Virus record (IMG/VR): IMGVR_UViG_3300048834_000246
Location: 1-64,000 of that record
Length of the DNA: 64,000 nucleotides
Origin: a virus
Strand: one strand, 5' to 3'
Shown here: positions 1 through 64,000 of the stretch, piece by piece
How the letters are laid out: each line of letters starts with the position of its first letter
Numbering within the stretch: position 1 is the stretch's first letter
Translations under genes and position numbers: made by a program
The notes under the pieces: model-generated
What the model saw: only the letters and a program-made list of their open reading frames with translations
What the model was told of the DNA's origin: nothing
Databases searched by the model: none

Positions 1-107
1 TTTACTATTTACAGACGCCTATACGGTTATATTTAGATATCAGCATATCGTGATATTCATATCATCATATCATCATATCTAGATATACATATATCATCAT
101 ATTGTTT

Positions 108-267
108 ATTGGTATGACCAATTAACAGCTGGCCTGGGCCTGGTACCGGGTCTGACCAATGTACACATATTGTCAGTATGTGTATTGGTAGGACCACTTA
201 TGTCAAATTGGTCAATTGGTAGGACCAATGTACCAATTTATGTAATTGGTTCATTGGTAGGACCAAT
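108..267. repeat. ATTGGTNNGACCAAT palindromes, left set
   Basis: Full 15-bp copies lie at 108-122, 215-229 and 253-267, and partial copies at about 153-159 and 184-196. The arms ATTGGT and ACCAAT are fixed while the central two or three bases vary (TAT, TAG). Arm conservation with a variable centre looks like a binding site for a dimeric protein or an iteron. The same family is found at 63430-63672. Confidence 0.8.
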
Positions 268-376
268 CCAGGGGCACCCCCCAGGAAAAAAATCGGGGGT
301 ACGCAGTTCCAGGGCGGCGGCACCCACCACATGAGAAGGGGTATTTCCTATTCTAAAAGGAGTGTGTACTTATCTG

Positions 377-494
377 ACTTAGGGTCTACCTTAGTTTGTC
401 CTGTAGGGGAAACAATCTATGTAAGCGAGATTCTATTGATTTACTAATTCATATACTCTTGAGAAATTTAGACCTACTAAAGTAGACCCTAAGT
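377..494. repeat. 13-bp inverted repeat
   Basis: ACTTAGGGTCTAC at 377-389 is the exact reverse complement of GTAGACCCTAAGT at 482-494, with a 92-base interval. It could be a pair of protein sites or a long-loop stem. No function can be assigned. Confidence 0.6.
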
Positions 495-572
495 AAACCC
501 CCTAAAATGGCTCTTTTTATAGGACTATGGTCCTGGTTTTGGCCATAATCAGTAAAGTAGCCAAAAAAGTAA

Positions 573-768
573 ACTTTGCAAAAGGGGTTTTTTTGGCTTA
601 TTGAAGAGGGGTAAGTAATTAAAAAATGACCTAAACTTTGCATTTTCTCAAAATTTTTAAGGAGAAAATACACCTTTTGCAAAGTTCAGGGCAATCTTTT
701 ACCAAGTTGGTTTTCCGAACCCCCATCTTTTACCAAGTTCAGAGCCAAATTTGCGTCTTTTGCAAAGT
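573..768. promoter_or_regulatory. CTTTTRCMAAGT operator-like array
   Basis: Four same-orientation copies of a 12-mer lie at 674-685, 696-707, 727-738 and 757-768, about 22, 31 and 30 bp apart. An inverted copy lies at 573-584 and a degenerate one at about 635-646. The last copy fills the spacer between the -35 and -10 boxes of the promoter at 751-779, so a protein bound there should block RNA polymerase. The helical-phase spacing supports cooperative binding (inference). Confidence 0.7.
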
Positions 769-779
769 ACTGCTATACT
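751..779 (+). promoter_or_regulatory. Promoter of the first rightward gene
   Basis: TTGCGT (751-756), a 17-bp spacer and TATACT (774-779) form a good sigma-70-type promoter about 45 bases before the GTG start at 827. The spacer contains the operator-like copy at 757-768. Confidence 0.7.
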
Positions 780-826
780 GAAGAAGTCGAAATACGACGA
801 AATTCAGTAAAATAAGGAGTTTAAAC

Positions 827-1315
827 GTGGCTGTCATGCCGAATTTTGAGAAATTAGTGGAAAATGAGACAAGAAATGCCTTGGAACAGCATCTTTTAGA
901 GGAACCAGATGCACTGGTTTATCTTGAAAAGGCCCGGAAGTATCTCGGATGGAGTCATACAACTGCGTTGAAACGATTTCGGCGGTTGCGCCTTCCTGTG
1001 TACCCAGAACCGACCGATAGACGTGTAAAAAAGGTCCGTCTAGAGGATGTGTTGTGGATTGAAGAAGTGTTTTTGGCATCCACGAAGGGTCAATGGTCTG
1101 ACCCGTTCTGGTGGGACGATGTAAAGCGGTTCCGGAACACGGAGAGAGATATAGCCTTTACTGCCCCCCTTCCGAGAAGCGTCGGAGGATACGACCCCAG
1201 GCACCCAAATAACCTGTCTGAAGACGAGTTTAACGCGCAAAAGGCACTCCGAGAGCAACGAGCAAACCGTTATAGTATGTATAATAGGCGAGAACCCTTG
1301 ACAGATAGCAAATAA
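827..1315 (+). CDS. HTH DNA-binding protein (excisionase/MerR-like)
   Basis: This is a 162-residue protein with a GTG start behind AAGGAGT at 813-819. Residues about 30-75 read as a helix-turn-helix unit: a YLEKARKYLGWSHTTALKRF-like segment, then a basic stretch and a hydrophobic helix, as in excisionase/MerR-type domains. The C-terminal half is charged and unrecognised. It is the first gene after an array of operator-like repeats, one of which sits in its own promoter, so it may be an autoregulated control protein. The regulator role is inferred; the fold assignment is moderate. Confidence 0.6.
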   Translation: MAVMPNFEKLVENETRNALEQHLLEEPDALVYLEKARKYLGWSHTTALKRFRRLRLPVYPEPTDRRVKKVRLEDVLWIEEVFLASTKGQWSDPFWWDDVKRFRNTERDIAFTAPLPRSVGGYDPRHPNNLSEDEFNAQKALREQRANRYSMYNRREPLTDSK

Positions 1316-1360
1316 GGGCGTAAGCTAGAAATGCACAAAACTGGTGGGACACGGGGTTTT

Positions 1361-1374
1361 CACCTTATAAGGTG
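1361..1374. promoter_or_regulatory. 14-bp palindrome CACCTTATAAGGTG
   Basis: A perfect 14-bp palindrome in the gap between the first two genes, followed by a second hairpin (CAGGG/CCCTG, about 1407-1424). It may be a protein site or a processing hairpin. Confidence 0.45.
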
Positions 1375-1447
1375 TGTGTAGTTTGACGAGGGAAAGGAGA
1401 CAGACAGGGACTTGTTACCCTGACTGTGCGAGAACCGGAGGTGTGAA

Positions 1448-1747
1448 GTGAGTAAGAACGACACAAATGTTGTAGGTGGTGGAAAAGTCTACCAACCAAG
1501 TAACGAACTTATTAACCTGTTTGCAAATGAAGTTTTTGATTGCGGACACGTCAGCCAAGAACCCTGTGCAGACTGTAAAACGCAGTCTAGAAAGGCTTTG
1601 AGTTATGCTGCTGAACTAGCAATGAATGATATGCTTCCTGATAACGAAGAAGAAGGGACACAGATTACAAGTGCGACGATCAGCAAAGCTCGTGACAAAG
1701 CCGAAGAACTGGTGGAACGGGTGGCGCGTGGGGAAGGGGTGGGGTGA
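1448..1747 (+). CDS. Small protein with Cys/His cluster
   Basis: This is a 99-residue protein that starts with GTG behind CCGGAGG. Residues about 32-43 contain C-G-H-x5-C-x2-C, which could bind one zinc ion. The remainder is helical and acidic to mixed. Its stop overlaps the next ATG (TGATG), so translation of the next gene is probably coupled. The function is unknown; zinc binding is a guess from spacing alone. Confidence 0.6.
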   Translation: MSKNDTNVVGGGKVYQPSNELINLFANEVFDCGHVSQEPCADCKTQSRKALSYAAELAMNDMLPDNEEEGTQITSATISKARDKAEELVERVARGEGVG

Positions 1748-1893
1748 TGAAGATTCGTGTTGAGCGCAAATGGGAGGACTTGTGGGTTGGTGCGTTCTGG
1801 AAGCGCCAACCACACCGCCTAGACGTCTGGATTTGCCTCATCCCCTGTTTCCCAATCCATATCTCGAAACAGGAGGCGACCGATGACTGCTAA
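1747..1893 (+). CDS. 48-residue small protein, Trp-rich
   Basis: The ATG at 1747 overlaps the upstream stop and the TAA at 1891-1893 overlaps the next gene by 11 bases. The translation is rich in Trp and Cys (DLWVGAFW and DVWICLIPC segments). It resembles tiny conserved proteins I associate with actinobacteriophages, though no search was possible. It begins a more GC-rich patch that runs through the next gene. Tight overlaps on both sides support it as a real coupled gene. Confidence 0.55.
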   Translation: MKIRVERKWEDLWVGAFWKRQPHRLDVWICLIPCFPIHISKQEATDDC

Positions 1894-2092
1894 CGCCAGA
1901 GACGTGATTGCGCACAAGCTGCACGAATGGAACCCCGTTGCGTATCTCCACCTGGGGAAAAATCCGTTCGATCATACCGACGCCATTCTCGCGGCGCTGG
2001 CCGATGCCGGGTACAAGATCGTGCAGCGGGACGCGCCCTTGCCGCCAACTCCCGGCCCATTCAACCCGTTCGGTGAACAGGACGGTGAGTGA
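1883..2092 (+). CDS. 69-residue hypothetical protein
   Basis: This has an ATG start behind a strong AGGAGG at 1871-1876. The protein has an N-terminal helix, an LGKNPFDHTDAILAALADAGY-like core and a proline-rich tail (residues about 51-64). Codons are GC-rich (GCC, CTG, GCG) unlike the AT-leaning genes after 2092, suggesting recent acquisition with the preceding small ORF. The function is unknown. Confidence 0.6.
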   Translation: MTANARDVIAHKLHEWNPVAYLHLGKNPFDHTDAILAALADAGYKIVQRDAPLPPTPGPFNPFGEQDGE

Positions 2093-2490
2093 TGATTTAT
2101 TCAATAACGTGGTTTCCATATACACAAGATAATTTAGAAGAGGATTTGAAAATGACGGAAAGTTTGGCAAAAGAGGTTCATCAGGAAATGATGGGACGAC
2201 TAACAATGAAGATGTACACATCAGGGCAGGGTCCAATGACCGAAAAAGTTTATGTTGGACAAACGGTGCATTATAAGAGCTACGGATCGCCTGGAGGGGA
2301 ATATGCGTCTGTATGTAGAGCGGCAATTGTGACCGAAGTGCAAGAACACTATATTGGTGGTCAAAACCTAGGATGTGTCAGCCTGTGCGTGCTAAACCCG
2401 GAGGGCCTGTACTTTAACCGTTCGGTGCCGTATAATAAGACGGCTAACATTGGAGGGTTGTGGCACTTTATAGACGACTGTAAGGATTAA
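2092..2490 (+). CDS. Conserved actinophage-type hypothetical protein
   Basis: The core from about residue 54 (VGQTVHYKSYGSPGGEY, CRAAIVTEV, LCVLNPEGLYF, GGLWHFIDDC) matches a small phage protein pattern I know from actinobacteriophages, normally about 90-110 residues, of unknown function. Two starts are possible: ATG 2092, coupled to the upstream TGA, and ATG 2152, which has GAAGAGGA upstream and gives about 112 residues. The second agrees better with family length. Codon use returns to the phage average here. Confidence 0.65.
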   Translation: MIYSITWFPYTQDNLEEDLKMTESLAKEVHQEMMGRLTMKMYTSGQGPMTEKVYVGQTVHYKSYGSPGGEYASVCRAAIVTEVQEHYIGGQNLGCVSLCVLNPEGLYFNRSVPYNKTANIGGLWHFIDDCKD

Positions 2491-2493
2491 GCG

Positions 2494-2682
2494 ATGCTTG
2501 GTTGGATTATTCTCGGAGTTTTTATTGTTTGGAACTTATCCCTCACGGTGTGGTTGTCTATTTTGACGGCTGACGCAGAAGCTAAATACACGGAACTAGA
2601 CCGAAGATTTGAAGCTAGGCTTACCAGCGCGTTTGTTTTGATTCAAGAGTTAAAGGTAGAACTTAGTAAAGTAAAGGAGTAA
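2494..2682 (+). CDS. Small single-pass membrane protein
   Basis: This is a 62-residue protein with an N-terminal hydrophobic segment (residues about 3-24) followed by a charged, probably coiled-coil tail (residues 28-62). It starts three bases after the upstream stop. The topology fits an inner-membrane protein with a cytoplasmic or periplasmic helix. The function is unknown. Confidence 0.6.
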   Translation: MLGWIILGVFIVWNLSLTVWLSILTADAEAKYTELDRRFEARLTSAFVLIQELKVELSKVKE

Positions 2683-2684
2683 CC

Positions 2685-2855
2685 GTGTTTGATTTTATTA
2701 GTCAAGAAGTCCTTGCCTATAGTTTAAGCGCGTTGTGTTTTGGTATTATTTTTCTGGTGATATATTTTGCCTATGAGACGGTTCAATATAATGCGAGAGA
2801 AGATGCAACGTCACAAATTGACCGAGAAGAAGAAATGAAAGGGGTACCCAAATAA
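2685..2855 (+). CDS. 56-residue single-pass membrane protein
   Basis: A GTG start lies four bases behind AAAGGAGT, and the TAA overlaps the ATG of thyX (TAATG). The translation has a hydrophobic segment at residues about 11-30 followed by an acidic tail. Like the preceding gene it is a one-TM protein with a charged tail, and the two may form a pair. The function is unknown. Tight packing between two genes supports it. Confidence 0.6.
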   Translation: MFDFISQEVLAYSLSALCFGIIFLVIYFAYETVQYNAREDATSQIDREEEMKGVPK

Positions 2856-3661
2856 TGCTTTCACCGGAAGGTTTTGATCTTATCCAACACCCACCAAAGG
2901 TGTTTGTCATTGGGGCGTCTCAGGTTCAATCCGTTGGTATGAACGCGTATCTGAACCATCGGGGTGTGCAATGGAATCGTAAGCGAAATACAAAAATGTT
3001 GCTTGCAGCAGAAAATGTAGAAACAATTGTAGAAGCTTCTGGACGGGTGTGCTATCATTCGTGGGATAATAAGTCCGAGAAATCTATGGGTGAATATATT
3101 CAGTCCAGTATTATTGAACACGCCCACGGAAGCGTACTAGAGCATGTGTGGTTGAATTTTATGGTGGCAGACCTTCCTAGGTCGTCTCAACTTGAATTGG
3201 TGCGACACGGCGATGGAACGGCGTTTAGTTTTGAATCGACACGGTTTACGGACGAACACCTTCGTTTTGTCGTCCCACCGAGAATCCGAGGAAATGTTGC
3301 GGCGGTTGATGCGTGGTATGAAAGTGTGCGTACAGCAGTACGGGTATATCGGAATCTTCTATCTGAAATTGATGCGAACGAACCAAGCGCAACCTTACGA
3401 CGAAAACGACGAAAGGAAGCGGCTCGGTCAATCCTCCCGGCTTGTCAAGGCAGCGACGGAGTTGTTTCGATGAATGCCCGTTCGTTGCGATGGATTACCG
3501 AGGTTCGATCTGATCCTGGGGCGGACCTTTCTATTCGAGAATTTGCGAACGAAGTATTCATTGCAGCCCAGGAATATATGCCGTCAATCCTTGCAGACGC
3601 GTCGTTCGAAGACGACGGCGAAGGTGTGCTATCAATTAAGTACGCAACAAAGAAAGTATAA
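2855..3661 (+). CDS. thyX: Flavin-dependent thymidylate synthase ThyX
   Basis: ThyX methylates dUMP to dTMP using methylene-tetrahydrofolate, FAD and NADPH. The 268-residue length is normal. Recognisable landmarks are EHAHGSVLEHV (residues about 88-98), the signature region RHGDGTAFSFESTRF (117-131), RSILPACQ (191-198) and NARSLRWI (207-214). The family signature is usually RHRx7S. Here the third residue is Gly and the serine spacing is one longer, so the motif is divergent but recognisable. It closes the first operon and supplies dTMP alongside the RNR, dNMP kinase and deoxyribosyltransferase elsewhere in the genome. Confidence 0.9.
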   Translation: MLSPEGFDLIQHPPKVFVIGASQVQSVGMNAYLNHRGVQWNRKRNTKMLLAAENVETIVEASGRVCYHSWDNKSEKSMGEYIQSSIIEHAHGSVLEHVWLNFMVADLPRSSQLELVRHGDGTAFSFESTRFTDEHLRFVVPPRIRGNVAAVDAWYESVRTAVRVYRNLLSEIDANEPSATLRRKRRKEAARSILPACQGSDGVVSMNARSLRWITEVRSDPGADLSIREFANEVFIAAQEYMPSILADASFEDDGEGVLSIKYATKKV

Positions 3662-3692
3662 ACGCTAAAAACCTAATAAAACGCTGTAGAAC

Positions 3693-3718
3693 GCCCGTCA
3701 TCCTTGACGATAACGGGC
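3693..3718 (+). terminator. Hairpin after thyX
   Basis: GCCCGT (3693-3698) pairs with ACGGGC (3713-3718), with an inner GTCA/TGAC pairing, followed by TTTCGT. The U-run is short, so termination is probably partial. The 3' arm overlaps the -35 box of the promoter at 3704-3732. Confidence 0.55.
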
Positions 3719-3732
3719 TTTCGTGTTATGCT
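3704..3732 (+). promoter_or_regulatory. Promoter for the 3781 gene block
   Basis: TTGACG (3704-3709), 17 bp, TATGCT (3727-3732). The -35 element lies inside the thyX terminator hairpin, so one operon ends and the next begins within about 40 bp. Confidence 0.7.
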
Positions 3733-3780
3733 AAATGAGAAGCATATTTTTGTTTATTAATCTATTGAGAGGCACGCTTT

Positions 3781-4224
3781 ATGGCTACAGGAACGTGGGT
3801 ACCTTACGATTTAACCTTTGAAAAGGTGTTTAACGGAACAATCGACCTTCATTCAAACGCAAACTTGTATGCAATGTTTACAAGTTCAACGCACACTCCC
3901 AACCGCGCAACACACGATTTTGAAGCTGATTTAACCAACATTGTCTCCGGAACAAACTTGTCCTCATCGGGAGTTGCCCTAACCGGCGCAACTATTTCTC
4001 TGTCTTCAAACGTTATTACGTGGGACATTGGTGATGTATCCGTTGGATCGGTTACGGCAACTGGTATTCGAAATATCCACATTGTTGACAAAACAAGCGG
4101 AAACGCAGCAACAAACCCGCTTATTATGTTTTGCACCCTCGATGGGGATATTAGTCCAAGTGCCGGTACTCTCGCAGTAACGATTAACGCCGCTGGTGTT
4201 TTCACACTTGATTTGGCTCCGTAG
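3781..4224 (+). CDS. Phage virion-type protein (SSTHTPN family)
   Basis: This 147-residue protein is rich in Ser, Thr and beta-prone residues. The segment near residues 34-46 (TSSTHTPNRATHDFEAD), then TNIVSGTNLSSSGVALTGATIS, matches a family of small phage structural proteins carrying an LLTSSYTPN-type start, known to me from tailed-phage structural regions. The role (head decoration or tail accessory) is not settled. It has its own promoter and precedes two further virion-type genes. Confidence 0.55.
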   Translation: MATGTWVPYDLTFEKVFNGTIDLHSNANLYAMFTSSTHTPNRATHDFEADLTNIVSGTNLSSSGVALTGATISLSSNVITWDIGDVSVGSVTATGIRNIHIVDKTSGNAATNPLIMFCTLDGDISPSAGTLAVTINAAGVFTLDLAP

Positions 4225-4226
4225 TA

Positions 4227-4499
4227 GTGAGTCAGCGCACCGACACCTACGACGACAAATACGGCGCGGTGGTCACAAGCCGCACCGGAGAGGTTACGGT
4301 CACGGTGGACACAATCACCGTGACCGAACCTCGTCGTGCCGGATGGGAAGCGTCGGACGAGCAACGGGCGCTGTTCATCGCACTGGAAACAGCCAAGAGC
4401 ACCGAGAACCGCAAGGATGCGCGGCTGGCCGCGAAGCACACCTACTGGACTAATGAGCGGTTACGACTGCGGCAACGGGACACGCGAGGCGCACGCTAA
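4227..4499 (+). CDS. 90-residue hypothetical protein
   Basis: A GTG start lies two bases after the previous stop, and the stop overlaps the next ATG (TAATG). The protein is charged, with a beta-prone first half (VTVTVDTITVTE) and an Arg-rich helical end. GC-rich codons begin here and continue to about 6375, so this gene belongs to an imported segment. It is probably a small tail or virion accessory protein by position. Confidence 0.55.
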   Translation: MSQRTDTYDDKYGAVVTSRTGEVTVTVDTITVTEPRRAGWEASDEQRALFIALETAKSTENRKDARLAAKHTYWTNERLRLRQRDTRGAR

Positions 4500-7400
4500 T
4501 GGCTCCGGTGACGATTGCGGCGGGCGACAAGAACGCCTACTACGCATCGGGTGATGTAGGCTGGTCAGCTCGGTCGGTCTTTGCGTATCACGGCGTTCTG
4601 AATCAACTTGCCGCAAACACGAATATGTCTCTTGCCTCGACTGTAGCGCAAGAGTATGTATCGACGGGCATCACGCCCTCGTCGGCGTTCGATCTCAAAT
4701 ACCTACGTATTGCACTAAGTAAAGTAGGCTCTCCCACAGACTACGTGTATGTTGAGGTGCGATCAGACGACGGGAGCGACAAGCCGGGATCGACGGTTCT
4801 CGCAACGTCGGATCAGGTCAGTTGCGCAAGTCTTACGACCACAGGGACGTGGCGAACCTTTACCTTCCCGACAGCAGTAGCGCTCAGTGCTTCGACGAAG
4901 TATTGGTTGGTTGCAAGGCGCACAGGGGCAGTTGACTCGGCGAACTACCCTCGTATCTCGTTTTCGTCGCTGAGTTCATACGGTGGTGGTGCGTCTTATT
5001 ACAACTCGTCGACCGGACTATGGACTGGGGCGAATTTAGCTTGGGACTGGGCATGGCAGTTGCTACAGGAACATCCCGTTTCCCTCTACGCGGTCACACA
5101 AGACACGAGTTTGCACGTTTGGAAAAGCACCGATGACGGCGCGACGTGGGGTGAACAGGACGCAGCCGACGCCCCGAGCGTAACCAACGCCAACTACCCG
5201 TTCGACGCCACCGATACCCGCGCTGGACCGTTTATCATCACCGCCCGTATGACCGGCACGAACACCGCCGCCGTGCGCGTGTTCAACATGAGTACCGACC
5301 AGTGGGACGCCGCTGATTACGGAGTCACGCCACCTTCGACGGTGAGCAACGAACGCAACATCCGGGTTGACAACCTCAATGCGTTCACGGCGGTGGGGAA
5401 CGCCGCGATAACGCTGCATTACACCGACTCTGCTGACGATGCCGACATTGGTTATCAGCGGGTGACCGCAGCCGGGAACGCGTGGGGTTCGAAAGCCTCG
5501 GTCCTTTCGATTACTAGTGGCGAAGCCTCCCTTGTCGCCGACACAGTGATGGACCAGACGTCGCCCGGCTTCCTTCATCGATTCTTTTACGACTGCGCGA
5601 ACGACGATTTCTCGCACCGCTCTCTCGTTACGACCACGCAGGGCACGCAGGTCGATATTGATACGACGGCTGCGGCCACGGACACCAAGCACGCCAGCGC
5701 CACGTATCAGCCATACCTGTCGTCCGGTGTCACGACGGTTGTCGCCGCCTACATCGACAGCGACGATACCATCCGGGAGCGCATCTGTAGCCTCGATGTG
5801 ACCAGCGCGTCCGTGACGATGGCGTCTGAGGCGCAGATTAGTGCCGCGACCACGACGGCGGGGCGGCAGCTCTCGACGTGTCGTTACGGGACCACGAACT
5901 ACGCCGTTGTTGCCGTCTCGGGTACAGGCATCAGTTATCACACGTCCACTGTTGCTGGAACGTGGAGCAGTGCGACCGCGTGGAAAACGGGTCTGACGAA
6001 CTGCGTGCTGAGTCGGGCGCTGGCGATCCCCGACGTGGGAGTCCTGGTCGTCTACACCGACAACGGTGACGCGAAGATCGACTGGATCGTCGGGCCATTC
6101 GCCGGATCGGTCGATGGAATCGCAGATACCCAACCGGCCCTGCTCGAACTGACGGCACATTCCGTCACCGCGACCGGCCAGCGCAACGAAACCGCCACCA
6201 CCGAACCGGCGCTCCTGGAGTTCACCGGCCAAACCCTCGTGGCTTCAGCCGGGGCAACCGCCGCCACTGCACCCGCCCTGCTGGAGTTGACCGGCCAGTC
6301 GGTCACCGCCACCGGGCAACGCAATGAAACCGCTGCGGTCGATGAAGCGGCCCTGACGCTCACCGGGCAATCGGTGGTAGGGTCTGCGTCTGTTACGGCT
6401 GCTATTGGTCAAGCCCTCTTTAGCCTTATTGGACAAGCGGTTGAAGCAACCGGGCAAGTAAACGAAACCGCCGTTATAGACGAGTCAGTGCTTACTCTCA
6501 CTGGACAGTCCGTAGAAACGTCTGCGGGTACAACGGTAAGTATCTCCCAATCCGATTTAGCCCTAACTGGTCAATCCGTAGAAGCTACCGGTCAACGTAA
6601 TGAAGACGCGGTTGTTGATTCGGCGGCGTTCGTTCTTACCGGTCAAACGGTCAATGTAACGGCAACCGTTACCGTAACGGCTGAAACAAGCGCCGCAAGC
6701 CTAACACTAACCGGTCAACCTGTGTCAGCGACCGGACAACGTAACGAAAACTCGGTGACGCTTCCAGCTACGTTAGCCATTACAGGACAAACAACGACAG
6801 CGACCGGCCAACGAAATGAAGTAGCTGAACTAACAAACGCAACAATAACCATCACCGGTCAACCGCTTACGGCGTCGTCTGGTGTTACTGCAAGTGTTGA
6901 TACGCCCACATTAGCCTTGACAGGACAAACCACTACCGCAACCGGACAGCGAAATGAAACCGCGTCTCTTGATATTGCTGCGTTCGTTCTTACGGGACAA
7001 TCGGTTACAGCCACCGGTACAGCAAGCCAGGATGTAGAAACTGATCCGGCACAACTAACGCTAGTTGGTCAATCGGTAGAAGCAACCGGACAACGAAACG
7101 AGCTTGCTGACGTAGACCAATCCGTTCTGCAGCTACTCGGACAGCCCGTATCCGTTACGGCGTCTACAACGGCAAGTATAAGCCAAGCTCCATTAATTCT
7201 TACCGGTCAGTTGGTGGACGTTAGCGGTCAACGGAATGAAACAGCAATAGTTGGTCAAAGTGCGTTCTCATTGGTGGGACACACCGTTACCGTTGAAGCT
7301 ATGTCCGGGGCGAACGCCGATACAGATACCGCATCGTTCACCTTCACCGGTCAAGCCGTTGTTGCAACCGGGCAGCGGAACGTTAGTGTAGCAACAAGCC

Positions 7401-7786
7401 CAACCGAATTTGTTCTCACCGGACAGCCGGTTTCGGCAACGGGACAACGAAATGAAACCGCCGAACCACTACCAACGCCGTTTGTGGTTGAAGGAAAAGG
7501 CGTCGAAGTAACCGGCGAAACGAATATCCTACCTCTCACCGGCTCTTTTACCTTAACAGGACTCTCGGTAGTTGCGACCGGGGAAATGGTCGTTACGGAC
7601 GTAACCCTGGTCGGTCAGGTAGCTGTCTATCCGTACTTTAGGGGATCGGTTGATGTAGAACCTGAGCTGTCTTCTATAGTAACTATTACAACGGAACTTG
7701 AAGGAGCCGTGTCTGTAACATCGGAATTTTTAGCAACAGTCAGCGTAGAACCTGTGCTAGTGGCGAGTATGGAGATTGAACCATGA
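4499..7786 (+). CDS. Large repeat-bearing virion/tail protein
   Basis: This is a 1095-residue protein with three parts. Residues about 35-180 look like a jelly-roll 'choice-of-anchor' domain (ALSASTKYWLVARR region). Residues about 195-535 look like a beta-propeller of sialidase type, with one clear Asp-box, STDDGATW. Residues about 541-1030 are tandem LTGQ units, each about 21-24 residues, alternating an ATGQRNETA type with a TASAG/TVSISQ type. The C-terminus (about 1035-1095) is beta-rich. Such LTGQ repeats are known from phage tail and fibre proteins. The first two thirds use GC-rich codons, and the switch to the phage average occurs inside the repeats near 6375. It is probably a fibre or host-binding protein; this is inferred. 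Confidence 0.65.
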   Translation: MAPVTIAAGDKNAYYASGDVGWSARSVFAYHGVLNQLAANTNMSLASTVAQEYVSTGITPSSAFDLKYLRIALSKVGSPTDYVYVEVRSDDGSDKPGSTVLATSDQVSCASLTTTGTWRTFTFPTAVALSASTKYWLVARRTGAVDSANYPRISFSSLSSYGGGASYYNSSTGLWTGANLAWDWAWQLLQEHPVSLYAVTQDTSLHVWKSTDDGATWGEQDAADAPSVTNANYPFDATDTRAGPFIITARMTGTNTAAVRVFNMSTDQWDAADYGVTPPSTVSNERNIRVDNLNAFTAVGNAAITLHYTDSADDADIGYQRVTAAGNAWGSKASVLSITSGEASLVADTVMDQTSPGFLHRFFYDCANDDFSHRSLVTTTQGTQVDIDTTAAATDTKHASATYQPYLSSGVTTVVAAYIDSDDTIRERICSLDVTSASVTMASEAQISAATTTAGRQLSTCRYGTTNYAVVAVSGTGISYHTSTVAGTWSSATAWKTGLTNCVLSRALAIPDVGVLVVYTDNGDAKIDWIVGPFAGSVDGIADTQPALLELTAHSVTATGQRNETATTEPALLEFTGQTLVASAGATAATAPALLELTGQSVTATGQRNETAAVDEAALTLTGQSVVGSASVTAAIGQALFSLIGQAVEATGQVNETAVIDESVLTLTGQSVETSAGTTVSISQSDLALTGQSVEATGQRNEDAVVDSAAFVLTGQTVNVTATVTVTAETSAASLTLTGQPVSATGQRNENSVTLPATLAITGQTTTATGQRNEVAELTNATITITGQPLTASSGVTASVDTPTLALTGQTTTATGQRNETASLDIAAFVLTGQSVTATGTASQDVETDPAQLTLVGQSVEATGQRNELADVDQSVLQLLGQPVSVTASTTASISQAPLILTGQLVDVSGQRNETAIVGQSAFSLVGHTVTVEAMSGANADTDTASFTFTGQAVVATGQRNVSVATSPTEFVLTGQPVSATGQRNETAEPLPTPFVVEGKGVEVTGETNILPLTGSFTLTGLSVVATGEMVVTDVTLVGQVAVYPYFRGSVDVEPELSSIVTITTELEGAVSVTSEFLATVSVEPVLVASMEIEP
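6121..7590 (+). repeat. LTGQ tandem repeat coding region
   Basis: About twenty degenerate units of roughly 63-72 bases encode LTGQxVxATGQRNETA-type segments. Units before about 6375 are GC-rich and highly alike at the DNA level (CACCGGCCA, GCGCAACGAAACC). Later units use different synonymous codons. The repeat is a natural site for unequal or illegitimate recombination. Confidence 0.85.
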
Positions 7787-8091
7787 AATTATACCCAGGA
7801 ATGACGGTAAGCCTGTGGCTTAACGGTTTAGCACCGGTCTTCGGTGGAGATAGTCTTGACCTTAATGAGGTAGATGTGACGTTTGCAATTGCCGATAGTG
7901 AGGATACTATTGTTGTTGCGTCCGGAGTCGCTACCCAAATCGGAGAATCGTTTCGTCGGATTGTGACCCTTCCTAGTTCTCCCGGTAGGTACGTTGTATT
8001 GACTCGGGCTGTGTCCGGAACGTCGGTGTATCGGTCAGCAACAGATATTCGTATCTTACCTGCGGCGGACGAAATCGTAGAAAACCCTTGA
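7783..8091 (+). CDS. Small beta-rich virion-associated protein
   Basis: The ATG overlaps the upstream stop (ATGA). This 102-residue protein has an immunoglobulin-like pattern: VDVTFAIADSEDTIVVASG, RRIVTLPSSPGRYVVLTRAV, then a terminal strand. A protein of similar layout (FELVDRAGTVID and TLTLPNVKGQYSWRAEV) is encoded at 18100-18426, so the phage may carry two related beta-sandwich proteins. The role is unknown; it is probably a virion part. Confidence 0.55.
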   Translation: MKLYPGMTVSLWLNGLAPVFGGDSLDLNEVDVTFAIADSEDTIVVASGVATQIGESFRRIVTLPSSPGRYVVLTRAVSGTSVYRSATDIRILPAADEIVENP

Positions 8092-8116
8092 CAGCAATGG
8101 AATAGGTGTGTATACT
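8088..8116 (+). promoter_or_regulatory. Promoter of the tRNA operon
   Basis: TTGACA (8088-8093), exactly 17 bp, TATACT (8111-8116): a near-consensus strong promoter that overlaps the end of the 7783-8091 gene. It is the only clear promoter before the tRNA array, which runs to the terminator at 12096-12118. Confidence 0.85.
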
Positions 8117-8193
8117 ATGAATGTTGGACGAGGATGTTTCCTCCTTTCTGCCTCGCACAACATGACTCGGGCGGTGGCAAGCCGTCCGATCAC
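8117..8193 (+). ncRNA. Structured leader of the tRNA operon
   Basis: ATGTTG (8121-8126) pairs with CAACAT (8158-8163), enclosing GAGGA/TCCTC and CGAGG/CCTCG pairings. CGGGCGG (8168-8174) then pairs with CCGTCCG (8182-8188, one G-U) over a 7-base loop, just before tRNA-Val. This is probably a processing or leader structure. Confidence 0.5.
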
Positions 8194-8268
8194 AGTCCTT
8201 TCGCCAAGCGGTAAGGCATCGGGTTTACATCCCGACATTCAGAGGTTCGAATCCTCTAAGGACTACCA
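8194..8268 (+). tRNA. tRNA-Val(TAC)
   Basis: The acceptor is AGTCCTT/AAGGACT with discriminator A and encoded CCA. The D arm is GCC/GGC, the anticodon arm TCGGG-TTTACAT-CCCGA and the T arm AGAGG-TTCGAAT-CCTCT. It reads GUA codons. Confidence 0.92.
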
Positions 8269-8437
8269 GCTTTCAGGGTGCTTGCACTCGCCGTAAGATA
8301 TAGGCGCTAAAACTATCTTCTGGTAAAGTTCACCAGGCTGTTCAGTCTGTACGAGACGGCAAGAGCTTACATAGCTTCGAGCCTAGATAGCTAGGCGGTA
8401 CAGAGTTCGTTAGAATTACAAACTCGAAGCTTTTCTT
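8269..8437 (+). ncRNA. Structured tRNA spacer S2
   Basis: No gene or standard tRNA is visible. Stems seen: AAGATA/TATCTT (8295-8300/8314-8319), CTGGT/ACCAG (8320-8324/8332-8336), and AGCTTCGAG/CTCGAAGCT (8373-8381/8423-8431, 9 bp perfect) enclosing CCTAG/CTAGG (8382-8386/8391-8395). The density of perfect stems suggests a folded RNA. Confidence 0.5.
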
Positions 8438-8520
8438 GGGGGTGACAGGTTTGCCTAACAGAAGGGTATAAAAACTTTGCGCTGTTAGAAACTCCGGTTC
8501 GAATCCGGACACTTCCACCA
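8438..8520 (+). tRNA. Aberrant tRNA-like element
   Basis: The acceptor GGGGGTG/CACTTCC (two G-U), discriminator A, CCA and a perfect T arm TCCGG-TTCGAAT-CCGGA are tRNA-like. The middle is not: the D arm is only AGG-TTTG-CCT, and AACAG/CTGTT encloses a 20-base loop with no U33-anticodon pattern. It may be a degenerate tRNA, a tRNA with an insertion, or a tRNA-mimic. No anticodon is assigned. Confidence 0.4.
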
Positions 8521-8573
8521 AGCTCTACAGAGACGAAATAGAGCAAAAATCTAAAAGTCTTAGGAGTAACAAC

Positions 8574-8747
8574 ATGGCTAGACGGAGAAAAGTAACACAG
8601 AAACAGACACAGGAAACTGTAGAAGAAACTGTAGAAGAAATTGTAGAAGAAACTGTAGAAGAAACTGTAGAAGAAACATCGCAGGAGCCTCTTGTAATGA
8701 CCGCGGCGGGTCTTCAACGGATGGGTGCCCAACGTAAAACAACCTAA
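8574..8747 (+). CDS. 57-residue acidic-repeat protein
   Basis: An ATG lies behind TAGGAGTAACAAC. The protein begins with a basic MARRRK segment, then five near-identical four-residue units of the type TVEE (12-bp units ACTGTAGAAGAA) and a short C-terminal tail. The repeat is a low-complexity acidic coiled-coil-like stretch whose unit number could vary by replication slippage. It is embedded in the tRNA operon. The function is unknown. Confidence 0.55.
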   Translation: MARRRKVTQKQTQETVEETVEEIVEETVEETVEETSQEPLVMTAAGLQRMGAQRKTT

Positions 8748-8764
8748 GAATTTTTTATGAAAGG

Positions 8765-8968
8765 ATGTGCGGTATAACGAACGAAGAGCGAATTGCAAAT
8801 TTAGAAACAGCGTTGTACCAAGCGCTATTTGCAATTGGGTACCTTTTAGGGTATAGTTTATCTAAGGCGGAAACCGACGAAGAAAAGCAAACACTTCAAG
8901 AACAAGTTCTCGGTCGGTTTCCCCCCGCAATGCACGATGAAATTATTGCATTGTTAGTATCGGAATAA
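8765..8968 (+). CDS. 67-residue hypothetical protein ending inside tRNA-Pro
   Basis: The ATG at 8765 directly abuts an AAAGG, so the start is uncertain. The protein is helical (NEERIANLETALYQALFAIGYLLGYSL, then an acidic helix). Its last codons and TAA (to 8968) lie within the acceptor stem of tRNA-Pro starting at 8961. It is one of three protein genes in this operon whose stop lies inside the next tRNA or tRNA-like element. The function is unknown. Confidence 0.6.
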   Translation: MCGITNEERIANLETALYQALFAIGYLLGYSLSKAETDEEKQTLQEQVLGRFPPAMHDEIIALLVSE

Positions 8969-9033
8969 GGCCGAACTGGTGAGGCGCGGCGTTTGGGACG
9001 CTGAAATAGTAGGTTCGAGTCCTGCTATTCCGA
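8961..9033 (+). tRNA. tRNA-Pro(TGG)
   Basis: The acceptor is CGGAATA/TATTCCG, D arm GCC/GGC, anticodon arm CGGCG-TTTGGGA-CGCTG and T arm GTAGG-TTCGAGT-CCTGC. It reads CCA. The first 8 bases overlap the upstream ORF. CCA is not encoded. Confidence 0.9.
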
Positions 9034-9037
9034 CCGT

Positions 9038-9125
9038 GGAAAAGTGGCAGAGCGGGTGGTTGCTTTTGTCTTGAAAACAAACGTAGATGACGAATCTACC
9101 GTGGGTTCGAATCCCACCTTTTCCT
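9038..9125 (+). tRNA. tRNA-Ser(TGA)
   Basis: A class II tRNA with acceptor GGAAAAG/CTTTTCC, anticodon arm TTTGT-CTTGAAA-ACAAA, long variable arm (GTAGAT/ATCTAC) and T arm GTGGG-TTCGAAT-CCCAC. It reads UCA. Confidence 0.93.
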
Positions 9126-9130
9126 CTTAT

Positions 9131-9204
9131 TCGGGAGTCGTCCAACGGTAAGACGAGTGACTTTGGATCATTCTATCGGGGTTCGAATCCCTGCTCCCGA
9201 TCCA
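9131..9204 (+). tRNA. tRNA-Gln(TTG)
   Basis: The acceptor is TCGGGAG/CTCCCGA followed by T and encoded CCA. The D arm is GTC/GAC and the anticodon arm AGTGA-CTTTGGA-TCATT. It reads CAA. Confidence 0.9.
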
Positions 9205-9351
9205 AGCCAAGAAAGGGTGACTCCCTTCCTACGAATGCCTAGTCAGCGACCGTAGAGTAGTGTAAAAGGCACGGGCGTTTGAACTGACCCTGAGGTAAAA
9301 AGACTACGACTTGGAAGATGCCAGACTGTAGGGTATTTAATAAGGGTCTTT
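9205..9351 (+). ncRNA. Structured tRNA spacer S4
   Basis: This is a 147-base gap with no ORF or tRNA. Complementary pairs include CCAAG/CTTGG, AAGGG/CCCTT, CTACG/CGTAG, GTCAG/CTGAC and TAGTC/GACTA. Several are mutually exclusive or pseudoknotted. It is probably part of the structured-spacer set. Confidence 0.4.
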
Positions 9352-9429
9352 ATCAGAGTAGTTTCTGTTGGTAGAAATCCTCCGCTGTTAACGGAGAGTG
9401 CGAAGGTTCGATCCCTTCCTCTGGTGCCA
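9352..9429 (+). tRNA. tRNA-Asn(GTT)
   Basis: The acceptor is ATCAGAG/CTCTGGT, discriminator G plus CCA. The D arm is TTTC/GAAA, the anticodon arm CTCCG-CTGTTAA-CGGAG and the T arm GAAGG-TTCGATC-CCTTC. It reads AAC/AAU. Confidence 0.92.
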
Positions 9430-9586
9430 TGTATAGTTTGCGTGATACCATCTATGCAGTTGCCGAGTTGCAGCGGGTAAGTAGACAACCTGCAACAGAT
9501 AGCGATATTATCACTAGGCGCTATCGGTCAGGGGTGGTCCCTGGGTCCGGACACGAGGCCGATTTGGTACAAGTGATCCGGATAAA
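9430..9586 (+). ncRNA. Structured tRNA spacer S5
   Basis: Perfect stems are GTTGCAG/CTGCAAC (9467-9473/9490-9496) and GATAGCG/CGCTATC (9498-9504/9519-9525). CAGGG/CCCTG follows, then TCCGGA motifs. No ORF or standard tRNA is seen. Confidence 0.55.
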
Positions 9587-9587
9587 A

Positions 9588-9658
9588 ATGATGATATAGT
9601 GTAATGGGAGCATAACCGTCTTTATGTCGGTAGGAGAGGTTCGAATCCTCACCATCGT
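9588..9658 (+). tRNA. tRNA-like, predicted anticodon TTA (UAA-reading or decayed)
   Basis: The acceptor ATGATGA/CCATCGT pairs at 6 of 7 positions, and GTG/CAT gives a D stem. The anticodon arm ACCGT-CTTTATG-TCGGT has 4 pairs and a T-T closing mismatch. The T arm is AGAGG-TTCGAAT-CCTCA with 4 pairs. The 7-base loop puts TTA in the anticodon, which would read UAA. The three-base variable loop and U37 are atypical. It could be a suppressor tRNA or a pseudo-tRNA. Confidence 0.4.
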
Positions 9659-9664
9659 TTTCTT

Positions 9665-9748
9665 GGGCTATTGGTGAAAGTGGCATACACGGTTGGCTTA
9701 AAACCAACTTCCTTTACGGGATTGAAGGTTCGAGTCCTTCATGGCCTA
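9665..9748 (+). tRNA. tRNA-Leu(TAA)
   Basis: A class II tRNA with acceptor GGGCTAT/ATGGCCT, anticodon arm GTTGG-CTTAAAA-CCAAC and T arm GAAGG-TTCGAGT-CCTTC. It reads UUA. Confidence 0.93.
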
Positions 9749-9763
9749 CCGAGAAAAAGCTTA

Positions 9764-9844
9764 CGGGGTATGGTGGAATAAGCAGACACGCTATCCTTAG
9801 AAGATAGTGCCTAGAGCGTACAGGTGCAAATCCTGTTACCCTGA
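9764..9844 (+). tRNA. tRNA-Leu(TAG)
   Basis: A class II tRNA with acceptor CGGGGTA/TACCCTG, anticodon arm CTATC-CTTAGAA-GATAG and T arm ACAGG-TGCAAAT-CCTGT. It reads CUA. Confidence 0.92.
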
Positions 9845-9863
9845 CTAGATTTGGAGGGATTTT

Positions 9864-10265
9864 GTGCCGTACGCAGATAGGGCTGTTCAATTAGAATATC
9901 AAAAAAAGTGGATGGAAAAACGCCGAAACGATTATTTTTTGGACAAACGATGTGCGGATTGTGGCTCAAAAGAAAATTTAGAATTAGATCATGTATATAG
10001 ACAAACTAAAATTACTCATAGAATTTGGTCATGGTCCAAACAACGACAAGAAGAAGAACTTGCAAAATGTGTTGCGCGGTGCCATACTTGTCATGTAAAA
10101 AAGACGTTGGATAAAGATTTGCCACGAGCTAAGCACGGAACACGAAGTAAATATAATGCAGGTTGCAGATGTGCTGAGTGTAGAGAAGCTCTGAGAGTAG
10201 ATGTTTCTAAATGGAGAGAACAGAAAAAGACTGAGCGAATGTGTAGCACGAATCTTGTTTCATAA
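9864..10265 (+). CDS. HNH endonuclease, free-standing in the tRNA array
   Basis: This 133-residue protein has a GTG start behind GGAGGGATTTT. The HNH core is visible: a CADCG knuckle (about 30-34), LELDHV (40-45), then KCVARCHTCHVKKT (about 73-86), giving paired CxxC zinc ligands and the H-N/H metal site. A second Cys pair (CRCAEC, about 112-117) follows. Such genes are usually homing endonucleases that spread into intergenic or tRNA-linked sites. The last codons run into a tRNA-like element at 10234-10303. It is related in layout to the HNH gene at 10853. Confidence 0.85.
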   Translation: MPYADRAVQLEYQKKWMEKRRNDYFLDKRCADCGSKENLELDHVYRQTKITHRIWSWSKQRQEEELAKCVARCHTCHVKKTLDKDLPRAKHGTRSKYNAGCRCAECREALRVDVSKWREQKKTERMCSTNLVS

Positions 10266-10303
10266 GCAAGAATTTAAGGGGGCGGCACCCTTATTCGCCA
10301 CCA
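10234..10303 (+). tRNA. tRNA-like element with CAT anticodon
   Basis: AGCGAAT/ATTCGCC pairs at 6 of 7 positions, followed by A and encoded CCA. CTTGT-TTCATAA-GCAAG is a proper anticodon arm with CAT (Met, or Ile2 if lysidinylated). The D arm is reduced to GTG-TAG-CAC. The AAGGG/CCCTT arm carries loop GGCGGCA instead of TTCRANN. It overlaps the 3' end of the HNH gene. It may be a decayed or highly unusual tRNA. Confidence 0.35.
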
Positions 10304-10395
10304 AACTAGAGGATAATCACGACCTGCTCCGAGGATGTATGCATTAAATCCTTGTGACGTACCTCTAGCGGAGACTCTGAATCTCCGGGGTCTTT
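10304..10395 (+). ncRNA. Structured tRNA spacer S6
   Basis: CTAGAGG (10306-10312) pairs with CCTCTAG (10362-10368), enclosing TCAC/GTGA and AGGAT/ATCCT. A separate CGGAGA/TCTCCG hairpin (10369-10374/10382-10387) follows. All four stems can coexist. Confidence 0.55.
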
Positions 10396-10467
10396 ATGAG
10401 TGTAGTTCAACGGAAGAACAGCGGCCTCCAAACCCGCTTGTTGAGGGTTCGAATCCTTCCACTCATG
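10396..10467 (+). tRNA. tRNA-Trp(CCA)
   Basis: The acceptor is ATGAGTG/CACTCAT, D arm GTTC/GAAC, anticodon arm GCGGC-CTCCAAA-CCCGC (one C-C mismatch) and T arm GAGGG-TTCGAAT-CCTTC. It reads UGG. Confidence 0.88.
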
Positions 10468-10568
10468 CCGAAAAGCTAAACTCTTCGGGAGGTCCGTGGT
10501 TTAGGGAAGTCAGGTCGCCCCTGATGGAAGTATGAGCCTATTGCAGCGCCTCATGCGAACGGACATTT
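10468..10568 (+). ncRNA. Structured tRNA spacer S7
   Basis: Stems are CTAAAC/GTTTAG (10476-10481/10499-10504), TCAGG/CCTGA, ATGAG/CTCAT and GTCCG/CGGAC (10492-10496/10560-10564). It shares ATTGC-N9-TGCGAACGG-N-CATTTG with spacer S8, placed directly before tRNA-Asp. Confidence 0.55.
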
Positions 10569-10642
10569 GGTTTTATAGCGCAATTGGATAGCGCCCCGGC
10601 TTGTCACGCCGGTGGGTACGGGTTCGAATCCCGTTAGAACCG
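10569..10642 (+). tRNA. tRNA-Asp(GTC)
   Basis: The acceptor is GGTTTTA/TAGAACC, D arm GCGC/GCGC, anticodon arm CCGGC-TTGTCAC-GCCGG and T arm ACGGG-TTCGAAT-CCCGT. It reads GAC/GAU. Confidence 0.93.
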
Positions 10643-10748
10643 CAGAAGACCCAACAGTGGAACCGTTGGTTGGGTGAGGAAGAGTACGTGGGGTGAGATT
10701 CCCACACCGAAAGGTGCAGATTGCTACTGGCGTGCGAACGGTTCATTT
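10643..10748 (+). ncRNA. Structured tRNA spacer S8
   Basis: Stems are ACCCAAC/GTTGGGT (10649-10655/10669-10675), GTGGG/CCCAC, ACC-GAAA-GGT (10706-10715, GAAA tetraloop) and GAACCGT/ACGGTTC (10660-10666/10738-10744). The 3' part repeats the S7 motif immediately before tRNA-Arg. Confidence 0.55.
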
Positions 10749-10821
10749 GTTCAAGTAGCTCAGCGGATAGAGTCACCGTCTTCTAAGCGGTCGGTCATAG
10801 GTTCGAATCCTATCTTGAACA
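10749..10821 (+). tRNA. tRNA-Arg(TCT)
   Basis: The acceptor is GTTCAAG/CTTGAAC with discriminator A, D arm GCTC/GAGT, anticodon arm ACCGT-CTTCTAA-GCGGT and T arm ATAGG-TTCGAAT-CCTAT. It reads AGA. Confidence 0.93.
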
Positions 10822-10852
10822 CCGTGCGGGATTAGCTAATGAAGGGAGAAAC

Positions 10853-11227
10853 GTGTACTCTAACGAACAAATGAATGAGTATATGAAAAATCGGTGGACG
10901 AAACGACGAGAAACCGCTATACTAAGTTTAGGTGGAGTATGTGTTTCTTGTGGAAGTACTGAAAATTTAGAATTTGACCATATTGATCCTAATACAAAAG
11001 AGTTTACTCTAGCGGCGGGATCAGGATTTTCCGAAGAACGATTCTCTAAAGAATTAGCTAAGTGTCAACTTCTTTGTGTATCGTGCCATAAACTAAAACA
11101 CAGGGCACCCCATGGAACGTTAGCTAGAAAACGAGATTGTAACTGTTCTTTGTGTAAAGAAGCTTGGAATACGTGGAACCGAGAATATAAACGACGTAGA
11201 CGACAAGCAAAAAATATCCCGTTGTAG
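10853..11227 (+). CDS. HNH endonuclease, second copy in the tRNA array
   Basis: This 124-residue protein has a GTG start behind GAAGGGAG. The order of motifs matches the gene at 9864: a CVSCGSTENLEFDHI core (about 30-44), KCQLLCVSCHKLKH (about 70-83) and a terminal CNCSLC pair. Sequence identity is moderate, so the two are diverged paralogues or separate arrivals. The stop codon lies inside tRNA-Lys (11218-11290). It is probably a homing endonuclease. Confidence 0.85.
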   Translation: MYSNEQMNEYMKNRWTKRRETAILSLGGVCVSCGSTENLEFDHIDPNTKEFTLAAGSGFSEERFSKELAKCQLLCVSCHKLKHRAPHGTLARKRDCNCSLCKEAWNTWNREYKRRRRQAKNIPL

Positions 11228-11290
11228 TAGAGTGGCCGCTACACTAGACTTTTAATCTTTGAGACAGAGGTTCGAATCCTCTCAGCGGGA
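11218..11290 (+). tRNA. tRNA-Lys(TTT)
   Basis: The acceptor is CCCGTTG/CAGCGGG with discriminator A, D arm GTAG/CTAC, loop CTTTTAA and T arm AGAGG-TTCGAAT-CCTCT. The anticodon stem CTAGA/TCTTT has only three pairs. It overlaps the last three codons of the HNH gene. It reads AAA. Confidence 0.82.
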
Positions 11291-11301
11291 CTAAATAACT
11301 T

Positions 11302-11375
11302 GGGGAAATCGCCTAACGGAATGGCACCTTCTTTGCAAGAAGGAATAATTGTGGATTCGAATTCCACTTTCTCCA
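11302..11375 (+). tRNA. tRNA-Ala(TGC)
   Basis: The acceptor is GGGGAAA/TTTCTCC, D arm GCC/GGC, anticodon arm CCTTC-TTTGCAA-GAAGG and T arm GTGGA-TTCGAAT-TCCAC. It reads GCA. Confidence 0.9.
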
Positions 11376-11516
11376 CCGGGCGCAACCTGCCGAAAGTGGT
11401 TGGCTTAGGGTAGTTGGCTGCAATTACCTACGCTCTATATCATAACGAGGCGTCAAATTACCCACGCCTACCGGGATTCCGGGCATATAGAGGGGGAATA
11501 GATACAAGGAGAGATT
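11376..11516 (+). ncRNA. Structured tRNA spacer S9 (three-way junction)
   Basis: GTAGTTG-GCTG-CAATTAC (11410-11427) forms one hairpin. CTCTATAT (11433-11440) pairs with ATATAGAG (11485-11492), closing a junction that holds AGGCGT/ACGCCT (11448-11453/11464-11469) and CCGG-GATT-CCGG (11471-11482). All stems are perfect and mutually compatible. Confidence 0.65.
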
Positions 11517-11762
11517 GTGCAACCTGAACCTACCATAACAATTGTTAGTGGAAGTGATTGGACTCAGTTATATGTTAATGATGACTGTGTTGAAGAAAAT
11601 CATAGCATTAGTTTAACTCACGGTTTAGATGCGTTGGATATTCCCTACCAAACTATTTCTGTCGATGACGATAGTGTTATGGAAGAAATTTCCGGGTATA
11701 ATTATTCTCTTCGTAAAGTAAAAGATATTATTGAAAACTCAGGACAACTACCGTTGTTCTAA
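11517..11762 (+). CDS. 81-residue hypothetical protein
   Basis: A GTG start lies behind AAGGAGAG. The protein is acidic, with alternating strand and helix patterns (TITIVSGSDWTQLYVN, then a DIPYQTISVDDDSV region and a terminal helix). No known motif is recognised. It lies between the spacer S9 structure and tRNA-His, ending six bases before that tRNA, so it is cotranscribed with the tRNAs. Confidence 0.6.
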   Translation: MQPEPTITIVSGSDWTQLYVNDDCVEENHSISLTHGLDALDIPYQTISVDDDSVMEEISGYNYSLRKVKDIIENSGQLPLF

Positions 11763-11767
11763 AATAT

Positions 11768-11840
11768 GGTGTTCATGGCCGAGCGGATTAGGCACACGTC
11801 TGTGGAACGTGGTAGGTGGGTTCAATTCCCACTGAGTACC
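11768..11840 (+). tRNA. tRNA-His(GTG)
   Basis: The acceptor is GTGTTCA/TGAGTAC with the diagnostic extra G-1 opposite C73. The D arm is GCC/GGC, the anticodon arm CACGT-CTGTGGA-ACGTG and the T arm GTGGG-TTCAATT-CCCAC. It reads CAC/CAU. Confidence 0.93.
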
Positions 11841-11855
11841 CCCAAAAGTATCTAT

Positions 11856-11927
11856 GTCCGTATGGTGAAAAGCATATCACCAATGTCTTCGAAACATTAG
11901 TTGTGGGTTGGATTCCTACTACGGACA
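11856..11927 (+). tRNA. tRNA-Arg(TCG)
   Basis: The acceptor is GTCCGTA/TACGGAC, D arm GTGA/TCAC, anticodon arm AATGT-CTTCGAA-ACATT and T arm GTGGG-TTGGATT-CCTAC (loop slightly unusual). It reads CGA, a codon used often in these genes. Confidence 0.9.
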
Positions 11928-11932
11928 CTAAT

Positions 11933-12007
11933 GCGCTAGTCGTATAACGGCTATTACCGCAGTTTTCCAAACTGCCGATCAGAGTTCGATTCTCTGCTGG
12001 CGCTCCA
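11933..12007 (+). tRNA. tRNA-Gly(TCC)
   Basis: The acceptor is GCGCTAG/CTGGCGC followed by T and encoded CCA. The D arm is GTA/TAC, the anticodon arm GCAGT-TTTCCAA-ACTGC and the T arm CAGAG-TTCGATT-CTCTG. It reads GGA. Confidence 0.92.
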
Positions 12008-12008
12008 C

Positions 12009-12086
12009 GCATCCTTAGCTCAGACTGGTCAGAGCGGCTATCTTGTAAATAGCGGGTCAAGTGTTCGAATCACTTAGGATGCTCCA
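12009..12086 (+). tRNA. tRNA-Thr(TGT)
   Basis: The acceptor is GCATCCT/AGGATGC followed by T and encoded CCA. The D arm is GCTC/GAGC, the anticodon arm GCTAT-CTTGTAA-ATAGC and the T arm AAGTG-TTCGAAT-CACTT. It reads ACA. It is the last tRNA of the operon. Confidence 0.93.
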
Positions 12087-12089
12087 ATA

Positions 12090-12120
12090 AAAAAAGAAGC
12101 CCTCGGGCTTCTTTTTTTTA
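12090..12120. terminator. Bidirectional terminator between tRNA operon and HNH gene
   Basis: GAAGCCC (12096-12102), TC loop, GGGCTTC (12105-12111) with T8 on the right and A-run on the left. It ends the rightward tRNA operon and can also end the leftward transcripts from 16621. Confidence 0.9.
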
Positions 12121-12122
12121 TT

Positions 12123-12569
12123 TTAAAGAATGATAAGAAGGAAAACTCCTCCCACAAACCACAGCCATAAATTTCTCGGTTTTTCTTGTGCTTGCATTGT
12201 TGATGTGTACACCTCCCCTCGACGTTTAGCTTTAACTCGTCGTTGGTTGTTGTGATTGTATTTCGGCTTACGGCTGTTGCGTGACATTCGCTCACGACGG
12301 TAATTTGCGATCTTAGCACGCCGGGTACGACCGGAAATAATTCTATTGCTCTTAGCCATATTACACGATCTACATGCTGTCGCTAAGTTTCGAGGATGGT
12401 CAGAGCCACCCTTAGACCTGGGATGAATATGGTCTAATTGAAGATACATAGTTGAGTCACAGTAAACACAACGAAAATCGTCTCGCTCATAAATGGCGAG
12501 ACGATCTTCACGACTGATCCAACCTGTGCGGCCACCACGATGCTTACTACGATGCTTCCTTAAAATCAT
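12123..12569 (-). CDS. HNH endonuclease with C-terminal membrane segment
   Basis: This is a 148-residue protein. Residues about 34-75 form an HNH nuclease of the McrA/phage type: CVYCDS, LQLDHIHPRSKGGSDHPRNL, ACRSCNMAK. A basic stretch (about 80-118) follows. The last about 14 residues (LWLWFVGGVFLLIIL) are hydrophobic, which is odd for a nuclease and may be a membrane tail or chance. AAGGATTTCTT precedes the ATG. It is the last gene of the leftward block. It is a homing or packaging-linked nuclease, role uncertain. Confidence 0.85.
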   Translation of the reverse strand: MILRKHRSKHRGGRTGWISREDRLAIYERDDFRCVYCDSTMYLQLDHIHPRSKGGSDHPRNLATACRSCNMAKSNRIISGRTRRAKIANYRRERMSRNSRKPKYNHNNQRRVKAKRRGEVYTSTMQAQEKPRNLWLWFVGGVFLLIIL

Positions 12570-12581
12570 AAGAAATCCTTA

Positions 12582-13142
12582 CTATCTAGTTAAGGAATTA
12601 ATCGTGTCAAATCCAACCAGAATTTCTTGGTTTGAACGATTGTCCAACGGAAAAATTACGTCTGGTTTAATATTATCAATCTCTGTTTCCGACGCGTGCT
12701 TCTTAAACTCAGTAATATTCGATTCAAATGTTCGTTCAATTTTTACGATAATAAATCCTCGTTTTCGGAGAAAATCGGCTTCATTGGGAAACCGACAATC
12801 ATCAATCACGAATTGAACACCTGGGTTTTGTTGCATCTTCTCGTCTAGACGGAGAAGCCAGAAATCTTCCACCCCCATATATTTACGCCAGAAGTCTGTC
12901 CCATACCATTGAAGAAACGGACGAAAAACTTCATTTTTATGTTTCTCAATTGTTCCCCTGGAAATGGCGGGGAGTGTGAGGTTAAGATCATTTCCCTTAG
13001 TCCTAACAGCATAACTGAGCAATTCAACCACATCGTCTTTTACGGCGTCCGCGAAGGACAATCGTTTGTAATTACGGTAACTAACGAGTAGTTCTGCGGT
13101 CGTTGTTTTTCCGACTCCCATTGGTCCAATAATAGCGATGTT
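12582..13142 (-). CDS. Deoxynucleoside monophosphate kinase
   Basis: This P-loop kinase of the T4 gp1-like dNMP kinase family phosphorylates dNMPs to dNDPs. The Walker A motif GPMGVGKTT lies right at the N-terminus. Later landmarks are LQWYGTDFWRK (near residue 78-88), the DDCRFPNEAD segment and a C-terminal D-N-R-S region. I prefer the TTG at 13142 (protein begins NIAIIGPMG), eight bases behind AAAGGTGG. A GTG at 13157 abuts that site and is less likely. It works with ThyX and RNR in dNTP supply. Confidence 0.8.
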   Translation of the reverse strand, partial: NIAIIGPMGVGKTTTAELLVSYRNYKRLSFADAVKDDVVELLSYAVRTKGNDLNLTLPAISRGTIEKHKNEVFRPFLQWYGTDFWRKYMGVEDFWLLRLDEKMQQNPGVQFVIDDCRFPNEADFLRKRGFIIVKIERTFESNITEFKKHASETEIDNIKPDVIFPLDNRSNQEILVGFDTINSLTR

Positions 13143-13226
13143 CAACGCGTCTTCCACCTTTCGTATGTGTGATAAATATGAAGAATAAGTTTATGAAAAA
13201 AATATTTTGAACGCCAACCAATAGGA

Positions 13227-13688
13227 TTAAAAATTCCCACGTCTTGATCCTTCCCATACTCGATACATATACGCTAATGTTGGTAGTTCTTTAGAAGATA
13301 CGGCTTGAAGAAGTTGCTCAGTGTTGTCCAGACGCCCTACAAAAGGCATATTCTCAAAGAGTTGTTCTTGTGGTCCGATGACAATACAGCCTTTCTTTAG
13401 CGTGTACGCTCGTCCAAACTCCCAAAATTTCCCCCCTCCAACATGATAACGAGGATCATTGCTCGTAAACATAATAAACAAATCGCAATTCGCTACGTCT
13501 TTTGAATCACGTACTGCGTCGGCTTGCTTGACCTCAAATGTTCGTGTACTTTCTCGGTCATGTGGCCCGTCTGGATCGTCTAACCAGGAACTAACAGAAA
13601 TAAGGGTAGGATCATACGAAATTACTTTGTCTCGAATACCTCTAATTTCGTTTTTTCTATACCATGAACCGGCAAAATAGATTTTCAC
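13227..13688 (-). CDS. Nucleoside 2-deoxyribosyltransferase-like protein
   Basis: This is a 153-residue protein. MKIYFAGSWYRKNEIR at the N-terminus, DLFIMFTSNDPRYHVGGGKFWEFGRAYTLKKGCIVIGP in the middle (shown here only as a region, residues about 69-106) and a C-terminal helix match the deoxyribosyltransferase/DUF4406-like fold. The G-G-x-x-x-E pattern supplies the catalytic Glu. Such enzymes exchange or hydrolyse bases on deoxynucleosides. A GTG start lies behind GGAGACAAC. In phages this gene often sits with nucleotide kinases, as here. Confidence 0.75.
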   Translation of the reverse strand: MKIYFAGSWYRKNEIRGIRDKVISYDPTLISVSSWLDDPDGPHDRESTRTFEVKQADAVRDSKDVANCDLFIMFTSNDPRYHVGGGKFWEFGRAYTLKKGCIVIGPQEQLFENMPFVGRLDNTEQLLQAVSSKELPTLAYMYRVWEGSRRGNF

Positions 13689-13882
13689 TAAAAGTTGTCT
13701 CCTTCTTCATTCTCTTCCAAAATCTCTGCTAAAGTATCGCGTACTTCCTCTACTCTGTCAATAGTCTCTATAGATACCCTACTATTCCTATCGAAATCTT
13801 TTAAAACATCACAGAGACAAGCATGTGTAATAAGCAGAAATTCCATATCTATGTTTTTTCTAAAAACGTTATACCGCCTCAT
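13688..13882 (-). CDS. 64-residue hypothetical protein
   Basis: A small protein with a hydrophobic-to-charged helical pattern and an acidic C-terminus (EEVRDTLAEILEENEEGDNF). Its stop touches the start of the deoxyribosyltransferase gene and its start overlaps the end of the next upstream gene, so it is part of the same polycistron. The function is unknown. Confidence 0.6.
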   Translation of the reverse strand: MRRYNVFRKNIDMEFLLITHACLCDVLKDFDRNSRVSIETIDRVEEVRDTLAEILEENEEGDNF

Positions 13883-14129
13883 GGTCTAGCTCCTTATCTT
13901 TTGCCTTCTTTGTACGAGACATATCTTTATGGTCATTTAATACGAGAGAATAATTAGGTTCAATTGACGGCCCTAGATGTTCATCAAAATAGCGAAGAAC
14001 ATCATCGGATGTGAAGGTTACAAGGACATACCTGGGTGGAGCGCCTTGATAGGCAACATGTTCCAACCAGTCGTCCGGTAACGACCGTAAGAACGGATAG
14101 AACTGTGCGGAACGATACCTGTGTGTCAT
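13869..14129 (-). CDS. 86-residue hypothetical protein
   Basis: A mixed alpha/beta small protein with an aromatic N-terminal half and a Lys-rich tail (SRTKKAKDKELDHE). It shares one base with the start of the primase-helicase gene stop region and overlaps the downstream gene by 14 bases, showing translational coupling. The function is unknown. Confidence 0.6.
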   Translation of the reverse strand: MTHRYRSAQFYPFLRSLPDDWLEHVAYQGAPPRYVLVTFTSDDVLRYFDEHLGPSIEPNYSLVLNDHKDMSRTKKAKDKELDHEAV

Positions 14130-16621
14130 TATTCACCTCGCTCTAAGGAATCAGGATTTAACATCGTAAAGCTGTACAAATTTGTGGGATTTCCTTGCCT
14201 CATTTCAATCTTCACAATGGATTCTACATCTTTTGCAAGTTCACGAAGCTGCTGTGCAAGCGCTCTCGCGTTCGAAACTTGATTCTCATATTCTCGTTCA
14301 GAACCGACCGCCTTAGCGGTATTCTTTAGTTCTGCATGGAGTCGAGACGCCGAAATCCAAGAACTGTTGTTTGGGTAAAAAACACTTCCATCCTCCGGCT
14401 TTGTTCCCTTTCGCCGCACCCACAAATCAATCATATTCCACAGCGTAGACGAATCTCTCGCAGTCTGTTTTTGATTGCTTTCAAGTGTTGAGAGAAGGTC
14501 AAGCTCCGGCAAGTCTACTGCTTTAGACGCCGCTAACATAAAGTCAGCATACGCGGCCATACGCAGATTATGGGTTCCAGGCTTCCATGTTTTTAACACA
14601 TTGACAATTTTATTGAGGTCGATAAGAAGTTCACCCCAAAGCTCGTTTCGGTTGTCTCGAATTGCATCAAGAAGAACCGTAGGGCTGATCTTTTCGTCCC
14701 GGCGATCTACGTACAGCACCACGATGCGCGTAGACACATCTGACCGGGTGAACCAGTGGTTCCGTGTGGTCATTCCGAGGTGACACTTCACCTTAAAGGA
14801 AACGTGTTCGTTGGTTGTGTACAGCTTCCGTCGGGTGAACTGAATCCCTGTAGCGACCTCACAGAGCGCGTCTTCAAGCCACTTGTTCGGGGTATCCACA
14901 TTATCAAGGAACACATGGTGTGCGTTCGATACGGCGGTTTCAAAGGTACTTCGGTCGGTAGGGATAGACGATACTGTTGTTTCCGGACCCGTTAGAAGCT
15001 CGCCTACTGCCTGTAGTGCGAGAGATTTACCGGAATCGGTTGGTCCCGCAATAATCAGGTGAGGCTGTGCATCCATGTATTCCGAGAAGAACAGGGAATA
15101 TACCCATAGACGGAATAAGGCTTCGGCCTGATCCCGAGTGTGCCGTCCTAGCTGTGTGTCGTAATTAGGAAGCCCGAAGATTGCTTTTTGAAGCGTGGTG
15201 TTTCGCCGCTTTCTTGGTGGTTCTGCGACAAAAGGTGTCATGTTTACGGTATCTCGAAAGAGAATACCGTCCGTTCCGTTTTGCACCGTGTCGATTGCAT
15301 CACCACCGTCTAGGCGGTAAACCATACCTTCTCCGTTATAAATATAGAGAAGGTGGTTCTCTTTACTCCAATAGTAAGATGTTTTTGGAACAACCGGAAT
15401 TCCTCGATCCTGAACAAACGCGGTGAGCGTTTCATTAATCGCTTTAAATTCAGCTTCTCCATCAACAACCCAATAACGAATATTGAGCAGCGTTTTCCAA
15501 CGCTGATTTGTGGCATTCATTGGAATGATATGATAGCCGTCATAATACAGAGCTTCGTGGCGTTCGGTATCCCAATACAAACATCCTGTATCATTCAAGT
15601 CTTTCATAATATGTTCACTAATTGACCGGCGTTTTTCAGTTGCCGGTGTGTTTGATTGTGCCCGAATCTGCTTTAGAACCGAAAGCACAGGTGTCTCAGA
15701 CGGAGTGTTTGAAATCCTAAATCCACGGTAAATATCCTTCCACAAATCTTCATCGCTGTTGTAACGCCACTCTTGATGAAATTTGTCGTTTGCTGAGTTG
15801 TACACCAGGGAGAAGCATTCTTCCTGTGTCATTCCTAAATGATAGCAAAGAGAGTAGATTCGCCAAAGAGCCGCTGATCTGTCCGGTCGAGGTCGGTCAA
15901 GAAGATCGGTAAGTTCCGTAGAGAAACTATACGACGCTTCAAGCTCTTCCCTTGACGGAAGATCGTCAATATGAGGCGTTTCGGGAATTTTCCCCGTATC
16001 GAACAACATTTCCGGGGCAGCTTCCAAATTATCAAAATCTGGAAGCGTGTAGACGTTTTGGCTGTTGTACTCAATAACGGAAATGTTATGTGGGGTTTGA
16101 CGTTTATGTGACGTAGACCCTGGAAGACGAAGCCACTTCGAAAGCGCCCATCCCCCTTTATCTTCTTTTAGTTTGTGTCCATAAGCAAGGCGGTAGTTGA
16201 TGCGCTCAACATCCTTCGCTGCATATGGGCGGTCAAGAAGCCAGTATAGGTGATAACGCCCCGGAGACGTATTAACAATAATGGACGGTTCCGGCTTGAA
16301 TGTCTTCGGAGGAATATCCGAGTCATCAAGCTCTACCCAAGCTACATCAAGGAGTTCAACGCTATCGTCTTTCCCCACATCCTTCCCCCGACGTGTGAAG
16401 CCGTGCGGGGTAAAATACACATCCTTTCCAACTGTGTTAATACCAAGCCCGGAAATGCCGGATTCGGACAGAGAATGAATATTAGAACGACCCAACCAGT
16501 GAATCGTTCCGGGGAAAGTTTGTGTTGAATCAACGATTGCAAAACGGATAAGGTCATTACGTCGAGGATCATTAACACCGTTCATCGGGAACAGTGTTTG
16601 TAGAAACTCTGTTGTTTGCAT
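14129..16621 (-). CDS. Replicative primase-helicase (RepB-type primase, D5/VirE-like ATPase)
   Basis: This is an 830-residue replication protein. Residues about 60-190 resemble a RepB/AEP-like primase (VELDDSD, IIVNTSPGRYHLYWLLDRP, WLRLPGSTSHK), where the D-x-D-type acids and the S-G-R-H motif give the catalytic centre. Residues about 500-660 are a hexameric SF3/VirE-like ATPase: Walker A GPTDSGKS, Walker B HHVFLDNVD and a sensor MTTRNHWF. The C-terminus may bind DNA. It should prime and unwind DNA at the phage origin. It is the first gene from the leftward promoter at 16687-16715. Confidence 0.8.
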   Translation of the reverse strand: MQTTEFLQTLFPMNGVNDPRRNDLIRFAIVDSTQTFPGTIHWLGRSNIHSLSESGISGLGINTVGKDVYFTPHGFTRRGKDVGKDDSVELLDVAWVELDDSDIPPKTFKPEPSIIVNTSPGRYHLYWLLDRPYAAKDVERINYRLAYGHKLKEDKGGWALSKWLRLPGSTSHKRQTPHNISVIEYNSQNVYTLPDFDNLEAAPEMLFDTGKIPETPHIDDLPSREELEASYSFSTELTDLLDRPRPDRSAALWRIYSLCYHLGMTQEECFSLVYNSANDKFHQEWRYNSDEDLWKDIYRGFRISNTPSETPVLSVLKQIRAQSNTPATEKRRSISEHIMKDLNDTGCLYWDTERHEALYYDGYHIIPMNATNQRWKTLLNIRYWVVDGEAEFKAINETLTAFVQDRGIPVVPKTSYYWSKENHLLYIYNGEGMVYRLDGGDAIDTVQNGTDGILFRDTVNMTPFVAEPPRKRRNTTLQKAIFGLPNYDTQLGRHTRDQAEALFRLWVYSLFFSEYMDAQPHLIIAGPTDSGKSLALQAVGELLTGPETTVSSIPTDRSTFETAVSNAHHVFLDNVDTPNKWLEDALCEVATGIQFTRRKLYTTNEHVSFKVKCHLGMTTRNHWFTRSDVSTRIVVLYVDRRDEKISPTVLLDAIRDNRNELWGELLIDLNKIVNVLKTWKPGTHNLRMAAYADFMLAASKAVDLPELDLLSTLESNQKQTARDSSTLWNMIDLWVRRKGTKPEDGSVFYPNNSSWISASRLHAELKNTAKAVGSEREYENQVSNARALAQQLRELAKDVESIVKIEMRQGNPTNLYSFTMLNPDSLERGE

Positions 16622-16662
16622 AAAAAAGAAGACTCCTAACTAAACACTTTTATTCATATTAC

Positions 16663-16691
16663 TTGACGACGAAAATAATGTATGTTATTAT
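16663..16691 (+). promoter_or_regulatory. Rightward packaging/head promoter
   Basis: TTGACG (16663-16668), 17 bp, TATTAT (16686-16691). It drives the block starting at 16790. Its -10 box is the same DNA as the -10 of the leftward promoter. Confidence 0.75.
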
Positions 16692-16715
16692 ATATCAAGT
16701 AGAAAATAATGTCAT
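16687..16715 (-). promoter_or_regulatory. Leftward replication promoter
   Basis: On the minus strand, ATGACA (16715-16710), 17 bp, TATAAT (16692-16687). It drives the primase-helicase block. A direct repeat GAAAATAATGT lies at 16671-16681 and 16702-16712, 31 bp apart, one copy in each promoter. Confidence 0.75.
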
Positions 16716-16789
16716 AGAACAACTCCCCTCTATCTTCTAAGTGTATTAGTTCTATTCTAACCAACAAACCTCGTTAGGTCAAGGATTAC

Positions 16790-17338
16790 ATGGATACGCG
16801 TATCGCTCATTATACCCGAAAAGCTCCGTCCTTTGACGAAGTTAAGGTCGAACAATTTCTCACATTCGTAGCTTTGGGTTACTCGTTTTTGGAATCGTGC
16901 GAACGGGCTGACCTTAGCAAAGATACGGTTCGCACTTGGATCAACAAAGGGGGAAACCCCAGAGGTCGTTCTAAACGAGCGTGTGCGTCTCACGTCCACG
17001 TAGAACCCTATTATACGTTTGTTCAACGCTATTTGGAAGCAAAAGACAAGGGACTTCGTAGAAACCCTCCTGGGGCACCTCATGGGCGGCGACCAAAAGA
17101 GATTACCGACGAACAAAAAACGCTTCTGCTTAACGCTATTCGTGAAGGCTGGTCGTATCAAGCAGCGTGTACAAAAGCCGGTGTTTCCCTCTCCACCTTC
17201 GTTTCTTATTTACGTTTAGGTGGCTATCCCCGTAAAATCTCTCCGTACAGAACAATCCACGAAGATCATGTACAAGAACCCTACAAGTCGTTTGTAAAAG
17301 ATATTATACAAGCAGAGGACGAATACTTTGTCTCGTAA
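16790..17338 (+). CDS. HTH protein with two related DNA-binding repeats
   Basis: This is a 182-residue protein. Two similar units occur: residues about 18-62 (GYSFLESCERADLSKDTVRTWINKGG) and about 104-150 (GWSYQAACTKAGVSLSTFVSYLRLGG), each a helix-turn-helix followed by a basic linker and a PYxxFVxxxxxAE segment. The next gene has one such unit, so the set looks like small-terminase-type DNA binders produced by duplication. AAGGATTAC precedes the ATG. It probably recognises packaging-site DNA or controls the late block; this is inferred. Confidence 0.65.
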   Translation: MDTRIAHYTRKAPSFDEVKVEQFLTFVALGYSFLESCERADLSKDTVRTWINKGGNPRGRSKRACASHVHVEPYYTFVQRYLEAKDKGLRRNPPGAPHGRRPKEITDEQKTLLLNAIREGWSYQAACTKAGVSLSTFVSYLRLGGYPRKISPYRTIHEDHVQEPYKSFVKDIIQAEDEYFVS

Positions 17339-17858
17339 AAAAACATTCGACCCGGATAAGGTAATTGAAGATGTAGAACGGACAAGCCCTCTTGCAAAAC
17401 GAATGGCGTTAGTTAAAGAAGTCCATCCTGAACGCTCACCTGTTTCTGGAACGTTGTTTGGTATTAGCGCGGAGCAACGAGTATTACTGTGCGATGCGCT
17501 ACGGGCGGGTAACTTTAGAAAAACGGCTTGTAATCTTGCGGGAGTAAGTTATACAACATTTAATTCGTGGATGAAGCGTGGTGGTGATGGAGACGACGGT
17601 GAATTAGAAGAGTATGATGAACCGTATAAATCCTTTGTGTTAGACGTGCGTGTAGCCGAAGCGGAGGGGGAAAGTCATCTTCTTTCAATTATCTCTGGTG
17701 CGGCGTTGACCGATTGGAAAGCCGCAAGTTGGATTCTAAATAAGCGTAATAAAGAACACTGGTCGGATACCGACAAAACCTCCATCCAGGTAGGAACAAC
17801 CGGAGGCGTTTCTATTATTCTCCCGAGCAATGGCCGGGAACTTGAAAAGGGCAAGTAA
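17328..17858 (+). CDS. Small terminase subunit (TerS)
   Basis: This is a 176-residue protein with a TTG start overlapping the upstream gene by 11 bases. It has a helix-turn-helix (residues about 62-88, GNFRKTACNLAGVSYTTFNSWMKRGG) followed by a helical AEAEGESHLLSIISGAALTDWKAASWILNKRNKEHW segment (region about 110-144), which is typical of phage terminase small subunits (the DWKAAxWxLxRR pattern). It should bind the packaging site and load TerL. The position two genes before terL supports this. Confidence 0.8.
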   Translation: MSRKKTFDPDKVIEDVERTSPLAKRMALVKEVHPERSPVSGTLFGISAEQRVLLCDALRAGNFRKTACNLAGVSYTTFNSWMKRGGDGDDGELEEYDEPYKSFVLDVRVAEAEGESHLLSIISGAALTDWKAASWILNKRNKEHWSDTDKTSIQVGTTGGVSIILPSNGRELEKGK

Positions 17859-17863
17859 CTTAC

Positions 17864-18100
17864 ATGACAAACGTTTTAGAGGATTTTGATTGTTTACTGT
17901 GTGGGGATACAGGAAAGTGGGATGGATCACCACAGCCATGCCCCGAATGTGGGGCGTTTTCCCCTCTACGACGAAATCAAGTTCCGAAAAAATGGCGGCA
18001 AAAAGATAATTACCAACCTATTGACGGCGGGTTCGCTGGTGATAATAGAAAAGAACGTCGGCGTAAACAATCAATTGAACGACGTAGTAAGCGAGACTAA
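17864..18100 (+). CDS. Small zinc-ribbon-like protein
   Basis: This is a 78-residue protein with CLLCGDTGKWDGSPQPCPECG near residues 10-30, i.e. two CxxC pairs typical of a zinc ribbon or knuckle, then a strongly basic tail (RKERRRKQSIERRSKRD). It could bind nucleic acid near the packaging machinery. It sits between terS and terL. Confidence 0.6.
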   Translation: MTNVLEDFDCLLCGDTGKWDGSPQPCPECGAFSPLRRNQVPKKWRQKDNYQPIDGGFAGDNRKERRRKQSIERRSKRD

Positions 18101-18426
18101 TGATGCCGACAATTATTGAAGATGAAGTTTTGTATTTTGTCGAAGAATCGTGTGTTTTTACGACAAATGAAATCGAGCATGAATCGTTTACACGTCCGTA
18201 TCCGGTAGGTTCCTATGAAGAACCTATCGCTACGTTTGAACTTGTCGATAGAGCGGGAACCGTCATTGACACAACAACAGGAACCAGGGTTACGGGAACA
18301 AATATGTTTGAAGCAACATTAACCCTTCCAAATGTGAAAGGTCAATATTCGTGGAGAGCAGAGGTAACAACGGATTCCTTCACCTACCGGCAACGAGAAA
18401 AGATTTATGTCTACCCCTTCGAATAA
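18100..18426 (+). CDS. Small beta-sandwich protein before terL
   Basis: This is a 108-residue protein whose ATG overlaps the upstream stop. Strand-rich pattern: IATFELVDRAGTVID, MFEATLTLPNVKGQYSWRAEVTT, KIYVYPFE. It resembles the virion-associated protein at 7783 and looks immunoglobulin-like. Its end overlaps the terL start by 20 bases. The role is unknown; it is possibly a virion or head-tail component. Confidence 0.55.
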   Translation: MMPTIIEDEVLYFVEESCVFTTNEIEHESFTRPYPVGSYEEPIATFELVDRAGTVIDTTTGTRVTGTNMFEATLTLPNVKGQYSWRAEVTTDSFTYRQREKIYVYPFE

Positions 18427-19828
18427 AGAAGTTCCTTCAATCAGCCCCCAACCAGGGCCGCAAACAGACTTTCTTACGACGGAAGCCGATATTGCTATTT
18501 ATGGTGGTGCGGCTGGTGGTGGGAAGACGTGGGCGATTCTCGCAGAACCGCTACGACACTATGATAACCCAAATTTTTCCGGGGTTATTTTTCGTAGAAC
18601 GTATCCGATGATTGAAAGCGAAGGCGGGTTATGGTCTGAAAGCCATAAAGTGTATCCGGTCGTTCATGGAAAATCCAGGCAACGAGACTTGAAATGGATT
18701 TTTCCGTCCGGTATGAGTATTCGTTTTGCGCACATGCAGCATGAAGACGATAAACACAATTGGCAAGGCGCTCAGATTCCGTTTATTGGTTTTGATGAGT
18801 TAACCCACTTTTCAGAAGAACAGTTCTTTTATCTTATGTCACGTAACCGTTCTGTATCAGCGGGTATTAAAGGGTACATTCGAGGGACGTGCAACCCCGA
18901 CGCACTGTCCTGGGTGAAGAAATTCCTTGCCCCGTGGGTAGACCGCTTCTCTCCGATCAAGGCAGAGAGTGGGGAAATTCTTTACATGGTTCGTGATGGT
19001 GGAACCGTAAAGTGGTATCGGTCGAAAGACGAAGCGATCACCGATCCCGCAAACTCCCACCTTATGAATATGGGCGTTCCCCCGGAAGCGCTTATTAAAT
19101 CCGTTACGTTTATTAAGTCTACGATTCACGATAATAAAATTCTTATTCGAGAACAGCCTGAGTATCTTGGTAGCCTTATGGCCCTTCCAAAAGTGGAACG
19201 GATGCGGTTACTTGATGGGGATTGGGATGTTCTACCAGAAGCCGGAAAGATTTTTGATCGAAACTGGTTTGAAGTTGTTAAAGAAATTCCGGCAGGAAAC
19301 GATAAAAATAAAGCCTACGATGTTCGTTTTTGGGACTTCGCGGCAACAGAGAAGGCGCTTAAAGGAAACGACCCCGACTGGACCGTGGCAACTCGAATGC
19401 GGAAGTTTAACGGAGAATATTTTGTTGTAGACGTGCAGCGGTTCCAAGTTGGCCCAGGCGAAATTGAAAAACTCATTCAAGTCATTGCATCACAAGACGG
19501 TCGAGACGTTCCGATTCGTTGGGAAATTGAAGGCGCGTCGTCTGGAAAAATGGTTTCAAACAGACTTACGCAACTTCTCGCAGGATACGATGCGAGAGGA
19601 ATTAGACCACAAGGCGATAAAGTAAAACGAGCGATGCCCCTTTCGGCTCAATCGGAAGCCGGAAACGTCAAACTTAAACAGGACACATGGAATGAGTATT
19701 GGCTTACCGAGCTACATCACTTTCCCGACGCGGCACACGACGACTGTGTAGACAGTGCTTCCGGGGCGTTCAACTTTATTTCCAGGTTTGGATTTGAAGT
19801 GACCTCCGGCGACGATCTTTGGAGTTAA
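18407..19828 (+). CDS. terL: Terminase large subunit (TerL)
   Basis: This is a 473-residue packaging motor. Walker A GAAGGGKT (residues 34-41) and Walker B PFIGFDE (125-131) form the ATPase. GTCNP (160-164) is the usual post-Walker motif. The nuclease half starts with VRFWDFAATEK (306-316), giving the first catalytic Asp, and ends with AAHDDCVDS near residue 448, giving the last acidic ligands. It acts at the procapsid portal, cutting concatemers and pumping DNA. Length and motif order are normal. The start ATG overlaps the preceding gene. Confidence 0.95.
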   Translation: MSTPSNKEVPSISPQPGPQTDFLTTEADIAIYGGAAGGGKTWAILAEPLRHYDNPNFSGVIFRRTYPMIESEGGLWSESHKVYPVVHGKSRQRDLKWIFPSGMSIRFAHMQHEDDKHNWQGAQIPFIGFDELTHFSEEQFFYLMSRNRSVSAGIKGYIRGTCNPDALSWVKKFLAPWVDRFSPIKAESGEILYMVRDGGTVKWYRSKDEAITDPANSHLMNMGVPPEALIKSVTFIKSTIHDNKILIREQPEYLGSLMALPKVERMRLLDGDWDVLPEAGKIFDRNWFEVVKEIPAGNDKNKAYDVRFWDFAATEKALKGNDPDWTVATRMRKFNGEYFVVDVQRFQVGPGEIEKLIQVIASQDGRDVPIRWEIEGASSGKMVSNRLTQLLAGYDARGIRPQGDKVKRAMPLSAQSEAGNVKLKQDTWNEYWLTELHHFPDAAHDDCVDSASGAFNFISRFGFEVTSGDDLWS

Positions 19829-19831
19829 TTT

Positions 19832-21277
19832 ATGGCAGATTATAAACCTCTTGTACACAGTTCGTTAGGGTTCGGTCTTCCGCAGTCAACAGCGGTAGGA
19901 GCCGGAAACCCTCGGATGATGGAAAAAATGGCTATCGCTCGGCAGTCTTACATGGGAGACTTCAAACCGTCCTTAAAGACAAGGGTTGGCGGTCCTGACG
20001 ATAATGTAATGATTAATAAGTGTAAAACCGTGGTAGACAAGTCAGTAAGTTACTTGTTTGGTAAGCATGTTACATTTGTTACTGATAAAGAAGCAACCCG
20101 GTCGCCGCATGAAAAGATTCTTGATGCGATTTGGGCGCGGAATAATCAGGGGGCAACGCTTCAAAAGATTGGTACGAACGGAGCTATCTACGGACAGGCG
20201 TTTGTAAAACTTCATATCGAAGCGGACTCTATTCGTATTATGGTTCTCGACCCCACAACGGTAACGGTTTTTACATCCCACTATGACTACACAGAAGTAA
20301 ACGAATATGTCATTCAGTGGACCGTAACAACGGATGTGTACTCCCAGGCATATCGCCACTATCGACAACGAATTACACGCATCCCTTCGATGATGTGGAC
20401 TGACGAAGTAGGAGAAGTTCAGGAAACCCCGCAAAAGTGGATCGTTGAAGATTCGTTTGCGGATTCGATGGGGCATGGTCAACCTATTAAGGGAGACTGG
20501 ACTGCGACTCAAACAGAGATTTGGGACTTTTCGTTCCCACCAATTCTAGAAGTTCAAAATTTGCCAACTCCGAATGAGTATTGGGGGTTGTCTGATATTG
20601 AACCGGACGTCATTCACCTGAACGAAACACTTAACCGTGTGTCGTCTAACACGAATAAGATTATTCGAAATCATGCCCACCCGAAGACAATTGTGTGGGG
20701 TTTGACAGATGAACAAGCAAAACGAGTCACCGTTGATTCTGACTCAATGCTCTTTATTCCGGGAAGTAAAGAAGACGTTGATCTAAAGAACCTGGAAATG
20801 AACTCTGACCTTGCTAGTTCTTTGAACTATTTCAAGTCCATTAACGAAGCGTTTTATGAAGTATCACGGACTCCTGAAATCGCATCTGGTAAAGCTCAGG
20901 AAGTTTCCTACCTCTCGGCTATGGCGATGCAAATTCTCTATGGTCCTATGATTGAAAAAACAAACTCCAAGCAAATGACATATGGACCGTTTCTTTCTGA
21001 GCTAAACCGACGCATCCTTATTATTATGGGCGTGCAAACTCCCGACCCTGTTGAAGTTATTTGGCCTGTGACTTTCCCGAGAGACGCACAAACCGAAGTA
21101 ATGACCGGGATGAACAAACTGCAAGTTGGGTTCTCTTCTGACACGGTTATCTCGGAACTCGGCGGAAACCCTGATTACGAACGTGAACGACGAAAAGACG
21201 ATCCCGGAACATTGCCAAGTCAACCGGCAGAAGCGACACAAGAAGCGCGAACCCCGGAGATTGGAAAAACTAACTAA
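19832..21277 (+). CDS. Portal protein
   Basis: This is a 481-residue protein of the SPP1 gp6-like portal type. It sits right after terL and before the scaffold and capsid. The N-terminal half has a KCKTVVDKSVSYLFGKHV segment and an AIYGQAFVKLHIE segment. The C-terminal half contains the long-helix/crown region (LNETLNRVSSNTNKIIRNHAHPK) and a VEVIWP segment, ending in a Pro/Glu-rich tail. The dodecameric ring is the DNA channel and the docking site for TerL and connector proteins. Its stop overlaps the next gene's ATG. Confidence 0.9.
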   Translation: MADYKPLVHSSLGFGLPQSTAVGAGNPRMMEKMAIARQSYMGDFKPSLKTRVGGPDDNVMINKCKTVVDKSVSYLFGKHVTFVTDKEATRSPHEKILDAIWARNNQGATLQKIGTNGAIYGQAFVKLHIEADSIRIMVLDPTTVTVFTSHYDYTEVNEYVIQWTVTTDVYSQAYRHYRQRITRIPSMMWTDEVGEVQETPQKWIVEDSFADSMGHGQPIKGDWTATQTEIWDFSFPPILEVQNLPTPNEYWGLSDIEPDVIHLNETLNRVSSNTNKIIRNHAHPKTIVWGLTDEQAKRVTVDSDSMLFIPGSKEDVDLKNLEMNSDLASSLNYFKSINEAFYEVSRTPEIASGKAQEVSYLSAMAMQILYGPMIEKTNSKQMTYGPFLSELNRRILIIMGVQTPDPVEVIWPVTFPRDAQTEVMTGMNKLQVGFSSDTVISELGGNPDYERERRKDDPGTLPSQPAEATQEARTPEIGKTN

Positions 21278-21537
21278 TGGCAACCGAGACAGTACCGATA
21301 AGCGCGGCTGAACGACTAGCTGGAATGGAGCGTTTGGTTCAAGAATTACGCGGAAATATTACAAGCTTAGATTCGATGGTTGTATCTCTTAGAAATATTA
21401 TTTCTGGTTTGATTGAAAGCCAAGACTTACTTATTCAAGCTACCAGAAGTGATATGCCCCCGATGAAGGCACAATACGCGAAGCGGTATAAAGAAAGATT
21501 GGAGAATATCAACAATGACCTAACTAATTTAAGGTAA
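21277..21537 (+). CDS. Small coiled-coil protein
   Basis: This is an 86-residue, almost fully helical protein with heptad-like leucines and isoleucines (AERLAGMERLVQELRGNITSLDSMVVSLRNIISGLIES) and a basic C-terminus. It is coupled to the portal gene by overlap and followed by the scaffold promoter. It may be a portal or scaffold accessory; the function is unknown. Confidence 0.6.
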   Translation: MATETVPISAAERLAGMERLVQELRGNITSLDSMVVSLRNIISGLIESQDLLIQATRSDMPPMKAQYAKRYKERLENINNDLTNLR

Positions 21538-21543
21538 TTTTGG

Positions 21544-21572
21544 TTGACAGTGAACTTTTAGCATGTTATAAT
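21544..21572 (+). promoter_or_regulatory. Capsid-block promoter
   Basis: TTGACA (21544-21549), exactly 17 bp, TATAAT (21567-21572): a perfect consensus sigma-70-type promoter. It should give strong expression of scaffold and major capsid genes. Confidence 0.9.
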
Positions 21573-21616
21573 AGGCATATCCTGAATAACGTATGCCTAA
21601 GGAGAATATTTTAGGT

Positions 21617-22342
21617 ATGACAACAGGTGGTAACACTCTTCCCGGTCAGGAACCGGGTATCACTCCACAGCCGTCTCCCGGTGAGACACCTGTGACGACC
21701 ACTACGGCACCAACATCCACACCTCCAACTGAAACGCCTCCCCCATCTTCACCGCCAGCAAGCACGTTGCCGAATCAGATTCCTGATTTGAACGACGATA
21801 GCGCGTGGACAGGTATGCCGAAGTGGGTACGAGATTTACGGTCAGAAGCCGCTGCACGACGGGTAGAAGCCAATTCTCTCAAAGAAAAGGTTGATACATA
21901 TGAGCGTGAGAAGCTTACGGAAGTAGAAAAGTTACAGGCGGATATTAGGAAGTTTAACGACGAACTTCTTCCTGAAAAGGAAAAAACAATTCGACAGTTG
22001 CAGGTTCAGGTAGCCGCAGCACAAAGTGGAGTTGTTGATCCTGATGCGGTTGTTCAATTGCTGGACTGGTCAAAAGTAGACAGTGGTATGTCGATTAATG
22101 ACGCCATTAATGATTTGCTCGAAAGTAAGCCTTATTTGAGAGCGACGGCACCGACCTCCACCCCACCTACACCTACCACCCCGACTACCCCTCCTTCGAC
22201 TACGGCACCAGGCGCTCCCGGCACTCCTACGACACAACCACAGTCATTTACTCGACAACAAATTGAGAGTATGTCTGAGGGAGAATACGAGGCGAATAGG
22301 GAAGCTATTTTTGCAGCACTCAACTCTGGAAGATTGAAATAA
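21617..22342 (+). CDS. Capsid scaffolding protein
   Basis: The start at ATG 21617 (behind AAGGAG at 21599-21604) gives about 241 residues. An ATG at 21593 is only about 15 bases from the probable transcription start and is less likely. A Pro/Thr-rich N-terminal linker (to about residue 48) precedes WVRDLRSEAAARRVEANSLKEKV and a long coiled coil (about 65-130). A second Pro/Thr linker (about 172-205) precedes a C-terminal helical hook. This is the usual layout of phage scaffolds, and it directly precedes the capsid gene. Confidence 0.85.
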   Translation: MTTGGNTLPGQEPGITPQPSPGETPVTTTTAPTSTPPTETPPPSSPPASTLPNQIPDLNDDSAWTGMPKWVRDLRSEAAARRVEANSLKEKVDTYEREKLTEVEKLQADIRKFNDELLPEKEKTIRQLQVQVAAAQSGVVDPDAVVQLLDWSKVDSGMSINDAINDLLESKPYLRATAPTSTPPTPTTPTTPPSTTAPGAPGTPTTQPQSFTRQQIESMSEGEYEANREAIFAALNSGRLK

Positions 22343-22399
22343 TAGTTTGTGTGGCGGGTGACTTACCCGCCATACCCCCACTGGAATAGGAGATTCCAT

Positions 22400-23275
22400 A
22401 TGTCCCTTAATAGCTTTATCCCTACAATTTGGAGCAACGAACTTCTTGTTTCGCTAAAGAAAGCTCTTATTGCCGGTCAACCTAACGTAGCTAACCGTAA
22501 CTACGAAGGTACGCTTCGAGCGTATGGCGACACCGTAAAAATCAACGCAATCGGTCCTGTTACCATTGGTAACTACACCAAGAACACACAGATTTCTGAT
22601 CCAGAAGTTCTTGACGATGCGCAAACGACTCTTACCATCACTGAACAAAAGTATTTCAACTTCTTCATTGATGACATTGATCGGGCGCAACAATTCCCGA
22701 AAACGATTATGGCACAAGCCATGCAGGAAGCGGCCTATGGGCTTGCAAACGTGGCCGATCAGTTCCTACTCGGTCTTCTTGCGGCGAATTCTGTGGCCGG
22801 TAATACAATCGGTACGACAGCCTCTCCGAAAACGGTTGCAGCCTCTACAGATGTGTACGACTATCTAGTTGACCTTAAAGTTATGCTAGATATTGCTAAC
22901 GTTCCTACAATGGGTCGTTGGGCGATTGTTCCGCCGTGGGTTATCGGTGAAATGCTGAAAGACGCTCGGTTTAACTCTAGCCTTGAATCGGTAGGTCCAA
23001 ACGTGCTTCTTAACGGAGCCGTGGGTCGTGCAGCCGGATTCGACATTCTTACCAGCAACAATCTTACCAAAGAAGGAACCGGAGCGGTTGGGGAATACTA
23101 CCACATTCACACAGGTACTTCTATGGCCCTTTCGTTCGCTGAACAAATCAGTGAAGTGGAAGCGTACCGCCCGGAAAAGCAGTTCGCTAACGCTGTGAAG
23201 GGTCTACACGTTTACGGTGGAAAAGTGGTTCGCCCAGAAGCTCTCGCTAACCTGATTGTAGATCGACCGGCCTAG
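22400..23275 (+). CDS. Major capsid protein
   Basis: This is a 291-residue protein starting at ATG 22400 behind ATAGGAG. The pattern NRNYEGTLRAYGDTVKINAIG, a helical spine (PKTIMAQAMQEAAYGLANVADQFLL), GRWAIVPPWVIGEML and a glycine-rich AGFDILTSNNL core, with VVRPEALANLIV at the end, fits the HK97-fold coat proteins of the phage P22/Bacillus type. It should be the most abundant virion protein. It is preceded by the scaffold and followed by a GC hairpin at 23281-23310. Confidence 0.92.
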   Translation: MSLNSFIPTIWSNELLVSLKKALIAGQPNVANRNYEGTLRAYGDTVKINAIGPVTIGNYTKNTQISDPEVLDDAQTTLTITEQKYFNFFIDDIDRAQQFPKTIMAQAMQEAAYGLANVADQFLLGLLAANSVAGNTIGTTASPKTVAASTDVYDYLVDLKVMLDIANVPTMGRWAIVPPWVIGEMLKDARFNSSLESVGPNVLLNGAVGRAAGFDILTSNNLTKEGTGAVGEYYHIHTGTSMALSFAEQISEVEAYRPEKQFANAVKGLHVYGGKVVRPEALANLIVDRPA

Positions 23276-23280
23276 TAACT

Positions 23281-23310
23281 GAGGGGGGGGGGGGGGGTAA
23301 TACCCCCTCA
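23281..23310 (+). terminator. 15-G tract and G/C hairpin after the capsid gene
   Basis: A run of 15 G (23283-23297) is followed by TAATA and CCCCCTC. GAGGGGG can pair with CCCCCTC. No T-run follows, so this is more a processing or attenuation element than a classical terminator. The homopolymer is also a likely site of length variation or sequencing error. Confidence 0.5.
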
Positions 23311-23348
23311 ACTTATCTTATCGTAATTAGTATTTAGGAGAAAACCTT

Positions 23349-23720
23349 ATGGCTCGTGTAGTTCTTCCTGTAACATCCCTTCCGGCGGACACAGCGGTTA
23401 ACATTGCGTCAGCGTTCACGACAGGTGATGCGACCAATGACCATTATATTGCAGCGGGACCGGCTGCTGGAAGCCTGATTCTTCTTGTTCGAAATAGTAA
23501 CGGTGCAGAACAAACCCTAACTATTCTTGCCGGTGACGGTGGAGATACTGGTCCTGCGTGTCGAGCTATTCTTGGTGATCTAGCAATTCCGGTTGCTGCA
23601 ACGTCTGGACAACAAGCTATTCACATTACTGACACAGCGCGGTTTATGCAATCTGATGGAACCATCCACGTTGACGTAACACACGCTAATCTTATTACGG
23701 CTGTTCTCGGTCTTAGCTAA
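23349..23720 (+). CDS. Probable capsid decoration protein
   Basis: This is a 123-residue Ala/Thr/Gly-rich protein starting behind TAGGAGAAAA. Its beta-rich pattern (VNIASAFTTGDATNDHYIAAGPAAGSLILLVRNS) and its position immediately after the major capsid gene fit a capsid decoration or head-stabilising protein. No catalytic motif is visible. The assignment rests on position and composition. Confidence 0.6.
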   Translation: MARVVLPVTSLPADTAVNIASAFTTGDATNDHYIAAGPAAGSLILLVRNSNGAEQTLTILAGDGGDTGPACRAILGDLAIPVAATSGQQAIHITDTARFMQSDGTIHVDVTHANLITAVLGLS

Positions 23721-23731
23721 GAGAGAATTGA

Positions 23732-24280
23732 ATGGCAGTTCGTACAACTCTTAATTATCTGATCGCTAAGGTCAGAGCGAATCTAGGAGACAACCTGGGG
23801 GCGACGGAAACGTTTGCGGACGAAGAAATTCAGGAAGCACTCGACCACCGCCGAGAGGATGTGTACGAACTTCCACTTCTCTCCGCACCGGATGACCGGA
23901 ACTTCTACTCAGATCGTGGCGGTTGGTGGGAGGACACTGTGGTTCTCACCACTACCAACGATGCAATTATTACCAGTGTATCTACCCCGGCTGTGGTCGT
24001 GTCAAACCTTGTAAAAGGTCATTGGAGGGTCAACGGAGATTTAACCGAACTCTATTTGACCGGTTCTCAGTTTGACACGAACGCGGCGACGGCTGATCTT
24101 CTAGATGCGTGGTTATCCAAAGTAAAACTTGAATACGACTTTCTTGAACTCGGAAGTACGTTTAAGGCGTCTCAACAAACCTTTGCGGTTGAAATGGCTA
24201 TTCGTAAATTCCGTGCTAGACAGTGGGTTCAATCCGCGTATACCGTGAACCGGGATTACGCAGTAGGATGGTACTCATAA
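23732..24280 (+). CDS. Head-tail connector (adaptor) protein
   Basis: This is a 182-residue protein. The N-terminal part LNYLIAKVRANLGDN.. FADEEIQEALDHRR is the typical start of phage head-tail adaptor proteins (gp15/YqbG-like), whose helices pack on the portal. The C-terminal helix VEMAIRKFRARQWVQSAY is consistent. It lies between capsid and tail genes, as expected. Confidence 0.7.
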   Translation: MAVRTTLNYLIAKVRANLGDNLGATETFADEEIQEALDHRREDVYELPLLSAPDDRNFYSDRGGWWEDTVVLTTTNDAIITSVSTPAVVVSNLVKGHWRVNGDLTELYLTGSQFDTNAATADLLDAWLSKVKLEYDFLELGSTFKASQQTFAVEMAIRKFRARQWVQSAYTVNRDYAVGWYS

Positions 24281-24543
24281 TGACAGAAGTTAGATTTCGC
24301 AGATGGTCGGACGGAGTAGAACTCGCGGTTCGATCATTTGAAGCATATAAAGAATTTTATGGCGATGGTCGTTATTACATTGTCTCGGGCGAACACGCAA
24401 CCCATACACCAGAAGGTTTCCCGCTTAAAAAAAGACAAGTAAAAAAACCGGCTAAGGTGAAAAAGGAACGCAATGAGAACATCCCGGTTGAGTCCGTACC
24501 AGATACGAAGAATGACGAAAGCTCAGGAAACGAATCTTCCTGA
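24280..24543 (+). CDS. 87-residue hypothetical head-tail region protein
   Basis: The ATG at 24280 overlaps the upstream TAA. The first 55 residues are a folded aromatic/charged domain, and the rest is Lys/Glu/Ser-rich and probably disordered. The end overlaps the next gene by 71 bases. It is probably a small head-tail accessory; no known motif. Confidence 0.55.
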   Translation: MTEVRFRRWSDGVELAVRSFEAYKEFYGDGRYYIVSGEHATHTPEGFPLKKRQVKKPAKVKKERNENIPVESVPDTKNDESSGNESS

Positions 24544-24871
24544 TCGTGCGGTTGTTAAACGGCCCACGTATGAAGCCAACGAATTTGGCGGAACGGAAGG
24601 CACGTATGTCACTATCTACAACAATATACCTATCTATTCTGAGTCTCGTATTCTTCGTGAAATTAAAGAAGATGTTGCAGGTTCCATTGTACAGTCCGGT
24701 GTGCGTTGGGTGTGTCACGTAAAGCGACAATACAACGACATTCGACTAGACGACCGGGTAGAAATTACTGAACGGACGACTGGAAAAGTATACAACTTAG
24801 ACGTAACAAGTCTTCTCTCCCCACAATCGTACTCCACTGTGTTCGGATTCCAATGTATCTTGGTCGATTAA
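24473..24871 (+). CDS. Head-tail joining/closure protein
   Basis: This is a 132-residue beta-rich protein (RAVVKRPTYEANEFGGTEGTYVTIYNNIPIYSES, RLDDRVEITERTTGKVYNLDVTSLL). The pattern of a small barrel with an LxxxDRVExT..TGxxY..  turn resembles head-tail joining or stopper proteins. The start at 24473 has AAAGGAACGC upstream. An ATG at 24512 would remove the long overlap but lacks a good site. The order adaptor, closure, gp10-like, terminator is standard. Confidence 0.6.
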   Translation: MRTSRLSPYQIRRMTKAQETNLPDRAVVKRPTYEANEFGGTEGTYVTIYNNIPIYSESRILREIKEDVAGSIVQSGVRWVCHVKRQYNDIRLDDRVEITERTTGKVYNLDVTSLLSPQSYSTVFGFQCILVD

Positions 24872-24872
24872 A

Positions 24873-25247
24873 ATGCGTGTGCAACTAGTTGTAAAGAAAA
24901 ACAAAATCCCCCATCTTCTCGCAAATATTGATAACGCGGCGAAGGATACAGTAAAGAAGTATACAAATGTTCTTCGTGAAGAGGCTAAGGAACAGCAACG
25001 ACCACACATTGATACCGGGGCGTTGAACGCTTCGGGAACGATTATGCTGAACGGTATGTCTGCCTTGCTCGTATTCTCTGGGGGAGCGCCTGGATGGTAT
25101 GACGGACTCCCCCGCGTGTACGCATCGTATCACGAATACGGGACACGCGTTACCGGAGAATACCCGTTTATGCGCCCCGCAATTGCAGAAACATTCCCCG
25201 AACAGGTATATCCTATTGCAATAAAAGAAATTATGAGTTATACTTAG
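24873..25247 (+). CDS. HK97 gp10-like tail completion protein
   Basis: This is a 124-residue protein with an N-terminal helix (NIDNAAKDTVKKYTNVLREEAKEQQ), then HIDTGALNASGTI, YHEYGTRVTGEYPFMRPAI. The tGxLr...YG...p.pFlrPA signature is characteristic of the HK97 gp10 family, which sits at the head-tail junction or aids tail assembly. It lies in the expected position. Confidence 0.8.
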   Translation: MRVQLVVKKNKIPHLLANIDNAAKDTVKKYTNVLREEAKEQQRPHIDTGALNASGTIMLNGMSALLVFSGGAPGWYDGLPRVYASYHEYGTRVTGEYPFMRPAIAETFPEQVYPIAIKEIMSYT

Positions 25248-25259
25248 GTAAGTAAAAAT

Positions 25260-25703
25260 ATGGCATATGATGTAATTTCCGAGGCAGAAGTTTGGTTACG
25301 TGAAACGCTTCGAAACGACGCGGACGTTGTAAGCATCTTTGGCGACAGAATTTATGCTTACCCAGGTCCGCGATACAACGAAACCAGTGATCGCACCGAA
25401 TACCCAATCCTTACCTATGAATTTCAATATCCTAAGCCCGATCTTCATGTTGTAGGGGCTGTTCGTTTTTGGTCAACAATTCGTTTTATTGTTCGTGGGA
25501 CAACCCGAGGAAACGATCAGCGAGAAGTAGCTGAGGGAGCGCGATATATTTACAATGCGCTACAAGGAAAGTTTGGGTATACAGATGGGGCTGTAATCTC
25601 TGCTTGTATTGAAGACCGACCATATAAAGAAGTAGAGCTTCTTAATTCGACCCAATATATTCATCTAGGTGGTGAATACGAGATTAATATTAATACGATC
25701 TAA
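25260..25703 (+). CDS. Tail terminator protein
   Basis: This is a 147-residue alpha/beta protein. VSEAEVWLRETLRNDADVVSIFGDRIYAYPGPR then a strand-rich core and a YINLGGEYEI-type end fit the tail terminator (gpU/DUF3168-like) family, which caps the tail tube. It directly precedes the major tail protein gene. The Shine-Dalgarno site is weak (GGTAAGTAAAAAT). Confidence 0.7.
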   Translation: MAYDVISEAEVWLRETLRNDADVVSIFGDRIYAYPGPRYNETSDRTEYPILTYEFQYPKPDLHVVGAVRFWSTIRFIVRGTTRGNDQREVAEGARYIYNALQGKFGYTDGAVISACIEDRPYKEVELLNSTQYIHLGGEYEININTI

Positions 25704-25714
25704 GGAGTTACAGT

Positions 25715-27028
25715 ATGTCTGTACCAAATATTGAACGTTCAGAAGTATTTGAAGTTTCCCAATGGGGTGTAGAGTCTACGTCTGCTCCCGGTACGGCAGT
25801 TCCCGCTCTTAATCGTTTGGAAGCCGTAGGCGTAAAACTTAGCCCGACTATTGAATCTGACCGGTATCGCCCATTTGGAAATAAGTACGATACGCTTATG
25901 ATTCCGGGTAAAGATTGGACGGCGGCGGAAATTTCAGGTCGTCTTGATTACAACAATGTTATTTATCCGCTTTCATCTGTTGTTGCATCACCAACTATTT
26001 CCACAGTAGGAACAAACGGACGACGGCACGCCTTTACCTCTAATAGCACACTTCCGGATACACAGCAACCATTTACGATTGAGTCTGGTTCGTTTGTTCG
26101 GGCACAACGGGCGACCGGTGTGGTTCTGAGCGACTTTGGACTTGCGTTCCGGCGTGGTTCTATTGAAGTTTCTGGTTCTGGTATTGGACGTCGGTTTACC
26201 GATGGAACATATATGACCGGTGACGCTGTGTACTCGGTAACGATTGATCCAACGGTATCCGGGGGAACATTCACGTTAACATATAGCGCACAAACAACAG
26301 CCGCAATCGACTTTGATGCAACTGCGACGGAAGTACAAGCAGCACTTGTAGCCCTTAGCAACATCGGACCAGGCGACATTCGTGTAACTGGTGGTCCCGG
26401 CAACGTTGATCCGTTCATTGTAACCTTCACAGGTTCTCTCGGAGAAGGTCCACAAACGCTTACCGGAACCTTTACAGGTCTTACAGCAGCCCCAGGTACG
26501 AGTGCCGTTGCTTCTGTACAAACAGGTGTGGCTTTAAGCGTAAAAGAAGCGCTTCCAGTTATTCCAGGAAACGTAAACATTTACGCAGACGACACCTTTG
26601 CGGGAATTGGGACGACAAAGCTTACCCGCGTATTTGAAGCAGACTTCAATATCGCTTCTCGTATCAACCCGATGTGGGTTCTCGATAGCACACAAACATC
26701 GTTTGCCGCGACGGTAGAAAACGCTCCGGACGTGACAATGCGTCTAAAGGTAGCAGCCAACGGTCAAGGAATGGCTTTCTTAGAAACCCTTCGAGCAAGT
26801 GAAACGGTTTATCTGCGAATCGAAGTAGAAGGACCGGCTATGCCAGCGCCAGATGCCGCAGAAAATTATCTGTTTGTTCTAGATATGGCTGGAAAGATTG
26901 AATCACCGGATTCCTTTGATGCAACGGACGGAGCTATGTCAGTAGACTGGACATTCCGAGCCGTAGACGATGCAGACTTTGGTGGAGCGTTCAGTATCGC
27001 TGTACAAAACCTTGTAACTGCGCTATAA
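25715..27028 (+). CDS. Major tail protein with inserted beta domain
   Basis: This is a 437-residue protein starting behind AAGGAGTTACAGT. The N- and C-terminal parts (SPTIESDRYRPFGNKYDTL; ENYLFVLDMAGKIESPDSFDATDGAMSVDWTFRAV) fit a siphophage tube protein. Residues about 172-275 form an inserted module with SGGTFTLTYSAQTTAAIDFDAT, then VQAALVALSNIGPGDIRVTGGPG, a repeat-type beta domain common in phage and bacterial surface proteins. The insert probably projects from the tube. Confidence 0.85.
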   Translation: MSVPNIERSEVFEVSQWGVESTSAPGTAVPALNRLEAVGVKLSPTIESDRYRPFGNKYDTLMIPGKDWTAAEISGRLDYNNVIYPLSSVVASPTISTVGTNGRRHAFTSNSTLPDTQQPFTIESGSFVRAQRATGVVLSDFGLAFRRGSIEVSGSGIGRRFTDGTYMTGDAVYSVTIDPTVSGGTFTLTYSAQTTAAIDFDATATEVQAALVALSNIGPGDIRVTGGPGNVDPFIVTFTGSLGEGPQTLTGTFTGLTAAPGTSAVASVQTGVALSVKEALPVIPGNVNIYADDTFAGIGTTKLTRVFEADFNIASRINPMWVLDSTQTSFAATVENAPDVTMRLKVAANGQGMAFLETLRASETVYLRIEVEGPAMPAPDAAENYLFVLDMAGKIESPDSFDATDGAMSVDWTFRAVDDADFGGAFSIAVQNLVTAL

Positions 27029-27039
27029 TAGAGATATAA

Positions 27040-27064
27040 GTTAGGGTACATTGGGTGCCCTAAC
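27040..27064 (+). terminator. Hairpin between major tail protein and chaperone genes
   Basis: GTTAGGG (27040-27046) pairs with CCCTAAC (27058-27064) over an 11-base loop. No T-run follows, so it is probably an attenuator or mRNA-end stabiliser that lowers chaperone levels relative to the tube protein. Confidence 0.5.
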
Positions 27065-27075
27065 ATTTATATATT

Positions 27076-27513
27076 GTGTCTACGGACAAGGAGTTTGCAA
27101 AACGAATGGCAGTACGACTTTCTGAACTTACGAAGCAGCGTGCGGAAGTGTTTATCGCAACCCCCCTCGGTGAAGTACGTGTAGTGTATCGTCCTAACGA
27201 ACGGACAATCGCGGATGAAGCGCGAATGTCTGATGCCGTAGGCGTCGAAGCATACCGAGAAATGTTGTCTTCAATGGAAAAGATGATTGTTGAGTGGGAT
27301 TTTGTTGGCCCTGTGTATGACAACGTTTCAGGCGAAATGATTGTTCCAGAAGACGCACAGGTTCCGGCGCAAAAAGAAATTCTTCAACATATTTCCACGC
27401 ACATTCTTCAAAGCGTGTTCACCGGAATTATGGATGATATGCGCCCAAACTCCAAGAAGGGTTCTTCGTCCAAGAACTCGCAGAGTCTCTTCGCTTCGGG
27501 TTCAATGAGCTAA
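27076..27513 (+). CDS. Tail assembly chaperone (gpG-like)
   Basis: This 145-residue protein starts at GTG 27076. It is helical, lies between major tail protein and tape measure, and contains a perfect -1 slippery heptamer CCCAAAC at 27444-27450 in the right register (C CCA AAC). Frameshifting yields a longer GT-type fusion with the 27450-27686 frame. As in lambda G/GT, the two forms should coat the tape measure protein during tail assembly. The 0-frame end after the slip site is a Ser-rich tail. Confidence 0.85.
   Translation: MSTDKEFAKRMAVRLSELTKQRAEVFIATPLGEVRVVYRPNERTIADEARMSDAVGVEAYREMLSSMEKMIVEWDFVGPVYDNVSGEMIVPEDAQVPAQKEILQHISTHILQSVFTGIMDDMRPNSKKGSSSKNSQSLFASGSMS
27444..27477 (+). promoter_or_regulatory. 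Programmed -1 frameshift signal
   Basis: The heptamer CCCAAAC (27444-27450) fits X-XXY-YYZ in the gene frame. Ten bases downstream GTTCTT (27461-27466) pairs with AAGAAC (27472-27477), a stimulatory hairpin at the usual distance. Confidence 0.85.
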
Positions 27514-27686
27514 AGCGAGAACAGTACGAACCATATTTTGTAATACGACGAGCTAAGTATCTTGGCATTTCTCCGGTTGAATATATGAACCTTCCTATTT
27601 TTTGGAAGGATTGGGCGGCAATCGGAGAAGCCGCAGAGAATCTAGCTGAAAAAGACGCCCACGCAGAATCAACCAGGAAAAAATAA
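27450..27686 (+). CDS. Frameshift extension of the tail chaperone (GT-type)
   Basis: This is the -1 frame after CCCAAAC. It encodes 78 residues (LQEGFFVQELAESLRFGF... EYMNLPIFWKDWAAIG...) with no good start of its own, ending at TAA 27684-27686, 26 bases before the tape measure start. Joined to the first 125 residues it gives a fusion of about 203 residues. This matches the size and arrangement of siphophage GT proteins. Confidence 0.85.
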   Translation, partial: LQEGFFVQELAESLRFGFNELKREQYEPYFVIRRAKYLGISPVEYMNLPIFWKDWAAIGEAAENLAEKDAHAESTRKK

Positions 27687-27712
27687 TTTACTGCTAATAG
27701 ATTGGTAACTAT

Positions 27713-30700
27713 ATGGCTACTAGAGTTGCGGAGCTTGAAGTTCTTATTACGGCTAACGCAAGTCAAGCCAAATCAGAACTGAATGAAGTATCCAGAAGCT
27801 TTCACAATATTATCGCCGGAGGCGCTCTACTAGGAGCCGGAAGAGGTATTGTAGGCTGGTTCAAAGACGCAATTACATCAGGGGCGGCTTTCGAGCAAAC
27901 GATGATCCGGGTGGATCAGCTTGCTACGGGAGCCGCTGTTGGCGTTGATGCGCTAACCAAGAAAGCGTTCCAAGTTGACCAAATGACCATCTATTCTGCA
28001 CAACAAATTGCCGAAGCGATGGAGCAACTTGCGCGTGAAGGTTTCACCGGCGAACAAATTTTGGGAGATTGGACCGACGCGGCGGTTAACTTCGCAGCAG
28101 TTATTAATGAAGATGTAGTTTCTTCTGCGAATATTATGGGACAAGTAGCGCGTGTGTTCAAAGAAGAGGGGTTAGAAGCTGCGGAAGTAGCAGATATTCT
28201 TTCCCAAGCTATTCTTCGTTCGGGTCGTTCGGCGGCTGAATTTATGACCGGGTTCCAATACGTCGGGGCTATCGCATCCGAGCTTGGAATTCCGCTAGAA
28301 GAAATGGCTACGTCTCTATCCTATCTCCAATCTATCGGTATTAAAGGTCGGTCTGCTGGTACTGGTCTTCGTTCTATGTTCTTGGAACTTGCCGCAGGTT
28401 CCGATGCGTTCGGAATGAGTCACGGGGTACAAGCGTTTGACCCTGTGACAGGCGACTTCGTAGGTATGCCGAAAATTATTGACCAATTTGGTCAGTTACT
28501 TGATGGTATGTCTAAAGCCGAAGGTCTGCAATTTATTGGGGATATTTTCGGTAAGCCAGCCGCTTCCCCTTTGTACGCTTTATTTACTGGTGGTATCGAA
28601 GCTTACGAAGCGCACAACGAAAAAATGCGTGATCTTGGGTCAGCCGCAACATTCATGGAAAAACTCATGGATACGATTGCCGGTTCTCTTGACCGTTTCC
28701 AAGCAGCGTCGTCAAACTTTGCGCGTGCGATGGGTGTTATCGCTGGTAATATTCTAAAACCGTTCATCGATATTATGACAATTCTTCTCGGTGTGATGAC
28801 AGATGCACCACGGATTGTCCAAATTGCGGCTATCGCAATCACCGGTCTAGCCGGGGCTATGATGATTCTCTCCGGGGCTATTATGGTCTTTAAAGGACTC
28901 GGTGGAATGGCTATTCTCTTTAGTGCTTTCAAGATTATGGGCGTTGTGGCGTTAGCGTCTTCGTTTGGTCTTCTCGCTCTCATTGGTGCAGTAATCCTCT
29001 TCCGAGACAAACTAGGTGGTTGGGGAGAATCAATTAAAGAAGCCTTCGGCCCGTTTATGAATATTCTTGAATACCTAAGTTCAATTAATCAAGCTAATAA
29101 CCCTGTGCAAAAGTTCCTCGGAGCTATGGACGACGGCCCCTTAAAGACCTTCGCAATCGGGGCTGGTCGTGTAGTAGAAGCGTTGGCCGATCTTTGGTAC
29201 TTCATTAGTCAAGGAGATTGGGACCGATTTTGGCGGCGTCTTCCAGGTGAACTTCGACAAGCAGCCGGTGGCTTCGATATTATGTTCGACGCTATTGGTG
29301 ATGTTGATTGGTCTGAAAAGATTCTATCTGCGATCCAATGGACCGGAGAAAATATTGTCTTCCCGATGATTGTTGCTACGTTTGAAGTAGGAATGGCTCT
29401 TGCGGGTGATCTTGCGAAGTGGGCAGGGAATCTGTGGGGTTGGGTGCAGAGTAAAATATTCGGAGAAGATGACGGGGTAGGCGGGGCAGCCCTTGATGCG
29501 TTGACAGGTAGAAGAGGAAGAGGGTCTTCCGATACAGAATATAAACTACCGTTTGGAACAGTAAGTATTGAAGCGGGAATTCAGCTTACTGGAACAATTC
29601 TTGCCGCAGCGGGAAATCTTTGGGGTTGGGTAAAAGCCAATCTTCAAACCGGGGGCACAACATCGTATTCTCCAACAGGAATTTATGCTGATGGAGGGAC
29701 TGGTGAACAAATAATGAGCGGGTCGAAAGACAACACGCTTTTCATCGGAACTGTGTTTATTGATGGTGTAGTAAGTGCCGCTGAATCTTTACTCACTGGT
29801 TTGGAATCTTTTGTTCCTGGTTTAATTACCAAAGTTACCTCCTTTTTTACACTTGATAGCGAAACTGGAGAAGCATCAATCACGCTCGGTTCCATAAAAA
29901 TTAATCTTATTCCTGAGCTTGCCGAAGGTGTTGATGATGATTTGTTTGAAACTCTTTCAAGCGTGTTTCAGGTTACTCCGGAAATGGCAATTGAGATTGA
30001 AAACTTCGGTGAAGAACTCGGTACACTGTTAGGAACGGTTCTTGGTTCTGTGCTTGGCGCAGACTTCCTTAACGAAAATAACGTTGAATTAACCGGCCCG
30101 AGTGATGAAGAGTGGGCAAATGCCTTTTCAGCCTTTGCAGATGGTTTTGCTAGAGGCTTTAGAATGGCGATTAAGAATACACTTGAAGAAGATTTATTAA
30201 CGTTTCTTAATGAAGACCTCTTAGGGTTCTGGAACGAAATCTTAGGGTTGTTCCAAAAAATCCCGATCGTCGGGGGTGCCTTTGAAGACAGAGAACTTAT
30301 GGCGTGGATGGACGAAAACGGAAATGTTATGATCGGGTTTATGGAAGACTACGAACTCTTCCTTCAAGAACAAGCGGATGGAAACCCACCAGAAGTTATG
30401 TTACCACCACCTCTCTTTCTTATGCCTGGAGATATGGGTAATCTTGACGATAGATCATCTAACGCATGGAACACCATGTTCAATCAAGGTAAATATGGTG
30501 GGCCTAGTGATGATAGTGACTATGTGTTCCACTCTCCCGGCGAAGGATATGCTATTCCACAAGCCCCTTCGTACACACCCCCGCCGATCACAGCTGAGGA
30601 ACAAGTTATCCCCGCAAGACTAGAGCTTGATACGACAGACGCTTTGGCAAAACTTGCATCGCTTATCGGTGGCGGTGGAACATCTAAAGCTAAATATGTT

Positions 30701-31303
30701 GGTGGAGGTAATACGTTCAAAGCAACTTTTGAACTTGACACCGCAGAAGCAGCGGCGAAGAAAACCGAAGCCCAAACGTGGGGGCTAACGTGGGCCGGAG
30801 CAGTCTATGAATCTGACTTCAATATTAATAGTATTGACGCAACAAATAAAGCAAATACAGCCTTTATGTCTGGGTTCAATTGGGCTGGGTCACTCTTTAC
30901 CGCAACGTTTAGTGTTAATATTAGCCCATTAGAAACGGCGCTTGTCCGAGTGAGAGAAATCGCCCAAGAAATTTCAGACGTGATGCCTCACTCTCCGGCG
31001 CGAAAAGGGCCGCTTCGTGAAGAAATTAGTTTCCAGTATATCGCGGATAACTTCGGTTCCGTGGCCGATCAGCTTGCGCTTCACGCACAAGCAAGTGCAG
31101 CAACAGTGGCCGGAAGCTTTGACCGTGCGTATAATGCACAACCAACAATGGGAGTACGGGCACCGGCATCTGCTGTGCATAACACATTCAACTATGCGGT
31201 AACAGCGGAAGACCTGGCGCGGCTTCAAAAGAAATCAGAACAAGGTCTTATGACTGTTGCGGAAACTGATAAAGAAATTCGTATGACATTGGGAATGGTG
31301 TAA
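27713..31303 (+). CDS. Tape measure protein
   Basis: This is a 1196-residue protein, the longest of the tail block. The N-terminal region is a TMP domain (ELEVLITANASQAKSELNEVSRSF; EQLAREGFTGEQILGDWTDAAVNFA; YVGAIASELGIPLEEMATSLSYLQSIG). Hydrophobic segments occur about residues 355-440 (IVQIAAIAITGLAGAMMILSGAIMVF). The C-terminal half carries two similar GTVSIEAGI/GTVFIDG-type units. Its length sets the tail length. It should be threaded by the chaperones encoded just before it. Confidence 0.93.
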   Translation: MATRVAELEVLITANASQAKSELNEVSRSFHNIIAGGALLGAGRGIVGWFKDAITSGAAFEQTMIRVDQLATGAAVGVDALTKKAFQVDQMTIYSAQQIAEAMEQLAREGFTGEQILGDWTDAAVNFAAVINEDVVSSANIMGQVARVFKEEGLEAAEVADILSQAILRSGRSAAEFMTGFQYVGAIASELGIPLEEMATSLSYLQSIGIKGRSAGTGLRSMFLELAAGSDAFGMSHGVQAFDPVTGDFVGMPKIIDQFGQLLDGMSKAEGLQFIGDIFGKPAASPLYALFTGGIEAYEAHNEKMRDLGSAATFMEKLMDTIAGSLDRFQAASSNFARAMGVIAGNILKPFIDIMTILLGVMTDAPRIVQIAAIAITGLAGAMMILSGAIMVFKGLGGMAILFSAFKIMGVVALASSFGLLALIGAVILFRDKLGGWGESIKEAFGPFMNILEYLSSINQANNPVQKFLGAMDDGPLKTFAIGAGRVVEALADLWYFISQGDWDRFWRRLPGELRQAAGGFDIMFDAIGDVDWSEKILSAIQWTGENIVFPMIVATFEVGMALAGDLAKWAGNLWGWVQSKIFGEDDGVGGAALDALTGRRGRGSSDTEYKLPFGTVSIEAGIQLTGTILAAAGNLWGWVKANLQTGGTTSYSPTGIYADGGTGEQIMSGSKDNTLFIGTVFIDGVVSAAESLLTGLESFVPGLITKVTSFFTLDSETGEASITLGSIKINLIPELAEGVDDDLFETLSSVFQVTPEMAIEIENFGEELGTLLGTVLGSVLGADFLNENNVELTGPSDEEWANAFSAFADGFARGFRMAIKNTLEEDLLTFLNEDLLGFWNEILGLFQKIPIVGGAFEDRELMAWMDENGNVMIGFMEDYELFLQEQADGNPPEVMLPPPLFLMPGDMGNLDDRSSNAWNTMFNQGKYGGPSDDSDYVFHSPGEGYAIPQAPSYTPPPITAEEQVIPARLELDTTDALAKLASLIGGGGTSKAKYVGGGNTFKATFELDTAEAAAKKTEAQTWGLTWAGAVYESDFNINSIDATNKANTAFMSGFNWAGSLFTATFSVNISPLETALVRVREIAQEISDVMPHSPARKGPLREEISFQYIADNFGSVADQLALHAQASAATVAGSFDRAYNAQPTMGVRAPASAVHNTFNYAVTAEDLARLQKKSEQGLMTVAETDKEIRMTLGMV

Positions 31304-31306
31304 TCT

Positions 31307-33913
31307 ATGGCGTCTTTCGGACCTAGAACGTATGGTTATGTAAACAGTGGTACAAGCGAAGGCTATGCCATTGTTCTCGAAAATTATGCACGCTCATATA
31401 GCGAAAATCAAAACTCCGCCCATATGTGGGCGGTTACTTTGCGTGGCCGTGTCGGTAGAGTGTCGGCTGTGGAAGGCAACCCCTCATTTAGATTTGTTAT
31501 TTGGGAAAATAATTCTAGTTATGAACCGACTACAACTCGGGCGTATGGGGAAGAGGAAACATCATCAACTGATCTTACATCCGGATCGACCGGAGCCGTG
31601 TACACTTCTGATATTGTTTCAGCAGCCGGTTCTCCCACGAACGACTCTGCACAGCTTTGGGCTGGTAAAAGTTATAGTTTAGGTATTCAGTCAGACCATG
31701 CAGACCTCCATGTGGCAATGATTTTCGCCGCAAGTATTTCTAAAGTAAACGAGAACATCTACCAACGACAGTCTGCGGAAAACGCAACTATTCCGCCAAG
31801 CACATTTGGTACGGCATCCGTAGCATACGGTCAAGGGCATCTTACTGTTTGGACAGAAGGATACGCAAACGAACCACCTCGCGTGCCGGTTGATCGTGTA
31901 CCTAGCGGAACTATCAGTGATGCAACTCCTACGTTCACATCAACGTTCCGAGATAGAAACGGGGCGTGGGGAACGGCGAACTCTGGATATGATTCGGGTG
32001 ATGTCATCAACCGGTATCGTATTCAAGTTCGTCGTGTTTCTGATGAAACAATTATGTGGGCACCTAGTTCGTTTAGTGCCACATCTACTGAAAAGACAAA
32101 CAATGCTACTTCGAAAGTTTATGCTGGTTCGGCTCTTTCGTTGGGAACAACATATGAGTGGAGAATTCAGCATCAAGATATGTTTGAAGAGTGGGGTGAC
32201 TATTCCGATTGGTTAGAATTTACCCCGGCACAAGCGGGGTATGTCTTTACCAATGCGTCGTCACCAACTGGTAAACAAGAAGTAATTACCGGTATTACGT
32301 TCGGTGGTTCATGGACACACCAAAGTTCTACGTCTACAAATGCGGTGCAGGTTCGAATAAAAGAAAACGGAACCGTTGTTCAAACAAGCGGAACTATTAC
32401 TAAAACAGTAGTGTCAGCGGTGTCTCCTGGAACTGCATTTACCGTATCCTGGGCTGATACCGGGTTTAGCTCGTTGGATTGGGGTAGAAACTATACCTAT
32501 GAGATTCGGGCACGGGATACTTCAAATGTGTGGTCTGACTGGTCTGATGGAAGAGCATTCAATACAAACGCGTCTCCTAGCACACCATCTAACCTTATTC
32601 CCTCGAATGGGAGTACCTCTACGAGCTATCCGCTCCTACGATGTAGTGCGTCTGATCCGGACTCTGACGACGACGGGGCAAGTCTTACTGTTAAAGCAAT
32701 TATTACTCGTCCAAATCTATCAACTGTAACTGTAACGCTACCATACGTAAGCGGAGAGTATCAATATCAAACAACGGGTACGGAAATTACGGCAACTGGA
32801 ACATATTCCTGGGTAGCATATAGTTATGACGGAACATTATATTCCGGAGAGCAGACAGTAGAAGCGAACGCTGATAAATCGTCCGCGGGTACGTTTGTGT
32901 ATGCGACCGGCCCTACGGTAACTATTACGTCTCCTACGGAGGCGGAAGTTATTGAGACAATTGATCCTACGATTACGTTTAGTGTCTCGGGCGGAACTCA
33001 GGTTGAGTACCGAGTTATTATCACACAGGTAAGCGATAGTGCAGTTGCGTATGATTCCGGTTGGGTTGTTGATACAGCAACGTCTCACGATGTTCCATTA
33101 GGGTATTTAGATAATGAGACGGAATATACGCTTGTTGTTCAAGTTGAGGATAACTTAGCCTTAATCGGTATTTCAGGGGAACGAGCGTTCGAAATTGATT
33201 ACCCCCCTGTGCCAGCACTAACAAACTTCCAAGCTAACCCGATGCAGGTAACAACGGACACTGTTCCATCAGCGATTCGCTTGACTTGGGATGCTTCTAT
33301 TGAACCGGCACCGTGGTTTGTTCGCTATATTCTACGAAGAAGTGACTTAACTAACCCACTTGCATATATTTCTAGCCAGTCTCAAACCGAATACGTTGAT
33401 TATCTCCCGGTGTCCGGGGAGAGCTACACATATACAATTCGACAAGTCAATGTTATCGACGGTCTAAACTTGGCTGGTCCTACGGTATCTGCGGAAGCTT
33501 CTATTGATTTAGAAGGTGTAGTTCTATGTTCTGTAACAAGCCCAAGCACCCTTCGAGCTAACCTTTCTTTCGGGGAAAGCCGAAGCCACCGCTTTACGAA
33601 CAATGACCAAATTTATCTTCCCTGGGGGGCTACGAAACCAACTACGGTACGAGGAAATATTAAATACTGGACAACATCCGGTCGGTACAAACTTATTGAT
33701 GATAACCGAATCGGAGTTACCGCAGCACAGCGGGTGCAAGAACTTGAGGATATTCTTAACTCTGGTAATATTCTTTGCTACCGAGATTCTCGGGGGCGGA
33801 AACGGTTTGTTGTTCCAGAACGAGAAGGTACAGAATTTAGTGACGAATTTTTCCTTCAATCAGAAGTAACTTTGGCACTTAGAGAAGAAGCATACGAAGA
33901 GGGCGAATCTTAA
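31307..33913 (+). CDS. Minor tail protein with fibronectin-like domains
   Basis: This is an 868-residue beta-rich protein after the tape measure gene. The N-terminal about 190 residues form a first beta domain. Residues about 200-650 carry several FN3/Ig-like modules (YEWRIQHQDMFEEWGDYSDW; YTYEIRARDTSNVWSDWSDG; TYSWVAYSYDG). The end (about 720-868; RSHRFTNNDQIYLPWGATKPTTVRGNIKYWTTSG, then FVVPEREG) resembles distal tail proteins. It probably forms the tail tip. The stop overlaps the next start. Confidence 0.75.
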   Translation: MASFGPRTYGYVNSGTSEGYAIVLENYARSYSENQNSAHMWAVTLRGRVGRVSAVEGNPSFRFVIWENNSSYEPTTTRAYGEEETSSTDLTSGSTGAVYTSDIVSAAGSPTNDSAQLWAGKSYSLGIQSDHADLHVAMIFAASISKVNENIYQRQSAENATIPPSTFGTASVAYGQGHLTVWTEGYANEPPRVPVDRVPSGTISDATPTFTSTFRDRNGAWGTANSGYDSGDVINRYRIQVRRVSDETIMWAPSSFSATSTEKTNNATSKVYAGSALSLGTTYEWRIQHQDMFEEWGDYSDWLEFTPAQAGYVFTNASSPTGKQEVITGITFGGSWTHQSSTSTNAVQVRIKENGTVVQTSGTITKTVVSAVSPGTAFTVSWADTGFSSLDWGRNYTYEIRARDTSNVWSDWSDGRAFNTNASPSTPSNLIPSNGSTSTSYPLLRCSASDPDSDDDGASLTVKAIITRPNLSTVTVTLPYVSGEYQYQTTGTEITATGTYSWVAYSYDGTLYSGEQTVEANADKSSAGTFVYATGPTVTITSPTEAEVIETIDPTITFSVSGGTQVEYRVIITQVSDSAVAYDSGWVVDTATSHDVPLGYLDNETEYTLVVQVEDNLALIGISGERAFEIDYPPVPALTNFQANPMQVTTDTVPSAIRLTWDASIEPAPWFVRYILRRSDLTNPLAYISSQSQTEYVDYLPVSGESYTYTIRQVNVIDGLNLAGPTVSAEASIDLEGVVLCSVTSPSTLRANLSFGESRSHRFTNNDQIYLPWGATKPTTVRGNIKYWTTSGRYKLIDDNRIGVTAAQRVQELEDILNSGNILCYRDSRGRKRFVVPEREGTEFSDEFFLQSEVTLALREEAYEEGES

Positions 33914-35034
33914 TGGCACAGCCGGTTGGCGGAACCGTTACAATTGATGCGCGATTATGGGTATCTGATCGGTCAGGAAATCTTATTCGAGATATTACCC
34001 GCTATGTAGACTCGGGTTTTGTCGATTGGGATGCTGACCGGTCAGGCGGCTCTCCGATGGGCTGCGAGTTTGTTTTGTCAAAAACGAATTTACTCACCCC
34101 CTGGAAAGACTACCTTATTCCGTTTCAAACACTGACTTACGATTCTGGCGTAACCGTACGTGCGCAAATGGGTCACTTTATGGTCATGCCATACGGAGAA
34201 ACGCATTCGGCTATTGACGAGCGAAGTACCGTAACAGGGCGTGATCTTACAATTGTTCCTGCGTTATCTAAGTATCTAGACAGAGAAAACTTTTCTGCAT
34301 CAACAAACCTTGTCACCCTACAAACGGGAATTCTTACCGATTTAGGTTTAACAAAATATAATTTTCCGTCAACATCAAAGGTTCTTGGGTCAGCTAAAAG
34401 TTTTGGAGTTGGGACGACAAAACTTCAAGCAATGAACCACTTCTTTCACCGATTTGGGTGGTATCGGCTTTTTATGGAGTTGGACGGAACGCTACGCTCT
34501 CTACCTTATCGCAAATTATCTACGTCACAGCCTTCTAAACTGTATACCGAAGACCATATTGTTGATTTGTTAGAAGTAGACACCCCACCAACCGATAAAT
34601 TTGCGAATATTATTATTCTTCAAAAAGAAATTGAAGGCGGCGGGTCTATTCAGTCTATTGCAAGAGAAGACAGTCCAACCGTTCCGTGGAGTACCGTTTC
34701 ATTAGGAATTGATATTGTTCGAGGGCCGGAAACAGTTACCGATGTAGAAGATCAAACATCCCTTGATTTACTTGCACAGTCTGAACTCGATAACGCTGCT
34801 GCGTATGAGAAAATTATTCAACTTCGCACGCTTCCCGATCCAAACCAAGAAATCTACAGAACGGTAGACCTTTATCTTACAGGAGCAAAAGAACATCTGA
34901 ACGGTCGTTATCGTGTCTCGGCGTGGAGAATCGGGTTTACTCCGAACGACGCGTTGGTAGACTTAACTCTCAGCCGTGTGGCGAGGTTTGTTGATAACTT
35001 ATTGGTGCCTGGTCAAGGACTATTGGATATATAA
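33913..35034 (+). CDS. Tail hub / tail-associated protein
   Basis: This is a 373-residue protein. Its N-terminus (DARLWVSDRSGNLIRDITRYVDSGFVDWDADRSGGSP), a YTEDHIVDLLEVDTPPTDKFANIIIL centre and a C-terminal VDLYLTG.. NGRYRVSAWRIGFTPNDALVDLTLSRV follow the layout of phage gp27/gp44-like hub proteins. They are placed below the tube and above the tip. No protease motif is evident. Confidence 0.7.
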   Translation: MAQPVGGTVTIDARLWVSDRSGNLIRDITRYVDSGFVDWDADRSGGSPMGCEFVLSKTNLLTPWKDYLIPFQTLTYDSGVTVRAQMGHFMVMPYGETHSAIDERSTVTGRDLTIVPALSKYLDRENFSASTNLVTLQTGILTDLGLTKYNFPSTSKVLGSAKSFGVGTTKLQAMNHFFHRFGWYRLFMELDGTLRSLPYRKLSTSQPSKLYTEDHIVDLLEVDTPPTDKFANIIILQKEIEGGGSIQSIAREDSPTVPWSTVSLGIDIVRGPETVTDVEDQTSLDLLAQSELDNAAAYEKIIQLRTLPDPNQEIYRTVDLYLTGAKEHLNGRYRVSAWRIGFTPNDALVDLTLSRVARFVDNLLVPGQGLLDI

Positions 35035-35035
35035 T

Positions 35036-35638
35036 ATGTCATATGGAAAAAGCCTAGCACAAACTATTATCTCCGCTGTGCGACAGGAAATGTCTCGGTA
35101 CATTGATGTGTATTCGGCGGTTGTTACGGCCATTGACACAATCGGAGACGGCCTTCAAATTCGTAAGCTTGGCGAAACAACTGCGAGTGAAGAACGATAC
35201 GCACGATTGTCGGACCATTATGTTATCGTTGACGATGAAGTATTAGTATTAGAAATTCGACAGAAACCATACATTCTCGGAAAAATTAAATCCGGGGTAG
35301 AGACGGCTCCTACAATTACCGTTCTATCTCCGGCTGGAACCGGGGCTACTGGTCAGATTCTTTCTGGTGGCACGGATTATGCCGGGGAAATTGAGCTTGA
35401 GGCCGGTAGCGCTTCCCTTTCTTCCGGAAATGTTTTGACCTTTAATTTTGGTCAAGAAAAACCCGATGTAAATTATAATATTCTTCTCTCCCCCACAACA
35501 AACGCATCTGGTGACTTGCAAGCCCGATATAATACCGTTTCTCGTACGGTAAATGGATGGAATCTCAATTTCCGGGTTGCCCCAACTGCGAAAGCAACCT
35601 ATAGATTCGCTTATTTTATTCGTCAATCCAAACGATAA
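35036..35638 (+). CDS. Tail tip / baseplate-type protein
   Basis: The ATG at 35036, two bases after the previous stop, gives 200 residues. Residues about 1-90 form an OB-like domain (IGDGLQIRKLGETTASEERYARLSDHYVIVDDEVLVLEI), typical of small tail hub accessories. The C-terminal half is a beta domain with an LTFNFGQEKPDVNYNILLSPTTNASG segment, like receptor-binding heads that end in a short jelly-roll. It is probably a tail-tip or short fibre component. Confidence 0.65.
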   Translation: MSYGKSLAQTIISAVRQEMSRYIDVYSAVVTAIDTIGDGLQIRKLGETTASEERYARLSDHYVIVDDEVLVLEIRQKPYILGKIKSGVETAPTITVLSPAGTGATGQILSGGTDYAGEIELEAGSASLSSGNVLTFNFGQEKPDVNYNILLSPTTNASGDLQARYNTVSRTVNGWNLNFRVAPTAKATYRFAYFIRQSKR

Positions 35639-35648
35639 GAGTTGCTAT

Positions 35649-35675
35649 TTTTAGTAAAGTGTGTTAGACTATAAT
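35649..35675 (+). promoter_or_regulatory. Possible promoter of the lysis block
   Basis: TATAAT (35670-35675) is a perfect -10, but the -35 is weak (TTTAGT at 15 bp or TTGCTA at 22 bp). It is located 25 bases before the gene at 35700, so an activator may be required. Confidence 0.45.
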
Positions 35676-35699
35676 CTATAATTAGGATTATGGGGGTAT

Positions 35700-36344
35700 A
35701 TGTCTAACCTATCTTTACAATCGTTAGGGGATGTGTCGTGGGACACCTGGCGAGAAATTCTTAAAGAAGCAGATAGTCCAATTCTTGAAGAAGGCTCTCT
35801 AGCCTATGATGCTGCAAAACCGCACACAGCGGTATGCCTTGCAACGTTGAAAAATACATCGGCGTATGGATTATCTGGACTTCCAATCGAATATCATAAT
35901 CCTTTTAATATTAAGTCTACTGGAAGTTTTGCAGGTTATGTAGAGTTTTCTACATATGTCGAAGCCATTACACATTGGAAACAAGATTACTTTCCGGATC
36001 AAAACATTTATGATACGTCGCTGCTGTGGAGCATCGTAAGAGACACTGAATACTTTCTTTCACTAGAATCTAAAAGATTCTATGAAAATAAAGTAGACGG
36101 ATATTTAGATTCTGATGGATCACCAACAGAATCGACACTATTACGGTGGTGGGGGAATACACCACCTGCAAGTCAAAAAATTTTTGATTTGTGGAAACGT
36201 GTAGGGGCCGACACCGGACTCTATCCCCCGGTATATGCTACTTGTGTTGTAGGAAACGGTCTAGAAGTTCTTTTTGTTAATGGACTTCGGATTTATGAAG
36301 ATTATACTACCCACCGACTACGAATATTTGGGGCAACGGTCTAA
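35700..36344 (+). CDS. Glucosaminidase-like/lysis-region protein
   Basis: This is a 214-residue protein. EILKEADSPILEEGSLAYDAAKP.. AVCLATLKNTSAYGL and YHNPFNIKSTGSFAGYVEFSTYVEAITHWK resemble lysozyme-like glucosaminidase domains, where NPFNIK follows the catalytic Glu. Glu25/26 or Glu30/31 could be catalytic. A partner with the same sort of N-terminus is the 515-residue endolysin at 36734. It is located between the tail tip and holin genes. Its role as a tail-tip lysin or second lysin is unsettled. Confidence 0.55.
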   Translation: MSNLSLQSLGDVSWDTWREILKEADSPILEEGSLAYDAAKPHTAVCLATLKNTSAYGLSGLPIEYHNPFNIKSTGSFAGYVEFSTYVEAITHWKQDYFPDQNIYDTSLLWSIVRDTEYFLSLESKRFYENKVDGYLDSDGSPTESTLLRWWGNTPPASQKIFDLWKRVGADTGLYPPVYATCVVGNGLEVLFVNGLRIYEDYTTHRLRIFGATV

Positions 36345-36389
36345 TATGTTGCCTCATACTACAATACAAGTGGGTTAAGGTAAATAAAG

Positions 36390-36734
36390 ATGCTAAATTA
36401 TGTGGGATATGTTACAGGGGAACTTAGCCGAATTATCAATACGTCTAATCCCCTTGCTTGGATTCTTGCGCCTGGCGTTTTTGTGGTTTACTGCATACCC
36501 GCTCTTATTAATCGAACGGCGGAAGAACAAAGCCCTGCTCGAAGCAAACAATCAACTTCACGACACAGTTCAACGAATTTGGGAGCTTACCGAAAAGGTG
36601 GACTCGAACAAAAAATTCTCAGACTTAGAAAAGTAGACCCAAATATCTACAACGACCAAGAAGTACAACAAGCGTATTTGACCCTTAACAAAGCAAAACA
36701 ATTAGAGTCGTTGCTTAAATTACAGGGAGAGTAA
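36390..36734 (+). CDS. Small membrane protein, overlapping another frame
   Basis: This is a 114-residue protein with a hydrophobic segment (NPLAWILAPGVFVVYCIPALI, residues about 20-40), a Ser/Arg-rich middle and a helical C-terminus (QEVQQAYLTLNKAKQLESLLKLQ). AAGG lies 12 bases before the ATG. The codon choice is typical of the phage. A second frame (36400-36636) inside it also encodes a TM plus coiled coil. A lysis role (spanin or holin partner) is suggested by position just before the endolysin. Confidence 0.55.
   Translation: MLNYVGYVTGELSRIINTSNPLAWILAPGVFVVYCIPALINRTAEEQSPARSKQSTSRHSSTNLGAYRKGGLEQKILRLRKVDPNIYNDQEVQQAYLTLNKAKQLESLLKLQGE
36400..36636 (+). CDS. Alternative-frame membrane/coiled-coil protein
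   Basis: This 78-residue frame is nested in the 36390 gene. It has a hydrophobic stretch (LIPLLGFLRLAFLWFTAYPLLLI, residues about 16-38) then RRKNKALLEANNQLHDTVQRIWELTEKVD, a classic TM plus coiled coil. Nested lysis genes such as Rz/Rz1 use this layout. It may be real, or only a shadow; neither frame looks random. Confidence 0.4.
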   Translation: MWDMLQGNLAELSIRLIPLLGFLRLAFLWFTAYPLLLIERRKNKALLEANNQLHDTVQRIWELTEKVDSNKKFSDLEK

Positions 36735-38281
36735 TGTATACAACACGTCTTTCAACTACCGGTAAAGGCCACAGCAAAGCTACTCCGAACGAAGCCCTTA
36801 ATTACGCACATCAACGAGGTGCGCAGCGTTGGAATGATGTAGTCCGATTCGTAAATACCGTGTGGGACTACGCAGAACGAATGAATATTCGCCCCGAGGT
36901 TGTATTCGGACAATGGTGCGATGAAACAGACGTAGGGAAATCCTTCTACTGGAATACGCATCTTAACCCAGGTGGTTTGAGAATTACGTATTCGGGTGAA
37001 GCGTCTCGCACATGGGTAAACGGAACAGATGCGGCGTTAGGAATGCTCCACCGGTTAAGTTTATATATTTACGGGTATGAACACGAAGCTATTTCGACGT
37101 TTAGTGAGTTTGACCCTCTTCCAAATGAAGTTGGAAAAGCCGGTTATTTAGGAATCGCTAAGACAGTTCAAGATTTATCTGGACGATGGGCTGCGAACCC
37201 AAACTATGCGAGACAAATTGTAGCGCATCTTAATAATGCGTTTCCGCTAGGGGACGATCAATCAGACAGGAGCAACGACAGTATGGATGACGGTCCTATT
37301 TTTGGAAACGTAGTTCACCCACCGTTTGTAGATAAGTATATTCCAAACTCTCAAACAAGTGCGTGGGATGACCTCGGACAACGAACCCCCCTCGGAGTGT
37401 GTCAACACTCGATGATTGGTTCACTTACCGGAACAGACGGATGGTTTCGCCGTGGAACCGCCAGCAATGGCCTCACAGACTACGGGATCGGTGGTTCTAC
37501 TGACGGAAACCTTGACGGCGTTATTTACCGGTGGAACGATCCTAAAGGTCGTCGGAGTGGTTGGGCAAACGGTTCCTCAGATGGTTTGGAGGGAGACGGC
37601 GTTGCATTCGTTCGTAAGATGGGTATTAATGCGATTAACCGTGATCTTGTTTCGATTGAAAGAAGTGACGGCGGAAATATTAACACACCTATGAGTGACC
37701 GTCAATTTGCGGCTATCTGTGGGCTTACCGCCTATTGGTTCGACCAAGCAGAGGTGCCGTGGGATCAGTTTCCTCTTAACCCCCATGTTAATCTCGTAAC
37801 CCATCTTCTCCATAAAGAAATTGCTACAAAGGATTGCCCGTTCCCCCCTGTGTACAACCGTATTCAGGAGATTCAAAACCGGGTTCGGTCAATTATGAAA
37901 GCGGCACAGGTTCCATCTGTTGTTCCTCCAAAGGAGCTTCCTCCCGAATCTATTCCGGTTCCCGACACGGGTTGGCCTAAGGGTTGGACGACTCCGCAGC
38001 TTGCTGATCGGTGGGGCACTATTCCTAGATTTGAGCCTAACGGAGGCATTGGAGCGTTTTCATTCAACGAAAACCACGCGGTTATCAATGCTTGGGTTGC
38101 GCGTGCAGCCGGGGATGCGAACCGAACACACCACACCGACCTTCCACGGCCTATTGCATGGCACCGCTTAAATGCTGATGATGGGCGTGTAAGCGATGTT
38201 ATTCTCTTCCACGGCAGCGCAGCACGAGCCTGGGCGCTGTACCGACCAGACGTGAATGTGCGTTGGGTTTGGGCTAACTAA
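36734..38281 (+). CDS. Modular endolysin (glucosaminidase-like plus amidase)
   Basis: This is a 515-residue cell-wall hydrolase. Residues about 25-165 form a lysozyme-like glucosaminidase domain (EVVFGQWCDETDVGKSFYWNTHLNPGGL, with Glu53/Glu56-type acids). Residues about 205-390 are an amidase_2-type N-acetylmuramoyl-L-alanine amidase: zinc ligands fit H224 in VCQHSMIGSL and HLLHKEIATKDCP near residues 354-366. Residues about 410-515 form a possible wall-binding domain. It should cut peptidoglycan at the end of infection. It is followed directly by the holin gene. Confidence 0.8.
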   Translation: MYTTRLSTTGKGHSKATPNEALNYAHQRGAQRWNDVVRFVNTVWDYAERMNIRPEVVFGQWCDETDVGKSFYWNTHLNPGGLRITYSGEASRTWVNGTDAALGMLHRLSLYIYGYEHEAISTFSEFDPLPNEVGKAGYLGIAKTVQDLSGRWAANPNYARQIVAHLNNAFPLGDDQSDRSNDSMDDGPIFGNVVHPPFVDKYIPNSQTSAWDDLGQRTPLGVCQHSMIGSLTGTDGWFRRGTASNGLTDYGIGGSTDGNLDGVIYRWNDPKGRRSGWANGSSDGLEGDGVAFVRKMGINAINRDLVSIERSDGGNINTPMSDRQFAAICGLTAYWFDQAEVPWDQFPLNPHVNLVTHLLHKEIATKDCPFPPVYNRIQEIQNRVRSIMKAAQVPSVVPPKELPPESIPVPDTGWPKGWTTPQLADRWGTIPRFEPNGGIGAFSFNENHAVINAWVARAAGDANRTHHTDLPRPIAWHRLNADDGRVSDVILFHGSAARAWALYRPDVNVRWVWAN

Positions 38282-38290
38282 GGATTAATT

Positions 38291-38695
38291 ATGGACGATA
38301 CAACAATTGGCGCAATTACAAACGCTCTCGCAGTTCTCGGTTTACTTTCAATCACGTATGGTAAGTTTATCGGGCCTCGACAGACACGCCTGGTGCAAGC
38401 GGTTATTGATGGGAAACAAATCGAATCTCGTTACCGCCCTGCGGTAAACTTCGTTACCGGGGTAGGTCTTGCAGTAGCCCTCTCCGCATTTTTGGCGGTG
38501 TGGCTCGGTAGTTGGGAAGTGCTTATCATCGGTGTAGTAGCCGGAGTATTCGCCTCAGAAGAAGCCGCGTCTACGCACGACGACGCAAGTAATCAACTAG
38601 CAACTGTGTTCTCAACTGAACAAACAAACGGCACAACAACCTCTAAAACGACTTCCGCAGGACTGCCCCTTGAAATGGCTGTAGACGACAAGTAG
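38291..38695 (+). CDS. Holin
   Basis: This is a 134-residue membrane protein with two to three hydrophobic segments (about residues 8-25, 54-70 and 72-88: FVTGVGLAVALSAFLAVWLG and LIIGVVAGVFAS) and a polar C-terminal tail. Position right after the endolysin and size fit a phage holin that releases the lysin. The N-terminus carries acidic residues before TM1. Confidence 0.75.
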   Translation: MDDTTIGAITNALAVLGLLSITYGKFIGPRQTRLVQAVIDGKQIESRYRPAVNFVTGVGLAVALSAFLAVWLGSWEVLIIGVVAGVFASEEAASTHDDASNQLATVFSTEQTNGTTTSKTTSAGLPLEMAVDDK

Positions 38696-38716
38696 TTCTT
38701 AGTGTAGTATAATTGA

Positions 38717-38750
38717 CCGGAGATACAAGCGTGTCTCCGGTTTTTATTTT
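38717..38750 (+). terminator. Terminator of the late block
   Basis: CCGGAGA (38717-38723) pairs with TCTCCGG (38734-38740), followed by TTTTTATTTT. It is a clear rho-independent terminator. A TATAAT at 38708-38713 just upstream lacks a good -35. Confidence 0.9.
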
Positions 38751-38767
38751 GTAAAAAAGGATAAATA

Positions 38768-39760
38768 ATGTCTCGTATTTGGTTACTTGAAGAAATAAAC
38801 GACGCTCATACAATGGACGCCGACGATTTTTTGCGAAAGTATCAAGATCGAACGTTTGATGCGTGGAGAATTAAGCGTGGTCGCACGCTTCCATCTATTC
38901 AAAATCTCCCCCAAGAATTCACATCGAACAAACGTATTGGAGAACTAGACTGGCGAGAAGTAAATGCCCTTGCATTACAAATGCAGGAGCTAAAGCAACG
39001 GGCTAGCTACAGTCAAGACACCGCGGAAATAAAGATCGACACTGATAAGCCGGTGTGTATTGTGGGCTTATCTGATACACACATTTTATCCTGGGGAACA
39101 GACCACGCCCTTCTCGAAGAAATCACCAATGAAATTTTAGAGACAGACGGCTTGTACGTAGCGCTTCTCGGTGACTTGCAACAAATGTCTATCAAGATGC
39201 GTGGTGTGTTAGAAGTATCTGACAATATGTTTCCTCCGGAAATTCAGCACCGGTATCTCGAAGCGTGGTTGAAAGAAATCTCCCACAAGGTTCTTTTTGC
39301 AACGTGGGACAACCACTCAGCTATGCGTGAAGAAGAAGCTAGCGGGTATTCTCGCTACTCAGACATTTTGAAACGAAATGTTATTTATCACAACGGGATC
39401 GGGCATCCAGATGTGACGATTGGAGACGAGACGTATAAGCTAGCCGTTACGCACGCTTTCCCTCGACGCTCTCAATATAACCCGTGCTATGGGGGTGTGA
39501 TGTACCTAATGTCTCACGGGCATTCCAGAGAGATTGCTATGTCAGGTGACTCACACGTTCCGGGTATCTCGTGGTTCACTCACGGAGAAACCCCAAAGCT
39601 CGCTACGAACGCAGGAACGATCCAAACAAACTCCGGATACGCAAAACGGTTCTTCACCCTACACACGCACCCAAGCTTCCCTGCTGTCATTCTGTGGCCT
39701 GACAAGCACCATTTCGAACCTGTGGTAAGTGTCAAAACCTGGAAACAACTTTATACATAA
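38768..39760 (+). CDS. Metallophosphoesterase
   Basis: This is a 330-residue calcineurin-like phosphoesterase. The metal motifs are visible in order: GLSDTHI (about residues 98-104), LLGDLQQ (about 132-138), WDNHS (about 180-184), VTHAF (about 225) and SHGHS / SGDSHVPG (about 244-264). The N-terminal about 85 residues look like a helical DNA-binding or linker part (ELDWREVNALALQMQEL). It may act on nucleic acid ends or nucleotides. It lies after the lysis terminator, the last gene of the rightward block. Confidence 0.85.
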   Translation: MSRIWLLEEINDAHTMDADDFLRKYQDRTFDAWRIKRGRTLPSIQNLPQEFTSNKRIGELDWREVNALALQMQELKQRASYSQDTAEIKIDTDKPVCIVGLSDTHILSWGTDHALLEEITNEILETDGLYVALLGDLQQMSIKMRGVLEVSDNMFPPEIQHRYLEAWLKEISHKVLFATWDNHSAMREEEASGYSRYSDILKRNVIYHNGIGHPDVTIGDETYKLAVTHAFPRRSQYNPCYGGVMYLMSHGHSREIAMSGDSHVPGISWFTHGETPKLATNAGTIQTNSGYAKRFFTLHTHPSFPAVILWPDKHHFEPVVSVKTWKQLYT

Positions 39761-39788
39761 AAAAAGAGCCGCAAGGCTCTTTTTTTTA
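39761..39788. terminator. Bidirectional terminator at convergent genes
   Basis: AAAAAGAGCC, GCAA loop, GGCTCTTTTTTTT. It separates the rightward phosphoesterase gene and the leftward methyltransferase-like gene and serves both. Confidence 0.92.
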
Positions 39789-40391
39789 TCCCCATTGTTC
39801 GGCCATAGCATCTGCAATTCCTTGGTAGGTTTTGCTTCGTTCCTTAGCGCGTGTTTCGCTTGGTCCTAGTCGATTCTGACCACTATCGGTTTGATTCGCC
39901 CACCGATTTTTTCCGTTCACAATTCTTGGCTCAATATAGTTTGTTGGCATAAGAATAGGAAGATTCTTTAACCACAAACATGTAGACTTACTTGCGTCGT
40001 CTCCAAACATATACGGTTGGATTATTTGATCTGGCTTACGATAGGCAGAACTGATTCGACCAATAGGGTTTTCTAGAGCAATTTTAGGGATATTGTGATC
40101 GATGAACCCCTCACCCATTAAATTGAAGACAAACAACATCGCTTCATGCGTTAGTTCAGACCGGCCTGGAACCTTGTTATTCCAATGAAGACCGGACGAA
40201 CTAAGATACGTACACGGCGGATGTGCAATCATCATATCCCACCCGTCATTGATAATATCAAACACGTCGCCTTCGTAATGAGGGCCGGGGGATTCAGTCG
40301 GAAGCAAATCGCAGGACATTGCGTCGTGACCTTTTCGAATAAAGGCGTCTCTAACAACGCCTGAATACTCGCACGCGACAAGAATTTTCAC
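39786..40391 (-). CDS. DNA cytosine methyltransferase-like protein
   Basis: This is a 201-residue protein. MKILVACEYSGVVRDAFIRKGHDAMSCDLLP (region) matches SAM-fold motif I, GWDMMIAHPPCTYLSSSG carries the PPC motif IV, and IALENPIG carries the ENP motif VI. This set is typical of short phage cytosine-methyltransferase-like proteins. The target-recognition part is small, so base specificity or activity is uncertain. It could protect phage DNA from host restriction. Confidence 0.75.
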   Translation of the reverse strand: MKILVACEYSGVVRDAFIRKGHDAMSCDLLPTESPGPHYEGDVFDIINDGWDMMIAHPPCTYLSSSGLHWNNKVPGRSELTHEAMLFVFNLMGEGFIDHNIPKIALENPIGRISSAYRKPDQIIQPYMFGDDASKSTCLWLKNLPILMPTNYIEPRIVNGKNRWANQTDSGQNRLGPSETRAKERSKTYQGIADAMAEQWG

Positions 40392-40939
40392 TATACCCCC
40401 CTAATTGAGTACGAGTTAAGAATTGTACACAGAGCCTCGGCGTTCCCCATGGCATCGTCAACCGCACTATGCGTGTGCTTGGTTATTCGATACTTCTTGA
40501 AGCTCTGCTTGAAATCCGCCCGGAGTCCTTTGTAGAAACTTGTCAGACTAAGCGAACTAAATCCAAACGGGTTAGACCCGATGTAATAATGAAAATAAGC
40601 ATTGACGAACTGCCAATCGAATCCCGCATTGTCTGAAACAAACGAAGGTCTACGAACTCCCTCCGGCGTTACGTGTTGGACCCACGAATTGAATTTTTCC
40701 ATTGTAAGCGAGGCACGTGGATAACCTTCAATCTCTGCTCGGCTTCGACCGATAGCTTCTAGAGCATCATTACGGGATACGTGATTTGGCAAGGGAGCCA
40801 TACTTCCGAGAAACGTCGCGCCGATTTCGTACATCGTTTTGTTTGCGGGACGATGAACAACTACCGCCCCAATCTCGATCATGGAATTGATAAGCGGAGT
40901 TGGCCCGTCTGCTTCGACATCTACACAAATAAAAAACAC
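40391..40939 (-). CDS. DEDDh 3'-5' exonuclease (RNase T-like)
   Basis: This is a 182-residue protein. CVDVEADGPTP at the N-terminus carries D-x-E (motif I), DNAGFDWQFVN carries motif II Asp, and HSAVDDAMGNAEAL carries the motif III His and Asp. This is the full DEDDh set. It could trim DNA or RNA 3' ends, for example tRNA ends or replication products. A GTG start lies behind AAAGGATAG. Confidence 0.85.
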   Translation of the reverse strand: MFFICVDVEADGPTPLINSMIEIGAVVVHRPANKTMYEIGATFLGSMAPLPNHVSRNDALEAIGRSRAEIEGYPRASLTMEKFNSWVQHVTPEGVRRPSFVSDNAGFDWQFVNAYFHYYIGSNPFGFSSLSLTSFYKGLRADFKQSFKKYRITKHTHSAVDDAMGNAEALCTILNSYSIRGV

Positions 40940-40943
40940 GTTA

Positions 40944-41228
40944 CTATCCTTTCACTTCTGTTTCTTGTTGAGTAGTTGAAATTTCTTCAAAAAAGTTTGT
41001 TACGGGTGGCATTCCTGCGACCCAAATAAACAAGGGTTTTGGGAATGTGAACGTTTCTAATTTATATTGGAGAACGCGCACGCTTGCAAAATATAGTTCT
41101 GATTCTTGTTGAATAGTCTCAATAAAATTTAAGACATACGTGCGTATTTGCTCTTTATCAAGCGATGCGTAGGAAATAACCTCACTTCCCGTACCCGCGT
41201 AATCAACCAACACAATATAAACGAACAC
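40944..41228 (-). CDS. 94-residue hypothetical protein
   Basis: This is a mixed alpha/beta protein (YIVLVDYAGTGSEVISYASLDKEQI) with a charged C-terminus. A GTG start lies behind GGAGGGAAC. It lies between the exonuclease and nrdA genes in one transcript. No recognised domain. Confidence 0.6.
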   Translation of the reverse strand: MFVYIVLVDYAGTGSEVISYASLDKEQIRTYVLNFIETIQQESELYFASVRVLQYKLETFTFPKPLFIWVAGMPPVTNFFEEISTTQQETEVKG

Positions 41229-41236
41229 GTTCCCTC

Positions 41237-42868
41237 CTATGCTTCACACACTGCGCACGAAAGAATATCAGCACTCTGTGTGTACGACTTTGCTGCATTA
41301 AAACCAATTTGGTAATACAGCGACTTGACACCCAACCGCCACGCTTCGAGAACAAGCGCGTTCATATCCTTGGTGGTTGTGCGGTCAGGATCAATCATTA
41401 GATTGAGCGACTGGCTTTGGTCAATAAACTTTTGCCGGTCTGCTGCTTGTGTCACAATCTCCATCGGAGAAATCTCACTAAATGTTTTATACACCATTTT
41501 CTCGTAGTCGTCAAGGTCTAAGTGCTGCACGCTTCCTTGATTAGCGAGGATGCTTTCCCACACGGCTTCTGTATTCAGCCCCCGCCTTTCCAGGGTAGAC
41601 ATCAAATGCGGGTTTCGGATTGTGTACTTGCCTTTTTGCAAATCTTTGATGTAATAGTTCGACGCGTGCGGCTCAATGCCTTCCGAGATTTGCCCCAGGA
41701 TAAACGCCGAGGACTTTGTGGGGGCTACCGCCATAGTTGTTGTGTTTCGAAGCACCCCGTCAAATTCGTTCGCCCCAAACCATGTTGCGAGTTCAGCGGA
41801 GGCGAGATAACTTTTCTCTTGAATGTTTTTGAAAATCTGTTTGTTCAACGTTCGTGCAACCACACTCTCAAACGGAACCATGCGTGATTGCAGGTACGTG
41901 TGATACCCCACGGCTCCGATACCGATAGCCCGGTGCCGTTCCGCGAACCGTACAGCACGTTCCATGTAAGGTAGCTCTCTCGCTTTAGCGATAAAATCAG
42001 TCATCACCGCATCGAGAAAGTACGTCAGAATCTCCACCGCATCTGTGTCTTTCCACTCGTCGTATTTTGAAATGTTCATGCTGGAAAGATTGCAGACGAA
42101 CGACTCTTCTTCATTCGACGGGAGCGCGATCTCCGCGCACAGGTTGGATGAATTAATAAGTCCTCTATAGGATTCCGGTGCTTGATTATTTACGTTGTCA
42201 ATGAAAATAATATACGGATACCCTGTGCTAAACCTGGAGTCAAGTACCTTCGCCCATAGCACACGCTTATCGTGGTCGCCGCCAATCATCGCGTTCAACC
42301 ACTCGTCGGTAACAGTAATGCCGAAGGAAATATCTTGAAGTGGGTTTCCTTCCGAACGCGTATTAAGAAATTCGCTGGCGTCTGGATGTTCGATAGGGAG
42401 ATACGCGGCAAAACTCCCCCGCCGTGCGGACCCCTGAGAAATGACGTTCATCGTTGTTTCAAACAACTGCATGAAGTGAACGGCTCCAGAAGAATTACCA
42501 TTGTTGGTAATAGGTGCCCCGCGATGCCGAAGCTTTCCGAAATAAGCTGATGTTCCGCCGCCAAACTTAGTCATCATGCCGACCTCGGCCTGGGTAGTCA
42601 AGATGGATTCGGTAGTGTCATCAATGTACGAACCGAAACAACTGATCGGAAGACCACGACTCGTACCAAAATTAGCCCAAATGGGTGTACTAAGGGAGTA
42701 GTACCCCTCACTCATATATTGGAAGAACTTATCTTCGAACCACGGAAGGTTGAGAATCCTCCCTGCAGTTTTCGTAATATGAGCAATACGGTCTTCGGCA
42801 GATTGCCCGTTAACCAAGTACCCGCGTGATAAAAATTGCCGACTCTCCGGCGTCAACCACTCAAACAT
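41237..42868 (-). CDS. nrdA: Ribonucleotide reductase large subunit NrdA
   Basis: This is a short class I alpha subunit (about 543 residues; no N-terminal ATP cone seen). Landmarks: LPISCFGS (first redox Cys), NLCAEIALPS (catalytic N-x-C-x-E), VCNLSSMN (second redox Cys), KSLYYQIGFNA (radical-transfer Tyr pair) and the C-terminal CAVCEA pair that re-reduces the site. The start ATG at 42868 has TAGGAG six bases upstream; a TTG at 42874 overlaps that site. It reduces NDPs to dNDPs with NrdB, encoded directly upstream. Confidence 0.93.
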   Translation of the reverse strand: MFEWLTPESRQFLSRGYLVNGQSAEDRIAHITKTAGRILNLPWFEDKFFQYMSEGYYSLSTPIWANFGTSRGLPISCFGSYIDDTTESILTTQAEVGMMTKFGGGTSAYFGKLRHRGAPITNNGNSSGAVHFMQLFETTMNVISQGSARRGSFAAYLPIEHPDASEFLNTRSEGNPLQDISFGITVTDEWLNAMIGGDHDKRVLWAKVLDSRFSTGYPYIIFIDNVNNQAPESYRGLINSSNLCAEIALPSNEEESFVCNLSSMNISKYDEWKDTDAVEILTYFLDAVMTDFIAKARELPYMERAVRFAERHRAIGIGAVGYHTYLQSRMVPFESVVARTLNKQIFKNIQEKSYLASAELATWFGANEFDGVLRNTTTMAVAPTKSSAFILGQISEGIEPHASNYYIKDLQKGKYTIRNPHLMSTLERRGLNTEAVWESILANQGSVQHLDLDDYEKMVYKTFSEISPMEIVTQAADRQKFIDQSQSLNLMIDPDRTTTKDMNALVLEAWRLGVKSLYYQIGFNAAKSYTQSADILSCAVCEA

Positions 42869-42877
42869 AGACAACTC

Positions 42878-43864
42878 CTAAAACAGATCGTTACTTGTGA
42901 CCGATTGTGTACGCTTTGTGTACGCAGTCGATTTTTTTGAAAAAAAGTCAATTGCGACCGTAGCTTGAAGTTCTTCTTCAAACCATCGAAGATTTTCAGG
43001 GCACGGGTTATTAAAGTTCGTTGCCTTTAGATTCATTTGATCCAAACTTTTCCAGATACGAAAACGAATAAACTCCTTCACATCCTCACTACGGAGAAAA
43101 CCCAACGCGTCGTCATCCCCAAAAATGAAATCCACGACATTACATTCCGCTTGGTACGCTTGATTTGCTTGGGTAAGGAACAGATTCACCCACGAAAGAG
43201 GGGTAAAGAAAGTACCGGACTCCCGAGAAAGGGTGTCAATGAGCCAGAAACCAAAGTGGGCGTGAACTGTTTCTTCCTGTTGGGTGGCTTGCACCACGTT
43301 ATCAATATCTTTTAATACGTTTCTGTATTTATTAAATGACTTGATAATAAGAAACTGAGAAAATAAGCTTACATTCTCTACAAGCATAGTAAATAAGGAA
43401 ATAGACAGAAGAATCTTTTCAATATCACCCCCCATGCTTGTTTCTAGTTTCTTTGTAAGGTAGTTAAATCGGTTTGACAGGACCGGAGAATTGAGGGATT
43501 CCTGAAAGTCGTCCTCGATACCAAGCACCGTTAACAGGTGAGAATACGCATCAGCGTGTCGCACCTCGGACTCAGCAAACACAGCTCCGACTTGCTCAAT
43601 TTCTGGCTTCGGAAACATCGTTCCGATGTTTCCCCAAAACCGTTTCACCGCAATCTCTACCTGGGAGATAGCGAACAATGCTCGTGTGATAACACCGCGT
43701 TCATAGGAACTGATGTTGGTGTAATAATCTTGAATATCACTGGTGAAGCTCCACTCGCTCACAAGCCAATAACTGTGTTGAATAGCTTCTTTATAACCGG
43801 AAACGTCATATTCAAACGGCTTGAAGCTTTGACGTGGAAGACAAATATTCGGAGTAATAGACAC
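42878..43864 (-). CDS. nrdB: Ribonucleotide reductase small subunit NrdB
   Basis: This is a 328-residue class I beta subunit. AESEVRHADAYSHLL carries the E-x-x-H metal ligands and the radical Tyr four residues after His. QEETVHAHFGFWL carries the second E-x-x-H. The C-terminal tail ends in NDLF, the usual docking peptide to NrdA. A GTG start lies behind AAAGGATTATTC, under an extended -10 promoter (TGTTATAAT) at 43898-43906. Confidence 0.93.
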   Translation of the reverse strand: MSITPNICLPRQSFKPFEYDVSGYKEAIQHSYWLVSEWSFTSDIQDYYTNISSYERGVITRALFAISQVEIAVKRFWGNIGTMFPKPEIEQVGAVFAESEVRHADAYSHLLTVLGIEDDFQESLNSPVLSNRFNYLTKKLETSMGGDIEKILLSISLFTMLVENVSLFSQFLIIKSFNKYRNVLKDIDNVVQATQQEETVHAHFGFWLIDTLSRESGTFFTPLSWVNLFLTQANQAYQAECNVVDFIFGDDDALGFLRSEDVKEFIRFRIWKSLDQMNLKATNFNNPCPENLRWFEEELQATVAIDFFSKKSTAYTKRTQSVTSNDLF

Positions 43865-43897
43865 GAATAATCCTTTCTCTACGAAGGTAAGACTTCT

Positions 43898-43906
43898 ATT
43901 ATAACA
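43898..43906 (-). promoter_or_regulatory. Extended -10 promoter of nrdBA
   Basis: On the minus strand, TGTTATAAT is a perfect extended -10 (TG-n-TATAAT). The -35 is weak, which is common with extended -10 elements. It lies 34-42 bases upstream of the nrdB start. Confidence 0.7.
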
Positions 43907-43970
43907 AAAGCTAGGGTCAGAATCTAGTACCTAACCCCAGCCATTAGTCCCATAGTTTTAGTTAATTATG

Positions 43971-44870
43971 TTAGTCTGTGACAAAACACCCACAACCCCC
44001 AACATCTGAAAAATCTATATCTTTCTGGTTCTTTTCTAAACGCTCCCGTAGAGCGTGCAAGGTCAGTGGTTTTGTATCCCCCCCTCTCCTGTCTCGAAGA
44101 ATTGCTACCTTGCTACCAATAAACTCTTGAAATTCTAATTCTTTTCGTTCGTGGTAAAGGTACAGTGGTTTATTTGTTTTCAGTAAATTTGCGAAATGAC
44201 CGGCTCCCGCTCGGACACAAAACCCCCCGCAATTATTGTGGGTAAACCCTTGTTCGTACAATGCGGGTAGTTTGATATTGTGTTCGTGAAGAATAGTAAT
44301 CATTTCTGTTTTCGTCAGAAACGGTTCTTCACACATCGGGAATTCAACCAGGTATGGAAACCAGTTTGCTGTCGGTGCTTTTTTTCGATGTTGTTCTGTC
44401 CAATCTATACCTAAATATAGAACGCTTGTCTCCGGAGCAAAGTTTTTTACGATATATTTCCGAGACATATCTTGCTTTAATACGTGCGAACATTTTGCTA
44501 ACCGAGAATTTCCTAAAAATCTTGTGTCTTTAAAAACATCCCAAGGATCACGTCCGTCAGATAACCAAACAAAATGGTCTAACTTTTCGGTTACAGCGTG
44601 AGACAATGCAACCAACTGTTTCTTTCGCTCGTCGGGGTTTTCATGTAACTCTTCCAGAAGAGACACACGGGTTAGAAGCTCTAATACATCCGCCCCAAAA
44701 AGTAAATTGTACGTTTCTAAAAGAAATGTGTAGAGAGATTTATCTTCAATGAGGGTGTCAGTAAAAAGAAGATACGTATTGTCTGTTCCATACTTTTCAA
44801 TCACCCGCTGTGCCGTAATAAAACTTCCAATCCCACCGGAATAAAACACGATATGTTTTGTTTGACTCAT
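43971..44870 (-). CDS. PP-loop ATPase / PAPS reductase-like protein
   Basis: This is a protein of about 300 residues. YSGGIGSF (near residue 10) is the SGGxxS PP-loop that binds ATP. Later segments (FLGNSRLAKCSHVLKQD, LYLGIDWTEQHRKKAP) follow the pattern of phosphoadenosine-phosphosulfate-reductase-like and alpha-hydrolase enzymes. The C-terminus has HNNCGGFCVRAG and GGCGCFVTD Cys clusters. Sulfur or nucleotide chemistry on DNA or tRNA is possible but unproved. Start ATG 44870 (44882 also possible); it overlaps the polymerase gene end. Confidence 0.7.
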   Translation of the reverse strand: MSQTKHIVFYSGGIGSFITAQRVIEKYGTDNTYLLFTDTLIEDKSLYTFLLETYNLLFGADVLELLTRVSLLEELHENPDERKKQLVALSHAVTEKLDHFVWLSDGRDPWDVFKDTRFLGNSRLAKCSHVLKQDMSRKYIVKNFAPETSVLYLGIDWTEQHRKKAPTANWFPYLVEFPMCEEPFLTKTEMITILHEHNIKLPALYEQGFTHNNCGGFCVRAGAGHFANLLKTNKPLYLYHERKELEFQEFIGSKVAILRDRRGGDTKPLTLHALRERLEKNQKDIDFSDVGGCGCFVTD

Positions 44871-47428
44871 GCTTCCTCCCATACTTTTGTGTTACCCCAA
44901 TTGGAGCCGACTTTGACTTCAATATCTAACACCGCGCCAGAGGGGTTATCAATCGGCCATGTGGTCATATTCCGACGAATAACCTCAATTGCATCAGCTT
45001 CTTTTCCTTCTCGCACTTCACATTCAATAGAGTCGTGAACCAGGAACAAGCCTCGTCCGAGATTCTTTTCTTGAAGTTCGGTGTTGATCTTAATAAACGC
45101 AAGAAGGTTTAAATCGGACGCGAAGCTTTGCACAGGGGCATTCACTGACTGGTTCAACACGTTCTGACGGTTCTCCCGTGTAATGAGGTTCCATCGACGT
45201 ACACGTCCAAACGGGGTTCTGCTTCGGCCTTCGGTCAGCGCGATCTTGTGTTGATTAGCATACCATTCCCGATACTTCGGCGCAACTTCAAACACGCTAT
45301 CAATAAGAACCTGTGCCGTTTCTTCTGTGATAGGCACCCCTTCGGCGGAAAGGTTTTTTGCGAGTCCCATAGCTGAGATACCATAGAACACTCCGAAGTT
45401 GGTTGTTTTCGCAATCTGACGTTGTTCATCAGTAACGTCGTCTACCGGAATTTTGAAAATGCGTGACGCCATTTCCTTGTGAAAATCTCCGGTCATCACA
45501 GCTTGTCCAAGCACATCGTCTCCAGACAAGAACCACGCGCACCGGACTTCAAGCTGTGCAAAGTCACTCGACACCCAGACGTGACCTGGCGATGGAAGGA
45601 AGATACGCTTAATTGAGTCGAAACCCCCCTTCAACGTATTCGACCGGGGAATGGTTTGCAACGGCGGGTTGTGCATCGCCAAACGACCGGTTACAGCCCC
45701 ACGCAAATCAATGTTCGGATGTACGCGACCATCTGACTTAATATCGTCCACGATGCCCTTAACATACGTGTTCATCATATGATTCATCAGCGTGAACTCT
45801 TCAAGCATCGTTACGAGAGGATGCCCCTTATGCACGTCTCGAAACGCTTTTCCGGTCGTAAGGTTTTTTGTATCCTCGTCAAATACTTTTTTGAGTTTTA
45901 GTGTTTCATACGCGAACGCTTTGATTTGTCCATCTGAGGCCGGGTTCAACGGCTCTTCTTTGTAAAGTTGCTCCCACCCGATAAACTTTTCTTTATCAAC
46001 GGGAACGCTAACCATCTGACCGTGTACTTTCTTCCGCTTTATCTCGGTAACGGTTTCATAGCGACGAATCTTTTTGTCCTCAACAACTCGTTTCCACCCG
46101 TTATCGGCGGCGTATTGTTGAATTGCCTGGCGAGACGCGGCGATCTTCGGAAGCCAAATTTCCCCAAGCTGTGCAAGATATGTCTGATCGACAAGAATAC
46201 CTTTTGATTCTACATCAGCAAAGGTTCGTTGTGCCGGTTCAAGAATGTTCCGTACAAGGTCTACCGTGCCCTCTTCTTCAATGAGTTGTTGCAAAATAGG
46301 TTCAACCCTGGATGTGTACACCACATCTAACCCGGCGTATTTTGCAAGAATAGGTCGGGGTACATTTTCCCACCCGGACTTTCCAACACCGAGATATTGG
46401 TGAACCTCGTCTTCATAATATGGAGAATTAAGCCACTCCCGCGAGAGTGTTTTAAGACCAACCTTCCCCTTGTGTTCAGTAAGTCCTAAAGCCATACACA
46501 TTGTATCAATGTCGTTAGCCGGTAAAACGTTGAAATACTTTTCAAACCACTGTCGGTCAAACGACATATTGTGAATGATCCATGTAAATCTGCTATCGGA
46601 TAGTAGATTTGCAAACTTACGCTTCAACACCGGATTATTCAAAACATCGTATTCAAATACAGCGGCTTTTTCAGTATTTCCGATAGCGACCTGAATAAGA
46701 TAGTTATCAATAACACTAAGCCCGGACGTTTCTACGTCGATAGAAAGCTTATACCCAGCTCGTCCTGCTAAGAGCGCGTCTAGCACGCCGTTCGCTTGCT
46801 CTACACTCTTCACATGGTTTACTGGAATGTTTTCGGTTCGATCCATAATAGACAGTTTGCCGGTTGAAATTCGCACAGCGCGGCGAGTTGAGGAAAGAAT
46901 ATCCTCAAAGTTACTTTCGGCTGTTTTATTATTTGCCATAACAGAAGATGGATTATACGTTGGAAGTACAGGGGCAGGGAAGAGGGTTGGAAACTCTACT
47001 ACCCCTTGCACTTCTTTCAATGTTTGCCGCGTATCTAAGGTGCTTCGTGACGCCGTTGTTCCAAGAGCAAGAATCATGTTTGGTTGAACAAGTTTCAACT
47101 CATGGATTAGGCGAGGACGACAACAATCAATAGCTCCTGATGGTGCCGGAATGTCTGTGTAATGAGCATCTTGGTTTTGGCACAGTACGGCGTGAGTGGA
47201 CCATACTGTTTCGAACGACTCACCTTCACGCTTTAAAACATTCTCAAACACAACACCTGAACGACCGGCAAGAGGGCGTTTCCCACGCACATCAGCGTAG
47301 TGAGGCGAATCCGCTACAACCGCAAGAGAAGCATCTACATTTCCATGCCCTAAAATAGGGTTTCGTTTGTGTCGCAACGGACACACATCACACTTGGCAA
47401 ACTTTAATGCTTCTAAAGTCGGGTTCAC
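44867..47428 (-). CDS. Family A DNA polymerase with N-terminal UDG-like domain
   Basis: I place the start at GTG 47428 (AAGGAG ten bases upstream; TTG 47434 possible), giving about 853 residues. Residues about 10-170 resemble a family-4/5 uracil-DNA glycosylase, with four Cys spaced C-x2-C-x66-C-x18-C as in the iron-sulfur enzymes, but the usual HPS is TYNPSS. Next comes a 3'-5' exonuclease (IDVETSG, HNMSFDRQWFEK, YAGLDVVYTSR). The polymerase has DFAQLEVR, RQIAKTTNFGVFYG and LVHDSIECE motifs A, B and C. It is probably the replicative enzyme. Confidence 0.92.
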   Translation of the reverse strand: MNPTLEALKFAKCDVCPLRHKRNPILGHGNVDASLAVVADSPHYADVRGKRPLAGRSGVVFENVLKREGESFETVWSTHAVLCQNQDAHYTDIPAPSGAIDCCRPRLIHELKLVQPNMILALGTTASRSTLDTRQTLKEVQGVVEFPTLFPAPVLPTYNPSSVMANNKTAESNFEDILSSTRRAVRISTGKLSIMDRTENIPVNHVKSVEQANGVLDALLAGRAGYKLSIDVETSGLSVIDNYLIQVAIGNTEKAAVFEYDVLNNPVLKRKFANLLSDSRFTWIIHNMSFDRQWFEKYFNVLPANDIDTMCMALGLTEHKGKVGLKTLSREWLNSPYYEDEVHQYLGVGKSGWENVPRPILAKYAGLDVVYTSRVEPILQQLIEEEGTVDLVRNILEPAQRTFADVESKGILVDQTYLAQLGEIWLPKIAASRQAIQQYAADNGWKRVVEDKKIRRYETVTEIKRKKVHGQMVSVPVDKEKFIGWEQLYKEEPLNPASDGQIKAFAYETLKLKKVFDEDTKNLTTGKAFRDVHKGHPLVTMLEEFTLMNHMMNTYVKGIVDDIKSDGRVHPNIDLRGAVTGRLAMHNPPLQTIPRSNTLKGGFDSIKRIFLPSPGHVWVSSDFAQLEVRCAWFLSGDDVLGQAVMTGDFHKEMASRIFKIPVDDVTDEQRQIAKTTNFGVFYGISAMGLAKNLSAEGVPITEETAQVLIDSVFEVAPKYREWYANQHKIALTEGRSRTPFGRVRRWNLITRENRQNVLNQSVNAPVQSFASDLNLLAFIKINTELQEKNLGRGLFLVHDSIECEVREGKEADAIEVIRRNMTTWPIDNPSGAVLDIEVKVGSNWGNTKVWEEA

Positions 47429-47822
47429 TGACAATTTTCTCCTTTGCCATATATGCAAGAATGTGAGCGAACGCATCAATAGAATGTGGCGTTCGTGTGG
47501 TTTGTTCTAAAATATCACGCGCTATACCAACATACGCTTTTCGGGTTTGTGGAGTCTGAATAAAGGTTCGTATTCGTTTTACATAGTACGAATAATACTC
47601 AACAAACCCGAGTAATTTAAGCGTATAGGTTGATTCCGATGTTCGATACCCCCCTCCAATAAAGTTCTCGATAAGAACAATATCAGAGGGGGCGAGATTC
47701 TTGTCAATAATTGCAATAAGTTCGTCCGGTGTTGTTGTTTGTGTGACGTACACACTGTTTGTGTATACGTCATACAGAGCAACACCGGTCGTAATTCCAG
47801 GATCAATAGACAAGATTCGCAC
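47388..47822 (-). CDS. RuvC-like Holliday junction resolvase
   Basis: This is a 144-residue RNase H-fold protein. LSIDPGITTGVALYD at the N-terminus carries the first catalytic Asp, IVLIENFIGGG the Glu and SIDAFAHILAYMA the C-terminal Asp. It should resolve recombination or replication junctions before packaging. It overlaps the polymerase gene by 41 bases and follows the SSB-like gene. Confidence 0.8.
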   Translation of the reverse strand: MRILSIDPGITTGVALYDVYTNSVYVTQTTTPDELIAIIDKNLAPSDIVLIENFIGGGYRTSESTYTLKLLGFVEYYSYYVKRIRTFIQTPQTRKAYVGIARDILEQTTRTPHSIDAFAHILAYMAKEKIVSEPDFRSIKVCQV

Positions 47823-47827
47823 AGGGT

Positions 47828-48322
47828 TTACCAGCCCGAACTGGCGTCTGCGTTGTCCGTAAGCGGTTTGACATTCTTAACTTCGTTCCGTTCTCCGTAC
47901 TGTTCGCCGTTCGGTCCAGTACGTGCGGGACTTACCGTCACTTCAACAGCAACTTCTTGCTGCATCATTTGTTCGATGATGGAGTCAAGTGAAACCCACG
48001 TTTCGTTCGGTGAAAGATCGGTTTCCTCTTCTTCGTGACTCCAACCGATAACGGCGTTCTCAACGGTGAAGAAGCTAGGATCAACCCCGGCAGACGTAGC
48101 TACCTGTTTGAATCTCCAAAGGGTACTCGGATGGATAATAAGCCGGTCAAAGACTGACCCACCATCATGCAAGCGATACCGAACATTGAGCATCGTCGCT
48201 CCATTTGTTTTCGGACCCGTGCTCACACCCGGTGTAATGGTGTGAATAACGGCGGGATACGTACCCGCAGGGATAATTTCAAAACCGTCGTTCTTGGACA
48301 AATCTGCTCGAATCGGTGGCAT
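47828..48322 (-). CDS. ssDNA-binding-like protein (DUF669-type)
   Basis: This is a 164-residue protein. FEIIPAGTYPAVIHTITPG.. LNVRYRLHDGGSVFDRLIIHPSTLWRFKQVATSAGV.. VAVEVTVSPARTGPNGEQYGERNEVKNVKP follows the OB-like DUF669 pattern common next to Sak4-type recombinases. The acidic end (DNADASSGW) is like an SSB tail. It starts behind AAGGAGGGG and probably coats single-stranded phage DNA. Confidence 0.75.
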   Translation of the reverse strand: MPPIRADLSKNDGFEIIPAGTYPAVIHTITPGVSTGPKTNGATMLNVRYRLHDGGSVFDRLIIHPSTLWRFKQVATSAGVDPSFFTVENAVIGWSHEEEETDLSPNETWVSLDSIIEQMMQQEVAVEVTVSPARTGPNGEQYGERNEVKNVKPLTDNADASSGW

Positions 48323-48378
48323 ATCTTCGGCCCCTCCTTAAGAAGCCTATTGTGTATTCAACTGACCCTATGTCAGCC

Positions 48379-49134
48379 TTACGCTAGAATTGTATCACCT
48401 CTCAACCCATTAATCAAGGTTGCAAGTGATGGATTCTCCATTGAATCTGGAACACGTCGTTCCGTAGGTGGTTGACGAATCTTTGCGACGAAACGACCCG
48501 TACCCGCTAGATGAAGAATACGTTTACCGGTTTTCTCGTTCCAAGTAAGGTAGCCGATAGAGTCTACCGCCGCTCCAACATTTGTACTAGACCCAGGCGT
48601 GAGCGCGGGACCGATTCTGACCGCACCAGTAATCTCGTCTTTTGTCTCACGCTCTAGGGCTGTAAAAATCGTATGGATTCCTTTAGTGTGCGTCAGCGTT
48701 CGGAAGGAACGAACCAGCGTAAGAATCTTATCGTTCGTCTTCCCCCAATCCTGCTGTGTCACCGCGTCTTTCTGCCCTATCACTGACTTCAACGCCAATG
48801 TCTGTGCCTCAGAAAGCGAATCCAGAATGACCGTCTGAAATGAATGATCCTCTGACACGAGAGCTTGGTAGATTTTTTGAATATCTTCCCATTGCTTCGG
48901 TCTAAATACCGAAATGTTGGGCCGGTCGCCAATCGACATTGTACCTCCTTCTAGGTCGATGTATAGCACGTCTCGACCGTGTTCCGTGTCCTCCGCAGTA
49001 CCACACAGTGTGGTTTTACCTGAGCCGGAGACTCCGTAAATGAGCATATTCATCCCCCACTTTTGGGAAACCTCGGATGCTTTTAACAGCTCGATGTTTC
49101 CGAGCTTGGGGGTTACTACTGTTCGTTCCGACAC
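48379..49134 (-). CDS. Sak4-like RecA-fold recombination ATPase
   Basis: I set the start at GTG 49134 behind GGAGG, giving about 251 residues. Walker A is YGVSGSGKTTL (near residue 32). Walker B VILDSLSEAQTL follows, with VLYIDLEGGT between. The end is a small VAKIRQPPTERRVP region. The pattern matches AAA_24/Sak4 phage ATPases that anneal or exchange strands, next to an SSB-like and a RuvC-like gene as usual. Confidence 0.8.
   Translation of the reverse strand: MSERTVVTPKLGNIELLKASEVSQKWGMNMLIYGVSGSGKTTLCGTAEDTEHGRDVLYIDLEGGTMSIGDRPNISVFRPKQWEDIQKIYQALVSEDHSFQTVILDSLSEAQTLALKSVIGQKDAVTQQDWGKTNDKILTLVRSFRTLTHTKGIHTIFTALERETKDEITGAVRIGPALTPGSSTNVGAAVDSIGYLTWNEKTGKRILHLAGTGRFVAKIRQPPTERRVPDSMENPSLATLINGLRGDTILA
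48389..48417 (-). promoter_or_regulatory. Internal leftward promoter before the SSB-like gene
   Basis: On the minus strand, TTGATT (48417-48412), 17 bp, TACAAT (48394-48389). It lies in the 3' end of the Sak4-like gene and could drive the SSB, resolvase and polymerase. Confidence 0.5.
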
Positions 49135-49313
49135 TTGATTTCCTCCACACGAAACATAATCGCAGCTCCCATAAGCATGACCCATCCTACAATATAATCT
49201 TGCGTAGTTTCTAGAGTTTTCGTTTCAGCTAAACGTGATGAATATATAAACCACAATCCTAAAACCCCGAAGACATACGGTACGAGGGCGCTCCAGATTT
49301 TAAAGAACAACAT
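49116..49313 (-). CDS. 65-residue two-TM membrane protein
   Basis: The start at ATG 49313 is behind GGGAGG. Hydrophobic segments are at residues about 3-22 (FKIWSALVPYVFGVLGLWFIY) and 43-56 (GWVMLMGAAIMF). It overlaps the genes on both sides by 14 to 19 bases. The role is unknown. Confidence 0.6.
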   Translation of the reverse strand: MLFFKIWSALVPYVFGVLGLWFIYSSRLAETKTLETTQDYIVGWVMLMGAAIMFRVEEIKCRNEQ

Positions 49314-50358
49314 TCGTAAATTCCACCTCCCGTTCATTCTGATTCTGAAAGGATACATTCCCGTCAGCTTTTCGATAAGACGTGTCAATAATAGATTGTA
49401 CATCTTCTTTGTTCTGCATAGCAGCACACAGGTTGCGAACGTTACAGTCCCAGGCGCACGTCATTTGAAAGTTCGGGTACACAACGGCTTGTTCCATATC
49501 CTTGACAATTGAAACCAATTGTTCTTCAAACGACGTGCGTTGATTATGGGAAATCGGGACAAAGAAACGGACAAAGAAAGGATTGTTTCCACTATTATCT
49601 CGTTCGATAATACGAGCTATGATTTCTTCATAGTCAAAAATATTTCCACCCACGCGCTGAATAGCGGTTACGTACGTTTCGTAATCAAGGGTATCCGACC
49701 ACGCTTTCGACAACGTACCATTTTTAAGAACGGCTGGCTCTTTCGGGAGCTTGCGATGAATGCCATCATAGAGAACGCCGTTGACCGGCTTGCCGGTAAG
49801 GTGGGAGAGCGCCCACGCATACCCAGAGAATTGTAGACGATTCTGCAAATCCTCAAAATTCGGACGCCGATCAAACGTTTTGATTTCCCCAACAAACGTA
49901 TCTCCTTTCCCATCTTCCATGATTCGGTCAAATGTTCCGAGAAGAAAATGCTCGGTTCCAGGAATCGGTACACGAAACGTTTGTTCCGCATGAGTAATCG
50001 TATATTTCGGAGCTACAGGATTCGTCCCATACTGATTGATATAGCGACCGACAATTTGTACGGCGTTCATATATGTATCAGAAAGAATTCCTAGCTCGGT
50101 TGAATCGGGGTGAACACCGACAGCTTTAATATAGGCGTCAACATACCTGTTGTGTTCTTTCAAATACTCCCGTTCCATTGCGGGGATTACAGGATCGCCA
50201 GTAGAGAGCGCATTGAGTCCAGAATGAATAAACGTTCCGGCTGAAAGAATCGGACGAGGGAGCGCAATCGGTCGCAACCCCCGTCGATTCATAGACGCTA
50301 TATCCCACTGTCTCCGACACCGGAGAAACTGCGATACTTCTGAAATTGATACGTCCAC
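49300..50358 (-). CDS. PD-(D/E)XK nuclease (RecB/Cas4-like)
   Basis: This is a 352-residue nuclease. LGTFDRIMEDGKGDTFVGEIKTFDRR carries the D-x(n)-E-x-K catalytic set. LQFSGYAWAL is the usual Q-x3-Y helix. The C-terminus CAWDCNVRNLC near residue 310 may, with an N-terminal Cys (RCRRQWD), hold an iron-sulfur cluster as in Cas4/AddB. It is probably a recombination or end-processing nuclease that works with the Sak4-like protein. Confidence 0.8.
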   Translation of the reverse strand: MDVSISEVSQFLRCRRQWDIASMNRRGLRPIALPRPILSAGTFIHSGLNALSTGDPVIPAMEREYLKEHNRYVDAYIKAVGVHPDSTELGILSDTYMNAVQIVGRYINQYGTNPVAPKYTITHAEQTFRVPIPGTEHFLLGTFDRIMEDGKGDTFVGEIKTFDRRPNFEDLQNRLQFSGYAWALSHLTGKPVNGVLYDGIHRKLPKEPAVLKNGTLSKAWSDTLDYETYVTAIQRVGGNIFDYEEIIARIIERDNSGNNPFFVRFFVPISHNQRTSFEEQLVSIVKDMEQAVVYPNFQMTCAWDCNVRNLCAAMQNKEDVQSIIDTSYRKADGNVSFQNQNEREVEFTNVVL

Positions 50359-50565
50359 CTACTTTACCCTTTCTTCAAGAGCGACGTACTTAATCTGTAC
50401 CCGGTACTCAGGCTTATCTTTATCGAATACAAAGTCTGCGGTAATCTTTTTAATGTCACCCCCACTTTCTCGAATATCCCGCATCTGTTCGGCACTCACA
50501 CGCTGTGATTCATTCCCATAAACACTTGTAATAGTTCGAACTCGATGCTCGGCTATTGTAACCAC
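50359..50565 (-). CDS. 68-residue hypothetical protein
   Basis: A small basic/acidic protein (VTIAEHRVRTITSVYGNESQRVSAEQMRDIRESGGDIK). It ends directly before the nuclease gene start and has a GTG start behind GGGAGAGG. It is the first gene after the promoter at 50592-50620. The role is unknown. Confidence 0.6.
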   Translation of the reverse strand: MVTIAEHRVRTITSVYGNESQRVSAEQMRDIRESGGDIKKITADFVFDKDKPEYRVQIKYVALEERVK

Positions 50566-50591
50566 TTGCCTCTCCCTTCATCGTTAATATA

Positions 50592-50620
50592 AGTATACAC
50601 ACAAGTCTTCTACTTGTCAA
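50592..50620 (-). promoter_or_regulatory. Leftward promoter before 50565
   Basis: Minus strand TTGACA (50620-50615), 17 bp, TATACT (50597-50592). It is a member of the repeated leftward promoter set. Confidence 0.85.
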
Positions 50621-53028
50621 GGGTTTTCTCTAAGCGTTTCAAGAAGTGCGCGTCGAATGTTTGTGTCTCGGAATGCTAGAGCTTTATTCACAGCGGTATC
50701 AATACTATCTTTTGCAAGGACATTGATAACACGAACGCGTGACGTTTGACCAGCACGCCTGGCTCGGGCGATAGCCTGTTGAATGGTACTCGGTAGGTAA
50801 TCCTGTTCCGCGAACAGTAACAAGCTGCTGTGCTGCAAGTTCACGCCTTCGGTGAGGGATGCTAACGTAGCAACAATAATTCCATTATCCCTCGTTTTCC
50901 ACTCTTCAACAAGTCGGTTACGCTCGGTTGTTGCCATACCGCCACGAATTTCGTACACAGGTCGGTCATCGTTTTTCTCACGCAAATGACGTGCAATCAT
51001 CTGGCACGTTCCTCTGAACCACGTAAACACAATTGCAGGTTCTAGTTCGTGGTCATCCAGGTATTCGGAGATAATAGAAACCTTTGGATTTTCTTTTAAC
51101 TCTCCTACAATCGCACCGTCTTCAACCACAAACCCCGCTGTAAGCTGCCTAAGCTTTGCTACCAGGGCACCTCCGCTACTAATAGCTACAGGATCGTCCA
51201 AATCAGGATGCTCAATAAACCACTCCTTCTTAGCAGTATCATGTGCTTTTCTCATGCTCGGCGGCATATCGAATACATGATTTGTTTCTAATGGAAGATC
51301 AGTCCACGCAGGAATAACCCCCGTGCGGTTGAATTCTTCGTTGATAACTGTTTCATAGTTACGACGCAACATATAGTTGTTAAGCATATCTGCAAACGCT
51401 ACTTCAAGGTCAGGATTAACACCCTTAATAATCGTTGTCCACGGTGTCGTTTCCGTTTCACACCAAGTGCCAACAAATTTCCAGTACGAAGAAAACTTCA
51501 CCCGGTCGATGATACGAAGTAACGGCCACAAATCTCCTGGGTTGTTGACGATAGGGGTACCCGTAAGCATCCAAAAGTAGTCGGACTTTATCTTCAATAT
51601 GTTCTTTGTCCACTGACTCTTTCTTCCTCGAAGACGGTGGGATTCATCAGCGATAACCGCTCCCCACGCATAGGTAAGAAGTTCAGGGTGTTTCTTCATG
51701 CCTTCGTTCATAAACATATGATAGTTGACAATAACCCACCCTGTAAACTCTTTCGGAACCGGCGCATCTTTCCTGGCGACAATCATCCACGGAACATCCG
51801 GAGAATAGGCAGAGATAACAGTGCCCCACTGTTCCAAAAGATACGGTGGGGCAATAATGAGTTTTCTTTTGTTACTGGCTATATCATTCCCCGCGCTTAC
51901 CGCCGGGAAGGAATTGTGTGTAACGATAAAATCATTGGTAACGTATAGATGATCTTTAGCATCAACAGAAATACATTGAGCTTTTTTAGTTCCAACAAAC
52001 TCAATCCCAGAAACTTTTCTCATAGGAAAATACTTTGTTCGAGGTGAGTATTGACATAATTTTTCGTAAACAAGAAAAGGCTGTATCGTATTAGGAAGTG
52101 AAGGAATAACCCGATATGACGGTAATCCCTGCTTGCGCTCACCCTTGTAGGTAAACCACGAATTAGTTCGCGGGGTTACTCGTGCAACACCCCCAAGACT
52201 TTGAATCAAAAAAACAACCCCCTCGGATAGTTTCTTCGATGTTGTTGAATATTCAATTGTAGAATTACCTACAACACTACCATCGCTATCCAATAACCCT
52301 TGGAGTAACGAGACTCGACTATTTACCGAATTTAGAAGAAGTTCTTCGGGAATAAATTTATCATAGGAGTGTTTCTCAGACAAACCAATTGAACGAATAT
52401 ACTCTAGCAATATATTTACAGACACGCCTTTTTTTCGTCTAATTGTATAGTCATAAGAGTTATTTTTGTTTAGTTCCAAAGTGTTTGGCAAACGTTCAAC
52501 GATCATGTCCCGCACAGTATCGTTGGGTACTGACACCGACACTCTTTTTCGGCCAAAATGACCGTTTCCTAAAAGGTACCCCATAACCCACGGGTCAATT
52601 ACAGTTCGCTTTTCCGTAAACTGTACTGGATCAACCAGAGGTACTTGAATGTTTTGAGGAATTAGTGCAGCAAGATCGGTTGTTTTTACAATACGGCTAC
52701 ATTTTCCGTCTCTACGCATAGTCTTTGTTGTAACAGACCATAGATGGTCCGCGTCACATTCTGTATGCGTTCCATCATTGAATAACACGCGGAAAACAGG
52801 TCTTTCCCCTTGTGGGTAAACACCAGTAACTGTTGTTGGGTAGCCGTTTTTTCCAATTACTACTGTTCCAACCTTAACATTCTCCATACGAGTATAACCG
52901 GTAGGAGTAAGCACAAGAGCGTCTAATCCTTGTGCTTTCCCCATCCCCGGCTCGTCTGCAAGAATGCTTGAAGGATGTTTCAGAAGAAACTCTCTCGCCT
53001 CCTTCTGATAGTCCCACAACGTAATCAT
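50617..53028 (-). CDS. SNF2/DEAD-type helicase split by an intein
   Basis: I place the start at ATG 53028 behind AAAGGATTAAC, giving about 803 residues with the intein. Extein motifs: LWDYQKEAREFLLKHPSSILADEPGMGK-SFPA (Q motif and Walker A, interrupted), VIADESHRLRGR (DESH box), LTGTPIVNN (motif III), VFTWFRG, and VATLASLTEGVNLQ with IQQAIARARRAGQ (motifs V-VI). The spliced protein would be about 462 residues. It should act in phage DNA replication or recombination. The intein separates K and S of the P-loop. Confidence 0.9.
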   Translation of the reverse strand: MITLWDYQKEAREFLLKHPSSILADEPGMGKAQGLDALVLTPTGYTRMENVKVGTVVIGKNGYPTTVTGVYPQGERPVFRVLFNDGTHTECDADHLWSVTTKTMRRDGKCSRIVKTTDLAALIPQNIQVPLVDPVQFTEKRTVIDPWVMGYLLGNGHFGRKRVSVSVPNDTVRDMIVERLPNTLELNKNNSYDYTIRRKKGVSVNILLEYIRSIGLSEKHSYDKFIPEELLLNSVNSRVSLLQGLLDSDGSVVGNSTIEYSTTSKKLSEGVVFLIQSLGGVARVTPRTNSWFTYKGERKQGLPSYRVIPSLPNTIQPFLVYEKLCQYSPRTKYFPMRKVSGIEFVGTKKAQCISVDAKDHLYVTNDFIVTHNSFPAVSAGNDIASNKRKLIIAPPYLLEQWGTVISAYSPDVPWMIVARKDAPVPKEFTGWVIVNYHMFMNEGMKKHPELLTYAWGAVIADESHRLRGRKSQWTKNILKIKSDYFWMLTGTPIVNNPGDLWPLLRIIDRVKFSSYWKFVGTWCETETTPWTTIIKGVNPDLEVAFADMLNNYMLRRNYETVINEEFNRTGVIPAWTDLPLETNHVFDMPPSMRKAHDTAKKEWFIEHPDLDDPVAISSGGALVAKLRQLTAGFVVEDGAIVGELKENPKVSIISEYLDDHELEPAIVFTWFRGTCQMIARHLREKNDDRPVYEIRGGMATTERNRLVEEWKTRDNGIIVATLASLTEGVNLQHSSLLLFAEQDYLPSTIQQAIARARRAGQTSRVRVINVLAKDSIDTAVNKALAFRDTNIRRALLETLRENP
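51913..52935 (-). mobile_element. Intein with LAGLIDADG endonuclease in the helicase P-loop
   Basis: The 341-residue insert starts AQGLDALVLTPTG (splicing block A, Ala at position 1) and ends VTNDFIVTHN followed by extein Ser (block G, HN-S). Blocks with WVMGYLLGNGHFG and LLQGLLDSDGSV are LAGLIDADG helices, so the homing endonuclease looks intact. Ala1 implies a class that splices without a first-residue Cys/Ser. Insertion is exactly inside GMGK-S. Confidence 0.92.
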
Positions 53029-53029
53029 G

Positions 53030-53332
53030 TTAATCCTTTCGAAAACGAAGAAACAACAGGAATCTATTCCAGGTACGACGATACCACCAATACGGTTCGT
53101 GGTCGAATTGCACACCTTGAATCAACGACTCTACAATTGAGTCATAAGGAATATGCCTCCCGCTTTTCTCGTAAATTTTCGCTGCGTATTCCGTTAACGC
53201 AATGGCATTTGCAACCTTTCGCACATCCATTGTGCCGTGTTCAATTGCCAAATGCAACATATCTAGGTCGCTATATTTTTGCTGGTATGGATTTGACTCG
53301 TCATTGAGCCAACGCTCAATGACATTTACCAT
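53030..53332 (-). CDS. 100-residue hypothetical protein
   Basis: A helical protein with an aromatic, basic C-terminus (WWYRRTWNRFLLFLRFRKD). It starts behind AGGAATGAAC and ends two bases before the helicase start. The centre (DMLHLAIEHGTMDVRKVANAIALTEYAAKIYE) is helical. The function is unknown. Confidence 0.6.
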   Translation of the reverse strand: MVNVIERWLNDESNPYQQKYSDLDMLHLAIEHGTMDVRKVANAIALTEYAAKIYEKSGRHIPYDSIVESLIQGVQFDHEPYWWYRRTWNRFLLFLRFRKD

Positions 53333-53523
53333 GAAAAGTTCATTCCTGCGTTGAATCCGTACCCAACCGCGAAGCTAAAGATAACAACGAAAACGAGAAT
53401 AAACGAGAGATACAGTGCAAAAGTAAGAAAGATACTTAGAAAGAAAATAACTCTTTCCAAAAGTCGAAAGACCCCTAAAACAATTGCCCATAGCGCCCCT
53501 GCGATAGCTAATAGAAAATTCAT
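53326..53523 (-). CDS. 65-residue two-TM membrane protein
   Basis: Residues about 2-20 and 26-50 are hydrophobic (LLAIAGALWAIVLGVF; FFLSIFLTFALYLSFILVFVVIFSFAVG). The start overlaps the previous stop (TAATG), and the end overlaps the next gene by 7 bases. It is possibly a small membrane effector; the function is unknown. Confidence 0.6.
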   Translation of the reverse strand: MNFLLAIAGALWAIVLGVFRLLERVIFFLSIFLTFALYLSFILVFVVIFSFAVGYGFNAGMNFSW

Positions 53524-53918
53524 TAGTTTGTTTCGCTTTCCGGCGCTGCTGCAAGAAGTTCTTGACCTAACGCCAACAGTTTACTTACATTATCAACAAT
53601 TCCGATTCGGTAATCCTCGGGAAGATTTGAAATTACATCGTCTAGGTCCGCAAGCATAGGCTCAAATAACAAGGATCGAACATCGTCTGGTGTATATCCT
53701 GCTGCAATAAGAAGCATGTTTCGTTCTCGATCTTCTAAATTTAGTGCGCTAGAAAGACTATACACCACAGCCCGACTAGGACTCCCACGTTTGTTTAGCT
53801 CTAAAAGCGACACATACGAATCATGCAATCCCGCATCTTCCGCTACGCGCTTTTGCGAGAGTTGTTTATCTGTTCGAAACGCGTGAAGAATATTTCCAAA
53901 GTTAAGATTCAAATTCAC
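53523..53918 (-). CDS. XRE-family HTH regulator
   Basis: This is about 131 residues from GTG 53918 behind TAGGAG (TTG 53912 is also possible). A Cro/C1-type HTH occupies the first 60 residues: ILHAFRTDKQLSQKRVAEDAGLHDSYVSLLELNKRGSPSRAVVYSLSSAL. The remainder is helical and acidic. It is the only phage-repressor-like gene in the window and is near the tyrosine recombinase, so it may control lysogeny or early genes. Confidence 0.8.
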   Translation of the reverse strand: MNLNLNFGNILHAFRTDKQLSQKRVAEDAGLHDSYVSLLELNKRGSPSRAVVYSLSSALNLEDRERNMLLIAAGYTPDDVRSLLFEPMLADLDDVISNLPEDYRIGIVDNVSKLLALGQELLAAAPESETN

Positions 53919-54144
53919 TTCTCCTAAGCAGTTTTCTCTGCTTCCTATCTCGCCCGGTGTGGTACTTTTTACAATAAGAACATCGGTATACATTGTACTT
54001 CTGATTGTAAGTTGCTTGAAGCCTTTTCGCTTCTCGTCGCGCTACTTGCTTACTATCGTAATCAACTTTTGAATAGCATTGTTTATACGCTTTTTGGAAT
54101 GACCAAGCAGAGAAATAAAGTGTGCTATCCTTAAGCAACGCCAT
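53902..54144 (-). CDS. 80-residue basic zinc-motif protein
   Basis: A Lys/Arg/Tyr-rich protein. YRCSYCKKYHTGRDRK near residues 53-68 is a CxxC-x3-H motif like short phage zinc-ribbon proteins (family of YxCxxCxxxH small proteins). It starts behind AGGAGAGG. It may bind nucleic acid. Confidence 0.6.
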   Translation of the reverse strand: MALLKDSTLYFSAWSFQKAYKQCYSKVDYDSKQVARREAKRLQATYNQKYNVYRCSYCKKYHTGRDRKQRKLLRRSEFES

Positions 54145-54371
54145 TAGAATCCTCTCCTACGAACTCCATTGATTCGATCTTCTTCTCGTAGCCACATTTC
54201 TTCTGGTCGCCACCCGAGAACAAACATCCTGCACAGGCGTCTGTACCCGAGTGTTTCGTAATAACGTTTGAATACGGCTCTCACATCGTCAGCGGTTTGG
54301 CACGCGTTCAAATCTTGCTGTGCCGCTCGTAATGAACCAAATGTAAGCGGTTCTTTTTCTTGTCTCGGCAT
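54144..54371 (-). CDS. 75-residue hypothetical protein
   Basis: A mostly helical protein (TFGSLRAAQQDLNACQTADDVRAVFKRYYETLGYRRLCRMFVLGWRPEEMWL). It is the first gene of its operon, behind AAAGGGTTAGT and the promoter at 54408-54436. The function is unknown. Confidence 0.6.
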   Translation of the reverse strand: MPRQEKEPLTFGSLRAAQQDLNACQTADDVRAVFKRYYETLGYRRLCRMFVLGWRPEEMWLREEDRINGVRRRGF

Positions 54372-54407
54372 ACTAACCCTTTCAATTAGTACAATTATTT
54401 AAGTGCT

Positions 54408-54436
54408 AGTATACCTTTTCTATTAGAAAATGTCAA
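54408..54436 (-). promoter_or_regulatory. Leftward promoter before 54371
   Basis: Minus strand TTGACA (54436-54431), 17 bp, TATACT (54413-54408). It drives the small genes leading to the XRE regulator and helicase. Confidence 0.88.
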
Positions 54437-54439
54437 CAC

Positions 54440-54859
54440 TTACGGATCGTATACACATGTACCGTCTGACCGATACTGATTAACGTCGAACTCTAGGAGA
54501 TACATTAGCCCTAGTGCATCGAACAATTCTCGGTCAGACTCATTTAGAAAATCTTGAAGAGCAATTATTTGCACGCTATACCCATGATCCCGTAACCCAA
54601 TCAACGTGTCTGCAATAAACCGGTATCGGCGGCGGTCTGACAACCCTGGGCCATACTTGTCGAATGCCTTCGGAATAGAGAGGCAGGAAATACGGTTCTC
54701 CGTACACTGTTCACGAATCCTTTCCGATAAACCATCTTCCGGATGAAAAATGACCAACGTATCTGTATAGACGCGTTTGATAAGGTTCGTTTCAATAATA
54801 TCCTCCCACTCTGTCGTCTGTCGTTCATTTGCTGAAACCACGTAGAAGACTTTACGCAC
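54440..54859 (-). CDS. Hypothetical Rossmann-like protein
   Basis: Start GTG 54859 behind AGGAGG gives about 139 residues. Alternating strands and helices (RKVFYVVSANERQTTEWEDII, TDTLVIFHPEDGLSERI, SVQIIALQDFLNES) suggest an alpha/beta, perhaps nucleotide-binding fold. The ribosome-binding site overlaps the end of the recombinase gene. No catalytic motif is recognised. Confidence 0.55.
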   Translation of the reverse strand: MRKVFYVVSANERQTTEWEDIIETNLIKRVYTDTLVIFHPEDGLSERIREQCTENRISCLSIPKAFDKYGPGLSDRRRYRFIADTLIGLRDHGYSVQIIALQDFLNESDRELFDALGLMYLLEFDVNQYRSDGTCVYDP

Positions 54860-54860
54860 G

Positions 54861-55763
54861 CTACACACCTCCTAGTGCCGTGTCCATGAAGTTCGCGGCG
54901 TCCACTTTCAGCGAGTCCACCACGCCACCGTAGCGCGAAGTCATGCGAATTGACGTGTGCCCGAACAAATCCATCAGCGTCCGCTCTCCAACACCTTGTG
55001 CCCGAAGAATCGTACCGAACGCGTGTCGTAGTTGGTGGAGTCCCATTCCAGGAAGTCCCGCGCTGTCAAGAACATCTTGAAACGCATTATACACCCGGTG
55101 TGGATCAATTGGAAGACCCTTAGCCCCCGGAAAAATGTACCCTTCCGTCTTTTCTTGCCCCCACATACCGGTGAGTAGGTCATACGTCGTCTTCGTCGTC
55201 GGTAGTAGCCGGATACTCGCAGCCGTCTTTGGCTCTTGTACAACGAGTCCCACACCATCGACTCGAACCACTTGTCGTACCACACGTAGCGTTTTCTGCT
55301 CAAAATCAACATCCTCCCAACGAAGCGCACAGGCTTCTCCACGCCGGAGTCCTTGTGCCAACATGATGCGGATAACCGCTTCAAACTTGTTTCCTTTGAG
55401 CGATGCTAGGATTGCCTGTACATCGCTCATTGGAATTGCATCTACCGACTTACTAGGAACATGTACCTTTGCGGTCGCCTTCGTTACATTACGATCAATA
55501 TATCCCCACGCAACCGCATCCTCAAACGCCTTACGGAGAATGGTCTGCATGAGTCGAATCGTGCTTGCCGCGATCCCCTTGTTTTGCATATACACGACAA
55601 CCTGTGCCACATCCACCGGTGTAACGGAACTCATTTGCTTATCTCCAATCACCGGGGTAATATAATTACGAATGTGGCACAGGTAATTTTGTGCGGTTCG
55701 AGTACGAACCGAAGTCTTATGAACCTCGATCCATTCAGCCATAAACTCGTGTACCTGCTTCAC
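54861..55763 (-). CDS. Tyrosine recombinase / integrase
   Basis: This is about 300 residues from GTG 55763 behind AAGGAGAGG. An N-terminal SAM-like core-binding domain (residues about 1-80) precedes the catalytic domain: Arg in LAQGLRRGEACALRW, Lys in EPKTAAS, His-x-x-Arg in LHQLRHAFGTIL, His in LFGHTS and nucleophile Tyr in MTSRYGG. All residues are present. It could integrate the phage or resolve dimers. No attP core was identified, so the lifestyle is open. Confidence 0.9.
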   Translation of the reverse strand: MKQVHEFMAEWIEVHKTSVRTRTAQNYLCHIRNYITPVIGDKQMSSVTPVDVAQVVVYMQNKGIAASTIRLMQTILRKAFEDAVAWGYIDRNVTKATAKVHVPSKSVDAIPMSDVQAILASLKGNKFEAVIRIMLAQGLRRGEACALRWEDVDFEQKTLRVVRQVVRVDGVGLVVQEPKTAASIRLLPTTKTTYDLLTGMWGQEKTEGYIFPGAKGLPIDPHRVYNAFQDVLDSAGLPGMGLHQLRHAFGTILRAQGVGERTLMDLFGHTSIRMTSRYGGVVDSLKVDAANFMDTALGGV

Positions 55764-55789
55764 TTGAACCTCTCCTTTACTATGTGTCA

Positions 55790-55818
55790 AGTATACACGC
55801 TTAGCTGAACGGCGTCAA
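55790..55818 (-). promoter_or_regulatory. Leftward promoter of the recombinase gene
   Basis: Minus strand TTGACG (55818-55813), 17 bp, TATACT (55795-55790), overlapping a downstream TTGACAC. Located 27 bases before the start. Confidence 0.8.
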
Positions 55819-55820
55819 GG

Positions 55821-57017
55821 TTATTCGGCGGCTTTCGTGTCGCCTTTAATCGTGATGATCGGTCGTAGCGTGTGCAGAATCGTCACGAGGTCTGCTTGAT
55901 TCTCCATCACACGGTCAATGTCCTTGTACGCGCCAGGAGCCTCGTCTAGCGTTTCCCTAGACGCCCGTGAATAGGTGCCCTCCAATGACAACATAAATTC
56001 ATCCATACCAATTGATCGCTTTGCAACGTTCCGTCCCATCGTTCTTCCCGCACCATGTGAGCTAGAATTGTACGCATCAGCAACCCGTTTACTAGTTACC
56101 ACATAGCTTTTCGTACCCATTGAGCCGGGAATAAACCCAACTGGAACCGGCGTCATCGCGCCTTTTCGGTGAACCCAAGAGAGTCCATTCGCCGTTTCTT
56201 CTTGAACAGCATAGTTGTGGGGTACATCGCGGATAAGATCGGTGTACTCAGCTCTTTCTAATCCTTTATACTGAAGCGTGATCGTAAGTGCTTTCACCAT
56301 ATTTTGCATCATGCGGTACCTGTTCTCACTCGCATATGAAATTGCCCATTGCATATCCCGAGCATACGCTGACCCATATCCGACCTTTGACGTATCAAGA
56401 TACGCTAAGTCTTTCGGATAGGACACACCTTTTCCGTCGCTGTAATCTTTCGCGGCCTCAGCATAGAACGATGCAATCGTGTGACCGATGTTCCGTGATC
56501 CTGAGTGAACCGCCAACCAAATTGTATCCGTTTCAACATCCCGAAGTGCTTCGATGAAGTGGTTTCCCCCACCGAGCGTTCCGAGTTGGTGCCAGGCGCG
56601 GTCGTCTGCTCGTTTTTGAAGGTCCGGAGCGTTCAACCCCCAAACCTTAAACATATCCGGAATTGGCTGATCGTTCGCGTGGTGTGAAAATCCTACCGGA
56701 ATAAGTTCCCGAACATGAGACTCCCACAGTTTCCAGAAATCTTCATTCAGCCAACCCGTGAGACGATAAGGCGTTTTTACATACGAAATTCCGCATCCAA
56801 TATCAACGCCCACCGCGTTCGGAATGATAATGTTTTGTTTCGTTGGTAGAATCGTTCCAATAGGGACACCTACGCCCAGGTGTGTATCCGGCATCACGGC
56901 AACGTGTCCGTTCAGATGCGGGTGGGTAGCGACATACTTAATCTGGTCAATCGTACCCGACTCGATTTCAGTCCAGTCAATCCACGTTTTAATTTTTCCG
57001 TCGCTGCTCGTATACAT
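55821..57017 (-). CDS. rtcB: RtcB-type RNA ligase
   Basis: This is about 398 residues from ATG 57017 behind AAAGGAG. AVGVDIGCGISYV holds the Asp and Cys manganese ligands, HQLGTLGGGNHFIE the His ligand and guanylation pocket, LAVHSGSRNIG another His, and SSSHGAGRTMGR the His that takes GMP. All motifs are present. RtcB joins 2',3'-cyclic-phosphate to 5'-OH ends, as in tRNA repair and splicing. With a large tRNA array in the same genome, repair of cleaved tRNAs is the likely role. Confidence 0.92.
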   Translation of the reverse strand: MYTSSDGKIKTWIDWTEIESGTIDQIKYVATHPHLNGHVAVMPDTHLGVGVPIGTILPTKQNIIIPNAVGVDIGCGISYVKTPYRLTGWLNEDFWKLWESHVRELIPVGFSHHANDQPIPDMFKVWGLNAPDLQKRADDRAWHQLGTLGGGNHFIEALRDVETDTIWLAVHSGSRNIGHTIASFYAEAAKDYSDGKGVSYPKDLAYLDTSKVGYGSAYARDMQWAISYASENRYRMMQNMVKALTITLQYKGLERAEYTDLIRDVPHNYAVQEETANGLSWVHRKGAMTPVPVGFIPGSMGTKSYVVTSKRVADAYNSSSHGAGRTMGRNVAKRSIGMDEFMLSLEGTYSRASRETLDEAPGAYKDIDRVMENQADLVTILHTLRPIITIKGDTKAAE

Positions 57018-57041
57018 CGTCACGCTCCTTTACTGTAGTTA

Positions 57042-57317
57042 TTAAGAAACGACAAATTCTGCCATTAGTCGTTTTGTATTGGCAAACTCATGCGTCCACA
57101 CTGGTCGCCCCATTAACTGTTCCATCCTCTTATGCATTACGTTGAACGGAACTTCGCACGTTTTTCCGGGTCCAGTGAAGAACCATTCAAGCTCGATCTT
57201 GCGTTCGTCTTTAGTCATTGTACCAGGATCAGAGCGGTTTTCCATTTCCTTTGTACAATCTTCACACCAACTCGGTGAAGCTGCACCGCACCATGAACAA
57301 ACTCGTACCGTATCCAT
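57042..57317 (-). CDS. 91-residue zinc-ribbon-like protein
   Basis: The N-terminal VCSWCGAASPSWCEDC (residues about 6-21) gives two CxxC pairs. The remaining half is helical (ELEWFFTG.. EVPFNVMHKRMEQLMGRPVWTHEFANTKRLMAEF). It starts behind AAGGAGACTAAC. It may be a nucleic-acid-binding helper; the function is unknown. Confidence 0.6.
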   Translation of the reverse strand: MDTVRVCSWCGAASPSWCEDCTKEMENRSDPGTMTKDERKIELEWFFTGPGKTCEVPFNVMHKRMEQLMGRPVWTHEFANTKRLMAEFVVS

Positions 57318-57328
57318 GTTAGTCTCCT

Positions 57329-57571
57329 TTACTTGTGTCCGTACCCAGGACGCCCAAAGTACATGACTTTTCTTGAAATAATCTCGCTTCGAACCACCTC
57401 AATATCTTTGTCTAAATTGTACTCCAAGTCGGGGTGGATAGCAAGGATTGTTGGCTCCACCCCATACTTCTCTTGAAACCGGTACACCCCATATGCAAAC
57501 GCCTCTTCTAAAGGTTTCTTAATCCGAGGCTGCATTTCAATTGCGAGGTACGTGAGGTCTGGAAGCGACAT
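57329..57571 (-). CDS. 80-residue hypothetical protein
   Basis: The ATG at 57571 overlaps the stop of the peptidase gene (TAATG). An alpha/beta pattern is present: PRIKKPLEEAFAYGVYRFQEKYGVEPTILAIHPDLEY. No catalytic motif is recognised. It is translationally coupled to the peptidase gene. Confidence 0.55.
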   Translation of the reverse strand: MSLPDLTYLAIEMQPRIKKPLEEAFAYGVYRFQEKYGVEPTILAIHPDLEYNLDKDIEVVRSEIISRKVMYFGRPGYGHK

Positions 57572-58848
57572 TAGGCAACGACCTTCCCGGTAATAATCGC
57601 CTTCGGGGGCCAATCATCCCCGAAGGTATCGTTCCGTCCAAATGTATCCTCGGTCGGAATGTAGTCCTGGCACACCATACAGAAGAAGTTCTCTTCGGTG
57701 GAGTCCCAATTCATGCAATCGTAGCCCTTGCACATCGGGCAAATGCCCACCGATCTATTCCATGCAAGTGATCGGTCTGTTTCATCATCATCAAACCCGT
57801 TCATATAACTGTCACCTTCTGATTCGGGCAGATACTTCTCAATAACCTCGGCTTTCATTTTAGCCGCCCGTTCCAGAAGTGTATCACGATCTGCGGCAAC
57901 CACGTCGGCTACCGTCGCGGTTACTTTTGGTTTGGGGAAGGATGCCGGTTTAGATAGTGCCCGTTCCCACGCTGCATCTTCTTTCCAGTACGAATCGTAA
58001 GAACCTTGTCGTGCGTCAAACATTCCCGTTTTCGGGTTCCACGTTTTGTACGAATAAGACCGCCGCGTGCTGCGAACCTTATCGACTTTGTGCTTCCACT
58101 TACGGAAACTCAGATTCTTACAAATCATGCGGAACAGATTCAGCGTATTTGCTACGTCGCTGATGCTCACCATTTCGCTGTTCGTGTGCGGGTTGTAATA
58201 CCCGGCTGAAACATTGGCACAGCTTACCGCAAGTCCCTTCGATTTCAACTCATACACATCCGTTAGGCTTCCGGCGTCGTACGGGGTAAACCCAAATTCA
58301 CGAAGGAACGGTGCGATAGCTTCACCGAACGCGTCACTGTACAATTCGGTTCCACACGCGGTTCGAACAAAGTCAGACGAACCTTTTCGATCTGCTTGCA
58401 AAACGAAAGACGAGTCCTTGAAGAAGCTCATATCGGCAGCGCCAGAGCCAACGCACCCAATTTCTTCATCTACGAAGAAGGCAACCTTCACACTTTTCAA
58501 CTCCGTAAGCAGTTGGAGAGCGATGAAAATTCCTACTTTGTCGTCTCCGCCAATACCTCTCGGTTGAATGTTGACAGGATCAATTGCCAAGAGAATGTCA
58601 TCTGCCTGAACAACCTTGAAGAAGCTATCCGGAACAATCCTGTGTACCGTATCCATGTGAGCTACGATAGTCGGGAATACGTCGGCGGACCCTTTCTTGA
58701 CATATAGGTTTCCGTCTCGGTCAACTTCCGCAACGAGTCCCATACTAAATACATAGTCCACGATGAACTCACTAATCTTATCCATCTTCCCCGTATCGGA
58801 CTGAATGGAAAGAATCTGCTTTAGCAATTTTGTGTTGATTGTGCTCAT
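57571..58848 (-). CDS. M20/M42-like metallopeptidase with C-terminal zinc ribbon
   Basis: This is about 425 residues from ATG 58848 behind GAGAGG. VAHMDTV (residues 63-69) carries the first metal His and the Asp, GIGGDDKVG (98-106) the bridging Asp, FFVDEEIGCVG (125-135) the catalytic Glu pair and QADRKGSSD (151-159) a further metal Asp. SAGYYNPHTNSE carries the last His. Residues about 365-395 (CPMCKGYDCMNW.. FFCMVCQ) form a zinc ribbon not usual for tripeptidases. The substrate is unknown. It is unusual in a phage. Confidence 0.8.
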   Translation of the reverse strand: MSTINTKLLKQILSIQSDTGKMDKISEFIVDYVFSMGLVAEVDRDGNLYVKKGSADVFPTIVAHMDTVHRIVPDSFFKVVQADDILLAIDPVNIQPRGIGGDDKVGIFIALQLLTELKSVKVAFFVDEEIGCVGSGAADMSFFKDSSFVLQADRKGSSDFVRTACGTELYSDAFGEAIAPFLREFGFTPYDAGSLTDVYELKSKGLAVSCANVSAGYYNPHTNSEMVSISDVANTLNLFRMICKNLSFRKWKHKVDKVRSTRRSYSYKTWNPKTGMFDARQGSYDSYWKEDAAWERALSKPASFPKPKVTATVADVVAADRDTLLERAAKMKAEVIEKYLPESEGDSYMNGFDDDETDRSLAWNRSVGICPMCKGYDCMNWDSTEENFFCMVCQDYIPTEDTFGRNDTFGDDWPPKAIITGKVVA

Positions 58849-58875
58849 TCGCACCTCTCTTTCTCTGTTACTAAC

Positions 58876-58904
58876 AGTATACGCTAATACGTACTTTTTG
58901 TCAA
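58876..58904 (-). promoter_or_regulatory. Leftward promoter before the peptidase gene
   Basis: Minus strand TTGACA (58904-58899), 17 bp, TATACT (58881-58876), then a GTTAGTAACAG-like leader and GAGAGG ribosome site shared with other units. Confidence 0.88.
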
Positions 58905-58907
58905 GGT

Positions 58908-60425
58908 CTAGTGAAGCTGCCCGTACGTTTCAAGCGCTAACCTACAACTCTGACATAGTGATACGAGACGCTCTTGGTAGTAAAATTCGTCGCTGTCAAT
59001 ACGGACAATATGGTTCGTTAAGGTTCTACCTGTATTAAGGCACAGGGAACACACCACACAGTCGTGACAAAGGTCCATTAGCGGTCCTTCCTCGATGGTA
59101 AGTGACGGAAACAACGATGTTCGAATTGTTCGCTCTGAACGGATATTACGACTAAGCGGCTCATATGTACCACAACTCTGACAGACGTTGTTCCGTATGC
59201 ACGTATCACAAAGATAATGACCGTTTAAATCCTCTATAAGTGTCGAAGACACCGGATTTCCACAGTGGCACGACACTAACCCCGCAACGCTTTGTACGAA
59301 ACAAGAGCGGCATTGTTTGGTAACACCGTCCCACGTTCGTACATTTCGTGAATCAACGCACTGACACGTTGAACATACGTGACGGTTTTGGCACGTAGGG
59401 CATAGTCCACCTACAATATCGCTTGGTTCGTAGTCCTGATAACACCACGTACAACGACGTGCTTGCACACACGAATAACAATAGTCTCCGTCTCCGTCCC
59501 TCACGATACCGCAATCCGCACATCGGCTAAGGCCTGGGTAGCCCTCAGTATTTTGCAGCGTGAACGTAAGCTCAGAGTCTCGTTGCCGCGAGTAGTTGGT
59601 GAGAACCCCCTGTGCCGTGTCTCCCTTTTTTTTCAGGGAAATATATTGAAACGTATCCATGTAAGGGAACGCTTCAAACAAAGCATTGTCAATCGTCACA
59701 CAGAAGGACTTCGTTTCTCTATAACCTTCTGGTGAGTACCATTTACGAGGGCTGTCATACGTTTGGTACTGCTTGTGCCAAAACCCCCGCTCTTTCGCCC
59801 ACGCCTTTACCGCCTCAACTGTGCTTCTTCGTCCATAGATGCGATCAACCAGGGTTTCCCCACTATCGGCTGTCCACACCAACGCACGCCCAATAATCTT
59901 ACCGGTATTTGGCTTACTCACAATAAGCATTCGAATTTTATCGGGATTCTTCACGTACACATCAAAATACGGAGCGCACTTGTCGTAGCGCATACAGGAA
60001 CTACGGAGCGATCCAGTATCTCCACCGCTGTAGTTTGCTCCATTATACCAATAACGAATGTCTTCCCCGGATACAAGCTCAAAAAAACAGGCTTTCCGTT
60101 CAACTACCGAGTCAAGCAGGTAAAGAAACCGCTCAATATCTGCATCCATTAGATAAACAAGAAACAGGGAACGAATAAGCCGCCCAGGTCGCATTGACTG
60201 TCGGCTAGAAGACGTGAAGTTAGCCTCGTCGTTATCAAAAACCTCTTTTGACACCGGAAGATATGAGATTTCCCCTATAGAGGATTCCCAATCAAGATAA
60301 TTTACGCGGTCGGACGTAACAAGGCTTGACGTAGGTGACAACAACGTGCGTGCAATCTGACACCCCCCATCAAGTTTATTAACCTCTGTAAGAAGTTCCC
60401 GCAACCGATCCGTCATTTTCAACAC
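58908..60425 (-). CDS. Large Cys-rich multi-zinc-knuckle protein
   Basis: This is a 505-residue protein. Residues about 100-290 form an unknown globular domain (YWYNGANYSGGDTGSLRSSCMRYDKCAPYFDVYVKNPDKIRMLIVSKPNTGKIIGRALVWT region) that recurs in other phage proteins in my memory. From residue about 305 there are at least six CxxC pairs (RCADCG, CYSC, CTWC, CPTC, CSTC, CRSC, CHCG, CDTC, CQSC, CSLC, CQSC), so several zinc sites. It may be a scaffold for RNA or protein binding. No enzyme motif is seen. GTG start behind AAAGGAG. Confidence 0.65.
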   Translation of the reverse strand: MLKMTDRLRELLTEVNKLDGGCQIARTLLSPTSSLVTSDRVNYLDWESSIGEISYLPVSKEVFDNDEANFTSSSRQSMRPGRLIRSLFLVYLMDADIERFLYLLDSVVERKACFFELVSGEDIRYWYNGANYSGGDTGSLRSSCMRYDKCAPYFDVYVKNPDKIRMLIVSKPNTGKIIGRALVWTADSGETLVDRIYGRRSTVEAVKAWAKERGFWHKQYQTYDSPRKWYSPEGYRETKSFCVTIDNALFEAFPYMDTFQYISLKKKGDTAQGVLTNYSRQRDSELTFTLQNTEGYPGLSRCADCGIVRDGDGDYCYSCVQARRCTWCYQDYEPSDIVGGLCPTCQNRHVCSTCQCVDSRNVRTWDGVTKQCRSCFVQSVAGLVSCHCGNPVSSTLIEDLNGHYLCDTCIRNNVCQSCGTYEPLSRNIRSERTIRTSLFPSLTIEEGPLMDLCHDCVVCSLCLNTGRTLTNHIVRIDSDEFYYQERLVSLCQSCRLALETYGQLH

Positions 60426-60476
60426 TGTGTTATTTCTCCTTTACACGTACCGCGCAACAAAAGCCCTTGCTTTTGT

Positions 60477-60806
60477 TTATCCCTGCTGTGGTTTATACAG
60501 GACAAACACCATATCTGCAACGGTTGTCCGGAATTCAGCAAGATCAATTTCATGGTAGCCGTTTTGTGCCAGCGTACTTTTTACCGCATTGACCACCTTG
60601 TTCGTTGTCACCGTTGACTTTGCGGTATTCAACAACAGACCGTTCACGTCATCAAGCAACACCGGATAATGATTGCCATATGAATACAGTCCAGGGCCAT
60701 ACTTACCGTTCAAGTCAATATATAGCGAGTCTCGCTTGACGGACGCTTTCGACGCTCCATCAAGAAACTCCTGTGCGATTTTCATTGGTGTTGCATATGA
60801 ACTCAT
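60477..60806 (-). CDS. 109-residue hypothetical protein
   Basis: A mixed alpha/beta protein (SVKRDSLYIDLNGKYGPGLYSYGNHYPVLLDDVNGLLLNTAKSTVTTNKVVNAVKSTL). It starts behind AGGAGAGG and the promoter at 60834-60862. It may bind nucleic acid or regulate. No known family is recognised. Confidence 0.6.
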   Translation of the reverse strand: MSSYATPMKIAQEFLDGASKASVKRDSLYIDLNGKYGPGLYSYGNHYPVLLDDVNGLLLNTAKSTVTTNKVVNAVKSTLAQNGYHEIDLAEFRTTVADMVFVLYKPQQG

Positions 60807-60833
60807 GTGGTCCTCTCCTTCTCTGTTACCACA

Positions 60834-60862
60834 AGTATACGCGATGGCTTACTGTGTGTCAA
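60834..60862 (-). promoter_or_regulatory. Leftward promoter before 60806
   Basis: Minus strand TTGACA (60862-60857), 17 bp, TATACT (60839-60834), then a TGTGGTAACAG leader and AGGAGAGG. Confidence 0.88.
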
Positions 60863-60896
60863 GTCCCTTCAAAAACCCGTGATGTTTCATTCTCCA

Positions 60897-61292
60897 TTAC
60901 TTACTCCTATTCAATGAATACGTGCCGTCTTCCCATTGAGTACAGCCAAACGACTCCACATAGTTTTTAAGTTCGACACTGTTTGCCGCGAGTCCTTTGC
61001 TTCGATAAGCGCGACGAGCGTGCAGATAACACTCTCCTTCCATGCGCTGATACACCCCTCCGACCAAGCCGTTATTATCACAACCAATCGTGTGCATAAT
61101 CGGTGAATCCGGGTAGCCGTCTTCTCCTTCATTGTAGGCCCACCGTTGACATTCGGTATTCGGCTTACCGACACGAGTAACAGTAATAGTCACACCCTGA
61201 CCATACGCTTCGGGGTTTGGATTGGTTGCCAAGAGATAAAACCCCCCAACCATAATCACCAACCACGCAATCACAATCAACAGCTTTTTCAT
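60897..61292 (-). CDS. Membrane-anchored or secreted Cys-containing protein
   Basis: This is a 131-residue protein with an N-terminal signal-anchor (residues about 3-21, LLIVIAWLVIMVGGFYLLA) and a polar C-terminal domain with four Cys, likely extracytoplasmic disulfides. It starts behind AAGGGAG under the promoter at 61318-61346. It may modify the host envelope; the function is unknown. Confidence 0.6.
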   Translation of the reverse strand: MKKLLIVIAWLVIMVGGFYLLATNPNPEAYGQGVTITVTRVGKPNTECQRWAYNEGEDGYPDSPIMHTIGCDNNGLVGGVYQRMEGECYLHARRAYRSKGLAANSVELKNYVESFGCTQWEDGTYSLNRSK

Positions 61293-61317
61293 TCGTTCTC
61301 CCTTTCTTGTTACTACA

Positions 61318-61346
61318 AGTGTAAACGACTACGAGTCAAATGTCAA
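61318..61346 (-). promoter_or_regulatory. Leftward promoter before 61292
   Basis: Minus strand TTGACA (61346-61341), 17 bp, TACACT (61323-61318), then a TGTAGTAACAAG leader. Confidence 0.85.
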
Positions 61347-61355
61347 AGGGTTTTG

Positions 61356-61475
61356 CTATGAACCGAGGACATATCCTAAGATGAACAGAAGTACCCCGGC
61401 TACCCCAATAAAACCCCAAGCAAGAATGATATTTCTATTCCCTGGACCTTCATCAGGTGGTTGATAAAAGCTCAC
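61356..61475 (-). CDS. 39-residue single-pass membrane protein
   Basis: Start GTG 61475 lies five bases behind ATAGGAG. A Pro/Gly-rich N-terminus precedes a C-terminal hydrophobic segment (ILAWGFIGVAGVLLFILGYVLG). It follows the frameshifted DUF2786-like gene closely. A longer reading in the same frame would lack a ribosome site and overlap that gene. The role is unknown. Confidence 0.55.
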   Translation of the reverse strand: MSFYQPPDEGPGNRNIILAWGFIGVAGVLLFILGYVLGS

Positions 61476-61497
61476 CTCTACTCCTATCGCCGGGGAG

Positions 61498-62204
61498 TTA
61501 CCCGGCGATGCTTTTAGCTCCGTTGATATTGAACTTCCGACCCTCGGAAAGTCCAGACGCATAGCCAGAATTGTTTGCGACACGCTGTTGAATGTTTGAC
61601 GTGCGCGGAAAGAACGTGCGGAACGCTTTCTTAGCTTCGTCTTCTTCAACGAGTACCAACGCACTCCCGCCAGAAAAGTCCTTTGCGGCTTGTCGTTTTG
61701 CTTCTTGAAGTGCCTGATTCAGTCCCGTAACCATTCCGTTGTAGAATGAATTCTTCCAAGACTTCTTTGAAACGTAGGGCCGAATACCTTCCTGCGTGTA
61801 CCGGTACTCTCCAATCACCTCCACTTCTTTTTCAAGCCAAGCGAACATCGCTTTCGTTGCTTGAATATACTTCGGTGGCCCCACCCGGTCAATTTTGCGT
61901 TACCAGTATGTGAGATAACACAACAGAAGTTGTGGCGTGCCACAATGTTCAGCAAGGATCGACGCCAGTTTGCAACCGAGCCAATGGTTACATCCTCTTG
62001 AATGTGTGCCGTAGAATCATCACGACCCCCCAACCGAGCTCCCACATCAGCCAATTCCAAGCCGTACTTCGTGAGCAACCGCCCCATCGCATTTGCCGCC
62101 GCCTCCATTTCACCTTGCGTTGCCGCACGCTTATGAAGTTCCTGAATTTTCTCCATCTTGTTCAAGATAGAATCCCAATTCAGTTCGACCGTTCCATCAC
62201 TCAT
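61498..62204 (-). pseudogene. DUF2786-like gene interrupted by a frameshift
   Basis: Two overlapping frames join into one DUF2786-like protein. The first (start ATG 62204 behind AAAAGGAG) has DSILNKMEKIQELHKRAATQGEMEAAANAMGRLLTKYGLELADV (residues about 10-53) and continues to NAKLTG near 61885. The second frame continues with VGPPKYIQATKAMFAWLEKEVEVIG to 61498. A -1 shift in ACCGGGTGGGG at about 61880-61890 restores a protein of about 234 residues. The second frame lacks a ribosome site. The cause may be real mutation, programmed shift or sequence error in the G run. Confidence 0.6.
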
Positions 62205-62230
62205 GCGCCTCTCCTTTTCTTGTTACACTC

Positions 62231-62259
62231 AGTATACACGACAATCAGTCAAGTGTCAA
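62231..62259 (-). promoter_or_regulatory. Leftward promoter before the DUF2786-like gene
   Basis: Minus strand TTGACA (62259-62254), 17 bp, TATACT (62236-62231), then a GAGTGTAACAAG leader and AAAGGAGAGG. It overlaps the end of the HNH gene. Confidence 0.88.
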
Positions 62260-62717
62260 GGAGTAGGGCTTCTGAAAGCCCGATGATAATTGTTTAAATC
62301 ATTTTCTTCGATAAATGCTACTCTAACCGTCCCATCTTCAATAGCGGTTACAATTCCATGACAATTAGAACAAAGAACAATACACTTATTCATTTCGTCA
62401 CTCAACGATTTAATACTTCCATAGGAAAGTCCCCGAGACACATTAAATCGCTTATGCGTTCTGTCCAGGTGATGAAATTCCAACACAGCTAATCTCGTAT
62501 CTCCACACATCACACACCCACCACTCTCACGTAAGCGAGTGAATACCAGTTCCACATTACGTAGTCTATGAAAATCATTAGCTATGCCATGCTGATTTTT
62601 TGGTTGCATCTTTATTAAGTTTGAACACTTGATACAACTTTTTTTACGAATATACCCTCGTACTGTTGTAAATTCAGATAATGGTTTAGTCCCAGCACAA
62701 TGAATACACGTTCTCAT
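62256..62717 (-). CDS. HNH endonuclease at the right end
   Basis: This is a 153-residue protein. The N-terminal CIHC/CIKC zinc pairs (residues about 4-34) precede an HNH core: CVMCGDTRLAVLEFHHLDRTHKRFN and CIVLCSNCHGIVTAIEDG. This matches homing-type HNH proteins and the pair in the tRNA array. It is the last gene before the 1.28-kb noncoding right end. GGGGGTCGTAA lies before the ATG. Confidence 0.85.
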   Translation of the reverse strand: MRTCIHCAGTKPLSEFTTVRGYIRKKSCIKCSNLIKMQPKNQHGIANDFHRLRNVELVFTRLRESGGCVMCGDTRLAVLEFHHLDRTHKRFNVSRGLSYGSIKSLSDEMNKCIVLCSNCHGIVTAIEDGTVRVAFIEENDLNNYHRAFRSPTP

Positions 62718-62764
62718 TTACGACCCCCGCTACTATAAACACACAATATTATAGAATATAATCT

Positions 62765-62886
62765 CCGCGCCCCGAATTGGTCAATATTGTGGGGTAAAAG
62801 TCCGCGCCCCATTTTCTAGAAAAATTGCCGCGCCCCAAATTCGGGTTTAGAAAAAAAGTCAAAAGCTGTAGAAAAAAAGCCGCGCC
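62765..62886. repeat. CCGCGCCCC direct repeats
   Basis: Copies lie at 62765-62773, 62802-62810 and 62828-62836, and a shortened CCGCGCC at 62880-62886, in AT-rich surroundings. They may be protein sites upstream of the leftward early genes. Confidence 0.65.
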
Positions 62887-62999
62887 AGAAATTGAAGACT
62901 TCAAAAAAAGTGCATTATCGTACTATGGAGCCAAAAAATAAGATAAGAATGTAGTACATAAGCGTATAGCAACATCTATGTATATACTGCATACTACAC

Positions 63000-63033
63000 T
63001 AGTAGGTAATACCTACTATACATAGTATGTATA
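63000..63033. promoter_or_regulatory. Two abutting perfect palindromes
   Basis: TAGTAGGTAATACCTACTA (63000-63018) and TATACATAGTATGTATA (63017-63033). They are probably operator or initiator sites; the pair shares two bases. Confidence 0.6.
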
Positions 63034-63274
63034 CACACATATATACTATATAAGAAAAAAAAGGAAGAAAAGAGGGGAAAATCCAATCAGCAACCCAATT
63101 CCAATCAACAGAATTTCTAATTTTTTTTTGATTAAGTGAGCAATAAATCCAGGGGAAATAACTAAACTTAATATAATTAGGAAATATAAGTAAATAACCT
63201 AATATAGAAAACTTAAGATATAACCTTAAACTTAAGGTAAACTTAATCTAAATTAACCCCCCGGAAATACATGA

Positions 63275-63292
63275 AGCGCTAGCGCTAGCGCT
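63275..63292. repeat. 18-bp palindrome AGCGCTAGCGCTAGCGCT
   Basis: A perfect 18-bp palindrome, also readable as three overlapping AGCGCT units, directly after the CTTAA-rich AT tract. Confidence 0.7.
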
Positions 63293-63393
63293 ATTATAAA
63301 TTATTAGGAAATAAACACAAGAGGATGGTTAAGACCAAACAAAACAAAAAACTTTAAAAAAAATAAAAATCGGGAAAACCAGGCCGCGAGAAT

Positions 63394-63720
63394 TGGTCCG
63401 ACAACCGAACCAATTTTCCCAGGTTGTTCATTGGTCCGACCAATATACCAATTTTCAAAATTGGTTCATTGGTCCGACAACTGGACCAATTTTCCAGGTT
63501 GTTCATTGGTCATACCAATATACCAATTTTTCCAGGTTGTACATTGGTAGGACAACTAGACAAATTACCTGGATTGGTTCGGTTGTCCTACCACCGGACC
63601 AATTTTCAAAATTGGTACATTGGTATGACCAATAAACCAATTTTTCCAACTGAGAAAATTGGTCTGACCAATGTACGATTTGGTACTCGCATGGAAATTG
63701 GTCCGGACAACATTGGTTCG
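63394..63720. repeat. ATTGGTNNGACCAAT palindromes, right set
   Basis: Full palindromes lie at 63430-63444, 63505-63519, 63619-63633 and 63658-63672, with many half sites (ATTGGT, ACCAAT, GGTTGT) between. The centre differs (CCG, CAT, TAT, CTG). The family matches the left-end set at 108-267. Confidence 0.8.
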
Positions 63721-63779
63721 AACATATCGCGTATATCCTGGTAATCGTCCGAACATTTAAACCCGTGCTAACGAGGTGA

Positions 63780-63811
63780 GAGACACAGACACAGACACAG
63801 ACACAGAGAAA
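63780..63811. repeat. GACACA microsatellite within an inverted repeat
   Basis: Four or five GACACA units, flanked by TAACGAGGTGA (about 63769-63779) and its complement TCACCTCGTTA (about 63843-63853). The structure could fold into a large hairpin or be a phase-variable spacer. Confidence 0.6.
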
Positions 63812-64000
63812 CCTGGGTAGCGTCTGTACCCTGGTTCGTGTGTCACCTCGTTACCTGGCCAGAGACAAAACCCCTAAAACCGCATACTCTAAACGTTTCA
63901 CACAGTGAAACTATGTCTGTAACGCGTGAAAACCGCCCTGGTTCGCGTTTACCCCTAAAACCGCACAAACATACCCTAACGCGGTTTAACCTCGTTAGGG

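Follow-up and report, generated by a model that had tools for sequence, protein, structure and literature searches.

The window analyzed here is a 64,000-nt stretch of a 67,968-base virus record, and the terminase, portal, primase, family A DNA polymerase and thymidylate synthase proteins encoded there identify its source as a tailed phage. A tRNA operon spans positions 8088–12118 of its plus strand, on which the promoter, the terminator, tRNA-Val(tac), the tmRNA-like domain, the divergent tRNA-Met, both HNH ORFs and the six structured spacers described below all lie. In keeping with the operon proposed in the earlier note, the array is framed by a near-consensus sigma-70-type promoter at 8088–8116 (TTGACA-17-TATACT, 11 of 12 consensus positions) and an intrinsic terminator at 12089–12118. 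ARAGORN identifies 17 tRNAs in the array, the first being tRNA-Val(tac) at 8194–8268, and many adjacent tRNAs are separated by only 1–5 nt, while the gaps occupied by structured spacers measure 80–170 nt. The cluster also contains an HNH endonuclease ORF at 10853–11227 (PF01844) and a putative HNH endonuclease ORF at 9864–10265, which has no Pfam match and is assigned by its Cys/His pattern and its similarity to 10853–11227. A reading of two tta tRNAs as UAA suppressors is doubted because TAA serves as the stop in 36 of 51 genes and the loop CTTTTAA at 11218 suits Lys-UUU.

Five genomes were compared, namely the window (W), two relatives (A and B) and two other phage contigs (C and D). A search with the primase returned three contigs at 73% identity, two of which are near-identical in this region (A) and the other of which is B, and the tRNA arrays of both relatives have gaps like those of the window. 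The 1095-aa protein used as a query found no relatives, and relatives of the terminase (40–53% identity) lack a comparable tRNA array except for one MAG contig with 7 tRNAs.

The earlier note had treated the gaps between tRNAs as structured spacers. This description holds for the remaining spacers as a group and fails for four intervals that proved to be tRNA-like sequences or open reading frames. The intervals 9429–9599 and 8574–8747 are small open reading frames. The interval 8438–8520 is a tmRNA-like tRNA domain in which both ends of tmRNA are matched (RF00023, 37.7 bits, E 9.5e-13, below the gathering score of 47) and whose acceptor is GGGGGTG/CACTTCC. It resembles tmRNA in its tRNA-like domain, its 5′ and 3′ ends and its G3.U70 pair, while the internal region with the mRNA-like tag and the pseudoknots is missing. 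The G3.U70 pair is a mark of alanine acceptors. Relative A has an equivalent domain that scores 46.4 bits against RF00023, the G3.U70 pair is kept in both, and in both genomes the domain adjoins the spacer S1; unlike tmRNA, these S1-neighbor domains are ~83–89 nt long and carry no tag reading frame or pseudoknots. The interval 10234–10303, which formed the first part of the S5 spacer of the earlier note and overlaps the stop of the putative HNH ORF, is a divergent tRNA-Met(CAT) that was missed by ARAGORN and Rfam. It folds alone into a cloverleaf as its minimum free energy structure and has an anticodon arm like that of the tRNA-Met in A. A candidate pseudoknot in S5 was dropped, as it is the T arm of this tRNA.

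Six structured spacers remain: S1 (8269–8437), S4 (9205–9351), S5b (10306–10395), S6 (10470–10568), S7 (10644–10748) and S8 (11378–11497). Relative to dinucleotide shuffles, their mean folding z is −1.33 (Stouffer −3.3), compared with −0.35 for coding DNA and −1.76 for tRNAs of the same phage; coding DNA serves as the control for folding density because little other intergenic DNA exists there. The proposal that stems are denser than expected by chance is thus upheld for the six spacers as a group, but not individually for S7 (z −1.0), S4 (−0.8) or S6 (−0.2), the latter two folding no better than shuffled sequence. The folding excess is clear in S5b (−2.6, and −2.3 for its subregion 10307–10387) and in S8 (−2.0). 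The individual stems singled out previously are all present, namely the 7-bp stems CTAGAGG/CCTCTAG in S5, where S5b adds a hairpin, GTATGAG/CTCATGC in S6 and GGTAGTT/AATTACC in S8, as well as the three-way junction at 11433–11492 (z −2.58, with 2 of 200 shuffles equally good). A general H-type pseudoknot opening every spacer, first spotted by eye, was rejected because local H-type pseudoknot potential across all spacers is at the level of shuffles. Given this result and the shuffle-level energies of S4 and S6, folding energy alone backs the earlier note only partly. Overall, the spacers do not combine an absence of covariation with shuffle-level energies, yet single spacers do sit at shuffle-level energy.

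Comparison among phages provides the strongest evidence. An all-against-all alignment of the gaps resolves four clear families, consisting of the Lys-Gly gaps of A and B, the Leu-Phe gaps of A and B (z 19), S1 of the window and of A (Smith-Waterman z 13) and the tails of A and B (z 9), and it gives a weaker link between S6 and the A tail; a weaker alignment also links S8 with the B Gly-Thr gap. The S1 homolog lies at 9983–10138 in A. The blocks GGCTGTTC, GAGACGGCAAG and GCTTCG are kept in both copies, the helix AGCTTCGAG/CTCGAAGCT of the window is replaced by ACGCTTCGG/CCGAAGCGT in A, and S1 lies 5′ of the tmRNA-like domain in the window and 3′ of the same domain in A. A search for the S1 pattern across IMG/VR recovered only this already known relative, the remaining matches being chance matches in coding DNA. 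No homolog was found for S4 or S5b.

S8 comprises two hairpins (11382–11431) followed by the three-way junction, and the hairpins have a homolog among the spacer RNAs of the array in phage C, a 127,895-base contig with ~40 tRNAs. Two copies of the first S8 hairpin (GCAACCTG..AGTGGTTGG) occur in gaps of C, one of them together with the second hairpin, with alignment z values of 10.1 and 9.3 and an E of 8e-5. The 13 named pairs are intact in the window and in C alike, and two of them differ on both sides; pairing is 100% at the true register and is lost when the register is slid, although the pair counts alone do not go beyond shuffles (116 of 500). The element is found 3′ of tRNA-Ala in the window and 5′ of tRNA-Thr in C. 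Among the spacer RNAs in general, loops such as GGAAAGACGG and GCAACCTG..AGTGGTTGG are kept between phages although the helices vary.

S6 and S7, which is likely a paralog of S6, share a 3′-terminal pseudoknot in which the strands are ordered a, b, a′ adjoining b, and b′ at the extreme end. In S6 these strands are CTAAACT, GTCCGT, GGTTTAG and ACGGAC (pairing CTAAACT/GGTTTAG and GTCCGT/ACGGAC), and in S7 they are ACCCAAC, GAACCGTT, GTTGGGT and AACGGTTC (pairing ACCCAAC/GTTGGGT and GAACCGTT/AACGGTTC). Each spacer stops 4 nt short of the next tRNA. The same pseudoknot architecture is common to S6, S7, the A tail and the B tail (p 0.04, 0.002, 0.009 and 0.02, respectively), where the values for S6 and S7 are post hoc since the architecture was defined after both had been seen. 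The arrangement also appears in the B Gly-Thr gap, and among the 13 remaining spacers it occurs only in S1 of the window, at chance level. RNAs of this type are flanked by tRNAs on both sides in the window but follow the final tRNA in A and B. No match in the window, whether to S6, S7 or elsewhere, was obtained with a covariance model of the two tails that was built without the pseudoknot, and so the link of these spacers to the tails is based on the architecture and on a weak alignment of S6 with the A tail (p 0.007). A search with the S6/S7 pattern returned 18 matches, none of which lies in a tRNA array.

The most pronounced covariation is seen in sister families from the other arrays. All families, those of the window included, comprise two to three distinct sequences each, which makes the covariation thin. 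Between A and B, 5 of 19 named pairs of the Leu-Phe RNA are compensatory on both sides in an ungapped register (13 of 500 shuffles), and RNAalifold counts 8 of 29 pairs as compensatory. This RNA was not found in the window. A search with its pattern shows that it recurs in the tRNA array of C (109.8 bits, E 4.9e-27), and a core motif in the gap between tRNA-Val and tRNA-Arg of D, a 95,720-base contig, suggests that it is probably present there also. The B Gly-Thr RNA has a homolog in phage C (z 16.8), and a repeated family within C that starts GCCG....TAAT..GTTATC shows 5 both-side changes (4 of 500 shuffles). Two further proposals were set aside. Retention in C of the pseudoknot of the B 2573–2666 family would leave a third loop of 1 nt and was not accepted, and homodimer formation via a palindromic loop (ATGCAT in A and CTATAG in B) is not claimed with only two independent sequences. 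Queries with six spacers by blastn against 50,697 phage records gave no match, and Rfam gave none above its cut-offs except tRNA. Of the readings offered in the earlier note, that of novel structured RNAs is therefore supported, since the fold survives in homologs from other phages by way of compensatory changes and corresponds to no Rfam family.

We hypothesize that each structured spacer is a small non-coding RNA gene in its own right, a cassette within one tRNA operon that is released by tRNA processing and acts in trans, and we assign this reading a probability of about 0.6. The rationale is that the same RNAs are found beside different tRNAs and in other orders, which indicates independent cassettes and not one large RNA; moreover, RNAs that are shared between phages, relocated between tRNAs and retain their folds as the sequence changes resemble a set of small RNA genes. 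Established tRNA processing provides the basis for the proposed release. One transcript from 8088 to 12118 would cover the operon, and since the spacers begin immediately 3′ of one tRNA and stop 4–9 nt short of the next, ordinary processing would free them: RNase P would cut the 5′ end of each next tRNA, and the tRNA 3′-end enzymes would free a spacer of ~80–170 nt. The pseudoknot of S6 and S7, positioned 4 nt from the future 3′ end, may hinder 3′ exonucleases such that the RNA would accumulate. Once freed, the RNAs would most likely persist in the infected cell and work in trans, possibly on translation or host defense, a role that T4 RNA C and RNA D may share. In arrays rich in HNH endonucleases, cassettes and tRNA genes may also change position or pass from phage to phage together.

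An alternative hypothesis is that the spacers are cis-acting insulators or processing signals that prevent tRNA misfolding, present the RNase P site or block exonucleases, with no role after release. The placement described above, directly after one tRNA and a few nucleotides before the next, would suit such elements, and in three of four RNAs of the S6/S7 type the last stem closes 4–5 nt ahead of a tRNA or the terminator region. However, the many neighboring tRNAs with 1–5 nt gaps need no such element, conservation of loops such as GGAAAGACGG and GCAACCTG..AGTGGTTGG while the helices vary would be needless for a mere insulator, and the tail RNA in A and B stands before a terminator and not a tRNA. 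A purely cis-acting function is thus unlikely in our view, while tRNA processing signals, one of the readings of the earlier note, are possible as a secondary role. The position directly after tRNA 3′ ends, together with the presence of pseudoknots, also recalls the HDV-like theta ribozymes, which in phage genomes begin at the 3′ end of a tRNA (PMC10879173), and would be in keeping with self-cleaving ribozymes that trim tRNA ends. We find this improbable, because the theta fold and its catalytic arrangement are not above shuffle level here: a descriptor of the nested HDV fold, a double pseudoknot P1-P2-P3 placed so that cleavage would fall at the tRNA 3′ end, gave five weak matches in 43 spacers. 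Only S6 among the window spacers is matched, as are 4 of 100 shuffles of it, which puts the window at shuffle level. Furthermore, the S6/S7 pseudoknot has no hairpin between its second and third strands (no P3) and so differs from the HDV fold, and there is no Rfam match to HDV, twister, hammerhead or pistol ribozymes.

Another possibility raised previously is a single large ornate RNA, split by tRNAs, of which the spacers would be parts. GOLLD and ROOL are structured phage RNAs of unknown function that contain pseudoknots and are found close to tRNA islands of phages, and the GOLLD linker can accommodate tRNAs (PMC12286853). These are much larger single RNAs, GOLLD often exceeding 800 nt, whereas the modules here are independent and 60–170 nt long. 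No spacer matches the GOLLD or ROOL covariance models or any other large phage RNA in Rfam, and no contiguous RNA with a fixed module order is seen across W, A, B and C. Instead, the modules in A, B, C and D, related and unrelated phages alike, stand singly, in one or two copies, in another order and next to other tRNAs, which makes this reading extremely improbable. A further reading takes the spacers for remnants of degenerate tRNAs and homing elements, with stems arising by chance. The two odd tRNAs at 8438–8520 and 10234–10303, the HNH genes scattered through the arrays and the several spacers that fold like shuffles would be consistent with it; S8, S1 and the sister families, however, show compensatory changes as well as loops that are strongly conserved, and we give it little credence.

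The nearest known case is that of T4 RNA C and RNA D, which are expressed late, are stable and have no known function (PMC9697503). The corresponding T4 genes rnaC and rnaD (species 1 and 2) specify RNAs of 139 and 119 nt and lie in the tRNA cluster by tRNA-Arg and a homing endonuclease gene. As predicted RNAs, the window spacers share with them the character of a non-tRNA RNA of about 100–170 nt within a phage tRNA operon, and blastn of the spacers against T4 gave no sequence match to rnaC or rnaD. While T4 has two such RNAs, the arrays described here have at least six, from several families that recur between phages. We therefore suggest, more tentatively than for the window itself, that phage tRNA arrays carry an undescribed repertoire of small structured non-coding RNAs whose families are exchangeable and number at least five here; these RNAs may act in trans during infection, with tRNA processing as their general means of release. 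Descriptions of phage tRNA clusters usually list the tRNAs and pay no attention to what lies between them. Should conserved RNA genes prove common in such gaps, as in T4 and in the five genomes under comparison, then tRNA finders and Rfam alike have overlooked a class of phage RNA. The modules that phages share provide testable covariance models and would offer a route to the role of the stable non-tRNA products of tRNA operons, a question posed by T4 RNA C and RNA D.

The structured spacer RNA S1 (window 8269-8437; homologue in relative A at L051 9983-10138) adjoins a tmRNA-like tRNA domain in both the window and L051 (8438-8520 and 9895-9983, respectively), but on opposite sides. The domain has alanine identity in each, and neither copy contains a tag reading frame or pseudoknots.

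ARAGORN predicts two UUA (ochre suppressor) tRNAs in the window, at 9588-9659 and 11218-11291, and these calls are at odds with the use of TAA as the stop codon in 36 of the 51 genes. The anticodon loop of the tRNA at 11218-11291 reads CTTTTAA, and this tRNA is less likely a UUA suppressor than a tRNA-Lys(UUU), whose anticodon stem would then be weak.

In relative A, at L051 9253-9838, a complete tRNA-Val and an HNH gene are inserted in the anticodon loop of another tRNA, and the insert is bordered by strands with 8 nt of complementarity (CGGTACTG/CAGTACCG); a further tRNA of this contig (8465-8563) has an anticodon loop of ~27 nt bounded by CCGTG and CACGG. In the 128-kb phage C, the gap at L256 8817-8954 (G005 99816-99953) contains, in this order, a tRNA-like 3' half that includes a T arm and a stretch resembling a 5' half; this may be a tRNA that is permuted or broken. 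Elsewhere in the window, a SNF2-type helicase (50617-53115) carries a LAGLIDADG/Hom_end insertion, interpreted as an intein-like homing element.

The Leu-Phe RNA, a structured spacer RNA of relatives A and B, has a palindromic hexamer in its hairpin loop in both variants (ATGCAT, L051 13432-13437; CTATAG, L052 876-881), a sequence through which the RNA could form dimers by loop kissing.

Follow-up and report, generated by a model that had tools for sequence, protein, structure and literature searches.

Can two opposed promoters that overlap at one -10 box act as a switch between the early and late genes of a phage? The question is raised by a junction in the stretch of DNA analysed here (hereafter the window: the first 64,000 bases of a virus record 67,968 bases long), whose terminase, portal, head and tail genes mark it as that of a tailed phage. 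A preliminary description of this DNA had placed two such promoters between leftward replication genes and rightward packaging and structural genes, and proposed that they form a compact either/or switch.

Results

Two opposed promoters predicted at one symmetric -10 box

The junction separates a leftward unit of five genes (about 4.5 kb) from a rightward series that runs in the order terS-like gene, terminase small subunit, two small ORFs, TerL, portal, scaffold, major head and tail. This context is as had been claimed, with a primase-like gene leading leftward and the terS-like, terS, terL and portal genes leading rightward. The features are as follows (R is the rightward promoter, L1 and L2 the two leftward ones; G001 is a contig of a related phage described below).

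12089-12118, no strand: terminator-like hairpin, separating the leftward unit from a rightward tRNA array
12123-14129, minus strand: rest of the leftward unit (unknown ORF, deoxyribosyltransferase-like, dNMP kinase and HNH endonuclease genes)
13733-13761, minus strand: internal leftward promoter candidate, TTGACA-N17-GATACT, matched at G001 65743-65715
14129-16621, minus strand: primase-like replication protein, first gene leftward
16663-16691, plus strand: R, sigma70-type promoter TTGACG-N17-TATTAT (-35 at 16663-16668, -10 at 16686-16691)
16671-16681, plus strand: direct repeat copy 1, GAAAATAATGT, inside the R spacer
16687-16715, minus strand: L1, promoter ATGACA-N17-TATAAT (-35 at 16715-16710, -10 at 16692-16687, common to R)
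16702-16712, plus strand: direct repeat copy 2, GAAAATAATGT, covering part of the L1 spacer and three bases of the L1 -35
16754-16782, minus strand: L2, second leftward promoter candidate TTGACC-N17-TAGAAT (10/12), adjoining the terS-like start
16790-17338, plus strand: terS-like protein with two tandem helix-turn-helix (HTH) modules, first gene rightward
17328-17858, plus strand: terminase small subunit, partial paralogue of the terS-like protein
18407-19828, plus strand: terminase large subunit (TerL)
19832-21277, plus strand: portal protein
21544-21572, plus strand: 12/12 consensus promoter TTGACA-N17-TATAAT, preceding the scaffold and major head genes, matched at G001 7522-7550

The sequence check bore out both R and L1 at these positions, each with a 17-bp spacer, and their -10 boxes indeed fall within the same seven bases (16686-16692), where they overlap by five bases and are symmetric (TATTATA/TATAATA). 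By consensus scoring, R matches at 10/12 positions and carries an extended TG ahead of its -10, while L1 matches at 11/12, exceeding the scores of both R and L2. With starts placed seven bases beyond each -10, R is predicted to start on the A at 16698 (92 nt upstream of the terS-like ATG) and L1 at about 16680 (59 nt upstream of the primase-like ATG), on a C that has an A on both sides and is not an ideal +1. The predicted starts lie 18 bp apart and the two boxes are reciprocal: base pair 16687 provides the -11A of R and the -7T of L1, and base pair 16691 the -7T of R and the -11A of L1. Such an overlap supports the further claim that polymerase would be unable to occupy R and L1 together.

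A shared -10 pair scoring at least 21/24 with an offset of at most 1 base never appeared when the junction was dinucleotide-shuffled 4000 times, a pair offset by up to 3 bases appeared once in 60 Markov-simulated 64-kb sequences, and an exact 11-base direct repeat appeared in 39 of the 4000 shuffles, all of these being post hoc figures from tests picked once the site was known. By these counts, the pair is unusual and the repeat mildly unusual. Taken singly, a rightward site of at least 10/12 arose in 279/4000 junction shuffles and a leftward one in 303/4000 (25/4000 at 11 or more); between 10 and 26 kb, single promoter-like sites were not in excess (25 vs 23.9 ± 5.4 in shuffles).

The two copies of GAAAATAATGT are 31 bp, or about three helical turns, apart, and no further exact copy occurs elsewhere in the record. 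They had been described as lying once in each spacer at this distance, which holds for the first copy and for the distance; the second is not wholly contained in the L1 spacer (16693-16709).

A related phage has counterparts of R and L2

A related phage is present on three IMG/VR contigs, with TerL 75% and the primase-like protein 73% identical to those of the window; the contigs count as one lineage, because the fetched junction stretches are identical. The ends of one of them, G001 (67,645 bases), overlap by 127 bases, and its gene order is largely similar to that of the window. R has a counterpart there at the same relative position (TTGACA-N18-TGnTATGTT, G001 1113-1142), the distance from its -35 to the primase-like start being 42 bp in the window and 39 bp in the relative, with an extended -10 in both. 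On this -10, the best opposing site combines TACCAT with a -35 of 3/6 and is far weaker than L1. GAAAATAATGT was not found in the relative's junction, and its nearest copy with one mismatch sits elsewhere in that genome.

The sole leftward site of at least 10/12 at the relative's junction is TTGACC-N17-TATCAT (G001 1249-1221), which, like L2, adjoins the terS-like start. Between the two -10 boxes the first two and last two bases are kept and the middle two changed. A leftward site of at least 10/12 in this zone arose in 80/4000 shuffles for the window and 18/4000 for the relative; conservation of the L2 region may instead be due to the neighbouring terS-like start. L2 had been missing from the preliminary list of promoters and is the most useful addition to it. 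Its predicted start, at about 16747, would yield an RNA that overlaps the R transcript by about 50 nt. From sequence comparison, the elements matched in both phages would be R and L2, which face each other, with L1 as a third, lineage-specific element.

At the relative's junction, an imperfect inverted repeat of 17 nt (82% complementarity) also spans the start predicted for the rightward promoter (L002 2808-2846), and the window has no inverted repeat at the corresponding position. Scans and alignments with the primase-like, portal and terS-like proteins for more relatives of the junction gave the same phage or nothing. TerL searches yielded many loci; in the part of them searched, outside the relative, no match was found to the primase-like (best E 4.4, P0001) or the terS-like protein (best E 0.12, P0002), and DNA searches of the phage collection returned no match. 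The window and its relative indicate that one divergent junction can be furnished with promoters with or without a common -10, and the shared box alone is therefore no evidence for a switch.

The replication and structural arms have promoters of their own

A separate leftward arm (39.8-62.7 kb) encodes DNA polymerase A, a helicase, a Sak4-like annealing protein, an exonuclease and ribonucleotide reductase. Because most replication genes sit in this arm, the leftward unit at the junction holds a minor share of them. Promoter-like sites were collected at 10/12 or better in the two genomes, coding regions included, which gave 41 sites (25 + 16), and five junction sites were set aside. Among the other 36, the -10 was TATAAT in 5, all within the structural arm, and TATACT in 15, all outside it, the remaining 16 having a different -10 (2 inside the structural arm, 14 outside). 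The association of TATAAT and TATACT with the arms was significant in each genome (Fisher p 0.008 and 0.02) and in the pooled set (p 6e-5), a pooled value that is overstated because the two genomes are related.

50592-62259, minus strand, window: TATACT-class promoters
8088, plus strand, window: TATACT-class promoter
31546-48122, 57571 and 60971, G001: TATACT-class promoters

This TTGACA-N17-TATACT class, mostly with a G ahead of the -10, occurs in non-structural arms only (7 and 8 sites), and some of its spacers are alike, for instance TTGACACTTGACTGATTGTCG and TTGACACTTGACTGACAGTCG. With TATTAT/TATAAT as the shared -10, L1 is unlike the promoters of the replication arm; promoters resembling TTGACA/TATAAT are present elsewhere in both phages.

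Altogether, these results leave the proposed early/late either-or switch unsupported. The only relative found has no site as strong as L1 in its place, and the junction does not set the replication genes against the structural ones: the arm at 39.8-62.7 kb has its TATACT promoters, as the structural arm has others, including the 12/12 promoter at 21544 for the head genes, and the leftward unit amounts to only five genes in about 4.5 kb. The overlap of the two -10 boxes implies momentary mutual exclusion, from which an early/late switch does not follow. No regulator and no conserved operator was found for the shared promoter.

Several other features of the genome were recorded. An integrase-like gene (54861-55790, minus strand) and a repressor-like HTH gene (53523-53993, minus strand) suggest a temperate or formerly temperate phage. 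DNA polymerase A (44867-47479, minus strand) has an N-terminal domain of the uracil-DNA glycosylase superfamily (Pfam match at residues 44-191). The stretch 63390-63740 is rich in short ATTGGT/ACCAAT repeats that run in either direction, and is possibly an origin or a regulator-binding array. ARAGORN found 17 tRNA genes (8194-12086), two of them (9588-9659 and 11218-11291) with anticodon TTA, which would read the stop codon TAA; Rfam matches in the window were tRNAs only.

The adjacent paralogues at 16790-17858 differ in that the first apparently lacks the C-terminal part of the second. By its place, the first, terS-like protein would be the natural candidate for a regulator of the junction, but its best sequence matches are small terminases. 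Its structural model, built from two sequences, is of moderate confidence (pLDDT 70.9, pTM 0.44) and had no match in the PDB at E<=0.001; the small terminase of Sf6 ranked second among its structural matches, at an E value (1.5) that makes it suggestive only.

Shared -10 pairs occur at other viral junctions

IMG/VR was scanned with the pattern TTGAC-N18-TATWATA-N17-TGTCA and with a swapped-flank control. The two-sided pattern was found in at least 119 stretches and the control in 7; dropping identical cores (38 of the 119 listed matches and 1 of the 7 controls) left at least 81 against 6. Among the 81 listed cores, mechanical ORF calls placed 38 in intergenic regions, 35 in ORFs and 8 at edges, and the intergenic ones listed were divergent in 15 cases, tandem in 22 and convergent in 1. 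All six controls fell in ORFs. This contrast is confounded, since the control drops both promoters while one-sided promoters are common.

A better-controlled test took the fetched loci (1.88 Mb), with the selecting hits masked and duplicate loci left out, and used the 392 strong promoters there. Opposing -35 elements showed no enrichment at a spacing of 16-18 bp relative to other distances, whether at all of these promoters or at the 80 among them with a symmetric -10. With its control confounded and this test negative, we rejected the screen as a sign of selection for two-sidedness.

The largest cluster of downstream genes among the 81 listed cores was one small-terminase family with 8 members, which are related to each other and so are not independent cases; the name of the family rests on L153, L154 and L162, out of 20 proteins searched that represented 12 of the 15 divergent loci. 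Three metagenomic contigs have a strong shared pair next to a terS of this Pelagibacter type.

L154 4443-4494: shared -10 pair adjoining Pelagibacter-type terS
L187 25-76: shared -10 pair adjoining Pelagibacter-type terS
L153 909-960: shared -10 pair adjoining Pelagibacter-type terS

Of 19 named phage records with a homologue, 10 were fetched, and in none of these (0/10) did the two sides of a shared -10 pair both reach 10/12. Three of the 10 are Pelagibacter phages (HTVC115P, HTVC103P and HTVC033P) with strong divergent promoters before terS, one toward it and one the opposite way, which are separate and unshared, whereas their metagenomic relatives L154 and L187 have one common -10, as in the window. 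The isolates with separate promoters show that the shared form is not fixed among Pelagibacter-type junctions. BLAST detected no similarity between the Pelagibacter-type small-terminase family and the small terminase of the window. In both phage groups, the shared -10 is one of several arrangements and not a fixed device.

Discussion

The question of this junction is best answered, with confidence that stops just short of even, by a sigma70-type bidirectional promoter between the primase-led leftward unit and the terS-led packaging and structural unit, whose two starts would compete and whose output would be a ratio. Sigma70 use is read from the consensus. A host-type RNA polymerase would recognise the symmetric -10 (TATTATA/TATAATA) facing either way, and a near-consensus -35 on each side would guide it, so that two starts compete for one site; the presence of both near-consensus -35s makes such competition plausible. 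What the site sets would then be the proportion of leftward to rightward starts, and not a bistable state. The rightward direction would be the conserved function, whereas the shared leftward promoter would be either a gain or a form that the relative has lost. Should L1 be active, two leftward starts would serve the primase operon, that of L1 competing with R for one site and that of L2 sending polymerases through this same site.

Bidirectional promoters in bacteria were reportedly introduced in a founding 2021 paper by Warman, Grainger and colleagues. In later papers, starts 18 bp apart with reciprocal pairing of -7T and -11A are their commonest configuration (PMC10268837; PMC12825309), and they are the source of 19% of the RNAs detected in E. 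coli (PMC12825309, citing the 2021 paper). That a polymerase bound in one direction covers the other is the standard steric argument (PMC12825309; PMC6593788). In E. coli, according to PMC12825309, competition counts only when transcription is high enough, and five bidirectional promoters showed little basal competition, which appeared once a -35 was improved. The window's pair resembles these promoters in its sequence geometry (symmetric shared -10, starts 18 bp apart, reciprocal -7T and -11A) and in its divergent genes. It differs in that both its -35s are near consensus, whereas the five E. coli cases tested had low basal activity, and in that it lies in a phage; the available text of PMC12825309 contains neither the word phage nor virus, and that of PMC10268837 does not contain phage. 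Among the titles and abstract openings searched, none dealt with a shared -10 at the early/late junction of a phage, which is not proof of absence.

Competition between promoters does not by itself make a switch: in pLS20, according to PMC4207663, overlapping promoters can switch if their basal strengths are unequal and a regulator affects each of them differently. Its Pc and Pr, like the promoters of the window, overlap divergently and admit one polymerase at a time, and they are part of a genetic switch. In the reading favoured there, however, the -10 of one is the -35 of the other, while in the window the -10 boxes coincide. The pLS20 promoters are of very different strengths, with looping and a regulator gene alongside; those of the window look similar in strength by sequence, and are flanked by a primase-like gene and the terS-like gene (two HTH modules, small-terminase matches). 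Against the operators of pLS20, the window offers one direct repeat, not found at the relative's junction.

L1 might instead be a by-product of the symmetry of the -10, with the opposing -35 a matter of luck, R real, and the leftward genes driven by L2 and the promoter at 13733. We consider this possible, though unlikely. The relative argues for it, since L1 is not kept there and L2 and the 13733 promoter have counterparts. So does the survey of strong viral promoters, in which neither the full 392 nor the symmetric subset of 80 was enriched for an opposing -35. Yet L1, at 11/12 with a 17-bp spacer, outscores R and L2 and is expected to fire, and leftward sites this good were rare in the junction shuffles (25/4000). 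If R and L2 are the regulatory pair, their overlap of about 50 nt could act face to face, through collision, blocking or pairing of 5' leaders. Their similar placement in both phages fits such control, and convergent interference is documented in phages (PMC6593788), but L2 reaches just 10/12, the overlap is short and the starts are predicted ones, which makes this reading rather unlikely.

It is improbable that a phage or host protein bound to the two copies of GAAAATAATGT shifts polymerase from the leftward to the rightward direction as infection proceeds. One exact copy per promoter, the spacing of about three helical turns and the restriction of the repeat to the junction within the record would suit such a regulated switch, as would the HTH regulator gene at 53523-53993 and the tandem-HTH protein encoded directly downstream; against this, the repeat is missing at the relative's junction, an 11-mer repeat turned up in 39/4000 shuffles, and both gene sets have other promoters. 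In some phages the small terminase binds close to the gene that encodes it, and GAAAATAATGT lies upstream of terS-like genes, so that the repeats could be a pac/cos site, recognised by the small terminase for packaging, instead of a transcription element. This is scarcely credible, given that the repeat was not found in the relative's junction and that the stretch is accounted for as promoter.

The bidirectional promoter that we favour is of an already known bacterial kind, and the window's pair, as its predicted elements are arranged, joins this kind by its standard reciprocal geometry. A link to packaging can also be imagined, in which the terS-derived tandem-HTH protein binds both copies of GAAAATAATGT and diverts polymerase from the primase operon, coupling the onset of packaging to the shut-off of these replication genes, although we hold this to be highly improbable. 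If active, the shared promoter would be a two-way promoter of a phage with strong elements on both sides, and would thus lie in the regime where competition between polymerases should show.
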